This document shows positions 1 to 64,000 of a DNA stretch of 64,000 bases, piece by piece; positions within the stretch are counted from its first letter, which is position 1, and each line of letters begins with the position of its first letter. Both the position numbers and the translations under genes were made by a program. A model generated the notes under the pieces. The model saw only the letters and a program-made list of their open reading frames with translations, had not been told where the DNA came from and ran no database searches. Source of the DNA: Closterium sp. NIES-65 (taxonomy: Eukaryota > Streptophyta > Zygnematophyceae > Desmidiales > Closteriaceae); contig CANXME010002336.1 of the NCBI GenBank assembly GCA_948144175.1, positions 214,824 through 278,823 on the forward strand, in the 5' to 3' direction.

Positions 1-83
1 CTACATGCCTTGAAACGAAGTTCACGAAGTTTCCCTTCAGCAGCAGTACGGGACCAGCCCAAGCACCACTCGCGCTTCTGCAC

Positions 84-780
84 ATGGATGTGGTGGGCCC
101 TATGAGGGCCAATTCTCTCTCGGGCAGCTGCTACTTCTTGACAATTGTGGACGACCACACGCGTGCGGTGTGGGTGTACCCTCTCAAGACCAAGGGGGAG
201 GTGGCAGTGGCTGTTCTTAAGGAGTGGATGCCGAGAGCTCAAAAGGAGAGCGGACACAAGGTGAAGGTGATCCGCACCGACAATGGGGGAGAATTCATTG
301 GCGCTGATTTTGAGGCGGTGCTCAAGAAGAAGGGGATTCAACATCAACTCACAGTGCCCTAAATCCCTCAGCAAAATGGCGTGGCTGAGTGGTTCAACCG
401 GACCCTGCAGGAAGGTGCTCGCACTCTCCTTGGGCGTGCAGGGCTGCCAGATCCGTTTTGGGTGACTGCATTGCGGCAGGTCGCCCTTGTGAAGAACAGG
501 GTGCTGGCGACTGTGGGGGACAAGCAGTGGGTCCCCTACACCAAGTGGTATGGGAGTGCACCAGCAGTCAACATGCTGAGAGCCTTCGGTTGCATGGTGG
601 TGTTTCATGTGCCTAAGGAGAAGAGGGGAAAACTGGAAGCTTCTGGGAGATGGGGTGTGCACTTGGGGCTTGCTAAGGATCACAAGGGCTGGTTGATATG
701 GGATTTGACCAGCCAGCAGCTGACTGTGTCAAGGGATGTGAAATTCCTTGAGTCCTTGTACTACAAGGAGTGGAAGCAGC
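84..780 (+). pseudogene. copia integrase region
   Basis: Integrase catalytic core, which in the family cuts and joins element DNA into the host. Recognisable landmarks are the core start MDVVGPM, the VDDHTRAVWVYPL strand, the RTDNGGEF block, and the NGVAEWFNRTLQEGARTLL helix. The C-terminal copia-type segment (AFGCMVVFHVPKEKRGKLE, then the GVHLG block) follows. The segment after about 780 is a Glu/Gln-rich linker including a CAG-type glutamine stretch near 910-945, typical of the loosely conserved link between integrase and RT in copia polyproteins. It is a fossil part of the element at 1-2753. Confidence 0.88.
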
Positions 781-1119
781 AGAAGCTTCCAACGACACCG
801 CTAATTGTCAAGGCCGATGAGGTGCAGCGGCCTTCGAGGCAAGTGGAGGTTTCTGTCTCTGAGAACGAGATATCTGGGGTTACTGAGGATGGGGGAGAAC
901 CTGAGGTGGAGGAGCAGCAGCAGCAGCCGCAGCAACAGCAAGGTGCTCCACAAGGTGCCGCACGTCCGGCTGACCGTCCTAGGAGGGATCTGCGCCCTCC
1001 TAACCGGCTGACCTATCGGAGCTTTGGCAAGCCAAAGGTGGTAAGGGGTGGGAGTGTGGCTGACCAGTGTGATGAGGATGAGATAGCACACTGCTACAGG
1101 GCAGCCGTTCCTGAGCCCA

Positions 1120-1800
1120 AGACGCTAGCTGAAGCATTGAGCGGGCCGGATGCTGAAAAATGGAAGCAGAGTGTGAATGAGGAGTATGACTCTCTGCTGG
1201 AGAACGAGACGTGGGAGCTGTGTGAGCTGCCACCTGGGAAGAAGGCCACTACTTCCAAGCTGATCTTGAGGCATAAGTACGGACCAGATGGGGAGCTGAC
1301 CCGCTACAAGTCAAGGCTTGTGGCTAAGGGGTTTTTTTAGACAAAGGGGAAGGATTTTGACGAGATCTTTGCTCCTGTGGGGAAAGGCACAACATTGAAA
1401 GTGTCACTGGCAATGGCAGCAAACCGTGGATGGCGGGTGAAGCAGATGGACATCACCATTGCCTTCCTCAATGGGATCATTCTGGAGGAGCTGTACATGT
1501 TACAGCCTGAGGGTTTGGATGATGGGAGCGGCAGGGTGTGCAGGCTGAAGAAGGCCATCTATGGCCTGAAGCAGGCTCCTCGTGCATGGTACCACAAGCT
1601 AGAGGAGACACTGCTGGTTGGGGGGTTCAAGAAGAGTGAGTGTGACCACAGCCTGTTCCTGCTACAAGAGAAGGAGCGGTTTCTCATGCTCGTGGTGTAT
1701 GTGGACGACATCTTGCTCTTCTCTGAGTCGTCTGCAATGATTGAGCATGTGGAGGAGATGCTAGAGATGTAGTTCAAGTGTTCCAAGATGGGAGATGTGA
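1120..1800 (+). pseudogene. copia reverse transcriptase region
   Basis: RNA-dependent DNA polymerase domain (RVT_2 type). The family-typical opening (EALSGPDAEKWKQSVNEEY) is followed by the YKSRLVAKGF strand, the QMDITIAFLNG block that holds the first catalytic Asp, the YGLKQAPRAWY block and the YVDDILLF catalytic motif. These identify a copia-type polymerase with high certainty. It is a part of the broken element at 1-2753. Confidence 0.9.
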
Positions 1801-2696
1801 AGTACTACCTGGGGATGCATGTGGAGAGGGACCTTGACAAGGGAGTGTTGAGGTTGCACCAGAGGAAGTACTGTGAGGGGCTGGCCGAGAAGTATGGGCT
1901 GCAAAATGGAGGGAAGCCAGCCACCCCACTACCTTCAGAGTTCACAGTGGAGCCCTGTGCTGATGAGGAGGTGGTGGGTGAGAGTGACAGGAAGCTGTTT
2001 CATTCCATGGTGGGGGCACTCAACTATGCGGCTAACCATACGCGGCCTGACATTGCCTTTGCTACATCCAGGCTTGCCAGTGTGGTTTCACGCCCCAGTC
2101 ATGAGCAGCAGGAAGCGGCCAAGATGTTGGTCCGCTATGTGAGCGCTACGGCATCAGTGGGCTTGGAGTACAATGCTATGCGACAGAGGCTGCAGAGGGG
2201 TGTAGCTGATTTGGGCAAGGGGGAGATGCTCCTGACCTGCTACACCGACGCCAGCTTCAACTCTGTGAAGGCGGATGGCACCAGCATTGTGGGCTATGTG
2301 TGCCTGTTTGGAGGTGGTGCAGTGAGCTGGCGCAGCAAGAAGCAGAACGAGGTGGGGCAGTCCTCGTGTAAGACAGAGTACATGGCCCTGCATCATGGGG
2401 CAAAGGAGGTAGTGTGGCTGAGGCGTTTGTTGGAGGAGATGGGAGTGTGCCAGAAGGAGCCGACTGTGATTTTCTGTGACAATGAGTCGGCTGTGAAGCT
2501 TGCCAAGAACGCTTGCCTTCATGGGCTGACGAAACACATCAGGCCCAAGTGGCACTGGGTGAGGAGGCTCCTGGACAAGGAGGTGCGACTGGAGATTGTG
2601 AAGACCCATCAGCAGGCGGCTGACATTCTCACCAAGCGCCTGGCTGAATCTGAGCATTGGAAGGGCATGAAGCTTGCTGGGATGAGTGTGCATTGA
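1800..2696 (+). pseudogene. copia RT connection and RNase H region
   Basis: The RT connection (GDVKYYLGMHVERD) leads into a copia RNase H, which in the family removes the RNA strand during reverse transcription. The signature CYTDASF, the SWRSKKQ block, the TEYMAL block, the CDNESAVKLAKN block, and the closing THQQAADILTKRL are all present. The coding part ends at 2696, just before the purine tract that primes second-strand synthesis. Confidence 0.9.
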
Positions 2697-2753
2697 GGGT
2701 GCATGCTTGAGCTATGGCATGTGGGATGATGGTTGGCAGCCAAAGGGGAAGTT

Positions 2754-3620
2754 TGTTGTGTGATGCAATCATATGCATTCACGTCTGTCTGCCTCCCATC
2801 ACATGTTCGTGCGTTGCATGCGTGGTGTGAGCGTGTGCAAGAAATTGTGTTCTGTGTGGTTTGAATTTTCTGAGTGTGTGCAAATGTTATTTGGCTTGAG
2901 CAGATATCTGAAGTGACTTCTCTGCTCAAGAGCTTTCCGACGAACCAAGTATCTTCAATCGGAGCACGAACAAGAAAGTTGCGAACGTAGGAGTTCGTAT
3001 GCTTTTCATATTTGATTGTGGCAACTGTGGGAAGTTGTGGGGTTGACTCAATATGGGGTAGAGACTTTTGGGGGTTGGAAAATTCGTCTTTTCTACTGTA
3101 GCTGCTGCCAAATGGTTGGGAGAAACCAAACCAGGTTGGCAAGTGTGGCCAAGTTGGGCAAGGTGGATGGCATGGGTTGGGAAAGTGACAAAAGTGAAAG
3201 TGGGGTTGCCTATGGAGAGGGGAATTGTGTGGCATGGGGTTTCCTTGGTTGGAGACTCTCTTGGGACCTTCCCTCTTGTCCTCGTCATCCCATCCCACCT
3301 GGTTTATTGCCACTCTAACTCTCTTGTGTAGTAATTGTGAAATTGTGAGACAATTGTGATTGAGTTAAGATTCCTTAGGCAGCATACCCCCCAATGCGCC
3401 GAAATCGATAACTCAAGATTTTCTTACCTCTTTATACGACTCAAATTGGGAAATGTAGCTACAATCTAGGGCTACAACATATCTGAAATTGGTGAAGTTT
3501 TAACCGTGCACCTTTCGTCGACGGCGTTTCTTGTGAAGTTGACGTTTCTGTCCAGAATTTTAAGCCAACGATTTTGAGAAATTTAAGCACCTAATCTTCG
3601 TAGACTCCGTCCTTAGCATC
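2754..3620. other. probable 3' LTR start plus non-coding spacer
   Basis: An LTR of the upstream copia element probably starts at 2754 (TGTTGTGTGATGC), directly after the purine-rich tract. I cannot place its far end because no second copy of it lies in the window. From about 3340 the sequence becomes A+T-richer and holds no recognisable coding signal. Overlapping open frames on both strands are low-quality and share no motif with a known family. Confidence 0.45.
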
Positions 3621-4318
3621 TTACACAGCCCATGCCTTTGGTCCCTTCTCTGGTTCACGCTGGAATGGCTTGATGTGACAGATTTGACTGCTCCCCAACG
3701 CTTGCCCAAATTGGAGATAGCCTTGTGCGCTCTTCCGCACCCACGGGCTCTTCTCCGGGTCGTTCTCGGGACGCTTCTCCGTTCCTTCCATCACCTCCAG
3801 CAGGTCATAGTGATCAAACATATTCTCCATTCTGAAGGACCATTCAGCAAAGTTGTCGCCATTGAACTTGTGAAGCGCGGACACTCTTGGTTCGTCCCTA
3901 GAAGGTCCAAGAGTCGGTTGCACGGGCGCCACGGCTGACTCACGGGCTTGGCCTTGTACTTGGGCATCTCCATCGCCACCAGCACCTCTGCCACCCCTTT
4001 CTTCTGGTCCAACCAACGTCGAAGCTGCTCCAAGGGGCTCTGATACCACTTGTTATGGTCACAGTAGGCTTTAATGTGCCTAAAACGAAGGATAGAGTGC
4101 ACAGTTGGATTTCGGAACAGCGGCTTTAAATGTTCATAGCAATAACTCGCTATTGACTCGACACACACACACTCGACATCATGACCCATCATACACACAA
4201 TATTATGAGCATGATATATATGTTTATTTCATGCACTGATACCACTCCATGCACAAACGCATGCACGCACACGCACACGGACAACAAGCCGAGTGCAAAC
4301 CGTATGGTTGCACCAACA
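3621..4318 (-). mobile_element. Ty1/copia relic, 5' end (LTR, primer site, gag start)
   Basis: Read on the minus strand, this holds an LTR end (…GACCATAACA, edge at 4051), a primer-binding site TGGTATCAGAG at 4038-4048 matching the 3' end of initiator tRNA-Met as usual for plant copia elements, and the start of gag at about 3621-3990. The gag part has the copia N-terminal signature (KFNGDNFAEWSFRMENMF). The LTR can be followed from 4051 to about 4318, where satellite array 1 begins. Only the 5' end of the element is present, so it is a broken relic. Confidence 0.75.
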
Positions 4319-7300
4319 CAATGGACGGGCTGGACCAACAGGCCTGTTGGTCCAATCTAACGGGTGGACCAACAGGCCTGTTGGTGTAATCGACCGTTAG
4401 GACCAACAGGCCTGTTGGTCCAATGGAGCGGTTGGACCAACTGGCCTCTTTGTCCAATGGTCCGGCTGGACCAGCTGGCCTGTTGGTCCAATGGATAGGT
4501 AGGACCAACAGGCTTGTTGGTCCATAGGACCGGTTGGACCAACTGGCCTGTTCGTGCAATAGACCGGTTGGACCAACACTGGCATGTTTGTCCAATGGAC
4601 CGGTTGGACAAACAGGCCTCTTGGTCCAATGGACCGGCTAGACCAACAGGCCTGATGGTCCAATGGACTGGCTGGACCAACAGGCCTGTTCGTCCAATGT
4701 ACCGTTAGGACCAACTGGCCTGTTGGTCCAATGGACCGGCTGGACAACCTGACCTCTTAGTCCAATGGACCGGCGGGACCAACAGGCATGTTGGTCCAAT
4801 GTACCGGTTGGACTAACAGGCCAGTTGGTCCAATGGACCGTTAGGACCAACAGGCCTGTTGGTCCAATGGAGCGATTGGACCAACTGGCCTCTTGGTCCA
4901 ATGGACCGGCTGGACCAGCTGGCCTGTTGTTCCAATGGATAGGTAGGACCAACAGGCTTCTTGGTCCATTGGACCGTTTGGACCAACTGGCCTGTTGATG
5001 CAATGGACCGGTTGGACCAACACTAGCATGTTTGTCCAATGAACCGGTTGGACAAACAGGCCTCTTGGTCCAATAGACCGGCTAGACCAACAGGCATGTT
5101 GGTCCAATGGACTAGCTGGACCAACAGGCCTGTTGGTCCAATGGACCGTTAGGACCAGCTGGCCTGTTGGTCTAATGGACCGGCTGGACAACCTGACCTC
5201 TTAGTTCAATAGACCGGCTGGACCAACTGGCCTATTCGTCCAATTGACAGGCTCGACCAACAGGCCTGTTGGTCCAATGGAGCGGTTGGACCAACTGGCC
5301 TCTTGGTCCAATGGACCGGCTGGACCAGCTGGCCTGTTGTTTCAATGGATAGGTAGGACCAACAGGCTTGTTGGTCCATTGGACCGGTTGGACCAACTGG
5401 CCTGTTGGTGCAATGGACCGATTGGACCAACACTGGCATGTTTGTCTAATGGACCAGTTGGACAAACAGGCCTCTTGGTCCAATGGACCGGCTAGACCAA
5501 CAGGCCTGTTGGTCCAATGGACTGGCTGGACCAACAGGCCTGTTGGTCCAATGGACCGTTAGGACCAACTGGCCTGTTGGTCCAATGGACCGGCTGGACA
5601 ACCTGACCTCTTAGTCCAATGGAGCGGTTGGACCAACAAGCCTCTTGGTCCAATGGACCGGCTGGACCAGCTGGCCTGTTGTTCCAATGGATAGGTAGGA
5701 CCAACACGCTTGTTGGTCCATTGGACCGGTTGGACCAACTAACCTATTGAAGCAATGGACCGGTTGGACCAACACTGGCATGTTTGTCCAATGGACCGGT
5801 TGGACAAACAGGACTCTTGGTCCAATAGAGTGACTAGACCAACAGGCCTGTTGGTCCAATGGACAAGCTTGACCAACATGCCTGTTGGTCCAATGGACCA
5901 TTAGGACCAACTGGCCTGTTGGTCCAATGGACCGGCTGGACAACCTGACCTCTTAGTCCAATGGACTGGCTGGACCAACTGGCCTCTTCGTCCAATGGAC
6001 CGGCTCGACCACCAGGCCTGTTGGTCCAATGGAGCGGTTGGACCAACTGGCCTCTTGGTCCAATGGACCGGATGGACCAGCTGGCCTGTTGTTCCAATGG
6101 ATAGGTAGGACCAACAGGCTTGTTGGTCCATTGGACCGGTTGGACCAACTGGCCTGTTGATGCAATGGACCGGTTGGACCAACACTGGCATGTTTGTCCA
6201 ATGAACCGGTTGGACAAACAGGCCTCTTGGTCCAATAGACCGGCTAGACCAACAGGCCTGTTGGTCCAATGGACTAGCTGGACCAACAGGCCTGTTGGTC
6301 CAATGGACCGTTAGGACCAGCTGGCCTGTTGGTCCAATGGACCGGCTGGACAACCTGACCTCTTAGTTCAATGGACTGGCTGGACCAACTGGCCTATTCG
6401 TCCAATTGACAGGCTCGACCAACAGGCCTGTTGGTCCAATGGAGCGGTTGGACCAACTGGCCTCTTGGTCCAATGGACCGGCTGGACCAGCTGGCCTGTT
6501 GTTTCAATGGATAGGTAGGACCAACAGGCTTGTTGGTCCGTTGGACCGGTTGGACCAACTGGCCTGTTGGTGCAATGGACCGATTGGACCAACCCTGACA
6601 TGTTTGTCTAATGGACCGGTTGGACAAACAGGCCTCTTGGTCCAATGGACCGGCTAGACCAACAGGCCTGTTGGTCCAATGGACTGGCTGGACCAACAGG
6701 CCTGTTGGTCCAATGGACCGTTAGGACCAACTGGCCTGTTGGTCCAATGGAGCGGTTGGACCAACAAGCCTCTTGGTCCAATGGACCGGCTGGACCAGTT
6801 GGCCTGTTGTTCCAATGGATAGGTAGGACCAACACGCTTGTTGGTCCATTGGACCGGTTGGACCAACACTGGCATGTTTGTCCAATGGACCGGTTGGACA
6901 AACAGGACTCTTGGTCCAATAGACTGACTAGACCAACAGGCCTGTTGGTCCAATGGACTGGCTTGACCAACATGCCTGTTGATCCAATGGACCATTAGGA
7001 CCAACTAGCCTGTTGGTCCAATGGACCGGCTGGACAACCAGACCTCTTAGTCCAATGGACTGGCAGGACCAACTGGCCTCTTCGTCCAATGGACCGGCTC
7101 GACCACCAGGCTTGTTGGTCCAATGGAGCGGTTGGACCAACTGGCCTCTTGGTCCAATGGACCGGCTGGACCAGCTTGCCTGTTATTCCAATGGATAGGT
7201 AGAACCAACAGGCTTGTTGGTGCAATGGACCGGTTGGACTAACACTGGCATGTTTGTCCAATGGACTAGCTGGACCAACAGGCCTGTTGGTCCAATGGAC

Positions 7301-10300
7301 CGTTAGGACCAACTAGCCTGTTGGTCCAATGGACCGGCTGGACAAGACCTCTTAGTCCAATGGACCGGCTGGACCAGCTGGCCTCTTCGTCCAATGGACC
7401 AGCTCGACCAACAGGCCTGTTGGTCCAATGTACCGGTTGGACCAACAGGCCTGTTGGTCGAGTGGACCGGCTGGACCAACAGGCCTATTGGTCCAATGGA
7501 GCGGTTGGACCAGCTTGCCTCTTGGTCCAATGGACCAGCTGGACCAGCTGGCCAGTTGGTCCATTGGATAGGTTGGACCAACTGACTTGTTGGTGCAATG
7601 GACCGGTTGGACCAACACTGGCATCTTCGTCCAATGAACCGGTTGGACCAAAAGGCCTGTTGGTCTAATGGACTGGCTAGACCAACTCGCCCTGTTGGTC
7701 CAATGGACTTGTTGGACCAACTGGCCTGTTGGTGCAATGGACCGGTTGAATTAACTGGCCTGTTGGTGCAATGGACCGGTTGGACCACCATTGGCGTGTT
7801 GGTGCAATGGACCGGTTGGACCAACAGGCCTATTGGTCCAATGGACCGGCTGGACCAAATGACATTTTGGTCCAATGGACCGGTTGGACCAACAGGCCTG
7901 CTGGTCCAATGGACCGTTAGGACCACCAGGCCTGTTGGTCCAATGGAGCGGTTGGACCAACTAGCCTCTTGGTCCAATGGACAGGCTGGACCAGCTGGTT
8001 TGCCGTTCCATTGGATAGGTAGGACCAACAGGCTTGTTGGTCCATTGGACCGGTTGGACCAACTAGCCTGTTGTCGCAATGGACCAGTTTGACCAATTCT
8101 GGCATGTTTGTCCTAATGGAACCGTTGGACAAACAGGCCTCTTGGTCCAATGGACCGGCTACTCCAACAAGCCTGTTGGTCTAATGGACTAGCTGGACCA
8201 ACAGGCCTGTTGGTCCAATGGACCGTTAGGACCAACTGGCCTGTTGGATTAATGGACCGGCTATACCACCTGACCTCTTGTTCCAATAGACCGGCTGGAC
8301 AACCTGGCCTCTTCGTCCAATAGACTGGCTAGACCAACAAGCCTGTTGGTCCAATGGACCAGTTGGACCGGCTAGACCAACAGGCCTATTGGTCCAATGG
8401 AGCGGTTGGACCAGCTGGCCTCTTGGTCCAATGGACCGGCTGGACCAGCTGGCCTGTTAGTCCATTGGATAGGTTGGACCAACTGGCCTGTTGGTGCAAT
8501 GGACTGGTTGGACCAACACTGGCATGTTGGTCCAGTGGACTTGTTGGACCAACAGGCCTATTGGTCCAATGGACCGGCTGGACCAATTGGCCTTTTGGTC
8601 CAATGGACCGGCTGGACCAACAGGCCTGTTGGTCCAATGGACCAATTGGACAAACAGGCCTCTTGAACCAATGGACCGGCTAGACCAACAGGCCTGTTGG
8701 TCCAATTGAGCTGTTGGACCAAATGGCCTCTTGGTCCAATGGACAGGCTAGACCAACAGGCCTGTTGATCCAATGGACCGGCAGGACCAACTAGCTTGTT
8801 GGTCCAATGGATAGGTAGGACCAACAGGCTTGTTGGTGCAATGGACCGGTTGGACCAACTAGCCTGTTGGTTCAATGGACCGGTTGGACCAACACTGGCA
8901 TGTTTATCCAATGGACCGGTTGGACAAACAGGCCTCTTGGTCCAATGGACCAGCAAGACCAACAGGCCTGTTGGTCCAATGGACTAGCTGGACCAACATT
9001 CCTGTTGGTCCAATGGACCGTTAGGACCAACTGGCCTGTTGGTCCAATGGACCGGCTTGACGAACTGGCCTCTTCGTCCAATGGACCGGCTCGACGAATA
9101 GGCCTGATGATGCAGTGGACCGGTTGGACCAACAGGCCTGTTGGTCGAATGGACCGGCTGGAGCAACTGGCCTATTTTTCCAATTGAGCGGTTGGACCAG
9201 CTTGCCTCTTGGTCCAATGGACCGGCTAGACCAGCTGGCCTGTTGGTCCATTGGATAGGTTGGACCGAACTGGCCTGTTGGTGCAATGGACCGGTTGGAC
9301 CAACACTGGCATGTTGGTCCAATGGACCGGTTGGACCAACAAGCCTGTTGGTCCAATGGACTGGCTGGACCAACTCGCCTGTTGGTCCAATGGACTTGTT
9401 GGACCAACTGGCCTTTTGGTGCAATGGACCGGTTGGACCACCATTGGCGTGTTGGTCCATGGACCCGTTGGACCAAAGGGCCTAATGGTCCAATGCACCG
9501 GCTGGACCAACTGACCATTTTGTCCAATGGACCGGTTGGACCAACAGGCCTGCTGGTCCAATGGACCGTTGGGACCAACAGGCCTGTTGGTCCTATGGAG
9601 CGGTTGGACCAACTGGCCTCTTGGTCCAATGGACAGGCTGGACCAGCTGGTTTGTGGTTCCATTGGATAGGTAGGACCAACAGGCTTGTTGGTCCATTGG
9701 ACCGGTTGGACCAACTAGCCTGTTGGTGCAATGGACCGGTTTGACCAACACTAGCATGTTTGTCCAATGGAACCGCTGAACAAACAGGCCTCTTGGTCCA
9801 ATGGACTGGCTGAACCAACAGGTCTGTTGGTCCAATGGACCGGCTGGACCAACTCGCGTGTTGGTCCAATGGACTTGTTGGACCAACGGGCCTATTGGTC
9901 CAATAGACCGGCAGGACTTATTGGCCTTTTGGTCCAATGGACCGTCTAGACCAACAGGCCTGTTGGTCCAATGGACCAATTGCACAAACAAGCCTTTTGG
10001 TCCAATGGACCGGCTAGACCAACAGGCCTGTTGGTCCAATGGAGCAGTTGGACCAACACTGGCATGTGGTCCAATGCACAGGCTGCACCGGTTGGTTTGT
10101 CGCTCCATTGGATAGGTTGGACCAGCATGCTTGTTGGTGCAATGGACCGGTAGGACCAACTGGCCTGTTGGTGCAATGGACTTGTTGGACCACCATTGGC
10201 GTGTTGGTCCAATGGACCGGTTGGACCAACGGGCCTATTGGTCCAATGGACCGGCTGGACCAACTGGCCTTTTGGTCCAATGGACCGGTTGGACCAACAG

Positions 10301-10807
10301 GCCTGCTGGTCCAATGGACCGTTAGGACCAACAAGCCTGTTGGTCCAATGGAGCGGTTGGACCAACTGGCCTCTTGGTCCAATGGACCGGCTGGACCATC
10401 TGGCCTGGTGGTCCATTGGACCGGTTGGACCAACTGGCCTGTTGGTGAAGTAGACAGGTTGGACCAGCTGGACCAACTCGCCTGCTGGTCAATGGACATG
10501 TTGGACCAACAGGCATGTTGGTTCAATGGACTAGCTGGACCAATTGGCCTCTTGGTCCAATGGACCGGCTGGACCAACTGGCCTGCTGGTCCTATGGACC
10601 GGTTGGACAAACAGGCCTGTTGGTCCAATGGCCGGCTACACCAACTGGCCTTTTGGTCTTTTGGATCGGTTGGACCAACAGGCCGGTTGGTCCAATGGAC
10701 CGGCTGGACCAACTAGTTTGTTGGTCCAATGGAGCGGTTGGACCAACAGGCCTCTTGGTCGAATGGACCGGCTGGACCAACTGGCCTGTTGGTCCATTGG
10801 ATTGGTT
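4319..10807. repeat. 34-bp palindromic satellite, array 1
   Basis: About 190 tandem copies of a 34-bp unit. The unit is a 13-bp half TTGGACCAACAGG, its exact reverse complement, then 8 bp (TGGACCGG), so 26 of 34 bp form a perfect palindrome centred on AGGCCT in the best units. This array mostly has the AGGCCT centre; array 2 mostly has TGGCCT. A longer 36-bp variant unit (marker CACTGGCATGTTTGTCC) recurs, giving a higher-order period of about 410 bp in the left half. The consensus contains no stop triplet on either strand, which produces long spurious open frames in all six frames. No gene is supported here. The left edge lies in a copia LTR; the right edge runs into a short unique stretch before a CT microsatellite. 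Confidence 0.95.
4493..6850. repeat. higher-order repeat inside array 1
   Basis: The marker GGATAGGTAGGACCAAC starts at 4493, 4937, 5347, 5689, 6099, 6509 and 6817. The gaps are 444, 410, 342, 410, 410 and 308 bp. Every one equals 34n + 36 (n = 12, 11, 9, 11, 11, 8), and each interval contains exactly one 36-bp variant unit lying about 80 bp after the marker. This shows amplification of multi-unit blocks with gain or loss of whole 34-bp units. Confidence 0.85.
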
Positions 10808-10874
10808 GTGTCGGAGAACGCCTCTCCTTCCTGCTGCTGTCCTCGTTCTTGCCGTCCGTCTTCTCCACCCGCCA

Positions 10875-10883
<9 letters not shown>
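10808..10883. other. short unique spacer after satellite array 1
   Basis: This stretch is not satellite and I do not recognise it. It ends in a run of C that passes directly into the CT microsatellite. No coding signal. Confidence 0.5.

Positions 10884-10940
<57 letters not shown>
10884..10940. repeat. (CT)n microsatellite
   Basis: An uninterrupted CT run of about 57 bp. On the minus strand it is (GA)n and follows the 3' untranslated tail of the LINE fragment at 10941-11590, so it may be the LINE's 3' tail repeat or an expansion from it. A similar tract lies on the other side of the fragment at 11599. Confidence 0.95.
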
Positions 10941-10943
<3 letters not shown>

Positions 10944-11592
10944 CGGTCGTCCATTGATATAACATGCCGTACAACGAGTATAGTTATCACACAACAGAAA
11001 CAAACATGTGAGTGACTACCCATGCTCCCTAGCAGCCCCTATGCGGGGGCTCAAGTGTTGCAAAACAGTCCCCTGGGTTCAGCTTCCCCTTCGGTCCTCC
11101 TAAGGGGGGGTTTTCCGCCTGTGCTGCAAGGTTCAGCTTCATGAGGAAGCTAACCGCCTGTGCTCTTTGCAGGGCCACCGACCACCGCTGGCGGAATTGA
11201 TGAAGCATCTTAGCGGCCTGGTAGGTAGAGGGGTCCGCATTAAAGAGCTTCCTCGCTGCCGTGTCAGCTAGGAGCTTGAGGAAGGTCGGTACTTCCTCGC
11301 AGGGGCAGCTGTAGGTTTCTTCTGCTAAGGGGAAGAACCCTGCGAAGTCTGCCCTGCCATGGTAAAGCCCTATTTTCTTGTCTGCTTGCTTCCGCGCTGC
11401 CCAGCCCCTCCCCTTCCTTGCCCTCTCATCTCGTTTGCTTATGGGGTCTGTGATCGTTACGTCTGCCAGCCATACCGCCCCCGAGGTCCGATCCCGGAAG
11501 GCCAAATCGGCCTTCTTGTTATCCACCGGGCTGAAGGCAGTGCATTCCTTGTGTACCGCAAACCCGGCATCTTGTGCCATGTGCTTGCATCC

Positions 11593-11598
<6 letters not shown>
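10941..11598 (-). mobile_element. LINE 3' fragment (endonuclease-like C-terminus and 3' UTR)
   Basis: The minus-strand frame from about 11590 to 11029 encodes the last ~190 residues of the same LINE protein that ends at 19839. Shared blocks include MAQDAGF, the DVTITDPIS strand, RKGRGWAA, FPLAEETY, FLKLLADTAARK, and HQFRQRWSVALQRAQ. The ADLAF…DVTITD pair with downstream lysines (QADKK) looks like the PD-(D/E)xK core of a restriction-like endonuclease. The reverse transcriptase part is absent, so this is a severe 5' truncation, as is usual for LINEs. About 90 bp of 3' UTR follows before (GA)n. Confidence 0.8.
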
Positions 11599-11656
<58 letters not shown>

Positions 11657-11670
11657 CTCTCTCTCTCTCC
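11599..11670. repeat. (CT)n microsatellite
   Basis: About 72 bp of CT repeat with one CG interruption near 11653. It lies between the LINE fragment and the end of the gypsy polyprotein. Serine/leucine-rich or arginine/glutamate-rich open frames across it are artefacts. Confidence 0.95.
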
Positions 11671-11812
11671 CACCTTCCCTTCTCTGCCTTGCTCCGCCTT
11701 AATCACCCACTGCCCCCTCCTGTGCTCGGGCTCGAGCTGCTTGTGCTCGTGTCACAGGACATCCATGCTGAGGCTTACTTTCCTTCACCAGGGCGGTGTT
11801 GCTCTGGTGCTC

Positions 11813-12820
11813 CTTCAATTGTGCTCCCTTGTCGTTCTCCAACACCAGTATTGCTGAGGGCCGCATTTCCCTCACCCTCCATCTCTCTAACCCCACCCCG
11901 ACATCCAAGGTATCTTGCTTCGCCCGTTTCAGGTACACCTCTTGCCCCTGGCTCACCCCCTTCTTCACTCTGCCCCCCAACCCTTGCTGCTGCCGCTGCT
12001 CATATCGCCTGGCATCCCTTAGCTGTGCAGTGTGGAGGTTCTCCAGCGCTGCCGGCATCACCACCCGCAGGTACCTGGCCCTGGCTTCTGATAGTGCCAC
12101 CCAGTTGGGAATGGTGCCTGCTGTCACCGTGTCTGTGAGGACCTGCGGGGCTCTTACGGGCAGGACTGGTTCACAGCCGAACAGGAGGCTGTAAGGGGAG
12201 TGATCCTTCAAAGCCGCCTGCTTCCCAAATTTGTATCCCGCTGCCACCCAATCTAATTCATCATCCCAGTCCCGCTTCCTCTTCTCCCCATATGCCCTAA
12301 GCCCTCTCTTGAGAGTCTGAACCAGCCGCTCTGTCAATCCATCACTTTGTGGGTGATAGCGTGACGTGCGCCTGTGCGTAATCCCCACCTCGTCCAACAC
12401 CTTCTTGAACTCCCCCTGGAACTCTGTCCCCTGGTCGGTTAGCACCTCTGCGCATGCTCCAAATCTGCATACCACCTGCTTCTTGAACGCTGCTGCCACA
12501 TGCCTCGAGCTCTTGCTGGGGATAGCCCTCACTTCTAGCCACTTAATCACATGCTCCACCATCAGTACTATGTACTGCTTCCCTCCCCGGCTTAGCGGCA
12601 GCTCCCCGGCTAGATCTAGGGACCATCTAAAGCCCAGGCCTCGGATGGGCAGGGACTGCAGCTCGGCCCTCGCTTGGCTGAGGCTGGCCCTGCTGCGTTG
12701 ATATGCCTCGCAGCCCTCCACCCACTTCTGCACGTGTCTGCGCATCCCCTCCCACCACCATCCCGTCTTCAGTAGCTGCACCGTCCTTTCATGCCCGAAA
12801 TGTCCAAGCTTCATGTGCAC
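11813..12820 (-). pseudogene. gypsy integrase region
   Basis: Zinc-binding start (HMKLGHFGHERTVQLL, with a WVEGCEAY segment), then the catalytic core with its DDE-type landmarks: the LDLAGELPL strand, LTDQGTEFQGEF, and the YHPQSDGLTERLVQTLKRGL helix. The C-terminal tail includes VSQGQEVYLKRAK, a gypsy-type C-terminal fold, with no chromodomain that I can recognise. In the family this enzyme inserts the element into host DNA. Confidence 0.9.
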
Positions 12821-13102
12821 CTCCTTGATCACTGGTTCCCTCTCGGTCGGGGCTTGCACCAGCTTCCACCCTTCCTCCGTCTGTATCTGCAGCTGCTGCT
12901 GGTACCACCTGTAGTGGTGCCCCCTTGCTCTTACCCTCTCTGGCATCGCTTCATCCTCCCCTGTCTCCCCCTTGACCCACCGCATGGCCTGTTCATCCTC
13001 CCAGATATCTGCTGGCCCCTTGCTTCCCCTTCCCCCGTTCGTCTCTACCTGTCTGGCCAGCAGAGTCAATGCCACTGTCGGTTCCAGTGGTGGGGGGTTT
13101 CG

Positions 13103-13465
13103 GGAGAGCCCATCTACGTGCTGTAGGGTCTTCCCAGGCCTGTGTCGGATCTGAAAATCATATTCTTGTAGCTTCATTGCCCACCGCGCGTTCCTGCCCG
13201 TCAACCCTGGTGTCGTCATCAGCCATGTTAGGAGCTGGTGATCCGTCACCAAGGTGAATTCCCGGCCCTGCAAGTACACTCTGAAGTGCCCCACCGCCCA
13301 TACTACCACTAGCCCCTCCCCAATGTAGGAACTGTACTGCGCCTCCGCCGAATTGCAGCTTCTGCTCGTGTAGGCCACTACCTTCTTCTCTCCCTTCACC
13401 TCTTGGCAAAGTATCCCCCCAATCCCTTGGCTGCTCCAGTCAGTGTAGAGGGTGAAGGGCTGGTT
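13103..13465 (-). pseudogene. gypsy RNase H region
   Basis: Recognised from FTLYTDWSSQGIGGILCQE, the VAYTSRSCNSAEAQYSSYIGEGLVVVWAV run (given here in outline: VAYTSR, EAQYSS, EGLVVVWA), FTLVTDHQLLTWL and the VDGLSR closing motif typical of Ty3/gypsy RNase H. It follows RT directly, as in the family. Confidence 0.88.
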
Positions 13466-13717
13466 TGCAGCTGGCAGTTGCAGTACGGTGGCTGTCTTCA
13501 CTGCGGCCATCAAGTCCTGCAACGCCCCCTTCTGTGCTTCCCCCCACTCCCAGGCCCTGTCCTCCCTCAATAGCCCATTCAACGCTGCTGCTCGCTTGCT
13601 GAAGTTGGGTACAAACCGCCGATAGTAGCTCAGGAAGCCCAGCACTGCCCTGAGCCCCGACTTGTCCTTGGGCTCCCGCAGCCGGTCCAAGACCTCCACC
13701 TTTGCCTGCTGGATCCC

Positions 13718-14392
13718 AATCTGCCCCCCTTTCACCTTGTATCCCAGGTACTGCACCGTCTGCTCCCCCCACCTGCACTTCTTGGGGTGGCATGTAAGCC
13801 CTGCTGCCTCTAGCGCCGCCAGCGTCTTCCCCACATCTTGCAGGTGCTGCTGCTCAGTGGTGCTGAAGATCACCACATCATCTATGCAGCAGGCCGCGCA
13901 GTCTACATCTTGCAGCACCGCATCCATAACCCCCTGGAACACGGCTGACGCATTCCTCAATCCAAAAGACATGTACAGCCACTCTTACAGCCCATCGGGC
14001 CCATGGAACGCAGTCTTCTTTATGTCCTCCTCTCTGATTTTGATTTGATTGAACCCCTGCCGCAGGTCCAGCGTCGTGAAGAAGACCCCTTCTGCTAGCC
14101 TGTCAAAGATTTCTTCCGCCATCGGCATCGGGTACGTGTCGGCTATGGTAATCTTGTTGAGCGCTCTGTAGTTGCCACACATCCTCCTGCTCAGTACCTC
14201 CTCTGTCAGGTCCTTCCTTGCAGCCACCACTGTTGGCGTAGCATATTCAGATTCGGAGCGTCTAATCAGTCCTGCTTCCAGCAGCTCCTTAATCTTCTCT
14301 TTGCATATTTCCTCATCCCCGTGCGGCATCTTCCTCCTGCGATGAAACACCGGCTCCGTGCTATTCAGTTTCAGCTCCATCTCCTTCACCTT
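13718..14392 (-). pseudogene. gypsy reverse transcriptase region
   Basis: Fingers start with ELKLNSTEPVFHRRRKMP and KIKELLEAGLIRRSESEYATP, then the NYRALNKITIADTYPMP block, TTLDLRQGFNQIKI (first catalytic Asp), the MSFGLRNASAVFQ block and the IDDVVIFS catalytic strand, then QYLGYKV. All are standard Ty3/gypsy RT signatures. The RT is in the same open frame as the methyltransferase-like domain just upstream. Confidence 0.9.
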
Positions 14393-14629
14393 GCACCGTC
14401 CCAACTCCTGCAGCGTGAAGGCAAAGCACTTCCTGTGCTTGTGCAGCAGCTCCGGCATTGCCCCCCTTCCCTCTTTACTCAGCGCCTCTCCCACCGTCCA
14501 TTGTGGTCTCTCTTCCTCCCTGCATGCCCATGCTCCTTGTGGGACCGCTACCGCATCCGTTCCCTTGGCCTCATGCCCCCAGCTCAAGACCGTCTCCCTC
14601 CACATCCTTTGAACCAGCCACCTCATCAT

Positions 14630-15541
14630 ATGCCCATCCATGGCGTTCTCCAGTGCCCTCCTCCTCTCCTCTTCACTCACCCCTGGGGCTGCTGTCACGT
14701 TCTCCCCGTACCCCATGGCCAACTCTCTCTCTAACGCCGTCGGTTCCTCCCACCGCCCCTGTCTGTGATCATACACCAAACCTGGCCCCGGCTTTCCCCC
14801 ATCCCACTTGTAGCCGGCTGCCCCCACATACGACACCAAGGTGGGCAGGGCTCTCCTCTCTCGCCCCACCTGGTTGCACGGGCAGTGTGCCTGTCTCACT
14901 GGTGCAGGAGTCCGCCCTGGTTCCAAAATGTCCTGCACCCTTCTGTCCGCCGCTCTCTTCACCCCTTCCACCTCTTCTTGCAGTTGCAGCACCGTGGCGA
15001 CGTTCTGCCAATACATCCTGAGCCGATGTGCATAAGACCCCATCCTAGCTGCGTCACAGCTGACCCCCTTCCCCAACTGTTTGCTGATTCTCTCTCTCAC
15101 CAACCGGATCGGCTCGCGGCAATCTCCTTCCAAGTCCAGATTCTCTAGCAGGTACGCCACCCTTCCCTGCCTCTCTTGCAGCCACTCCAAAATGTGGAAC
15201 AGACTCTCCATCAGCTTCGTCCTCGAGTCTTCTCCTCCCTTCCCCTTTCTAGCCCATGACACCCCTTGACACTCCCATCCTGCTACCAGTAGATCCACTT
15301 GCCCCCAGCTGGCCACCTGCGCCTCTGTCACCTGGCTCACGTCATGGAGGGTGCTGCTCATGGCACCCTGAATCACCGCCGCGCTCAGGAGCTCTGGGAA
15401 CTCGGCCTGCAGCCTCCACGCATGATGCTCCGCCATCCTCCTCACCTCTGGCGCTCGCTCTACATAGATCCACTGCTGCACCACTATCCCATTCCGGACC
15501 ACCGCTGCCAGCCCTGCCCCAATTCCGCCGAACAGCTCCAC
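14630..15541 (-). pseudogene. cytosine-5 DNA methyltransferase-like domain inside gypsy polyprotein
   Basis: About 300 residues between protease and RT resemble a C5 DNA methyltransferase, the enzyme that puts a methyl group on cytosine using S-adenosylmethionine. With residue 1 at 15544: ELFGGIGAGL (3-12) matches motif I (cofactor binding). VDLLVAGWECQGVS (83-96), followed by SRTKL (107-111), sits where motif IV and its catalytic Cys-Gln belong. YLLENL (131-136) matches motif VI. AHRLRMYWQNV (172-182) matches motif VIII. ERELAMGYGENV and RALENAMDG (272-304) fit motifs IX and X. Motif order and spacing agree with the family. The domain shares one open frame with RT, so it is part of the element and not a neighbouring host gene. 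Whether it was catalytic is not shown. Confidence 0.66.
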
Positions 15542-15814
15542 CAAGCAAATGGGCTGCTGCCAGTTGCTCTGCTTCTATGGGGCGTCCATCAGCCTCATCC
15601 TAGGCCCCTCCTTGATCTCCTCTGCCCCCACCTGTTCCTCTCCCCCTGTCTGCTGCTTCCCCACATCCTCTTTTGCGCGGGCCTGGTATGCCCTTTTTGG
15701 CTCCACCCTAACAAATTGCACTGGCAGTTGCCCCAAGGGCCCCTCCTTCCAGTACCTCGTGCGGAATTCTACCTTCTCTGTCCAGGTGCAAATGCTCATG
15801 CCCACCGCAAACAC

Positions 15815-16132
15815 TATCTCCGTCCCTACCAACACATCAAAGTCTTCGAATTCTGAAATCCCGCATTTCATCCTGATCCGGGTTTCCTGCTCCCCTCCTG
15901 GCAGCAGGGTCAGCTCTATGGGTGTCCGTGTGCATGGCATCCACTTCGGCTCCCCCCCTTCTGCTGTCATCACCAATATGCCCTTTGCCACTTGCCTCTC
16001 CGGGGCCATCAGTCCTAGCCGTTCTGCCATTCCCTTGCCTAACATCACGCTCTGTGTCCCTGTATCAATGATGGCCGTCTTCACCTTCCTCCCTTCTACC
16101 TCCATTGCTCCTGCCCCCACTAGTAGCACCGA
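15815..16132 (-). pseudogene. gypsy aspartic protease region
   Basis: Retropepsin-like segment: KVKTAIIDTGTQSVMLGKGM carries the active-site DTG, followed by a hydrophobic FDVLVGTEIV strand in the expected position for the second half of the fold. In the family it cuts the polyprotein. The protease lies between the zinc knuckles and the methyltransferase-like domain. Confidence 0.8.
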
Positions 16133-16462
16133 CGTCTGACATGCCAGTCTCTCTTGCAGGTGGTGGGCAGGAGGATTCTCCTGCGCCATAGGGTCGGGCT
16201 GGTGTCCTCGTTCCCGCTTTTTCCTGCCGTGCTCCTGCCTGCCATCCCGTCCCCCGCTCCGCAGCCCCATCTCTTCTCTCCCCCTCCATGCCATCAGGGC
16301 ACACTGAGCATCCGGCTCCACCTCCTCCCCTTCATCATCCCTGGCGTACATTCCTGCCTCGGCCTCCCACCTAGGCCCCATGGCTTGCAGCTGAGACTGT
16401 AACCTGCTGATCTGCCTTTGCAGCTCCTCTGGATTCCTCCTCACTCCCCCTTCCTTCTGATA

Positions 16463-16600
16463 GCACTCCTTGGCATCATGCCCCCGCTTCCCACAGATCT
16501 CGCACCGAGCTGCATCAGGACATTCCCTCTTTCGGTGCCCCAGCTTCCCACAGCCATCACAAACCTTGCAGTCCCTACGGAGGTGCCCCACCTGCCCGCA
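16463..16600 (-). pseudogene. gag zinc-knuckle region
   Basis: Three CCHC-type knuckles in a row: CGQVGHLRRDC, CGKLGHRKREC and CEICGKRGHDAKEC. Such knuckles bind the element's RNA in the nucleocapsid. They are followed by a charged stretch with a coiled-coil-like run (ELQRQISRLQSQLQ) before the protease. Confidence 0.88.
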
Positions 16601-16689
16601 GCGGTGGCTTGTGTGGGTATGTGCCCGCATCTCCCCTCGCGGGTCCGCCCTCCCCTTCTCCTTGTTAGTCGCGAAACGCCTCACGGGAG

Positions 16690-17500
16690 GCTGACGCGGC
16701 CTTGACGGGGCCTGAACGGGCCCTTCACGCGATCCTGATGCGTCCTGATTTCGAAATCAGCTTCGCATGGCTTTCACGGGGCATTCACGGGCCCTACACT
16801 CGAGTGAAACAGATTCGGCCCTTCGCGGGGCTTTGACGGGAGTCTCGCGGCTGAAATTTCTATCACTGTTGCTTGCCTAAGCCTTCACAAAGGCTTCTCC
16901 GTAGGTTTGACGCGAATCTGACGGGAGTCTTACGATGTGTCACAAATTTCGACCAATCAGTGTGCAACACAATTTGAAGCGAGAGAATTTCCAAAAAGTG
17001 TCACTCCAACAAACTGGTACAACAAATATATAGGTTCAAGCAAGGTACACAAGTGAGCTAGGTAACCAAACGTGTTCAACACGTTACGCCTTGCCTCGTT
17101 TCATCCCGCGTCGCACACACAACCTTTTCCACCTTCGTCGAACGCGCCTGAAGTCCGCATTTGGTTCCTTGTTGAACACGCCACAGTTTACCCACTCATT
17201 TTCCCCCGTCAACCAATTTCTCCCTGGTTCTTCACTTCTCTTTTCACCCGTCAATAATCTTCTTCACTCCTTTCGTGTTTCTCTTGCCGTAGTTCCCAAG
17301 CAATGTCGAGCTTCCTCTCTGGTTCCCAAGGCACTTTCAACACGCCACTGTCAGTCCGTCGTAGTCGTCAGTCTGAATTATGAGCGCCGTCGTTAGTGTG
17401 GTTCCGCGAACCACTCCAACACTCCTCAGGTATCATGGCTGCCGCCCATGTTGGCCAGCGGCTTCTCTCTGTTGGCTTCGGGAGGTAGGCTTCATATTTC
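16690..17500. other. unexplained 0.8-kb spacer inside the gypsy element
   Basis: Between the gag core and the zinc knuckles lies about 0.8 kb without recognisable coding content. Its right part is A+T-richer than the flanks. The left part (16690-16860) is full of short repeats of the form ACGGG/TCACG (TTCACGGGGCATTCACGGG, TTGACGGGAGTC). It could be an insertion or a diverged gag segment. I saw no clear terminal repeats or target duplication at its edges. Confidence 0.5.
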
Positions 17501-17502
17501 TG

Positions 17503-19373
17503 CTACGCCAGCTCTACCTTCCCGGCCAACTCAAACACCTCCTCCAGAGCCGCCTCTGCCCCTAACTCGTCTCCCCTCATCCTCAGCCCCCCCCCCAATG
17601 CCTCGTCCAAGCCTCCCAGGAACTTGCTAATGAGCAGGCTGTTGTCCGCGCACTTCACGTCCTCTGCCACGTTGATCAACCTATTGTAGTAGGTCAGCAG
17701 GGACTCCGCCCGTCCCCTCCGGAACTCTTGGAACTCCCTTATCCGCTCCGCCGTATGCCCTGGGAACTGCCGCTGTAGCCGCTCCAGAAACGCCTCGGTG
17801 GGGTTCTCTCCATACTTCCCTGCCCTCCATAGCAATTCCTCCATCCGCATGCGGTACAGCGTTTCTGCCTCTCCCTCCAGCGTGTTGGGTAAACTCAGGA
17901 AAAAGTCTACGGGGTCTACATTGTGCCTATCCCAGCGGTACCGCAGATTCCCCACTTGCATCAAGTAGTTTTTGAGGGTCGGCCCCGCGCGTTGGTCTTC
18001 TGAGAACCTAGCGGGCACCTCCACACGAGGCGCGCTAGCAGCACCCCCCCGCCCCTCTCCCCACGATTCGCTATATCCACCCGGCCGACTGCTCCCCACC
18101 CCTCTCGCCCTTGCCTTCAACATGCCCTCTCTGGCCTCCCGTGCCCGCTCCGCACCGTACACCAGGCTCCCGCTCTCTGGCCGACTCCACTCCGCCGCAC
18201 GACACCCTTCCTTTGGCCCTCCCCACTCCTTCGTCCGAGCCCATTGCTGTGTCGGCGGGCCATACATCCTCCGCCCCTCTCCTCTGCTTGTCTCGCGGTG
18301 CCTACGTCTCTCTGGCGACGATGACCAGGCCTCCCCACGTCCACTGGGCTGTTGGCGGTGCTCAAGCGAGTGCCCGTCTTCTTCCTCCTTGCCCCTTCTC
18401 TGGCGGCGCCCCTCTGGCGAACGGGACCCGCTGTTGTCCCTCCTCCCTCCCTGCCTGGTCCGCTCCTGCCCGCGCGTCGCGCTGCCGCGCTCCACTGACA
18501 GCCTCCAGCGCTGCTCCTGCGGCCACTGCTCCGCCCGGTCTCTCCTCCCTGGGCGCCCATATGTCTCTGGAGCGCGCGGCTCATCCTCCCACCGATTCCT
18601 GCGTGCCTGCTGCCGCTCCAGCGGCTACCCGCCGTCGCCACTCCAATCTCCCCGCTCTCCCCATCGGTCATGCGCCCTGGAATCCCCTCCACGTCCGTCT
18701 CCACGCTGCTGCTCTCTTTCTGGCGCGTGGATCCGCTCCGCCCTTCCCGCGCCCCGCTGCCTTTGTCTCCGCGTCTCGCGCTCCCTCTCATCTTGGGCTA
18801 TCCGCTCCTGCTGAAGCGCGTCCTTGGCGCGCTGCTCTTCCCCACTGCTGGCCTCGCGGCCGTGCTATCCCTCCGCCTGGCTCGCGCCAATGTTCTCGTC
18901 CGCCTGTGCGTGTTCGGCGTGTTCCGCGTCATCGCCGTGCTCGTCGAATTCCGCGGCCCGGTCTTCGTCGTCATCTCCCTCCTTGGCGCTTTCGTCCTGC
19001 AGCCCCTGGCCCTCCTCGTCCGCTTCTGCGTCTAGCGCTCCCTCCACCACTGGCCCCGCGCCGTCCGGTGTGCCCTCCGTGCGGTCGTCGCCGCGGGCAT
19101 CTCCTTCTCGTTCCCGGGGAAATTCCCCGAAGCCCTGCCAACGGCCGCGGTCGTCACGGCGCCGTCCTCGCCCCTCTTGGGAGCGGAACCTCCCTTCCTC
19201 GCAGCGCCCGTCGCTGCTTCCTCTTGACGGTCACGGGCTAAGGGAACTCGATCTGCGCGGAAGGCCGGCCTACATGGCGATCGCTCTACCGATCGCCCTC
19301 GCTCGCGTGACGGCTCGCTTTGCGGCCGTTCTTCCTCGCGACGGCTAAACATCCTACCCCAAACGCAATTCAT
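17503..19373 (-). pseudogene. gypsy gag region
   Basis: The core (about 17530-18030) is a Retrotrans_gag-type capsid domain: LKNYLMQVGNLRYRW, FFLSLPNTLEGEAE, the AFLERLQRQFPG helix and FRRGRAESLLTYYNRLINV are typical. Upstream (18030-19373) is a long Arg/Ser/Gly-rich stretch and an acidic stretch (about 18865-19050, rich in Asp/Glu/Ala). I take these as the poorly conserved N-terminal part of gag, though their frame assignment is less certain. Confidence 0.75.
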
Positions 19374-19838
19374 ATTTATCCATACTTGCGCCGGTTCAGT
19401 CCTTAGGCTTGTTATGAAAGAGCTCCCTCCCTCAACCCATAGGTTCCTCTCTTAGTGACTGCCACGGTGTGCTAGAGCTTAGATGACAAGCTGCACATTT
19501 CCCAAATGTGCGGCTCGGGATTGGTGTTCCCTGATTTCACAATTCGCCCTTCCGTCCCTTTCCCCCGTGATTCCAACCGCTTCAATTCGGTTCCCCCCTA
19601 CTACACTCCTCTACAACAATCATATCGCTACATTCTACACACCTATGCTAGTATCATTGTATAAGCTTTCCTACACATATAGTCCTTATCTTAGCATCAT
19701 AACTACACCTGCATTCTACTGTTATAACATATGCAATGGTCCGTATATTGATAAGCCAGAAGGGTACACACATGCAATGAGAGACAGCAAGGTGCTAATA
19801 TGCAGGGTAGCCTAGACTATCCAACCCTTCTGTGCCAC
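19374..19838. other. gap between gypsy gag and LINE 3' end
   Basis: About 465 bp, A+T-richer than its surroundings. It should hold the gypsy 5' untranslated region or LTR and the LINE 3' UTR (minus strand, after the stop at 19839). I could not define an LTR edge, a primer-binding site, or a poly(A) tail. Confidence 0.5.
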
Positions 19839-21112
19839 CTAGAGCTCAAGAAGAGGCTCCAGGACAGTAAAACAGTCCCCAAGGTATAATTCCTGCCCTA
19901 TCCCTCCTACAGGTGGGTTCTCTGCAACAGCCGCCTCCCCTAACTTGATCATGAGACCCACAGATTGGGCCCTCTGCAGTGCAACCGACCACCTCTGCCT
20001 GAACTGGTGCAGGAACTTCGCGGCATGATAGGATTTGGAGTCGACGTTGAAGTATCGCCGAGCCGCCGTGTCTGCAAGGAGTTTCAGGAACACAGGGACC
20101 TCAGCACAAGGGCAGCCGTAGGTCTCCACTGCGAGGGGAAAGAAACCTACTGTCTCTGGCCAGTTTTCATAGTGCTTCATCTTTTTATCCGCCTGCTCCC
20201 GGGCTGCCCATCCCCTGCCTTTCCGTGCCTCCGGGTCCCTGGTGCTAATAGGATCTGTGACCGTGACATCACACACCCAAACCGCCCCACTACTTTTGTC
20301 TGTCATGGTAAAATCTGCCGTCTGCTCCTCTATGGGGCAGTAGACGTTTGTCTCCCTATGTACTATGAACCCCGCATCTTGCGCCATGCTGATACACGCG
20401 TTGCGGAGTTCGTTATGAGTATTCGTCCGGTGCTTCCCCGTGGCGCACCGGAAGAGGTGGTTGGGGAGGCGCGGGTCTGTGATAGCGATGTGTTCTGCAC
20501 AGTCACACTTCTTCGGAGTACAGAAAGGGAGGCCCAACCGGAAGCGCACGGCGTTGCTGAAGTGTACCGGGCCGATGCGACGTGAGGACGCTACCGGTAT
20601 CGCCGTCAGCCAGACCCTTGTGCCGTAGCCTGTGAGTGAGAACATTCCCTGTGTGTGCCCAGAGAGTGGATTCAGTCTCATTCGTCTCGTCTCTTGGACC
20701 TGTACCGCGTACCTACTCCCCTGTAATTTCAGGGCCAGAGTGTGCTGGAGCTTGATGTCCGACCGAGAGAGCCGCTCCTGGTAAACTACGTCGCGTGCGT
20801 CAGAGGGCAGGGCAGTCTCGCACTCTGTGAGCCAGAAGTGAAGCGGTGTGGTGACGTCCCGGGGCAGAATCATGTGGCCGTGTGCTCGGGTTAGTGCTGT
20901 GGCTGGTGCTAGCGTCAGGGAGGAAAAGAAGAGCGCGGCCTGTGTGAAGCTGGCTATGAAGCCGTAGACGCCTTCTACGAGTGGGTCCGTGATTCCTAGG
21001 CCGCCCAAGGATGATGGAAGCGAGGCCTGCGCCCACACTCTCAACTGCTCCGTGCTACAAGTAGGGACTCTAATCCCGCAGGATGTCAGGAGCGCGGCTA
21101 GGAGGTCTCTCT
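19839..21112 (-). pseudogene. LINE C-terminal zinc finger and restriction-like endonuclease region
   Basis: About 420 residues ending at 19839. It opens with RDLLAALLTSCGIRV and the SLPSSLGGLGI block seen after the thumb in many LINEs. A Cys/His cluster follows (with residue 1 at 21044: C180, C182, H196, C200, H205, H210; local text HLFRCATGKHRTNTHNELR). Then comes TADFTM (242-247) and VWVCDVTVTDP (255-265), with lysines at 287-288 (QADKKMK). This order, zinc cluster, HNELR, PD-like Asp, second Asp in DVTV, then Lys, matches the restriction-like endonuclease of R2-like LINEs, which nicks the target DNA. The first motif reads AD here rather than the usual PD. The extreme C-terminus (HQFRQRWSVALQRAQ) is conserved between both copies in the window. 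Confidence 0.7.
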
Positions 21113-21315
21113 GTCAGAATCCCAACCACTAGACCATTGGGATGAAAGGGCTTGTTTCAGTAGCGGGTCAGTGCGCCCATAACCCCCCAGGCGAACGCGC
21201 CTGTAACCCTCTCCAGGATCAATCGGGCATCCACAGTGCAGATCTACTGACACCCCCCCACACTGGGAGGTCCAGGACTAAGCACAGCGGCAACGGCCTA
21301 CATGTGCATACACCG

Positions 21316-21326
21316 GGACTCGAACC
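21316..21326 (-). promoter_or_regulatory. Pol III box B of the SINE head
   Basis: GGTTCGAGTCC on the minus strand is an exact match to the box B consensus (GGTTCGANTCC) and lies 33 bp after box A, within the spacing found in tRNA genes and SINEs. Confidence 0.75.
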
Positions 21327-21359
21327 CGAGACCGCTCTGATACCATGTCAGAATCCCAA

Positions 21360-21370
21360 CCACTAGACCA
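21360..21370 (-). promoter_or_regulatory. Pol III box A of the SINE head
   Basis: TGGTCTAGTGG on the minus strand fits the internal RNA polymerase III box A consensus. A second box A lies at 21126-21136 in the truncated next unit. Confidence 0.7.
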
Positions 21371-21489
21371 TTGGGATAAAAGGGCTTGTTTTAGTAGCGG
21401 GTCAGTGCGCCTATAACCCCCCAGGCGAACGCGCCTGTAACCCTCTCCAGGATCAATCGGGCATCCACAGTGCAGATCTACTGACACTC

Positions 21490-22995
21490 TCCCCCACTGT
21501 GCCCAGGTGTCTCGTGGTAGGAGGTTCAGTGGTGTAGTCCTAGTGAGGTATGCGACGCGTCTGGAAATGCAGCAGGTCAAGAGCAGGGAGGCTACTTGGG
21601 GGCCGGCACGTTATAAGAGCGGCAGCGGCTTCGCCATTTCCTCTAGCTGCCCCGCCAGGAATTTGGCCGCGCCCGCCGCTGGCCCCAGGAAGCTGCCTAG
21701 AAGGCGTATCCCGTCCTTGGAAAACGGGACCCCTGGTGGCAGCTGAATTGGATCGTCGCCCCTTGTGCTCCATGCCGCACATTTCTGTGGATTATGTTTA
21801 AGGCCCAGCTGCGCTAGCTTGCTTGTGAAGAAATTGAATGCTGCTACAGTGTCCGTGTCGTCCCCCAAAAATGTCACGTCGTCTGCATACGCCAAGCAAA
21901 GAACGTGGGGGTGTGCGTCCGCAGTTTCGCGAAGTGCTGGGTGAATCCCTGCTGCAAACAGTAGAGGGCCGAGTGGGTCCCCCTGCCTCACCCCGCGTTC
22001 GCTATTTAGCGGGTTGCTGGCGAAGTTCAAGTCGAGGTACAGCTTCGATGGGTTACCGTACGTTAGCCGCACCAGAGGGAGCAGTGACGAAAGGTTGTTG
22101 TCGCGTAACCCGTTGATGATTGCCTGTCGCGAAATGCTGTTAAAAGCGTTTGAGATGTCGGTCTGTAGCACCACGCAGCCGTCCCTCGAGTCGATGAAGG
22201 CACGTGCGACATGGATGTTTGCCTCTGCTCCCCCTGGTACCGCCACCCCGTACTGTAGTGGCAAGAAGTGGTCACGTGCAGCTTCTCCAATTGCGGTCAG
22301 AGCTGCCTTGGCCGCGAGGCGCGTCAGGCATTCGCCAATTGCAATTGGCCAAACCCCCCCACCTGGCTTGGACAGCGCAATTAGGCGTGAGGCTGTCAGC
22401 AGGTCTGCCACTGGCTCGGGTAATTTGCCTGTCAGGATAGTGTTGATCAAGGCATGCAGGTGGGTGCAGACCGATGCGTTGGTTGCAGATGCAGCGCGAA
22501 GGTGTTCGAAAGCGGTTCCGGACGGTCCAGTCCCCACCCCATTCTCGCACCGACCCAGAAGTTTGGAGAAATCGGCGTGGCTGATTTGGAGGTTCGGGCC
22601 AGGTGCTGTTGGCCAGCTCAGCTCCTCGTCGTCGGCTCGGGGGTGTTTTGCGCGAAGATTGCTAGGCCTGGCGTGCAGACTGGGGTTGACTCGAGGGCCA
22701 GCACGGCTCGCCGTAGACTTCCACGCTTGGCCAGGCCCTCTGCCCTGCTGAGTACTCCCGCCTCGTCTGGCTGGTGACGTGTTGGCGGTGGGGTATTGAT
22801 GGCTGCAATTCTGCCAGAGTACAGCTGCCCCCATTCGCCACGCTGGAAAGCTCTGAGACGGGCTTTGACTTCGGGCCACTTCGGTCTTCTAGGCGACGTT
22901 TGGCGAAGAGTGAGCCGAGGGAGAAACAGCAGCAGACGCCACCCTGCGACCGAGTCCGGATTTTGCGCGAGGTGAAGGAGCGGGGTGAGTAACAC
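21490..22995 (-). pseudogene. LINE pre-RT and reverse transcriptase region
   Basis: The pre-RT part (WPEVKARLRAFQRGEWGQLY, RAEGLAKRGSLRRAVLALES) is in one frame, and the polymerase follows in another from about 22665. Polymerase motifs are TGPSGTAFEHLRAA, LIALSKPGGGVWPIAIGE, LQTDISNAFNSIS (first catalytic Asp), GVRQGDPLGPLLFA and CLAYADDVTFLGD (catalytic YADD). These are LINE-type RT blocks; the GVRQGDPLGP motif excludes LTR-type RTs. The polymerase frame ends at 21611, and linker coding (TCCISRRVAYLTRTTPLN, LLPRDTWAQ) continues in another frame to the SINE at 21488. Confidence 0.85.
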
Positions 22996-23015
22996 AAGTG
23001 AGAACAGCTGACATA

Positions 23016-23663
23016 AATTGGGCGGTGTTGCTCTGGTGCTCCTTCAACTGTGCTCCCTTGTCGTTCTCCAACACCAATATTCCTAAGGGCCGCACTTCCC
23101 TCACCCTCCATCTCTCTAACCCCACCCCGACATCCAAGGTATCTTGCTTCGCCCGTTTCAGGTACACTTCTTGCCCCTGGCTCACCCCCTTCTTCACTCT
23201 GCCCCCCAACCCTTGATTCTGTCGCTGCTCATATCGCCTGGCATCCCTCAGCTGTGTAGTGTGGAGGTTCTCCAGCGCTGCTGACATAACCACCCGCAGG
23301 TACCTGGCCCTGGCTTCTGAAAGTGCAACCCAGTTGGGAATGTTGCCTGCTTTCACCGTGTCTGTGAGGACCCGCGGGCTCCTACGAGCAAGACTGGTTC
23401 ACAGCCGAACAGGAGGCTGTAAGGCGAGTGATCCTTCAAAGCCGCCTGCTTCCCGAATCTGTATCTCGCTGCCACCCAATGTAATTCATCATCCCAGTCC
23501 CGCTTCCTCTTCTCCCCATATGCCCTAAGCCCTCTCTTGAGAGTATGAACCAGCTGCTCTGTCAATCCATCACTTTGTGGGTGATAGCGTGACGTGGGCC
23601 AGTGCATAATCCCCGCCTCGTCCAAAAGCTTCTTGAACTCCCCTTAGAACTCTGTCCCCTGGT
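23016..23663 (-). mobile_element. Ty3/gypsy fragment (integrase C-terminal part)
   Basis: This is near-identical over about 640 bp to 11792-12440 of the gypsy element, with only scattered differences by eye. It encodes the second half of the integrase (NIPNWVALSEARARYLRVVM, RVKKGVSQGQEVYLKRAK). One end abuts the 5' end of the LINE near 23016 and the other runs straight into satellite array 2 at 23661-23663, inside integrase sequence. It is a fragment only, of similar age to the larger copy. Confidence 0.88.
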
Positions 23664-26600
23664 TGGACCAACTGACCTGTTGGTCCAATGGACCGGCTAG
23701 ACCAACTGGCTTGTTAGTGCAATGGACCGGCTTGACCAACTAGCATGGTGGTCCAATGGACCGCTTGGACAATTAGGCCTCTTCGTCCAATGGACCAGTT
23801 CGACCAACGAGCCTAATGATCCAATGGACCAGCTGGGCCAACACGCCTGTTGGTCTAATGCACCGGTTGGACCAACTGGCGTGTTGGTCCAATTGACCGA
23901 ATGGACCAACGGTCCTGCTCGTCCAACGGACTAGCTGGACCTTCTGGCCTTTCGGTCCAATGGACCGCCTGGACCGATTAGCCACTTCGTCCAAAAGACC
24001 GACTAGACCAACTGGCCTATTGGTCCAATGGACCGGTTGGACAAACCGGCCTCTTGGTTCAATGTACCGGTTGGAGCAACAGGCCTGTTGGTCCAATGGA
24101 CCGGCTGGACCAACTCGCCTGTTGGTCAAATTGACTAGCTCGACCAATTGGCCTTTTGGTCCAATGGACCGGCTAGACCAACTAGCCTGTTGGTCCAATC
24201 GATCGACTGGACCAACAAGCCTATTGCTCCAATGGACCGGTTGTATCAACTTGTCTTTTGGTCCAATGGATCGGCAGGACCAACTGGCCAGTTGGTCCAA
24301 TGGACCGCCTGGATCAACGGGCCTCTTGGTCCAATGGATTAGCTGCACCACTTGGCTTGTTTGTCCAATGGACGGGCAGTACAAACTGGTCTGTTGATCT
24401 AATGGACCGGTGCACCAACTAGCATGTTGGTGCAATGGACCGGCTGGACCAACTGGCCTGTTGGTCCAATGGACCGGCTGGACCAACTGACCTGTTGGTC
24501 CAATGGACCGGTTGGACCAAATTGCGTGTTGGTCCAATGGATCAGTTGGACCAACGGGCCTGTTGGTCCAATGGACCGGCTGGACCAACTGGCCTTTTGG
24601 TCCAATGGACCGGTAGGACCAATTGGCCTGTTGGTTCAATGGACCGGCTGGACCAACTGGCCTGTTGGTCCAATGGACTGGCTGGACGAACACCGGCTGG
24701 ACCAACTTGCGTGTTGGTCCAATGGACCGTCTGGACCAACTGGCCTGTTGGTCCTATGGACCGGTTGGACCAACTGGCTTGTTGGTCCAATGGGCCGGCT
24801 GGACCGACTGGCCTGTTGGTCCTATGGACCGGTAGGACCAGCTGGCCTGTTGGTCCAATGGACCGGCAGGACCAAGTGGCCTGTTGGTCCAATGGATCGG
24901 CTGGACCAACAAGCCTGTTGGTCCAATGGACCGGCTTGACCAACCGGCGTGTTGGTCCAATGGACCGGCTGGACCAACTGGCCTGTTGGTCCAATGGACC
25001 AGTTGGACCAGCTGGCTTGTTGGTCCAATGGACCGGCTGGACCGACCGGCCTCTTAGTCCTACGTACCGGCTGGACAGACTGGCCTGTTGGTCCATTGGA
25101 CCGGCAGGACCAAGTGGCCTGTTGGTACGATGGACCGGCTTGACCAACTGGCCTTTTGGTCCAATGGATCGGCAGGACCAACTGGCCTGTTGGTCCTATG
25201 GACCGGCTGGACCAACTGGCCTATTGGTCTAATGGACCGGTTGGACCAACAGTCCTCTTGGTCGAATGGACAGGCTGGACCAACTGGCCTCTTAATCCAA
25301 TGGACCGGTAGGACCACTTGGCCTGTTGGTCCAATGGACCGGTCGGACCAACTGGCCTGTTGGTCCAATGGACATGATAGGCCAACTGGCTTTTTGGTCC
25401 AATGGACCGGTTGGACCAACTCGCCTCTTGGTCCAATGGACCGGTTGGACCGACTCGCCATTTGTTCCAATAGACCGGTTGGACCAACGGGCCAGTTGGT
25501 CTAATGGATCGGCAAGACCAACTGGCCTGTTGGTCCTATGGACCGGCTTGACCAACGGGCCTGTTGGTCCAATGGACTGGTTGGACCAACTGGCCTGTTG
25601 GTCCAATGGACAGGCAGGTCCACCTGGCCTGTTGGTCCAATGGACCGGCTAGACCAACTGACCCTTTGGTCCAATAGACCGGTTGGACCAAATTGCGTGT
25701 TGGTCCAATGGATCGGTTGGACCAACGGGCCTGTTGGTCCAATGGACCGGCTGGACCAACTGGCCTTTTGGTCCAATGGACCAGTAGGACCAATTGGCCT
25801 GTTGGTTCAATGGACCGGCTGGACCAACTGGCCTGTTGGTCCAATGGACTGGCTGGACCAACACCGGCTGGACCAACTTGCGTGTTGGTCCAATGGACCG
25901 GCTGGACCAACTGGCCTGTTGGTCCTATGGACCGGTTGGACCAACTGGCTTGTTGGTCTAATGGGCCGGCTGGACCGACTGGCCTGTTGGTCCTATAGAC
26001 CGGTAGGACCAGCTGGCCTGTTGGTCCAATGGACCGGCAGGACCAAGTGGCCTGTTGGTCCAATGGATCGGCTGGTCCAACAAGCCTGTTGGTCCAATGG
26101 ACCGGCTTGACCAACCGGCGTGTTGGTCCAATGGACCGGCTGGACCAACTGGCCTGTTGGTCCAATGGACCAGTTGGACCAGCTGGCTTGTTGGTCCAAT
26201 GGACCGGCTGGACCGACTGGCCTCTTGGTCCTATGTTCCGGCTGGACCGACTGGCCTGTTGGTCCATTGGACCGGCAGGACCAAGTGGCCTGTTGGTCCA
26301 ATGGATCGGCTGGACCAACAGGCCTGTTGGTCCAATGGACCGGCTTGACCAACTGTTGTGTTGGTCCACTGAACTGGCTGTACCAACTAGCCTGTTGGTC
26401 CATTGGACCGGTTGGACCAAGTTGCGTGTTGGTCCAATGGATCGGTTGGACCAACGGGCCTGTTGGTCCAATGGACCGGCTTGACCAACTGTTGTGTTGG
26501 TCCAATGGACCGGCTGGACCAACTGGACTGTTCGTCCAATGGACCGGCAGGACCAACTAGCGTATTGGTCCAATGGACCGGCTAGACCGACTGGCCTGTT

Positions 26601-26819
26601 GGTCTAATGGACCGGTTGGACCAACTTGCGTGTTGGTCCAATGGATCTGTTGGACCAACGGGCCTGTTGATCCAATGAACCGGCTGGACCAACTGGCCTT
26701 TTGGTCCAATGGACCGGCTGGACCATCTGGCCTGTTAGTCTAATGGACCGGCTGGACCAACTGGCCTGTTGGTCCAATGGACCGGTCGGACCAACTGGCC
26801 TGTTGGTCCAATGGACCGG

Positions 26820-29282
26820 GAGGACCAACTGGCCTTTTGGTCTAATGGACCGGCTTGACCAACTGGATTGTTGGTCTAGTGGACCAGCTGGACCGACTAG
26901 CCTATTGGTCCTATGGACCGGCTAGACCGACTGGCCTGTTGGTCTAATGGACCGGCAGGACCAACTGGTCTGTTGGTCCAATGGACCGGCTGGACCAACT
27001 GGCGTGATGGTCCAATGGACCAGCTGGACCAACTAGCCTGTTGGTCCAATGGACCAGTTGGACCAACTGGCCTGTTGGTCCCATGGATCGGTTGGACCAA
27101 TGGGCCTGTTGGTCCGATGGACCTGCTGGACCAACTGGCCTTTTGGTCTAATGGACCGGTTGGACAATCAGGCCTCTTGGTCTAATGGACCGGTTGGATC
27201 AACTTGCCTTATGGTCCAATGGACGGGCAGGACCAACTAGCCTGTTTGTCCAATGGACCGGCTGGACAAACTGGCGTGTTGGTCCAATGGATCGGTTGGA
27301 TCAATGGGCCTGTTGGTCCAATGGACCGGCTAGACCAACTGGCCTTTTGGTCGAATGGACTGGTTGGACAATCAGGCCTCTTGGTCCAATGGACCGGTTG
27401 GATCAACTCGCCTATTGGTCCAATGGACCGGCAGGACCAACTAGCCTGTTGGTCCAATGGACCAGCTGGACCAACGGGCCTGTTGGTCCAATGGATCGAC
27501 TGGACCAACTGGCCTGTTGGTCCAATGGACCGGCAGGACCAGCTGGCCTGTTGGTGCAACCGGTCCGTTGGACCAACTGGCCTCTTGGTCCAATAGACCG
27601 GTTGGACTAACTCGCCTGTTGTTCCAATGGACCGGTTGAACCAACGGGCCTGTTGGTACGATGGACCGGCTTGATCAACTGGCCTTTTGGTCCAATGGAC
27701 CGGCAGGACCAACTGGCCTGTTGGTCCTATGGACCGGCTGGACCAACTGGCCTATTGGTCTAATGGACCGGTTGGACCAACAGTCCTCTTGGTCCAATGG
27801 ACAGGCTGGACCAACTGGCCTCTTAATCCAATGGACCAGTAGGACCACTTAGCCTGTTGGTCAAATGGACCGGTCGGACCAACTGGCCTGTTGGTCCAAT
27901 GGACATGATAGACCAACTGGCTTTTTCGTCCAATGGACCGGTTGGACCAATTAGCCTCTTGGTCCAATGGACCGGTTGGACCGACTCGCCATTTGTTCCA
28001 ATAGACCGGTTGGACCAACGGGCCAATTGGTCTAATGGATCGGCAGGACCAACTGGCTTGTTGGTCCTATGGACCGGCTTGACCAACGGGCCTGTTGATC
28101 CAATGGATCGGCTGTACCAACTTGCCTGTTGGTCCAATGGAACGGCTGGACCAACAGGATTGTTGGTCCAATGGACTGGTTGGACCAACTGGCCTGTTGG
28201 TCCAATGGACAGGCAGGACCACCTGGCCTGTTGATCCAATGGACCGGCTGGACCAACTGACCTGTTGGTCCAATGGACCGGTTGGACCAAATTGCGTGTT
28301 GGTCCAATGGATCGGTTGGACCAACGGGCCTGTTGGTCCAATGGACCGGCTGGACCAACTGGCCTTTTGGTCCAATGGACCGGTAGGACCAATTGGCCTG
28401 TTGGTTCAATGGACCGGCTGGACCAACTGGCCTGTTGGTCCAATGGACTGGCTGGACCAACACCGGCTGGACCAACTTGCGTGTTGGTCCAATGGACCGG
28501 CTGGACCAACTGGCCTGTTGGTCCTATGGACCGGTTGGACCAACTGGCTTGTTGGTCCAATGGGCCGGCTGGACCGACTGGCCTGTTGGTCCTATGGACC
28601 GGTAGGACCAGCTGGCCTGTTGGTCCAATGGACCGGCAGGACCAACCGGCGTGTTGGTCCGATGGACCTGCTGGACCAACTGGCCTGTTGGTCCAATGGA
28701 CCAGTTGGACCAGCTGGCTTGTTGGTCTAATGGACCGGCTGGACCGACTGGCCTCTTGGTCCTATGTACCGGCTGGACCGACTGGCCTGTTGGTCCATTG
28801 GACCGGCAGGACCAAGTGGCCTGTTGGTCCAATGGATTGGCTGGACCAACAGGCCTGTTGGTCCAATGGACCGGCTTGACCCACTAGCGTGTTGGTCCAA
28901 TGAACTGGCTGGTCCAACTAGCCTGTTGGTCCATTGGACCGGTTGGACCAAGTTGCGTGTTGGTCCAATGGATCGGTTGGACCAACGGGCCTGTTGGTCC
29001 AATGGACCGGCTTGACCAACTGTTGTGTTGGTCCAATGGACCGGCTGGACCAACTGGACTGTTGGTCCAATGGACCGGCAGGACCAACTAGCGTATTGGT
29101 CCAATGGACCAGCTAGACCGACTGGCGTGTTGGTCCAATGGATCTGTTGGACCAACGGGCCTGTTGATCCAATGAACCGGCTGGACCAACTGGCCTTTTG
29201 GTCCAATGGACCTGCTGGACCATCTGGCCTGTTAGTCTAATGGACCGGCTGGACCAACTGGCCTGTTGGTCCAATGGACCGG
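26820..29282. repeat. 2463-bp block in array 2, copy 1
   Basis: This block of about 72 satellite units is repeated directly at 29283-31745 with a constant offset of 2463 bp across the whole length and very few differences. Such near-identity over irregular units marks a recent unequal exchange or local amplification. Confidence 0.85.
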
Positions 29283-31745
29283 CAGGACCAACTGGCCTTT
29301 TGGTCTAATGGACCGGCTTGACCAACTGGATTGTTGGTCTAGTGGACCAGCTGGACCGACTAGCCTATTGGTCCTATGGACCGGCTAGACCGATTGGCCT
29401 GTTGGTCTAATGGACCGGCAGGACCAACTGGTCTGTTGGTCCAATGGACCGGCTGGACCAACTGGCGTGATGGTCCAATGGACCAGCTGGACCAACTAGC
29501 CTGTTGGTCCAATGGACCAGTTGGACCAACTGGCCTGTTGGTCCCATGGATCGGTTGGACCAATGGGCCTGTTGGTCCGATGGACCTGCTGGACCAACTG
29601 GCCTTTTGGTCTAATGGACCGGTTGGACAATCAGGCCTCTTGGTCTAATGGACCGGTTGGATCAACTTGCCTTATGGTCCAATGGACAGGCAGGACCAAC
29701 TAGCCTGTTTGTCCAATGGACCGGCTGGACAAACTGGCGTGTTGGTCCAATGGATCGGTTGGATCAATGGGCCTGTTGGTCCAATGGACCGGCTAGACCA
29801 ACTGGCCTTTTGGTCGAATGGACTGGTTGGACAATCAGGCCTCTTGGTCCAATGGACCGGTTGGATCAACTCGCCTATTGGTCCAATGGACCGGCAGGAC
29901 CAACTAGCCTGTTGGTCCAATGGACCAGCTGGACCAACGGGCCTGTTGGTCCAATGGATCGACTGGACCAACTGGCCTGTTGGTCCAATGGACCGGCAGG
30001 ACCAGCTGGCCTGTTGGTGCAACCGGTCCGTTGGACCAACTGGCCTCTTGGTCCAATAGACCGGTTGGACTAACTCGCCTGTTGTTCCAATGGACCGGTT
30101 GAACCAACGGGCCTGTTGGTACGATGGACCGGCTTGATCAACTGGCCTTTTGGTCCAATGGACCGGCAGGACCAACTGGCCTGTTGGTCCTATGGACCGG
30201 CTGGACCAACTGGCCTATTGGTCTAATGGACCGGTTGGACCAACAGTCCTCTTGGTCCAATGGACAGGCTGGACCAACTGGCCTCTTAATCCAATGGACC
30301 AGTAGGACCACTTAGCCTGTTGGTCAAATGGACCGGTCGGACCAACTGGCCTGTTGGTCCAATGGACATGATAGACCAACTGGCTTTTTCGTCCAATGGA
30401 CCGGTTGGACCAATTAGCCTCTTGGTCCAATGGACCGGTTGGACCGACTCGCCATTTGTTCCAATAGACCGGTTGGACCAACGGGCCAATTGGTCTAATG
30501 GATCGGCAGGACCAACTGGCTTGTTGGTCCTATGGACCGGCTTGACCAACGGGCCTGTTGATCCAATGGATCGGCTGTACCAACTTGCCTGTTGGTCCAA
30601 TGGAACGGCTGGACCAACAGGATTGTTGGTCCAATGGACTGGTTGGACCAACTGGCCTGTTGGTCCAATGGACAGGCAGGACCACCTGGCCTGTTGATCC
30701 AATGGACCGGCTGGACCAACTGACCTGTTGGTCCAATGGACCGGTTGGACCAAATTGCGTGTTGGTCCAATGGATCGGTTGGACCAACGGGCCTGTTGGT
30801 CCAATGGACCGGCTGGACCAACTGGCCTTTTGGTCCAATGGACCGGTAGGACCAATTGGCCTGTTGGTTCAATGGACCGGCTGGACCAACTGGCCTGTTG
30901 GTCCAATGGACTGGCTGGACCAACACCGGCTGGACCAACTTGCGTGTTGGTCCAATGGACCGGCTGGACCAACTGGCCTGTTGGTCCTATGGACCGGTTG
31001 GACCAACTGGCTTGTTGGTCCAATGGGCCGGCTGGACCGACTGGCCTGTTGGTCCTATGGACCGGTAGGACCAGCTGGCCTGTTGGTCCAATGGACCGGC
31101 AGGACCAACCGGCGTGTTGGTCCGATGGACCTGCTGGACCAACTGGCCTGTTGGTCCAATGGACCAGTTGGACCAGCTGGCTTGTTGGTCTAATGGACCG
31201 GCTGGACCGACTGGCCTCTTGGTCCTATGTACCGGCTGGACCGACTGGCCTGTTGGTCCATTGGACCGGCAGGACCAAGTGGCCTGTTGGTCCAATGGAT
31301 TGGCTGGACCAACAGGCCTGTTGGTCCAATGGACCGGCTTGACCCACTAGCGTGTTGGTCCAATGAACTGGCTGGTCCAACTAGCCTGTTGGTCCATTGG
31401 ACCGGTTGGACCAAGTTGCGTGTTGGTCCAATGGATCGGTTGGACCAACGGGCCTGTTGGTCCAATGGACCGGCTTGACCAACTGTTGTGTTGGTCCAAT
31501 GGACCGGCTGGACCAACTGGACTGTTGGTCCAATGGACCGGCAGGACCAACTAGCGTATTGGTCCAATGGACCAGCTAGACCGACTGGCGTGTTGGTCCA
31601 ATGGATCTGTTGGACCAACGGGCCTGTTGATCCAATGAACCGGCTGGACCAACTGGCCTTTTGGTCCAATGGACCTGCTGGACCATCTGGCCTGTTAGTC
31701 TAATGGACCGGCTGGACCAACTGGCCTGTTGGTCCAATGGACCGG
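29283..31745. repeat. 2463-bp block in array 2, copy 2
   Basis: Direct tandem copy of 26820-29282. The match fades near 31745-31770, after which the sequence follows a different order of unit variants. Confidence 0.85.
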
Positions 31746-34700
31746 CAGGACCAACTGGCCTTTTGGTCTAATGGACCGGTTGGACCAACAGTCCTCTTGG
31801 TCCAATGGACAAGCTGGACCAACTGGCCTCTTAATCCAATGGACCGGTAGGACCACTTGGCCTGTTGGTCCAATGGACCGGTCGGACCAACTGGCCTGTT
31901 GGTCCAATGGACATGATAGACCAACTGGCTTTTTGGTCCAATGGACCGGTTGGACCAACTAGCCTCTTGGTCCAATGGAACGGTTGGACCGACTCGCCAT
32001 TTGTTTCAATAGACCGGTTGGACCAACGGGCTTTGGTCTAATGGATCGGCAGGACCAACTGACCTGTTGGTCCTATGGACCGGCTTAACCAACGGGCCTG
32101 TTGGTCCAATGGATCGGCTGTACCAACTTGCCTGTTGGTCCAATGGACCGGCTGGACCAACAGGGTTGTTGGTCCAATGGACCAACGGGCCACTTGGTCC
32201 AATGGACTGGTTGGACCAACTGGCCTGTTGGTCCAATGGACAGGCAGGACCACCTGGCCTGTTGGTCCAATGGACCGGCTGGACCAATTGGCTTGGTCGT
32301 CCAATGGACCGGCTGGACAATTGGGCCTGTTGGTCCAATGAATCGGCTGGACCAACTGGCCTGTTGGTCCAATGGATCAGCTGGACCAACTAGCTTGTTG
32401 GTCCAATGGACCGGTGGACCAATTGGCGTGTTGGTCCAATAGACCGGCTGGAACAACTGGCCTGTTGGTCCAATGGACAAGCTGGACCAACGGGCCTGTT
32501 GGTCCAATGGACTAGCTTGACCACTAGTTTTTTGGTCCAACGGACCGGCAGGACCAACTGGCCTGTTGGTCCGATAGACCGGTTGGACCAACTCGCCTGT
32601 TGGTCCAATGGACCGTCTGGATCAACTGGCGTGTTGGTCCAATGGACCGGTTGGACCAACAGTCCTCTTGGTCTAATGGACAGGCTGGACCAATTGGACT
32701 CTTGGTCCAATGGACCGGTTGGACCAAGTGGCCTGTTGGTCCAATGGACCAGCTTGACCAACTGGCCTGTTGGTCCAATGGACCGGCTGGACCAACTGGC
32801 CTGTTGGTCCAATGGACCGGCAGGACCAACTGGCTTGTTGGTCCAATGGATTCGCAGACCAACGGGCCTTTTGGTCCAATGGATCGGCTGGACCACTAGC
32901 CTTTTGGTCTAACGGACTGGTTGTACCAACTGGCCACTTGGTCCAATGGACCGGTTGGACCAAGTGGCCTGTTGGTCCAATGGACCGGCTGGACCAACTG
33001 GCCTGTTGGTCCAATGGACCGGTGGACCAACTGTCCTTTTGGTCCAATGGACTGGCTTGACCAACTGGCTTGTTGGTCCAATGGACTGGCTGGACCAACG
33101 GGCCTTTTGGTCAAATGGACTGGTTGGACCAACTGGCCACTTGGTCCTATGGATCGGCTGGACCAACTGGCTTGTTGGTCCAATGGATTGGCTGGAACTA
33201 CTAGCCTGTTGGTCCGATGGACCGGTTGAACCAACTGGCCACTTGGTCCAATGGACTCGCTAAACCAAGTGGCCTGTTGGTCCAATGGACCGGCTAGACC
33301 AACTGGCCTGTTGGTCCAATGGACCGGCTGGACCAACTAGCCTGTTGGTCCAATGGACCGTCTGGACCAACAGGCCTTTTAGTCCGATGGACCGGCTGGA
33401 CCAACGGGCCTGTTGGTCCAATGGATCAGCTGGACCAACTGGCTTGTTGGTCCAATGGACCGGCTGGACCAATTGGCTTGTTGGTCCAATGGACCGGTGG
33501 ACCAACTGGAGTGTTGGTCCAATGGACCAGCTGGACCAACAGGCCTGTTGGTCGTATGGACTAGCTAGACCAACTGGCCTTTTGGTCCAACGGACCGGCA
33601 GGACCAACTGGCCCGTTGGTCCAATGGACCAGCTGGACCAACTGGCCTGTTGGTCCAATGGAGCGGCTGGACCAACTGGCGTGTTGGTCAAATGGACCGG
33701 CTGGACCAAGTGGCCTTTTGGTCCAATGGACCGGTTGGACCAACTAGCGTGTTGGTCAAATGGATCGGTTGGACCAACGGGCCTTTGGTCCAATTGACCG
33801 GCAGGATCAACTGGCTTGTAGGTCCAACGGAGCGGCAGGACCAACTGGCCTGTTGGTCGAATGGACCAGCTGTACCACTTGGGCTCTTGGTCCCATGGAC
33901 CGGTTGGACCAACTCGCTTGTTGTTCCAATGGACCGGTTGGACCAACTCGCCTGTTGTTCCAATGAATCGGTTGGACCAACGGGCCTGTTGGTCCAATGG
34001 ACCAGCTGGACCAACAAGCCTTTTGGTCAAATGGACCAGCAGGACAAACTAGCGTATTGGTCCAATGGACCGGTTGGACCAACAGTCCTCTTGGTCCAAT
34101 GGACTGGCTGGACCAATTGGCCCGTTGGTCCAATGGAGTGGCTGGACCGAGTGGCCTGTTGGTCCAATAGACCGGCTGGACAAACAGGCCTGTTGGTCCA
34201 ACTGTCCTACTGGTCCAATGGACCGGCTGGACCAAGTGTCCTGTTAGTCCAATTGACCGGCTGGACCAATCGGCCTGTTGGTCCATCGGACCGGTTGGAC
34301 AATCAGGCCTCTTGGTCCAATGGACCGGTTGGACCAGCTCGCCTGTTGGTCCAATGGACCGGCAGGACTAATTGGCCAATTGGTCCAATGGACTAGCTGG
34401 ACCAACGGGCCTGTTGGTCCAATGGATCGGCTAAACCAACAGGCATGTTGGTCCATTGGACCGGTTGGAGCAATAAGCCTGTTGGTACAATGGACCGGTT
34501 GGACCAAAACTGGCATGTTGGTGCAATGGACCGGTTGGACCAACACTAGCATGTTGGTCTATTGGACCGGTTGGACCAACTGGCTTGTTGGTGCAATGGA
34601 CCGGTTGGACCAACTTGCATGTTGGTCCAATGGACTAGTTGAACCAACACTGGCATGCTGGTCCGTTGGACTGGTTGGACCAACTGGCCTGTTGGTCCAA

Positions 34701-36900
34701 TGGACCGGCTGGACCAACTGGCCTGTTGGTCCAATGGACCGGCTGGACCAACGGGCTTGTTGGTCCAATGGATCGGCGGGACCAACTCCCCAGTGGTCCA
34801 ATAGACTGGCAGGACAAACTGGCCTTTTGGTCCAATGGTCCGGTTGGACCAGCTGGCCTTTTGGTCCAATGGACCGGTTGGACCAACTCGCTGTTGTTCT
34901 AATGGACCAGTTGGACCAACGGGCCTGTTGGTACAATGGTCCGGCTGGACCAACTGGCCTGTTGGTCCAATGGGCCGGCAGGACCAGCTGGCCTGTTGGT
35001 CCAATGGACCGGCTAGACCAACTAGCCTGTTGGTCCAATGGACCGGCTAGACAAACGGGCCTGTTGGTCCAATGGATCGGCTGGACCAACTGGCTTGATG
35101 GTCCAATGGACCGGTGGACCAACTGGCGTGTTGGTCAAATGGACCGGATAGACCAACGTGCACGTTGGTCTAATGGACTGGCTGGACCAACTGGCCTTTT
35201 GGTCCAACGGACCGGCACGACCAATTAGCCTGTTGGTCGAATGGACCGGCTGGACCAACAAGCCTGTTGGTCCAATGGAGCGGCTGGATCAACTGGCGTG
35301 TTGGTCCAATGGACCGGCTGTACCAACTGGCTTGTTGGTCCAATGGACTGGCAGGACCAACTGGCCTTTTGGTCCAATGGACCGGCAGGACCAACTGGCC
35401 TCTTGGTCCAATGGACCGGTTGGACCAACTCGCCTGTTGTTCCTATGGACCGGTTGGACCAACAGTCCTCTTAGGCCAATGGACTAGCTAGACCAACTAG
35501 CCTCTTGGTCCAATGGACTGGCAGGACCAACTGGCCTGTTGGTCCAATGGACCGGCCGGACCAACTGGCCTGTTGGTCCAATGGACCGGTTGGACCAACT
35601 AGCCTCTTGGTCCAATGGATCAGTTGGACCAACTCGCCTTTTGTTCCAATGGATCGGCTGGACCAACTGGCCTGCTGGTCTTATGGATCGGCTGGACCAA
35701 CTAGTCGGTTGGTCCAATGGACCAGTTTGACCACCAGGCCACTTGGTCCAATGGACTGGCTGGACCAAGTGGCCTGTTGGTCCAATGGACCGGTTGGACC
35801 AACAGTCCTCTTGGTCCAATGGACCAGCTCGACCAACTGGCCTGTTGGTCCAATGGACTGGCTGGACCGACTGGCTTGTTGGTCCAATAGACCGGCTGGA
35901 CCAATTGGCCTGTTGGTCCAGTTGACCGGTAGGACCAACATGCCTGTTGGTCCAATGGTCCGGCTGGACCAACTGTCCGGTTGGTCCAATTGACCGGCTG
36001 GACCAACCGGCCAGTTGGTCCATTGGACTAGTTGGACAATCATGCCTCTTGGTCTAATGGACCGGTTGGACCAACTCGCCTGTTGGTCCAATGGACCGGC
36101 AGGACTAACTGGCCTGTTGGTCCAATGGATCGGCTGGACCAACGGGCCTGTTGGTCCAATGGATTGGCTGGACCAACTGGCCTGTTGGTCCAATGGACCG
36201 GCAGGACCAACTGTCTGGTTGGTCCAATTGACCCGCTGGACCAACCGGCTTGTTGGTCCATTGGACCGGTTGGACAATCAGGCCTCTTGGTCTAATGGAC
36301 CGGTTGGACCAACTCGCCTCTTGGTCCAATGGACCGGCAGGACTAACTGGCCTGTTGGTCGAATGGACTGGCTAGACCAACGGGCCTGTTGGTCCAATGG
36401 ATCGGCTAGACCAACAGGCTAGTTGGTCCATTGGATCGGTTGGACCAACACCGGCATGTTGGTGGATTGAACCGGTTGGACCAACACTGGCATGTTGGTG
36501 CAATGGATCGGTTGGACCAACACTAGCATGTTGGTTGATTGGACCGGTTGGACCAACTGGCCTGTTCGTACAATGGACCGGTTGGACCAACTGGCATGTT
36601 GGTCCAAAGGACTGGTTGGACCAACACTAGCATGCTGGTCCGTTGGACAGGTTGGACCAACTTGTCTATTGGTCCAATGGACCGGCTGGACCAACTCGCT
36701 TGTTGGTCCAATGGACTGGCTGGACCAATTGGCCTTTTGGTCCAATGGACCGGCTGAACCAACAGGCTTGTTGGTCTAATGAACTTGTTGGACAAACTGG
36801 CCTGTTGGTCCAATTGACCGGCTGGACCAACAGGACTGTTGGTTCAAAAGACCGTTAGAACCAACAGGCCTGTTGGTCCAATGGAGCGGTGGGACGAACA

Positions 36901-39297
36901 GGTCTTGGAGACGTGGGTGACTGCCATGCAACCAAACACCCTCAGCATGTCCACTGGCGGCTTCCTCCCAAGCCACCTCTCCAACGGCACCCACGAGTCA
37001 TTCCCAACCTTTGTGAGTACCCTATTCCTAGCGACGGTAGCGTGCCGAACAGCATGGGGCCACATCAAGTTGCCCAGCCCAGATTCTATGAGCAGCGCCC
37101 TAGCTGTTTCCTGAATTGTCCGGTTCGCCCGTTCTGCTACACCGTTGGACTGTGGGGTGTAAGCCGTGGTCAGCTCCCTCTGGATGCCCTGCTTCTTGAG
37201 CCAGGCCGTCATCTCAGCTCCAAGGAACTCACCACCCCGATCTGTCCTAATCCGCTTCACCACACACTCCGCTTGCTTCTCCACGAACGGCAGCCAATCT
37301 CTCGAATCGTGGAGGCGGCGTGATCTTTCTGCTTCAGCGAATACGCCCACATTAGCCTGCTCCAGTCATCCACTATGGTTAGGAAGTACCGCTCCCCCTT
37401 GTGCCCTTGCACTGGCAGCGGCCCTACCAAGTCCATGTGGACCAGCTCCAACGGCTTTTTGCTCCTGCCAGCCACACTATGGAAGGGGAAACAGGTGAAC
37501 TTTGAAAGGAGGCAAATTTCACAGTTATCATCGGGTGGTTGTCCGTTCAGCTTCAAGCCCTTAACAGCTCCATCCTTCAGCAAAGGCATTGCCACATGCC
37601 CCAAGCGTCGGTGTGCAGTTGCCCAATCCCTCTCCCCAGATCTGGCCGATACTTTCACACCAACCCCTCCAACGGCATTGCACTCCCCCTGGGATGCAGA
37701 CCCCTCTCCAGCTTGCCCCCCACCATGCCACGCTAACGCCGGCAGCTGCCACATGAATCTGTACACGTCCGTACTCTCGTGCAGATCCCAAACCACCCGA
37801 TTGCCGAGCTGCCCCTTGTAAGTGCGTGCCCAATCCGTGCTAGTGCTCACCCCAGATTTGCCAAGCTTACAGAGGGAGATGAGGTTGGCCTTGAGTTCAG
37901 GAACAAGAAGAACGTCGTGCAGCACCACCGGCTTGCCATCCGCTCCCTTAAACGCAGCTCATCCTGCACCAGCCACCTTCAGCGCGTGTCTAGAGGCGGA
38001 GCACACCTCGTTGATTGGTGCAGCGCGTACGTGGTCCAGCAGGTCTTTGCGCGGCGTCATCGTCCAAACAGCGCCCGTGTCCAACACCCAATAGTCCAGG
38101 GGGTGCAGCTCTGCTCCAACCTTGGCAGAGGTGTCTCCTAGCCCCCCCTGCTCTCCAATATGGAAGAACTGGCCCGCGGTGCGCTCCTTCTTCTTTTCCG
38201 CACCCCCGTTGCTCTTCGGGTTGTTGTCAGACGATTCGGCGACCATGTTCGCGCCGTTTTTCTGGTTCCTCCGCGCGCCGCCATCCTGGTGACAATTCTG
38301 GGGGGTCCATCCATCGAGTTTCTTATAGCAAATAAACCAGGGGTGCCCCTCCTTCTAACAATACCAGCAACTCCCTTTCATTTTGCCACCAGCACCCGAC
38401 TTGCCCCCACGTCCAGATTTCGCACCGCGACTCCAACCGGTACCTCCTTGTTGGTCGTTGGAGTTGTTGTCCTTCTTTGCACCGCGTCCAGCACCACCGA
38501 AGCCACGTCCTCTGCCACATCGGCTTCCTTGCATCCCATAGCCGTTGCTGCCGTCATCTCCACCCCTCAGTTGGCGGCGACGGAAGTCCTCCTCCAGAAT
38601 CTTTGTCCGCACCCACTCAAGTGTCCATGAGCTCTGGTTCTGCGGCAGGCTCAATCCGCTCGTGAGTTGAAGCCACGATTCCGGCAGCAACGAGAGCATC
38701 TTCAAGCACTTGGTCTGCTCCGGGTAGGTGATTCCCGCGGTCGCCAACTTCGCGTAGAGGTCGCGCAATTTGTCCAGGACAGGTTGCACCGGCTCTCCCT
38801 GGTTCAGGCGCAACACGGACAGCTCCCTCTCCAGCATCAACGTTGCAACATCGGAGGTCGGGGCGTGTAGCTCCTTCAACACGGTCCATGCCTTCGGACC
38901 GCACTCAACCTCCGGCAGCAGGTGCATGACGTGGTGACGCTACATCAAATAGTAGCCAGCCGAGGAGCGCTCGTCCCAATCTTCCTGCAGCGCGGGGTCA
39001 CTCGGTCTAGGCTCCTTCCCAATCATTAGTTTCAGCAATCCAATCTGACGGAAATAGAGTTGCATTTTCCAGGCCCAATCATCATAGCCCTCGCCATTGA
39101 ACTTCTCGACGGTGAAATTCTTCAGCACCTCCTTGACCAGCGAGCCCTGGTTTGTTCGCGCTCCCCTTGGCGCTGAAACACCAGAATCATGGCTGCCGCT
39201 ACGATCTTGGGCTGAAGATTCACCACCTCCCGTCGAGGTGTTGCCCGCCATAGCTACCTATATCGAGGATCACTATAACGCAGCTCTGATACCAGCT
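36901..39297 (-). mobile_element. Ty1/copia family A, 5' part, cut by satellite
   Basis: Minus-strand copy with primer-binding site TGGTATCAGAG (39284-39294), gag starting at 39251 (MAGNTSTGGG), a CCHC knuckle region (about 38330), a retropepsin-like DTG segment (about 38090), a pre-integrase zinc segment (about 37610-37480) and the integrase core (about 37450-36910). The element stops in integrase at about 36900-36908, where satellite array 2 starts; RT, RNase H and the 3' LTR are missing. It is broken, with several further breaks. The 5' LTR side is the degraded LTR from 39298. Confidence 0.88.
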
Positions 39298-39778
39298 TGT
39301 TAGTGTAAGGGCCTAATGAACTCAAGCTATTAAGACTTTATCAAACTTAAAACCTCTCCTCGGGGTCACCTCCAAGGGTCCTTGGGTGCCTGGTACAAGA
39401 CCAGCCCCTATCCTCGGGTCCGAGTTTGTAGAGAGAGGGATCAAGAGGGACTTACGAAGAGGTGGTAGGTTGGTAAACAACCTTTGGTTTTGTTTTTCCA
39501 ACCTGGGAAAACAACAACCTGTTTTGTCTTTGCCCAACCAGCCAAATGCTGGTTCTGCTGGTTTCTCCTGGCCTTGTTGCATGCAGATACAGACAAACAA
39601 CATCCAACCTTCACCTAAATGGTACCCCTATAGTGCCTGCCCTGCTACACTATAGTCAACCGAACAAAACATGCCAATTCAAGTTGGATAGGACTCTATC
39701 TGCGCAATCAAGTAAGCCGAACCATCTTGGGTTCCTTTGCGAACTCGTCCTTTCTGCTTGCACTGTTCATAGCGCGTA
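39298..39778 (-). repeat. copia family A LTR, internally shortened
   Basis: This LTR begins (plus-strand view) TGTTAGTGTAAGGGCC, next to the primer site at 39284. By comparison with the 1.09-kb LTR at 50121 it lacks a large middle part and stops near 39778, where it meets LTR pieces in the opposite orientation. Confidence 0.8.
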
Positions 39779-40374
39779 AAACTCTACAAAGTCGGACCTG
39801 AGGATAGGGGCTGGTCTTGTACGAGGCATCCAAGGACCTCTTGGAGATGACCCCGAGGAGAGGTTTGAAGTTTGATAAATTCATAATAGCTTGAGTTTAT
39901 TAGGCCCTTATACCAACAGGTTTTTGTCCGCTTGAACTATTTATTCCTTCTTTGTTTGAACCTAGATACAGTCAATTTGATTGAAGCGAATTCATCCCTT
40001 CCTGGAACTTCATTTCTACGCGGTACAATAGCAGAATGCTACCTGAGTCAACGCGAGTACGCTAGCACTACGACGCTAGGCTAACGCTGTCCGAGCCATA
40101 ACTTCGTAATGACTGAACTTTTCAGGAGGCAACTTGGCTCATTTTAATGCTCATGGAGCAAGCTTCGACTGTCTGCACGGCTCGCTACGCGACGTTGAAG
40201 GTGCTCTTGCTATTTTGGCTAAGTCATTCTTGGCTACAAATTCAGACCCGAGGATAGGGGTTGGTCTTGTTCCAAACATTCAAGGACCCTTGGAGGTGAC
40301 CTGAGGAGGTTTTGAGTTTGATTAAGTCTTAGTAGCTGGGGTTTATTTGGCCCTCACGCATACTTGTACAAACA
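39779..40374 (+). repeat. copia family A LTR debris
   Basis: Two consecutive plus-strand LTR pieces of family A: about 39785-39921, ending …CCCTTATACCAACA, and about 39930-40362, which restarts in the LTR middle and ends …TTTGGCCCTCACGCA. They are more diverged than the neighbouring full LTRs, so they look older. No coding sequence. Confidence 0.75.
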
Positions 40375-41432
40375 TGTTGGGTGCAAATTCACATTGCACG
40401 ACATCCTGCCGTCTGTTAGTACGAGTATGCGTGTGCGAATGCATTTGGGTATGAATGGAATGTTCGTGTGTTTGTTTGCTTTCGCAATTTTCGCTTGAAG
40501 CATTTGCGGGTACTCACGCATTGTGCGATTCGGCATAACATTGTACGCGCTATGAACAGTATAAGCAGAAAGGATGAGCTTGCAAACGAACCCAAGATGG
40601 TAGCTTTGCAGTTCAACTTACTTGATTGCGCAGATTCAGTTCTATCCAACTCGAAATTGTACTATTTTGTTTGGTTGACTATAGTGTAGCAGGGCAGGCA
40701 CTATAGGGGTACAATTTAGGTGAAGGTTGGATGTTGTTTGTCTGTATCTGCATGCTACAGGGCCAGGGCAAACCAGCGGAACCAGCATTTGGCTGGTTGG
40801 ACACAGACAAAACAGGTTCTGTTTTTAGGACCTGAACCTGGTTGTTGTTTTCCCAGGTTGGAAAAACAGAACCAGAGGTTGTTTACCAACCTACCACCTG
40901 CTGTTTTGTCTAGCCAGGTTGGTTCTGTTGCTTGGAATTATTTGGGATCATCCCTAGTTGTTCCCAGGTTTATTCCCAAGGTCCTTGCTAGCTAGAACTA
41001 TATATTCCTTCTCTGTTTGTACATGAATATAGTCAACTTGATTCAAGGGAATTCCTCCCTTCCTGGAATTTCGTTTCTACGCGGTGCGACAGCGGAATGC
41101 TACCCGAGTCTACGCTAGTACGCTAGCACTCCAACGCTAGGCAAACGCTGTCCGAGCCATAACTTCGTAATGGCACAACTTTTCGCGAGGCAACTTGGCT
41201 TATTTTAAAGCTCTTGGAGTGAACTTCGATATAGGAAATTCTCAGCTTATTCCGGTCAACGGTCTGCACGATACGCTGCGCGAAGTCCCTCTTGATCCCT
41301 CTCTCTACAAACTCAGACCCGAGGATAAGGGCTGGTCTTGTACCAGGCACCCAAGGACCCTTGGAGGTGACCCCGAGGTTTAAGTTAGATAAAGTCTTAA
41401 TAGCTTGAGTTTATTAGGCCCTTACACCAAAA
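40375..41432 (+). repeat. 5' LTR of copia family A copy 1
   Basis: 1058 bp, starting TGTTGGGTGCAAATTCAC and ending …CCTTACACCAAAAA. It is matched by 46056-47144 and by the minus-strand LTR at 50121-51213. It also contains the family's repeated AACCTGG/CCAGGTT words near 40830-40930, which can pair with each other. Confidence 0.9.
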
Positions 41433-41435
41433 AGC

Positions 41436-41446
41436 TGGTATCAGAG
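41436..41446 (+). other. primer-binding site, copia family A copy 1
   Basis: TGGTATCAGAG, three bases after the LTR, complementary to the 3' end of initiator tRNA-Met, as is usual for plant copia elements. Confidence 0.85.
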
Positions 41447-41478
41447 CTGCGTTATAGTGATCCTCGATATAGGTAGCT

Positions 41479-42580
41479 ATGGCGGGCAACACCTCGACGG
41501 GAGCTGGTGAATCTTCAACCCAAGATCATAGCGGCAGCCATGATTCTGGTGTTTCAGCGCTAAGGGGAGCGCAAACAAACCAGGGCTTGCTGGTAAAGGA
41601 GGTGCTGAAGAATTTCACTCGAGAAGTTCAATGGTGAGGGCTATGATGATTGGGCCTGGAAAATGCAACTCTATTTCCGTCAGATTGGATTGCTGAAACT
41701 AATGATTGGGGAGGAGCCTAGACCGAGTTACCCCGCGCTGCAGGAAGATTGGGACGAGCGCTCCTAGGCTGGCTACTATTTGATGTCGCAGAGTTTAGAG
41801 CTGAACCAGCGTCACCACGTCATGCACCTGCTGCCGGAGGTTGATTGCGGTCCGAAGGCGTGGACCGTGTTGAAGGAGCTACACGCCCTGACCTCCGTTG
41901 TTGCAACGTTGATGCTGGAGAGGGAGCTGTCCGCGTTGCGCCTGAGCGAGGGAGAGCCGGTGCAACCTGTCCTGGACAAGATGCGCGACCTCTACGCGAA
42001 GTTGGCGACCGCGGGAATCACCTACCCGGAGCAGACCAAGTGTTTGAAGATGCTCTCGCTGCTGCCGGAATCGTGGCTTCAATTCACGAGCAGATTGAGC
42101 GTGCCGCAGAACTAGAGCTCATGGACACTCGAGTGGGTGCGGACAAAGATTCTGGAGGAGGACTTCCGTCGCCGTCAACTGAGGGGTGGAGACAACGGCA
42201 GCAGCGGCTACGGAATGCAAGGGAGCCAACATGGCAGGGGACGTGGCTTCGGTGGTGCTGGACTCGGTGCAAAGAAGGACGACGACTCCAACGACCAACA
42301 AGGAGGTACCGGTTGGGGTCGCGGTGTGAAATCTGGACGCGGTGCTGGTGGCAAAATGAAAGGGAGTTGCTGGTATTGTGAGAAGAAGGGGCACCCCTGG
42401 TTTTTGTGCTATAAGAAACCTGATGGATGGACCCCCCAGAATCGTCACCAGGATGGCGGCGCGCGGAGGAACCAGAAAAATGGCGCGAATATGGTCGCCG
42501 ATTCGTCCGACAACAACCCAAAGAGCAACGGCGGTGCGGAAAAGAAGGAGCGCACCGCTGGCTAGTTCTTCCATATTGGA
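41479..42580 (+). pseudogene. copia family A gag region
   Basis: Starts MAGNTSTGAGESSTQD at 41479. A copia capsid-like domain follows (YDDWAWKMQLYFRQIGLLKLMIG, shown in two parts: YDDWAWKMQLYF and RQIGLLKLMIG; then HHVMHLLPEV, LMLERELSALRL and YPEQTKCLKMLSLLPESW). A Gly/Arg-rich stretch leads to a CCHC knuckle, CWYCEKKGHPWFLC, near 42370. Gag forms the particle that packages element RNA. Confidence 0.85.
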
Positions 42581-42639
42581 GAGCAGGGGGAGCTAGGAGA
42601 CGCCTCCGCCAAGGTTGGAGCAGAGCTGCACCCCCTGGA

Positions 42640-43910
42640 CTACTGGGTGTTGGACACAAGCGCTGCTTGGACGATGACGCCGCGCAAGGACCTGCTGGAC
42701 CACGTACGCGCTGCACCGATCAACGAGGTGTGCTCCGCCTCGGGACACGCACTGAAGGTGGCTGGTGCGGGACGAGCTGCGTTTAAGGGAGCGGATGGCA
42801 AGCCGGTGGTGCTGCACGACCTTCTCCTCGTTCCTGAACTCAAGGCCAACCTCATCTCCCTTAGTAAGCTTGGCAAGGCCGGGATGAGTACTAACACGGA
42901 TGGGGCTCGCACTTACAAGGGGCAGCTGGGCAATCGGGTGCTTTGGGATCTGCACGAGAACAAGGACGTGTACAGATCCATGTGGCAGCTGCCGGCATTG
43001 GCGTGGAATAATGGGGGGCAGGCTAGAGAGGGGTCTGCATCCCAGGGGGAGTGCAACGCCGTTGGAGGGGTTGGTGTGAAAGTGTCGGCCAGATCTGGGG
43101 AGACGGATTGGGCAACTGCACACCGACGCTTGGGGCATGTGGCAATGCCCTTGTTGAAGCAGTTGGAGAAAGATGGAGCCGTTAAGGGTCTGAAGCTGAA
43201 CGGACAGCCACCTGATGAGAATTGTGAAATCTGTTTGCTCTCAAAGTTTACCCGTTTCCCCTTCCATAGTGTGGCAAGCAGGAGCAAGAAGCCATTGGAA
43301 CTGGTCCACATGGACTTGGTGGGGCCGCTGCCGGTTCAAGGGCACAAGGGGGAGCGGTACTTTCTGACCATAGTGGACGATTGGAGCAGGCTTATGTGGG
43401 CATATCCGCTGAAGCAGAAGGACCATGCGGCCTCTACGATACGGGAAAATTGGCTGCCATTCGTGGAGAAGCAAGCGGAGTGTGTGGTGAAGCGGATTAG
43501 GACACATCAGGGTGGTGAGTTCCTTGGAGCTGAGATGACGGCCTGGCTCAAGTAGCAGGGCATCCAGAGGGAGCTGACCATGGCTTACACCCCACTGTCT
43601 AACGGTGTAGCAGAACGGGCGAACCGGACAATTCTGGAGACGGCTAGGGCGCTGCTCATAGAATCTGGGCTGGGCAACTTGATGTGGCCCCATGCTGTTC
43701 AGCACGCTATCGTCGCTAGGAACAGGGTACTCACAAAAGTTGGGGATGACTCGTGGGTGCCGTTGGAGAGGTGGCTTGGGAGGAAGCCGCCGGTGGACAT
43801 GCTGAGGGTGTTCGGTTGCATGGCAGTCGCCCACGTCCCCAAGACCTACCGCAGTAAGTTGGGGGCGAGTGCAATCTGGTGTGCGCATTTGGGGCTGGCT
43901 GCTAAGAGCA
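42640..43910 (+). pseudogene. copia family A protease and integrase region
   Basis: A retropepsin-like start (YWVLDTSAAWTMTPRKDLL, about 42640) is followed by the pre-integrase zinc segment (HRRLGHVAMPLLKQLEKDG, ENCEICLLSKFTRFPF) and the integrase core (LVHMDLVGPLPV, YFLTIVDDWSRLMWAYPLK, GEFLGAEMTAWL, the SNGVAERANRTILETARALL helix and LRVFGCMAVAHVPKTYRSKL). The order is copia. Confidence 0.88.
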
Positions 43911-44439
43911 AGGGATAGCTGCTGTGGGAACCTTCCAAGGGTGTGTTGTTTGACAGCAGGGATGTGAAATTTGTTGAGGGCATGATGTATGGGAGCTGGG
44001 AGAAACAGCCGGAGGCCAGGGTGTCCCAGCAGATGGAGCGGATCACCATGCAGCTGGACCTGACTCGTAGTGTGTGGGAGGAGGGCGAGGAGGCAGCTGC
44101 AGAGGGTGGTGATGGAAAGAAGGTACAGGAGGCATCTGCTGGTGGAGAAAATGATGGTTTGGAGACTAGCGGTAGCACTAGTGGAGCTGCTGGATCCGAG
44201 GGAGGAGAGCAGCAGCAAGGGAAAACTAAGAAGCCGAAGGGTGTCGTTATGAAGGGATGGGAGACACCCGTCTCCAGGCCAGGACGTACCCGTATGGCTA
44301 CTAAGAAGCTGACTGCAGGAGCTGATGTAGCGGAGCAGCAGCTTGGGACCGAGGAGGCATTGCTGATTCTACCGCATGGCTATGATCTGGATGAGGAGGA
44401 TGAGCCTGTCACTATTTTCTTGCCCCTGCACCAGAGGAA

Positions 44440-46023
44440 CCAACTAGCATGGAGGAGGCATTAGCTGGACCAGATAGGGAGAAGTGGCTGGTTTCCAGGG
44501 ATGCTGAGTACCAGAGCCTGCTAGAGAATGGGACATGGGAGCTGGTGGTGCTGCCTGAGGGGAAGAAAGCCGTACAGTGCAAGTGGCTGCTAAGGATCAA
44601 GACCGATGACAAGAGACAGGTCACCATCTACAAGAGTAGGCTGGTGGCTAAGGGGTTTATGCAGAAGGAGAAGCGGGACTTCAATGAGATATTTGCTCCC
44701 ACTGCCAAACCCCCTACCCTCCGTGTCTTGTTGGCAGATGTAACCGTTAGTGGAAAATTCATCATTCAGATGGATATATCAACGGCATTCCTCAATGGGA
44801 TCTTAGAGGAGGATGTGTACATGACGCGACCACCTGGGAATGAGGATGGTACGGGCAGGGTGTGCAAGCTGAAAAAGTCCATCTACGGCTTGAAGCAGGC
44901 GCCACGCTGCTGGTACCAAAAGTTGGCAGCTGTTTTAGAGGAGATGGGATTCAGGACCAGCAGCTGTGATGAGAGCCTCTTTCTCAAGGGGGAGGGGGAG
45001 AAGCTGGTGCTGTTTCTGGTCTATGTGGACGACATTCTTCTCTTTAGCAGCAGCATGAAGGAGATCTAGGAGTTGCAGCAGCAGCTGATGGAGAACTTCA
45101 AGTGCAAGAACCTTGGGGAGGTAAAGTACTACCTCGGGATGCACGTGGAGAGGGATCTGGAACACAGGTGGTTGAAGCTGCACCAGGAGAAGTTCATTTA
45201 GAAGCTGGGGGAGAAGTACGGGATTGAGAATGAGCGCAAGGTTGCAACTCCACTGCCAGCAGAATTCAAGCTTGTGAAAGCTGCAGAGGATGAAGGGGTT
45301 GAAGCCGAGGAGCAGCAGCAATTTCAGTCCTTGGTGGGCAGCCTCTTGTATGCAGCAGTTCACACGAGGCCCGACATCTCTTTCTCGGTTGGGCAGCTGG
45401 CCAGGGTGGTACAGAATCCATCAGAGGAGCAGGTGGATGCAGCTGAGCGTGTGGTGAAGTATCTGAACTCTCACCCAAGCATTGGAGTTCAATACTCCGC
45501 ATTTGCACAGGTGAAGCAAAAAGGGGTTGAGGTGCTGAAAGAGAAGGGGGAGAGGCTTGGAGAAGGCAAGCTCTTTCTCACTTGCTTTACCGATGCTACG
45601 TGGGCCTCTGAGAAAGAGGATTCCTCATCTGTGGGAGGATAGATCTGCCTAGTTGGGGGAGGACCGGTTAGTTGAAGGTCAAAGAAGCAGACGGAGACAG
45701 CACTCTCTTCTGTGGAATCAGAGTACATGGCGATGTTCCATGGGGTAAAGGAGGTAATTTGGTTGAGGAGGTTGTTGGAGGAGATTGGCCAGGAGCAAAA
45801 GGTTGCTACGCCGCTGTTTTGTGATAGCAAGGGAGCTCTTGGAATGGCCAGGAATGATGTGCTTCATAGGCTCAATAAGCACATGCGTATCAAGTGGCAG
45901 TGGCTGCGTAAGGAGTTGAAGAGAGGGACGGTGATTCTGATCTACATCAAGACTCACCAGCAGCCAGCAGACTTCCTCACCAAGAGGCTTGCAGATGAGC
46001 CTCATTGGCGTTGTATGGAATGA
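44440..46023 (+). pseudogene. copia family A reverse transcriptase and RNase H region
   Basis: RT: YKSRLVAKGFMQKEKRDF, QMDISTAFLNGILEEDVYM, YGLKQAPRCWYQKL and the catalytic YVDDILLFSS. RNase H: FLTCFTDATWASEKEDSS, ESEYMAMFHGVKEVIWLRRL, FCDSKGALGMARN and the closing THQQPADFLTKRLADEPHW. The coding part ends at 46023, about 30 bp before the 3' LTR. Confidence 0.9.
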
Positions 46024-46055
46024 TGGGGATGCAGCCGGCAGGCTGAGGGGGAGTG

Positions 46056-47144
46056 TGTTGGGTGCAAATTCACATTGCACGACATCCTGCCGTCTGTTTG
46101 TACGAGTATGCGTGTGCGAATGCATTTGGGTATGAATGGAATGTTCGTGTGTTTGTTTGCTTTCGCAATTTTCGCTTGAAGCATTTGCAGGTACTCACGC
46201 ATTGTGCGTTTCGGCATAACATTGTACGCGCTATGAACAGTAGAAGCAGAAAGGACGAGCTTGCAAAGGAACCCAAGATAGAAGCTTTGCGGTTCAACTT
46301 ACTTGATTGCGCAGATTCAGTTCTATCCAACTCGAAATTGTACTGTTTTGTTTGGTTGACTATAGTGTAGCGGGGCAGGCACTATAGGGGTACAATTTAG
46401 GTGAAGGTTGGATGTTGTTTGTCTGTATCTGCTTGCTACAGGGCCAGGGGAAACCAGCGGAACCAGCATTTGGCTGGTTGGGCACAGATAAAACAGGTTC
46501 TGTTTTTAGGACCTGAACCTGGTTGTTGTTTTCCCAGGTTGGAAAAACAGAACCAGAGGTTGTTTACCAACCTACCACCTGCTGTTTTGTCCAGCCAGGT
46601 TGGTTCTGTTGCTTGGAATTATTTGGGATCATCCCTAGTTGTTCCCAGGTTTCATTCAAAGGTCCTTGCTAGCTAGAACTATATATTCCTTCTCTGTTTG
46701 TACCTGAATATAGTCAATTTGATTCAAGCAAATTCCTCCCTTCCCAGAATTTCGTTTCTACGCAGCGCGACGGCGGAATGCTACCCGAGTCAACGCTAGT
46801 ACGCTAGCACTCCAACGCTAGGCAAACGCTGTCTGAGCCATAACTTCGTAATGGCACAACTTTTCGCGAGACAACATGGTTTTAAAGCTCTTGGAGCGAG
46901 CTTCGATATGGAAAATTCTCAGCTTAATCCGGTCGACGGTCTGCACGATACGCTGCGCAACGTTCAAGGTACTCTTGCTGTTTTGACTAAGTCCCTCTTG
47001 ATCCCTCTCTCTACAAACTCGGACCCGAGGATAGGGGCTGGTCTTGTACCAGGCACCCAAGGACCCTTGGAGGTGACCCCGAGGAGAGGTTTTAAGTTTG
47101 ATAAAGTCTTAATAGCTTGAGTTTATTAGGCCCTTACACCAAAA
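46056..47144 (+). repeat. copia family A LTR shared by two tandem copies
   Basis: 1089 bp. It ends copy 1 and starts copy 2: a second primer site (TGGTATCAGAG, 47148-47158) and a second gag start (47191) follow directly. The LTR-body-LTR-body arrangement is the known product of unequal recombination between LTRs. Confidence 0.9.
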
Positions 47145-50120
47145 AGCTGGTATCAGAGCTGCGTTATAGTGATCCTCGATATAGGTAGCTATGGCGGGCA
47201 ACACCTCGACGGGAGCTGGTGAATCTTCAACCCAAGATCATAGCGGCAGCCATGATTCTGGTGTTTCAGCGCCAAGGGGAGCGCGAACAAACCAGGGCTT
47301 GCTGGTAAAGGAGGTGCTGAAGAATTTCACTCAAGAAGTTCAATGGTGAGGGCTATGATGATTGGGCCTGGAAAATGCAACTCTATTTCCGTCATATTGG
47401 ATTGCTGAAACTAATGATAGGGGAGGAGCCAAGACCGAGTGACCCCACGCTGCAGGAAGATTGGGACGAGCGCTCCTCGGCTGGCTACTATTTGATGTCG
47501 CAGAGTTTGGAGCTGAACCAGCGTCACCACGTCATGCACCTGCTGCCAGAGGTTGAGTGCGGTCCGAAGGCGTGGACCGTGTTGAAGGAGCTGCACGCCC
47601 CGACCTCCATTGTTGCAACGTTGATGCTGGAGAGGGAGCTGTCCGCTTCGCGCCTGAGCGAGGGAGAGCCGGTGCAACCTGTCCTGGACAAGATGCGCGA
47701 CCTCTACGCGAAGTTGGAGACCGCGGGAATCACCTACCCGGAGCAGACCAAGTGCCTGAAGATGCTCTTGCTGCTGCCGGAAATCGTGGCTTCAATTCAC
47801 GAGCGGATTGAGCCTGCCGCAGAACCAGAGCTCGTGGACACTCGAGTGGGTGCGGACAAAGATTATAGAGGAGGACTTCCGTCGCCGTCAACTGAGGGGT
47901 GGAGACGACGGCAGCAGCGGCTACGGAATGCAAGGTAGCCGACGTGGCAGAGGACGTGGCTTTGGTGGTGCTGGACACGGTGCAAAGAAGGACGACGACT
48001 CCAACGACCAACAAGGAGGTACCGGTTGGGGTCGCGGTGCGAAATCTGGACGTGGGGGCAAGTCGGGTGCTGGTGGCAAAATGAAAGGGAGTTGCTGGTA
48101 TTGTGAGAAGGAGGGGCACCCCTGGTTTTTGTGCTATAAGAAACCCGATGGATGGACCCCCCAGAATCGTCACCAGAATGGCGGCGCGCGGAGGAACCAG
48201 AAAAACGGCGCGAACATGGTCGCTGATTCGTCCGACAACAACCCGAAGAGCAACGGCGGTGCGGAAAAGAAAAAGGAGCGCACCACGGGCCAGTTCTTCC
48301 ATATTGGAGAGCAGGGGGGGCTAGGAGACGCCTCCGCCAAGGTTGGAGCAGAGCTGCACCTCCTGGACTATTGGGTGTTGGACACGGGCGCTGCTTGGAT
48401 GATGACGCCGCGCAAGGACTTGCTGGACCACGTACGCGCTGCACCGATCAACGAGGTGTGCTCCGCCTCTAGACACGCGCTGAAGGTGGCTGGTGCGGGT
48501 TGAGCTGCGTTTAAGGGAGCGGATGGCAAGCCGGTGGTGCTGCACGACTTTCTCCTCGTTCCTGAACTCAAGGCCAACCTTATCTCCCTCCGTAAGCTTG
48601 GCAAGGCTGGGGTGAGTACTAACACGGATGGGGCACGCACTTACAAGGGGCAGCTGGGCAATCGGGTGCTTTGGGATCTGCACGAGAGTACGGACGTGTA
48701 CAGATCCATGTGGCAGCTGCCGGCATTGGCGTGGCACGGTGGGGGGCAGGCTGGAGAGGGGTCTGCATCCCAGGGGGAGTGCAATGCCGTTGGAGGGGTT
48801 GGTGTGAAAGTGTCGGCCAGATCTGGGGAGACGGATTGGGCAGCGGCACACCAACGCCTGGGGCATGTGGCAATGCCCTTGTTGAAGCAATTGGAGAAGG
48901 ATGGAGCCGTTAAGGGTCTGAAGCTGAACGGACAGCCACCTTATGAGAATTGTGAAATCTGTTTGCTCTCAAAGTTTACCCGTTTCCCCTTCCATAGTGT
49001 GGCTGGCAGGAGCAAGAAGCCATTAGAGCTAGTCCACATGGACTTGGTGGGGCTGCTGCCGGTTCAGGGGCAGAAGGGCAAGCGGTACTTTCTGACCATA
49101 GTGGATGATTGGAGCAGGCTTATGTGGGCATATCCGCTGAAGCAAAAGGACCATACCGCCTCAACATTACAGAAAGATTGGCTGCCATTTGTGGAGAAGC
49201 AAGCGGAGTGTATGGTGAAGCGGATTAGGACAGATCGGGGTGGTGAGTTCCTTGGAGCTGAGATGACGGCCTGGCTCAAGAAGCAGGGCATCCAAAGAGA
49301 GCTGCCCACAGCTTACACCCCACAGTCTAACGGTGTAGCAGAACTGGCGAACCGGACAATTCTGGAGACAGCTAGGGCGCTGCTCATAGAATCTGGGCTG
49401 GGCAACTTGATGTGGCCCCATGCTGTTCGGCACGCTACCGTCGCTAGGAACAGGGTACTCACAAAGGTTGGGAATGACTCGTGGGTGCCGTTGGAGAGGT
49501 GGCTTGGGAGGAAGCTGCCGGTGGACATGCTGAGGGTGTTCGGTTGCATGGCAATCGTCCACGTCCCCAAGACCTACCGCAGTAAGTTGGGGGCGAGTGC
49601 AATCTGGTGTGTGCATTTGGGGCTGGCTGCTGAGAGCAAGGGATGGCTGCTGTGGGAACCTTCCAAGGGTGTGTTGTTGAGGGCATGATGTATGGGAGGT
49701 GGGAGAAACAGCCGGAGGACACGGTGTCCCAGCAAATGGAGCAGATCACCATGCAGCTGGACGTGACTCCTAGTGTGTGGGAGGAGGGAGAGGAGGCAGC
49801 TGCAGAGGGTGGTGATGGAAAGAAGGTAGAGGAGGCACCTGCTGGTGGAGAAAATGATGTGGGGACTGGCACTAGTGGAGCTGCTTGATCTGAGGGGAGA
49901 GAGCAGCAGCAAGGGAAAACTAAGAAGCCGAAGGGTGTCGTTATGAAGGGATGGGAGACACCCGTCTCCAGGCCAGGACGTGCCCGTATGGCTACTAAGA
50001 AGCTGACTAGAGGAGCTGACTAAGAAGCCGACAGTGTGCCAGACGAGACAGCAGGACAAGGGAGGACAGTAGAGGAGGTCGCAAAGACTGGACCCCTAGA
50101 GGGGTCTGCCAAGGAGACTG
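47145..50120 (+). mobile_element. Ty1/copia family A, copy 2 (3' truncated in view)
   Basis: Internal region following the shared LTR: primer site 47148-47158, gag from 47191 with its knuckle near 48095, protease-like segment near 48365, pre-integrase and integrase about 48640-49680, and a variable acidic linker up to about 50120. RT and RNase H are not seen; the sequence meets the outer edge of a minus-strand LTR at 50121. It is broken, with about six breaks. Either the 3' half was displaced by the minus-strand insertion and lies beyond the window, or it was deleted. Confidence 0.85.
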
Positions 50121-51213
50121 TGTTGGTGAAAGGGCCTAAAAAACTCAAGCTATTTAGACTTTATCACACTTAAAACCTCTCTTCGGGGTCACCTCCAAGG
50201 GTCCTTGGGTGCCTGGTACAAGACCAGCCCCTATCCTCGGGTCCGAGTTTGAAGAGAGAGGGATCAAGAAGGACTTTGTCAAAACAGCAAGAGTACCTTG
50301 AACGTCACGCAGCGTATCGTGCAGACCGTCGATCGGATTAAGCTGAGAATTTCCTATATCGAAGCTCGCTCCAAGAGCTTTAAAATGAACCAAGTTGCCT
50401 CGCGAAAAGTTCTGCCATTACGAAGTTATGGCTCGGACAGCGTTTGCCTAGCGTTGGAGTGCTAGCGTACTAGCGTTGACTCGTGTAGCATTCCGCCGTC
50501 GCACCGCGTAGAAACGAAATTCCAGTAAGGAAGGTTTTTGCTTGAATCAATTTCACTATGTCCAGGTATAAACAGAGAAATAATAAATAGTTCTAGCTAC
50601 CAAGGACCTTGGGAATAAATCTGGGAACAACCAAGGATGATCCCAAATATTTCCAAGCAACAGAACCAACTTGGCTGGACAAAACAGCAGGTGGTAGGTT
50701 GGTAAACAACCTCTGGTTCTGTTTTTCCAACCTGGGAAAACAACAACCAGGTTCAGGTCCTAAAAACAGAACCTGTTTTGTCTTTGCCCAACCAGCCAAA
50801 TGCTGGTTCCGCTGGTTTCCCCTGGCCCTGTAGCATGCAGATATAGACAAACAACATCCAACCTTCACCTAAATTGTACCCCTATAGTGCCTGCCTTGCT
50901 ACACTATAGTCAACCAAACAAAACAGTACAATTTCGAGTTTGATAGAACTGAATCTGCGCAATCAATTCAACCGAACCGCAAAGCTTCTATCTTGGGTTC
51001 CTTGGCGAGCTCGTCCTTTCTGCTTGTACTGTTCACAGCGCGTACAATGTAGTGTCGAAGCGCATATTGAGCGAGTACCTGCAAATGCATCAAGCGAAAA
51101 TTGCAAAAGCAAACAAACACACGAACATTCCATTCACACCCAAATGCATTCGCACACGCATACTCGTACAAACAGACGGCAGGATGTTGTGCAATGTGAA
51201 TTTGCACCCAACA
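50121..51213 (-). repeat. 3' LTR of minus-strand copia family A copy
   Basis: 1093 bp, with TGTTGG…CCCAACA edges (plus-strand view). Length and content match 46056-47144 in reverse orientation. Confidence 0.9.
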
Positions 51214-51219
51214 CCTTCG

Positions 51220-51515
51220 GCCCCTTGTCTCCTTACCGCAGACCTTGCCCACACTGCTATGGACGGGGAAGGTTGGCGATGCGTTGCGTTTCGGGGTCTG
51301 GGGTGCTCGTGCCTTTGTCCGCGATACCACAGCGGACAAGCTCTCTGCCCGCGCTGTTCCCTGTGTCTTCCTTGGCTTTGTCCCAGACGCGCCTGGGTGG
51401 CAGTTTTACCACCCCACCTCGCGCTGTGTCTTCCCCTCCCAGGACGTCACGTTCGACGAGTCGGTTCCGTTTTACCGTCTCTTCCCTTACCGCACTGCCC
51501 CACTTCCCCCCCCCT
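51220..51515 (+). pseudogene. copia family B integrase fragment inside family A copy
   Basis: About 300 bp encode, on the plus strand, LLWTGKVGDALRFGVWGARA, the FLGFVPDAPGWQFYHPTSR block, and DVTFDESVPFYRLFPYRTA. These match the family B integrase end at about 60405-60670 closely and have no counterpart in family A. The piece replaces the end of family A RNase H and lies directly inside the 3' LTR edge, opposite in strand to its host element. Confidence 0.8.
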
Positions 51516-53190
51516 GCCGTCTCCGTCTGCTTCTTTGACCTCCAACTAACTGGTCCTCCCCCAACTACGCAGATGTATCCTCCCACAGATGAGGAATCCT
51601 CCTTCTCAGAGGCCCACGTAGCATCGGTAAAGCAAGTGAGAAAGAGCTTGCCTTCTCCAAGCCTCTCCCCCTTCTCTTTCAGCACCTCAACCCCTTTCTG
51701 CTTCACCTGTGCAGATGCGGAGTATTGAACTCCAATGCTTGGGTGAGAGTTCAGATACTTCACCACACGCTCAGCTGCATCCACCTGCTCCTCTGATGGA
51801 TTTTGCACCACCCTAGCCAGCTGCCCAACCGAGAAAGAGATGTTAGGCCTTGTCTGATCTGCTGCATACAAGAGGCTGCCCACCAAGTACTGAAATTGCT
51901 GCTGCTCCTCGGCTTCAACCCCTTCATCCTCTGCAGCTTTCACAAGCTTGAATTCTGCTGGCAGGGGAGTTGCAACCTTGCGCTCATTCTCAATCCCGTA
52001 CTTCTCCCCAAGCTCCTCGATGAACTTCTCTTGGTGCAGCTTCAACCACTTGTGATCCAGGTCCCTGTCCACGTGCATCCCGAGATAGTACTTTACCTCC
52101 CCAAGGTTCTTGCACTTGAAGTTCTCCATCAGCTGCTGCTGCACCTTCTGGATCTCCTTCATGCTGTTGCTAAAGAGAAGAATGTCGTCCACATAGACCA
52201 GAAACAGCACCAGCTTCTCCCCCTCCCCCTTGAGAAAGAGGCTCTCATCACAGCTGCTGGTCCTGAATCCCATCTCCTCTAAAACAGCTGCCAACTTCTG
52301 GTACCAGCAGCGTGGCGCCTACTTCAAGCTGTAGATGGACTTTTTCAGCTTGCACACCCTGCCCGTACCATTCTCATACCCATGTGGCTGCGTCATGAAC
52401 ACCCCCTCCTCTAAAATCCCATTGAGGAGTGCCGTTGATATATCCATCTGAATGATGAATTTTCCACTAACGGTTGCATCTGCCAACAAGACACGGAGGA
52501 TAGGGGGTTTGGCAGTGGGAGCAAAGATCTTATTGAAGTCCTGCTTCTCCTTCTGCATAAACCCCTTAGCCACCAGCCTACTCTTGTAGATGGTGACCTG
52601 TCCCTTGTCATCGGTCTTGATCCTTAGCACCCACTTGCACTGTACGGCTATCTTCCCCTCAGGCAGCACCACCAGCTCCCATGACCCATTCTCTAGCAGG
52701 CTCTGGTACTCAGCATCCCTGGAAACCAGCCACTTCTCCCTATCTGGTCCAGCTAATGCCTCCTCCATGCTAGCTGGTTCCTCTGGTGCAGGGGCAAGAA
52801 AACAGTAGGCAGGTTCATCCTCCTCATCCAGATCATAGCCATGCAGTAGAATCAGCAATGCCTCCTTGGTCCCAAGCTTCTGCTCCGCTACATCTGCTCC
52901 TGCAGTCAGCTTCTTAGTAGCCATACGGGTACGTCCTGGCCTGGAGACGGGTGTCTCCCATCCCTTCATAACGACACCCTTCGGCTTCTTAGTATTCCCC
53001 TGCTGCTGCTCTCTCCCCTCAGATCCAGCAGCTCCACTAGTGCCAGTCTCCACATCATTTTCTCCACCAGCAAGTGCCTCCTGTACCTTCTTTCCATCAC
53101 CACCCTCTACAGCTGCCTCCTCTCCCTCCTCCCACACACTAGGAGTCAGGTCCAGCTGCATGGTGATCTGCTCCATTTGCTGGGACACCC
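51516..53190 (-). pseudogene. copia family A RT and RNase H region, minus copy
   Basis: Read on the minus strand: the linker ending (TRMATKKLTAGADVAEQ), RT start (ALAGPDREKWLVSRDAEYQ), YKSRLVAKGFMQKEK, IIQMDISTALLNG, YVDDILLFSNS, the KYYLGMHVDRDLD connection, and RNase H start FLTCFTDATWASEKED up to GGGPVSWRSKKQTE. The RNase H end is replaced by the family B block. Confidence 0.88.
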
Positions 53191-53199
53191 TGGCCTCCG

Positions 53200-54620
53200 G
53201 CTATTTCTCCCAGCTCCCATACATCATGCCCTCAACAAACTTCACATCCCTGCTGTCAAACAACTCACCCTTGGAAGGCTCCCACAGCAGCCATCCCTTG
53301 CTCTCAGTAGCCAGCCCCAAATGCACACACCAGATTGCACTCGCCCCCCAGCTTACTGCGGTAGGTCTTGGGGATGTGGGCAACTGTCATGCAACCGAAC
53401 ACCCTCAGCATGTCCACCGGCGGCTTTCTCCCAAGCCACCTCTCCAACGGCACCCACGAGTCATCCCCAACCTTTGTGAGTACCCTGTTCCTAGCGACGG
53501 TAGCGTGCCGAACAGCATGGGGCCACATCAAGTTGCCCAGCCCAGATTCTATTAGCAGCGCCCTAGCTGTCTCCAGAATTGTCCGGTTCGCCCGTTCTGC
53601 TACACCGTTGGACTGTGGGGTGTAAGCCGTGGTCAGCTCCCTCTGGATGCCCTGCTTCTTGAGCCAGGCCGTCATCTCAGCTCCAAGGAACTCACCACCC
53701 CGATCTGTCCTAATCCGCTTCACCACACACTCCGCTTGCTTCTCCACTAACGGCAGCCAATCGTCCCGAATCGTAGAGGTGGCATAATCTTTCTGCTTCA
53801 GTGGATACGCCCACATTAGCCTACTCCAGTCATCCACCATGGTTAGGAAGTACCGCTCCCCCTTGTGCCCTTGCACCGGCAGCGGCCCCACCAAGTCCAT
53901 GTGGACCAGCTCCAACGGCTTTTTGCTCCTGCAGCCCCACTATGGAAGGGGAAACGGGTAAACTTTGAAAGGAGGCAAATTTCACAGTTATCATCGGGTG
54001 GTTGTCCGTTCATCTTCAAGCCCTTAAACGGCTTAATCCATCTCCAGCTGCTTCACCAAAAGCATTGCCACATGCCCCAAATGTTGGTGTGCAGTTGCCC
54101 AATCCGTCTCCCCAGATCTGGCCGACACATTCACACCAACCCCTCCAACGGCGTTGCACTCCTCCTGGGATGCAGACCCTCTCCAGCCTACCCCCCACCA
54201 TGCCACGCCAACGCCGGTAGCTGCCACATGGATCTGTACATGTCCGTACTCTCGTGCAGATCCCAAAGCACCCAATTGCCCAGCTGCCCCTTGTAAGTGC
54301 GTGCCCCATCCGTGCTAGTGCTCTTCCCAGCCTTGCCAAGCTTACGGAGGGAGATGAGGTTAGCCTTGAGTTCAGTAACAAGGAGAATGTCGTGCAGCAC
54401 CACTGGCTTGCCATCCGCTCCCTTAAACGCAGCTCGTCCCGCACCAGCCACCTTCAGCGCGTGTCCAGAGGCGGAGCACACCTCGTTGATTCGTGCAGCT
54501 TGTATGTGGTCCAGTAGGTCTTTTCGCATCGTCATCGTCCAAGCAGCGCCCGTGTCCAACACCCAATAATCCAGGGAATGCAGCTCTGCTCCAACCTTGG
54601 CAGAGGCATCTCCTTGCTCC
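53200..54620 (-). pseudogene. copia family A integrase and protease region, minus copy
   Basis: Minus strand: protease-like YWVLDTGAAWTMT (about 54575), the pre-integrase zinc segment (about 54110-53950), and integrase with LVHMDLVGPLPVQGHKGERY, RTDRGGEFLGAEMTAWL, NGVAERANRTILETARALL and MLRVFGCMTVAHIPKTYRSK. It is the best-preserved integrase of this family in the window. Confidence 0.88.
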
Positions 54621-54639
54621 CCCTTGTCTCCCATATGAA

Positions 54640-55747
54640 AGAATTGGCCCGCGGTGCGCTCCTTCTTCTTCTCCGCACCGCCGTTGCCCTTCGGGTTTTG
54701 TTGGACGAATCAGCGACCATGTTGGCACCGTTTTTCTGGTTCCTCCGCGCGCCGCCATCCTGGTGACGATTTTGGGGGGGTCCATCCATCGGGTTTTTAT
54801 AGCATAAAAACCAGGGGTGCCCTTCCTCCTCACAATACCAGCAACTCCCTTTCATTTTGCCACCAGCACCCGACTTGTCCCCACGTCCAGATTTCGCACC
54901 GCGACCCCCACCGGTACCTCCTTGTTGGTCGTTGGAGTCGTCGTCTTTGTTTGCACCGCGTCCAGCACCACCAAAGCCACGTCCTTTGCCATGTCGGCTC
55001 CCTTGCATCCCGTAGCCGCTGCTGCCGTCGTCTCCACCCCTCAGTTGACGGCGACGGAAGTCCTCCTCTAGAATCTTTGTCCGCACCCACTCGAGTGTCC
55101 ACGAGCTCTGGTTCTGCGGCAGGCTCAATCCGCTCGTGAATTGAAGCCACGATTCCGGCAGCAGCGAAAGCATCTTCAGGCACTTGGTCTGCTCCGGGTA
55201 GGTGATTCCCGCGGTCGCCAACTCTGCGTAGAGGTCGCGCAATTTGCCCAGTACAGGTTGCACCGGCTCTCCCTCGCTCAGGCGCAACGCGGACAGCTCC
55301 CTCTCCAGCATCAATGTTGCAACAACGGAGGTCGGGGGCGTGCAGCTCCTTCAACACCGTCCACGCCTTCGGACCGCACTCAACCTCCGCCAGCAGGTGC
55401 ATGACGTGGTGACGCTGGTTCAGCTCCAAACTCTGCGACATCAAGTAGTAGCCAGCCGAGGCGCGCTCGTCCCAATCTTCCTGAAGAGCGGGGTCACTCG
55501 GTCTAGGCTCCTCCCCAATCATTAGTTTCAGCAAACCGATCTGACGGAAATAAAGTTGCATTTTCCAGGCCCAATCATCATAGCCCTCACCATTGAACTT
55601 CTCGACGGTGAAGTTTTTTAGCACCTCCTTGATCAGCAAGCCCTGGCTTGTTCGCGCTCCCCTTGGCGCAGAAACACCAGAATCTTGGCTGCCGCTACGA
55701 TCTTGGGCTGAAGATTCACCAGCTATTGCCGAGGTGTTGCCCACCAT
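54640..55747 (-). pseudogene. copia family A gag region, minus copy
   Basis: Starts MVGNTSAIAGESSAQD at 55747, with the same capsid-like blocks as the plus copies (WAWKMQLYFRQIGLLKLM, HHVMHLLAEV, YPEQTKCLKMLSLLPESW) and a CWYCEEEGHPWFLC knuckle near 54835. Confidence 0.85.
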
Positions 55748-55793
55748 AGCTACCTATAACAAGGATCACTATAACGTAGCTCTGATACAAGCT

Positions 55794-56524
55794 TGTTGGT
55801 GTAAGGACCTATTAAACTCAAGCTATTAAGACTTTATCAAACTTAAAACCTCTCCTCGGGGTCACCTCCAAGGGTCCTTGGGTGCCTGGTACAAGACCAG
55901 CCCCTATCCTCAGGTCCGAGTTTGTAGAGAGAGGGATCAAGAGGGACTTAGTCAAAACAGCAAGAGTACATTGAACGTCGTGCAGCGTATCGTGTAGACC
56001 GTCGATCGGATTAAGCTGAGAATTTCCTATATCGAAGCTCACTCTAAGAGCTTTAAAGTAAGCCAAGTTGCCTCGCAAAAAGTTCTGCCATTACAAAGTT
56101 ATGGCTCGGACAGCGTTAGCCTAGCGTTGGAGTGCTAGCGTACTAGCGTTGACTCGGGTAGCATTCCGCCGTCGCACCGCGTAGAAAGGAAATTCCAGCA
56201 AGGAAGGAATTCGCTTGAATCAATTTCACTATGTCCAGGTACAAACAGAGAAAAATAATTAGTTATAGCTAGCAAGGACCTTGGGAATAAACCTGGGAAC
56301 AACCAAGGATGATCCCAAATAATTCCAAGCAACAGAACCAACCTGGCTGGACAAAACAGCAGGTGCTAGGTTGGTAAACAACCTCTGGTTCTGTTTTTCC
56401 AACCCGGAAAAACAACAACCAGGTTCAGGTCCTAAAAACAGAACCTGTTTTGTCTTTGCCCAACCAGCCAAATGCTGGTTCCGCTGGTTTCCCCTGGCCC
56501 TGTAGCATGCAGATACCGCCAAAC
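55794..56524 (-). repeat. 5' LTR of minus-strand copia family A copy, split by family B
   Basis: Family A LTR running from the primer-site side at 55794 and cut at 56524 in the sequence …GATACCGCCAAAC, where family B begins. Uninterrupted LTRs continue here with AACATCCAACC; that remainder should lie beyond the window end. Confidence 0.85.
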
Positions 56525-56655
56525 TGTCAGAACATATAGCTTACTTGTTTGTGTAGGCTATAGTGGGGTATCCCATAGGGGGTACAACACAATTAGGGTT
56601 TCCTATTTGTACTCACTTCGTTCATACTCATTTCATTCTCGTTCAATTCTTCTCA
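56525..56655 (+). repeat. 5' LTR of copia family B
   Basis: 131 bp, TGTCAGAACATATAGC … TTCTTCTCA; very short for a copia LTR. The matching 3' copy is 63864-63996. Confidence 0.92.
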
Positions 56656-56689
56656 TGGAATCAGAGCAGGTCCCCTCCTAGGGACTGTT

Positions 56690-57600
56690 CCTAGGGCCCA
56701 CCGAAGCGCGCCCCGAGGCGCGCGCCCTTTTTTTTTAGCGACCCTGCGTGTCGCCCCTACCGTCGCGCTCCCCGCTGCTCCATCCTCTTACGGCCGCCCG
56801 CCCTAGTGCCCTGACGGCCGCCCGCCCTATGCGCCCTGACGACCGCCCGCCCTAGCGCCCTGACGGCCGTCCGCCCTAGCGCCCGAGCGCCAACCGCCCT
56901 AGCGCCCTGACGGCCGCCCGCCCTAGCGCCCTGACGGCCGCCCGCCCCAGCGCCCGAGCGCCGCCCGCCCTAGCGCCCGAGCGCCGCCCGCCCTAGCGCC
57001 CGAGCGCCGCCCGCCCTAGCGCCCGAGCCGCCGCCCGCCCTAGCGCCCGAGCGCCGCCCGCCCTAGAGCCCTGACGACCGCCCGCACCTAGCGCCGAGCG
57101 CCGCTCGCCCTAGCGCCCTGACGGCCGCCCGCCCTAGCGCCCGTGCGCCACTCGCCCGAGCGCCCTGACGGCCGGCCGCCGCCCGCCTAGCGCCCGAGCG
57201 CCGCCCGCCCTTTCACCCTTACGGCCGCCCGCGCCGACCGCCTGAGCACCGCCCGCCGTCGCCCCCAACGCCCTGGCGCCCCGACGCCCGCGAACCGCCC
57301 GTCGCAGCCGCCCGTGAGCTCCCTGAGCCGCCCGCGCCGCCGTCCCTGAGCCGCCTGTGCAGCCAGCCCGCGAGCGCCAGTGAGCCGCCGTCGCGACACC
57401 AGCGCCGCGCGAGCCGCCCGTACAGCCCAGCAGCCCGAGCCGCCCGCGCCGCCCCAGCAACCCGAGCCGCCCGAGCCGCCCGAGCCGCCCGAGCCGCGCG
57501 AGCCGCCCGAGCCGCCCCAGCCGCCCGAAGCCGCCCGAGCCGCCCGAGCCGCCCGCGCCGCCCCAGCAACACCGAGCCGCCCGAGCCGTGCCGCTGTCCC
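56690..57600 (+). repeat. C-rich tandem-repeat leader of copia family B
   Basis: Nearly 0.9 kb of repeats between LTR and gag. One part (about 56940-57060) is a 23-bp unit, CGCCGCCCGCCCTAGCGC plus CCGAG. Variants with CTGACGGC replace the last part in the left half. A second part (about 57430-57560) is a 9-bp repeat of type GCCGCCCGA. It reads as Pro/Glu- or Ala/Arg-rich peptide on either strand, which I treat as an artefact of composition. Confidence 0.85.
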
Positions 57601-57667
57601 TGAGCTGTGTTCCTCTGCTGCTGCACTACCCGACTCTCCCAGCCCGGTGAGACTTTCAGCTGCTGCC

Positions 57668-58755
57668 ATGGCCACCCCCAATGTCCTTACGTTTGACGCT
57701 GAGGGGAGGGCCATTGACTTTGCCGTCTGGATTGAAGACCTGCAGCTGTACTTACTCTGTGATGCGATAGATGAGTTCTCTCTCTTTGACTTTGTCTCTG
57801 GCGCTGTCCCTGCCCCACCTGCTGATGCTGACTCTGCCGTTCGCTCCAAGTGGGCGACCCGCGATGCTGCTGCACGTCTTGCTGTGCGTCGCCACCCTCC
57901 CTTCCTCTGAGCGTGCCCACTTTAGTCAGTGCAAGACCGCTCAGGGCCTTGTACGACGCTGTAGTTGCACGCTACTCCTCCCCTTCCTCCGCTACCCTTA
58001 GCCGCCTCATGCTACCGTTTCTCTTCCCTGACCTCGCCTCCTTTCCCACTGTTGCTGACCTCGTTACCCACCTCCGTGCTAGTGACACCCGCTACCGCGC
58101 TGCCCTTCCTGCTGAGTTCCGCGCTGCGAACCCTCCTCCCATGTACATCACTCTCTACTTTCTCGTCACCCGTCTCCCTGAGTCCCTTCGTGCCGTTAGG
58201 GACCAGTTTCTCTCTGTCTGTCCCACCACTCTCACTGTCGATCTCCTTGAGGAGTCCCTGCTAGCGGCTGAGAAGAGTATTGTCGCTGTAGGGGCCTCTC
58301 GGGGTGACCCTCGCACCCCCATCTTTGAGGGGTGTGGTCCTTCCCCCCTGCTGCCCTCTGTCGCCTCTGCCGCTGCGGCCGACCTCACTGGTTTGAGGTC
58401 GGTCGGCGCGGCGTCTGCCCCCAGCGGCAGACGCCGCTCTGGCAAGGGCAAAGGGGGCAAGGGAGCGGGTGGAACTAGAGGGGGCGGTGGAGGAGGCGGT
58501 GGGGGTGGCGGGGGGAGTGGGGGTGGCGGTGGGGGTGGTGGTGGGAGTGGAGGTACTCGTGGCGGCGGTGGAGGCGGAGGTGGCGGCGGAGGTGGTAGCG
58601 GAGGAGGCGGTGGGAGCGGTGGGAGCGACGGTCCTGGTGGGGGAGGTGGCGGTGGAGACGGGGGTGGCGGTGGAGGCGGGGGTGGCGGTGGAGGCGGGGG
58701 TCGGAGTGGCTCGTCCCAGCGGAGCAGCTCTGGGGGTGGTCAGCGCCAGCAGTAG
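57668..58755 (+). pseudogene. copia family B gag region
   Basis: Starts MATPNVLTFDAEGRAIDF at 57668, then capsid-like blocks (FAVWIEDLQLYLLCDAIDEF, ALYDAVVARYSSPSS, MLPFLFPDLASFPTVADLV, FLVTRLPESLRAVRDQF, LLEESLLAAEKSIVAVG). It ends in an extremely glycine-rich tail. The tail probably takes the RNA-binding role of basic or knuckle regions in other gags; that is inference. Confidence 0.8.
58470..58715 (+). repeat. GGN triplet repeat (polyglycine) in gag tail
   Basis: About 245 bp of GGN codons with occasional Ser, giving a run of glycine interrupted mainly by single residues. Strongly G-biased on the plus strand, so it could fold into G-quadruplex structures in RNA or DNA. Confidence 0.9.
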
Positions 58756-58800
58756 CAGCAGCAGCAGCAGCAGCCGCAGCAGCAGCCACAGCAGCAGCAG
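58752..58800 (+). repeat. CAG triplet repeat
   Basis: A CAG-type run coding for glutamine in the gag frame, just after the glycine tract. A simple repeat, probably unstable in length. Confidence 0.85.
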
Positions 58801-58829
58801 CGCTCTCGCACCGTCCCCGGCCCTCAGCA

Positions 58830-59330
58830 GCTCCGTGAGTGGTACTTGCAGCGTCAGCGTGGTGGTGCGCTTGGTCCCTGCCCCTACGTTCTTCGCACAG
58901 GTGACCGTGCAGGGGAGAGGTGTGGAGGCGCCCACACAGCCCGCCGCTGCTTTGGCCGCCTGACCGACGCCTGGCGTCAGCAGTTTCCGGAGGCCGCTGA
59001 AATCCCCCGCTGGGGAGAGCTGTCTAGGGCTGGTGTAGCTATTTATGATCTTGATTTTGATGCTATTCTCTCTGCTATGTATGCTGTGACTGGTAGTGAT
59101 GAGGATGACTGTTACCGGTGTTTCCCGCCTGACCCGGGCATTGGTACTGCCGCGTCAGGTACTAGTGAGGCTGCTGCTCTAGGTGCCAGTGCGTCTGTGC
59201 TCTCAGGTACTGGTGAGTCTGCCTCTCAGGTACTGTGTCGGCTTCGGCCTCTCACACCTTCACCCTTGACTCTGGAGCGTCTCGCTCCTTCTTTAGGGAC
59301 CGCACCACTCTCACGCCGCTGAGTCGGCCG
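58830..59330 (+). pseudogene. copia family B zinc-like and protease region
   Basis: A Cys/His segment, GPCPYVLRTGDRAGERCGG followed by AHTARRCF, looks like a variant zinc-binding module. Then comes WRQQFPEAAEIPRWGEL and a Ser/Gly/Ala-rich link. The retropepsin start TFTLDSGASRSFFRD (about 59250-59295) carries the DSG active-site triplet. Confidence 0.75.
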
Positions 59331-59704
59331 GTTGCGGTGTCCCTGGCTGACCCCTCTGGGGGGGCCTGTCCTGTCTCGCTTCTCCACTGTCCTCCCGTGT
59401 CCGGCGGCCCCCTCTGGCATCCTGACTGGTCTCTACCTCCCCTCGTTCTCGACGAACTTGGTGAGTGGTGCTGACCTCCAGGATGCGGGTGTCCACCAGT
59501 TCACCCCTGCTCGTCAGCGGGTGACCCACTGCACGGAGGCGGATACAGGTCGCCACCTGGCTACGTTTACACGTCGGCCAGGGTCGAGCCTCTACACACT
59601 GACCACTGCTTCTCCTCCAGTGCTGAGTCTGGTAGGGTCCCTACGTCTGGTCAGGTGTTTGCTGCAGCGTCCAGGTCTGGTCCTGAGTCTGCCCCCCTGC
59701 TCGT

Positions 59705-60640
59705 GTCGTCGTATGTCTCACGAGACCCTCCTCTGGCACCACCGCCTTGGCCACCCCTCTCTGCTTCGGCTCAGAGGCATGGCCTCGCGAGTCCTTGTGT
59801 CTGGTCTTCCCCGGTCTCTCCCTCCCCTTCCTCCGGGCCCTGGCCCCACCTGTGTCCCCTGTGTCGAGGGGCGCCAGCGTGCTGCCCCTCACTCCTCCCA
59901 GTTTCCCTCCGACAGAGGCCCCGTTGCAGACGCTTCACATGGACGTGTGGGGCCCAGCCCGCGTCCGTGGACAGGGTCAGGAGCGCTACTTCCTGCTGGT
60001 GGTTGACGACTACTCGCGTTACACCACAGTCTTCCCCTTGCGCAGCAAGGGTGAGGTCACTGAGGTGTTGATCGACTGGATCCGCGCAGCTCGTCTCCAG
60101 CTTCGGAGGAGCTTTGGCTCTGACTTCCCTGTTTTACGTCTGCACTCGGACAGAGCGGAGAGTTCTCCTCTGGCCTCCTGAGTGCCTACTGTCGTGCGCG
60201 AGGCATCCGTCAGACCTTCACGCTTCCGGGACTCACCACAGCAAAATGGGATTGCTGAGCGCCGCATTGGCATGGTCATGGACGTCGCTCGTACGTCCAT
60301 GATGCATGCGGCTGACTCCCCATTTTCTGTGGCCGTTTGCGGTCAGTTACGCTGCGCACCAGGTCAACCTCCACCCCAGGGTCTCTCGACCGGAGACCTC
60401 CCCAGCCCTGCTGTGGACGGGGAAGGTTGGCGATGCGTCGGCGTTCCGGGTCTGGGGATCTCGGGCGTTTGTTCGCGACCTGTCAGCGGACAAGCCTGTC
60501 CCCCTCGTGCTTCTCCCTGCGTCTTCCTGGGGTTCCCCCCCGACGCCCCTGGGTGGCAGTTTTACCACCCCACCTCTCGACGTGGTTCTGTCCTCCCAGG
60601 ACGTCACGTTCGACGAGTCCGGTACCCTACTACCGTCTCT
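59705..60640 (+). pseudogene. copia family B integrase region
   Basis: Pre-integrase segment MSHETLLWHHRLGHPSLLRL with downstream CPLC (zinc type), then the core: TLHMDVWGPARVRGQGQERY, FLLVVDDYSRYTTVFPLRSK, the VLRLHSDR block, SPQQNGIAERRIGMVMDVAR, and the end GKVGDASAFRVWGSRAFVRD and DVTFDES. The same end segment recurs as a fragment at 51220-51515. Confidence 0.85.
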
Positions 60641-60779
60641 TCCCCATACCGCACTCCGTCCCTCCCCCCACCCCCCGCTCTTCTTGGTACCCAGGTCCCC
60701 CCCCCGGTAGTCCCCCTCCCCCTCAGGGTCCTGCCCCTTCAGGTGTGTCCCAGGTAGACGCGATCGAGCCTGTCGAGGT

Positions 60780-61070
60780 CACTGGTGACTCTGGTGCTGC
60801 TGCGGGAGCTGAGCCTGGGGGTGCGGAGGTCTGGGGTGCTGAGCCTGGAGGTGCCGAGTCTGGGGGTGCTGAGCCTGGGGGTGCTGAGCCTGGGGTGCTG
60901 TGCCTGGGGGTGCTGAGCCTGGAGGTGCCGAGTCTGGGAGTGCTGTGCCTGGGGGTGCTGAGCCTGGGGGTGCTGCGCCTGGGGGTGCTGTGTCTAGGGG
61001 TTCTGAGCCTGGAGGTGCTGTGCCTGGGGGTGCTTCGTTCTCTCGCCGGGAGCCACTCTCTCCCACAGGA
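60780..61070 (+). repeat. 15-bp repeat in integrase-RT linker
   Basis: A near-tandem 15-bp unit of type GGTGCTGAGCCTGGG, coding GAEPG in one frame, about 18 copies with variation. Such low-complexity linkers separate integrase and RT in several copia families; this one has expanded as a minisatellite. Confidence 0.85.
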
Positions 61071-62060
61071 GCTGCGTGAGTGGTTTGCCAGGCGCTGGAG
61101 GCGTGCTGCTGGTGTGGGTGGTTCTTCGGCAGCAGAGGGTCCTGCTGCCGCGCGTCCCGCCGGTACTCGTACTGTGGGTGCTGGAGCTGCTGGGTCTGAG
61201 GGTTCTCCTGGAGCTGGTCCTGCTGAGGGTGTTGGCGCTGAGCCTGCACGTTGGCGGTCCGACTGACAGTGCTCCTGGTGCTGCGGCTGGGGGTTCTGGA
61301 GCTTCTGGTGGTGCTGCTGGAGGTGCTGCTGGAGTGGGTGCTCCTGCCGGGGCTGCTGGTGCTGTTCCTGCGTGTTTTCTAGCGTCGCCGCGCGGCCCCG
61401 ACCGTACTTCGTTCCGCTCCTGCAGCAGGTTCTTGGTCTTACACCCTCCTCCTCCTCCCTTAGAGGGTCCGCAGCCTGTCCGGTCACAGCCAAAGCTACA
61501 GCCTGCCTCCCCTTTGCCTGCTCCTTCTCCCTACACTGGTCCGACTGGAGGTCTTACTGAGCGTCGTGAGCCTGCGTCTCGTCCTGTGTCGCCTGTTCGT
61601 ACTGAGCGCGCTAGTGGTCGCGGGTCGCGGTCAGCGTCCTCCTCCTGTCCCTGGCACGCACCGGATGTCACTTGCGTCCGTCCACTGCTCCTCTGCGTGC
61701 CCCTTTGCCTCTCCTCCTGCTCCTCTCTTCCTGCTCTTGCCGACCCGGAGTCGGACCTCTTCGTGCTGCCAGTCCTACTGTCACGCGTCTCCTGGCTACT
61801 GCTGTCACTGACCCCTCCTTCGAGTCGTCTGCTGCGTCCGCCCTTGTCACTGAGCTTGTCGACTTTGCTGCGCGCTGTCGTCCTAGACTACGCTGCTAGT
61901 CTATGTCACTGCGTCCTGAGTCCGCCTGTCCTCCGTCCGTCGGGGGTGAGTGTGGCCCTGGCACGGACCGTCCTTGAGGACAGGCAGGAAGGAGTTCCCA
62001 GTGTCTGGCCGCCGCTTCACCTCGTCTCGCGTCTGTACTGCTAGCCCCTGAGGGAGACCC
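61071..62060 (+). other. low-complexity linker of copia family B
   Basis: Proline-, glycine- and serine-rich coding remnants between the repeat block and RT (PPPPPLEGPQPVRSQPK, SPYTGPTGGLTERREPASRP are readable). No domain is recognised; it belongs to the polyprotein linker. Confidence 0.65.
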
Positions 62061-62109
62061 GGATGCACCAGACATCCCGACTCCGCGCTCTTACGCGGAG
62101 GCGAGTAGA

Positions 62110-63000
62110 GGGTCCCTACTCCTCTCAAGTGGCAGGGCAGGCTATGGATGCAGAGATGGCTTCCTGGAAGTCCACAGGCACTACGTTGACGCTGTTCCCC
62201 CTCCTGGGGCGAACATCGTCAGTGGCATGTGGATTTTCAGGGTGAAGCGGCCGCCGGGTTCTCCGCCTGTCTTCAAGGCGCGTTACGTGGCTCGTGGCTT
62301 CAGTCAGCGGCAGGGGGTGACTACTTTCAGACCTTCTCCCCCACCCCGAAGATGACCACTCTTCGGGTTCTGCTGCACGTTGCTGCTCACCGTGACTACG
62401 AGCTGCACTCTCTCGACTTCAGCACAGCTTTCTTGCAGGGCAGCCTGCACGAGGAGATCTGGCTGCGTCGCCCACCTGGCTTCACTGGGTCTTTCCCTCC
62501 TGGTACCCAGTGGAGTCTCCGGCGTCCAGTCTACGGTCTCCGCCAGGCGCCACGTGAGTGGCACGACACACTGAGGACTACGCTCGCGGCACTTGGGTTT
62601 GCTCCTTCTACTGCCGACCCGTCGCTGTTTCTGCGCACCGACACCTCTCTGCCGCCGTTCTACATCCTCGTGTACGTCGACGACTTGGTCTTTGCCACAG
62701 CTGACACTGCTGGACTCGCCTACGTGAAGTCCGAGCTGCAGAAGAGACACACGTGCACTGACCTGGGTGAACTGCGCAGCTACCTTGGCTTGCAGATCAC
62801 CCGGGACAGAGCACGCCGCACCATTACCCTGACTCAGTCACACATGGTGCAGCAGGTCCTTCAGCGCTTCGGCTTCACGTACTCCTCGCCTCAGGCCACT
62901 CCTCTGCCTACTCGCCACTCGCTCTCAGCTCTGCCTTCGGATGAGTCCGTAGAGTCGAGTGGCCCGTTTGCAGAGCTTGTTGGCTGCCTCATGTACCTGA
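62110..63000 (+). pseudogene. copia family B reverse transcriptase region
   Basis: RT blocks: the opening near QAMDAEMASWKSTGT, then TTLRVLLHVAAHRDYELHSL, DFSTAFLQGSLHEEIWLRRP (first catalytic Asp), VYGLRQAPREWHDTL, the catalytic LVYVDDLVFAT (about 62670), and LRSYLGLQITRDRARRTI. Copia-type polymerase. Confidence 0.88.
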
Positions 63001-63625
63001 TGACCTGCACACGACCTGACCTCGCATACCCTCTTAGCATTCTCGCACGCTTTGTTGCTCCTGGGAGACACCGACCAGAGCACATGGCTGCAGCGAAGAG
63101 GGTGTTGCGCTACTTGTGCAGTACGTCGGGCATGGGGCTAGTGCTTGGAGGGCGCAGTCCAGTGGTCCTCACTGGGCACGCAGACGCTTCTTGGGCTGAC
63201 GACCAGGCTACGCAGCGGTCGTCACAGGGTTACACCTTCAGCCTTGGTTCCGGCTCTGTCTCGTGGCGGGCTACCGCTCGTCTTCTGTTCTCGGCTCCAG
63301 TTGTGAGGCTGAGATCTACGCTGGGGCTATGGCTGCACAGGAGTTACGCTGGCTCACCTACCTGCTGACCGACCTTGGAGAGCAGCCTCGTTCTCCTCCA
63401 GTCCTGTACGTAGACAACAAGGCCATGCTGGCCTTGTGTCGAGAGCAGCGACTGGAGCACAGAACGAAGCACATTGCTCTCGCTACTTTCTTGCTCGTGA
63501 GCTACAGCAGCGTGGACAGCTGCGACTTGCGTACGTGGCCTCTGAGGCCAACACTGCTGATGTCTTCACCAAGGCACTTGCGCCTTGTGATCATCAGCGT
63601 TGCTGCACGCAGTGGGTCTTGTGCC
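63000..63625 (+). pseudogene. copia family B RNase H region
   Basis: CTRPDLAYPLSILARFVAPG, AAKRVLRYLCSTSGMGLVL, the GHADASWADDQATQRSSQGY block (RNase H signature), SSCEAEIYAGAMAAQELRWL, YVDNKAMLALCREQRLEHRT and the closing YVASEANTADVFTKALA. Order and motifs are those of copia RNase H. Confidence 0.87.
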
Positions 63626-63863
63626 TGTCTTGCCTCACTTGCTCTCCTCTTGACCTTGCTTGTACCTTCGCATATATATACTCTTGCTCTTGCTTGCTTG
63701 ACTCTTGTATATCTCTATATGATCTTGCATGTGAACTGGCCTTGTGGCCTTTGAACTTGTGCTCGGAATGCGTGGTGACTTTGTGATCCACCCTGAGCTT
63801 TTGTTTGCTTTGCTTGACTGGTCTTGTGACCCCTTGTTCTCCCCCACTTTGCCTATGGGGGTG
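63626..63863 (+). other. 3' untranslated region of copia family B
   Basis: Pyrimidine-rich stretch of about 240 bp between RNase H and the 3' LTR, closing with a short purine tract (TATGGGGGTG). No gene. Confidence 0.7.
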
Positions 63864-63996
63864 TGTCAGAACATATAGCTTACTTGTTTGTGTAGGCTAT
63901 AGTGGGGTATCCCATAGGGGGTACAACACAATTAGGGTTTCCTATTTGACTCACTCACTTCGTTCATACTCATTTCATTCTCGTTCATTCTTCTCA
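63864..63996 (+). repeat. 3' LTR of copia family B
   Basis: 133 bp, nearly identical to 56525-56655. Only four bases (CTTC) follow before the window ends. Confidence 0.9.
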
Positions 63997-64000
63997 CTTC

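Follow-up and report, generated by a model that had tools for sequence, protein, structure and literature searches.

A large Ty3/gypsy family in Closterium sp. NIES-65 with a Dnmt3-like cytosine methyltransferase domain in Pol

A Ty3/gypsy retrotransposon copy with a Dnmt3-like C5-cytosine methyltransferase domain between protease and RT was identified in the window, the whole 64,000-nucleotide stretch of Closterium sp. NIES-65 DNA analysed here. We consider it probable that this copy is a degenerate representative of a large, putatively self-priming family whose Pol gained and kept the methyltransferase, which would methylate the new cDNA or its insertion site. Parts of this reading are backed directly, namely the profile-based identification of the domain, its position in Pol, its retention in different subfamilies, the purifying selection acting on it, and the stop-free relatives with near-identical LTRs. 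By its domain content and repeat layout, the family belongs to an already published class, the KnitGypsy-Dnmt3 kind, found here in another host.

The methyltransferase domain and its motifs

The minus-strand frame 13985-15574 was open over 529 aa, and within this one frame the methyltransferase stretch led into RT. Five motifs were read in it in the order I (ELFGGIGAGLA), IV (GWECQGVS), VI (LLENL), VIII (AHRLRMYW) and X (ALENAMDG), in agreement with an earlier note on this DNA that had reported these motifs in proper order and had proposed a C5 methyltransferase-like domain between protease and RT, in RT's own frame. The domain does lie where that note had put it (14630-15541), but its limits had to be corrected to about 14597-15574.

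Taken by itself, the window protein scored under both curated cut-offs, with E = 7.8e-7 and 29.0 bits against TIGR00675 (cut-off 100.65) and E = 4.5e-4 and 20.2 bits against PF00145 (cut-off 22), the latter being the profile that the earlier note had suggested searching; its match to DNMT3B in the PDB had E = 1.7e-4. The domain of a relative, L010, matched DNMT3A at E = 1.2e-9 over residues 8-225, with a second, insignificant stretch at motif X. All six members of a family alignment matched PF00145 at E <= 1e-3 (best 5.9e-11), and a profile built from these six, compared with solved C5 methyltransferases, matched DNMT3A best (1.7e-13), with HhaI at ~1e-6 and DRM2 at ~4e-5. Although the window score was below cut-off, the significant matches of the relatives and of their profile identified the domain as a Dnmt3-like C5 methyltransferase and upheld the earlier assignment. 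The label "Dnmt3-like" stands for a ranking of profile matches among sequences. A single-sequence AlphaFold2 model of the window domain (pLDDT 36.9, pTM 0.23) was too poor for reading the fold.

Motif IV is canonically Pro-Cys-Gln, and Pro-Cys-Asn in Dnmt3a, in the sections consulted of PMC4802922. A tblastn tally in the family, with no motif condition imposed and four places entered twice (leaving 45 distinct places), gave Trp-Glu-Cys at 49/49 loci, followed by Gln at 48/49. The Pro-Cys pair (PCN or PCQ) taken as characteristic of the Dnmt3 family was absent: the Cys was present at all 49 loci, each time preceded by Glu. Across 29 distinct stop-free copies no variation was seen in the motif IV Cys, the motif VI Glu-Asn or the first motif VIII Arg; the second Arg of motif VIII is Lys in L006. 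Glu at motif IV finds no mention in the consulted parts of the literature on such elements and enzymes (PMC5890265, PMC4802922), and the uniform Glu-Cys motif raises a concrete enzymological question. Fungal RID/Masc1 was considered as a Glu-Cys parallel and dropped, its odd triad being motif VI and its motif IV PCQ in the consulted part of PMC6709928.

The window copy (Table 1, where A stands for the LTR and B for the stretch preceding the 3′ LTR) is broken by in-frame stops at the protease/domain boundary and inside RT and by a frame break between 16756 and 17503. Its 5′ LTR has no stretch matching positions 266-334 of the C1954 LTR, its 3′ LTR is lost, and neither A2 nor B2 was found downstream, the upstream and downstream 9 kb sharing no LTR match. 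A near-identical 4.56 kb recurred at three other places, on C2048 with no difference, on C1652 with a 2-nt gap and on C747 with 15 substitutions; these places may go back to separate haplotypes or to segmental duplication.

Table 1. Features of the element copy in the window
Feature	Position	Strand	Evidence
Eroded 5′ LTR (A1)	19415..19735	-	blastn to C1954 LTR: 22-265 at 19735-19492 (68%), 335-417 at 19496-19415 (75%)
5′ leader and gag-like start	18802..19390	-	two blastn stretches (71%, 63%) to C1954 sequence after the 5′ LTR
Gag-like frame, 373 aa	17503..18624	-	no Pfam family; by eye the start of the L005/L006 frames
Zinc knuckles and aspartic protease, stop at 15575-15577	15575..16756	-	zf-CCHC 3.3e-9; gag-asp_proteas 8.5e-5 (below cut-off)
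Dnmt3-like C5-cytosine methyltransferase domain, 326 aa	14597..15574	-	profile and PDB matches, motifs
Linker and first part of RT, in the methyltransferase's frame, stop at 13985-13987	13985..14596	-	PDB: Ty3 RT 4.3e-14, RT/RNase H chain 8.4e-15; PF00078 3.3e-5
Remaining RT, RNase H, integrase zinc-binding domain, integrase core	11699..13984	-	PF17917 1.6e-30, PF17919 4.6e-26, PF17921 5.6e-16, PF00078 2.8e-13, PF00665 4.2e-11
B1 repeat remnant	11645..11758	-	blastn, 74.6% to B of C1954

Other repeats surround this copy. A second fragment, from a closely related pol 3′ end, stands at window 23020-23666, in the same orientation and 94% identical to 11791-12438 over 648 nt. Positions 19839-22888 hold, by eye, a non-LTR retrotransposon with an RT (YADD) and a C-terminal endonuclease-like frame, an apparent fragment of a relative of which was seen, again by eye, at 11029-11751. 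A 34-nt tandem repeat flanks the elements at ~7300-10842 and 23630-23971, and the long frames there are an effect of the repeat.

Family size, subfamilies and selection

The search covered the assembly to which the window belongs (874 Mb in 2400 contigs). The window protein gave 83 scored matches, the best of 9020 first-look candidates, and all 83 spanned from residue 1-10 to residue 518-519, indicating that each holds both the domain and RT; 64 of them were stop-free internally. When the L010 domain served as query, 121 places out of 1444 candidates were scored, a few of them partial. The two lists had, by eye, no place in common, so that the domain-bearing copies that the earlier note had proposed to count occupy at least 204 places, a number that probably includes duplicate haplotypes. 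That note had also named related gypsies without the domain at this position, and with clean insertion edges, as evidence that would tell against it; all 83 scored close relatives have the domain, and the domain-less gypsies are distant, with 3/3 of those read (from 150 RNase H matches listed) passing directly from protease to RT and being 37-44% identical in RT.

The usual Ty3/gypsy Pol order of protease, RT, RNase H and integrase is present in the family, the methyltransferase being inserted between the first two. In L006, an open frame of 1523 aa, bounded by the locus ends only, encodes zinc knuckles, protease, methyltransferase, RT, RNase H and the integrase zinc-binding domain; both L005 and L006 are uninterrupted from the gag-like region on, where the window copy has its frame break. 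Across three subfamilies compared, the domain was 42-52% and the RT stretch 59-69% identical. The most economical account of this small sample is that the domain was gained once, in the common ancestor of the lineages that carry it. The LTR pairs were 99.5, 99.5 and 99.2% identical in the three copies read, suggesting that copies with those LTRs are young, and the occurrence of domain copies on contigs of up to several Mb (e.g. 3.65 Mb) points to a place in the main genome. In a search for a viral or bacterial source, the patterns matched 28 stretches of viral_contigs and 75 of genome_contigs, no relative at E <= 1e-3 being among them; the patterns contained WECQ, so a Pro-Cys relative might escape the search.

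Selection was analysed on 29 distinct stop-free domains forming 406 pairs; 46 of these were saturated, and a further 8 fell under dS 0.005. For the domain, median dN/dS came to 0.464 at dS 0.005-0.05 (32 pairs), 0.104 at 0.05-0.15 (15 pairs), 0.076 at 0.15-0.4 (18 pairs), 0.045 at 0.4-0.8 (4 pairs), 0.359 at 0.8-1.6 (78 pairs) and 0.116 above 1.6 (205 pairs). The window domain compared with L005-L008 showed dN 0.10 and dS 1.14-1.19, a dN/dS of ~0.09. For ten copies with both parts, bin medians ran from 0.000 to 0.115 for RT (21/45 pairs binned) and from 0.304 to 0.394 for the domain (41/45). These values indicate that purifying selection holds the domain, clearly more loosely than it holds RT.

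The ratio of observed to expected CpG was 0.70 in window 11699-19617, 0.60 in window 24000-64000 and 0.55-0.91 in eight other copies. Transitions per 1000 sites, counted over 22 copies in four groups, amounted to 16.7 at CG, 14.3 at CHG, 8.7 at CHH and 11.4 at A/T; group B alone had 8.7 at CG versus 2.4-2.7, and in group A CHG was highest. No clear footprint of self-methylation was found in these counts, CpG being without clear depletion and CG and CHG transitions staying below twice those at CHH overall, so that the mutation patterns do not back strong self-methylation, the test being a weak one (small groups, majority polarisation).

Element ends, repeats and possible self-priming

The relatives have LTRs ending in TG...CA and short target duplications, and by their sequences the family appears to integrate in two forms, a plain LTR form and one with split repeats, A1-coding-B1-A2-B2. 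The plain form was found on C1954, where a 4-bp repeat, ACGT, stands directly outside both LTRs and B2 is absent. On C1634 and C1678 the pre-LTR stretch recurs, identical in sequence, after the 3′ LTR (96 and 85 nt, respectively) and there constitutes B2, and the 4-bp repeats (TCTG and ACCA) stand outside the A1 start and the B2 end; the DIRS-like layout A, coding, B, A, B was thereby present in 2/3 copies read. Four of five further split copies had a perfect 4-bp repeat (GAGG, AAGG, AAAC, CCTA), and the fifth, on C1703, had CGAC (by eye) versus CGAT, which brings the duplication outside A1 start and B2 end to 6/7 split-repeat copies tested (loci L029-L034, L072-L081).

In one subfamily (best 40 of 94 candidates scored), 17 of the 23 places with B matches had a pair of them, 454-468 nt apart. 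Another subfamily (best 40 of 90) had pairs 514-517 nt apart at nine places, together with 18 singles and, on C2053, a run of four. In both subfamilies, partners may stand outside the matches listed. At the B1-A2 junction the sequence is CCGACA-GC-TGTC, i.e. right end, GC, left end. The four B matches on C2053 (220907-225350) are spaced 1449-1450 nt apart, a possible tandem arrangement, as is a lone B match on C1923 (2163719) about 7.9 kb from a B pair.

Immediately after the 5′ LTR, 15, 23 and 15 nt complement an internal site of the same LTR (position 270-308) in the three copies analysed (L029, L031, L033). The complementary stretch differs in sequence between copies, and the 180-189 controls per copy reached at most 10 nt. 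This result suggests a possible Tf1-like self-priming on the element's own LTR. In self-priming Ty3/gypsy elements of the Tf1 type the primer site complements the 5′ end of the element's own RNA; the present family resembles them in the LTR-complementary stretch after its 5′ LTR and differs in the 15-23 nt length of the complement, its split A-B-A-B ends and its methyltransferase.

Published counterparts, proposed role and host context

Klebsormidium nitens, the charophyte alga that carries KnitGypsy-Dnmt3, has a genome of about 0.1 Gb, differing in this from the 874-Mb host here. In the parts consulted of de Mendoza et al. 2018 (PMC5890265), DNMTs are described in the Pol of a K. nitens LTR Gypsy element and of Symbiodinium DIRS and LINE elements, which bears out the earlier note's mention of a charophyte alga and dinoflagellates, and such gains by retrotransposons are presented as repeated; the case is also reviewed in PMC6338049, likewise consulted in part. 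By its published description, KnitGypsy-Dnmt3 resembles the family here as an intronless LTR Gypsy element with a Dnmt3-related DNMT in the Pol frame, purifying selection and a DIRS-like repeat layout (legend of Fig. 4, PMC5890265), but it has fewer copies in K. nitens than are found in Symbiodinium, whereas at least 204 scored places were found here. SymbioDIRS-Dnmt3 shares the Dnmt3-type domain in Pol with RT and the split repeats (PMC5890265); it uses a tyrosine recombinase, in contrast to the DDE-type integrase core and 4-bp target duplications found here. Like the Dnmt3/DRM de novo methyltransferases, the domain has DNMT3A as its best profile match and the motif order I to X, but it has Glu-Cys-Gln instead of Pro-Cys-Asn in motif IV, lacks regulatory domains and is part of a polyprotein. 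Among the open-licence papers listed by literature searches, none reported a DNMT-bearing gypsy element from another alga, and gypsy elements with a Dnmt3-like Pol enzyme extend, with this family, beyond the published alga. The Glu-Cys motif, the target duplications fixing the split-repeat ends and the self-complementary putative primer site are absent from the consulted parts of those accounts.

In the reading that we consider probable, the element's own protease would cut Gag-Pol, and the methyltransferase would ride with RT inside the particle. There it would carry out SAM-dependent cytosine methylation of the new cDNA or the insertion site, presumably by means of the motif IV Cys, which is invariant, together with the motif VI Glu and the motif VIII Arg. 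Methylated new copies might then pass as host DNA, or escape an attack on unmethylated or cytosine-bearing DNA; for such elements it has been proposed that methylation makes new copies resemble host DNA or shields them (PMC5890265, in the part consulted). Minus-strand synthesis would begin by self-priming on the element's LTR sequence, and the integrated ends would be the A1 start and, usually, the B2 end.

Several observations speak against this reading: Glu replaces Pro in motif IV, the domain evolves faster than RT, very close pairs have a dN/dS of 0.464, CpG is not clearly depleted, and the excess of CG and CHG transitions is modest. A rival reading is that the change at motif IV altered or abolished transfer and that the domain is kept for another purpose, assisting RT or integrase as a cofactor that binds nucleic acid or SAM. 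The uniformity of Trp-Glu-Cys (49/49 loci) and the lack of a clear self-methylation footprint agree with this, as does the role of the Pro carbonyl in M.HhaI, which keeps motif VI in place (PMC4802922, in the part consulted). KnitGypsy-Dnmt3, too, produced no methylation in yeast, a result its authors call inconclusive because DNMT3B failed as well (PMC5890265, same restriction). A published precedent on the side of methylation is that the SymbioDIRS-Dnmt3 domains methylate CG in yeast (PMC5890265, same restriction). However, mere binding would not need the catalytic Cys, Glu-Asn and Arg to be invariant in 29 distinct copies, and a backbone carbonyl should exist with any side chain; we regard a role other than C5 methylation as unlikely. 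It is improbable that the main substrate is not the element's cDNA but RNA or the DNA of the host or of competitors: RNA (for SymbioLINE) and antiviral defence have been suggested in the consulted literature (PMC5890265, PMC6338049), but these targets lack direct support in the genome here, and the position beside RT in Pol favours action in the particle.

Whether the Dnmt3-like domain was gained independently of K. nitens, its likeness to KnitGypsy-Dnmt3 being convergence, is a separate matter. Such captures are recurrent (PMC5890265, in the part consulted) and the comparison with K. nitens rests on description, but superfamily, in-Pol domain and unusual repeat layout are all common to both, which makes an independent gain somewhat unlikely. 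That a single dead copy made a one-off capture, or resembles a methyltransferase by chance, can hardly be entertained: the window copy is indeed broken, but 83/83 scored close copies, 121 other scored places and significant profile matches refute it. A bolder reading, quite unlikely as it stands, is that this gypsy lineage fixed a methyltransferase whose catalytic motif was rebuilt from Pro-Cys to Trp-Glu-Cys and coupled it to an unusual replication cycle, with self-priming on the LTR, right and left ends joined in DIRS fashion at the B1-A2 junction, and insertion by a DDE integrase; within this cycle the methyltransferase would act on the cDNA or the priming duplex.

This genome illustrates that families of the kind can reach high copy numbers, be in part young and fall into deep subfamilies. 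A DNMT1-RFD domain was found at two places of equal score in the host assembly, and the presence of stop-free copies, domain-less gypsies and a DNMT1-type gene in one genome makes the effect of retrotransposon-borne methylation on silencing directly testable. A genome search with PF00145 gave 123 scored matches of 901 candidates, and the ten loci inspected (L009-L018) all belonged, by eye, to the retroelement family, so that host DNMT exons may have been crowded out of the matches listed. Contig C19 carries 5.8S rDNA with LSU rDNA beside it, which, like the rbcL matches, indicates a green plant, probably a streptophyte alga. The rDNA of contigs C1262 and C1143 appears to be fungal, and the assembly seems to hold a contaminant. 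Full-length rbcL matches numbered 20, in both orientations and several per contig (C40, C75, C97, C162, C265, C824, C1848, C1961, C2174); these contigs are plastid-like DNA in an odd or repeated assembly.
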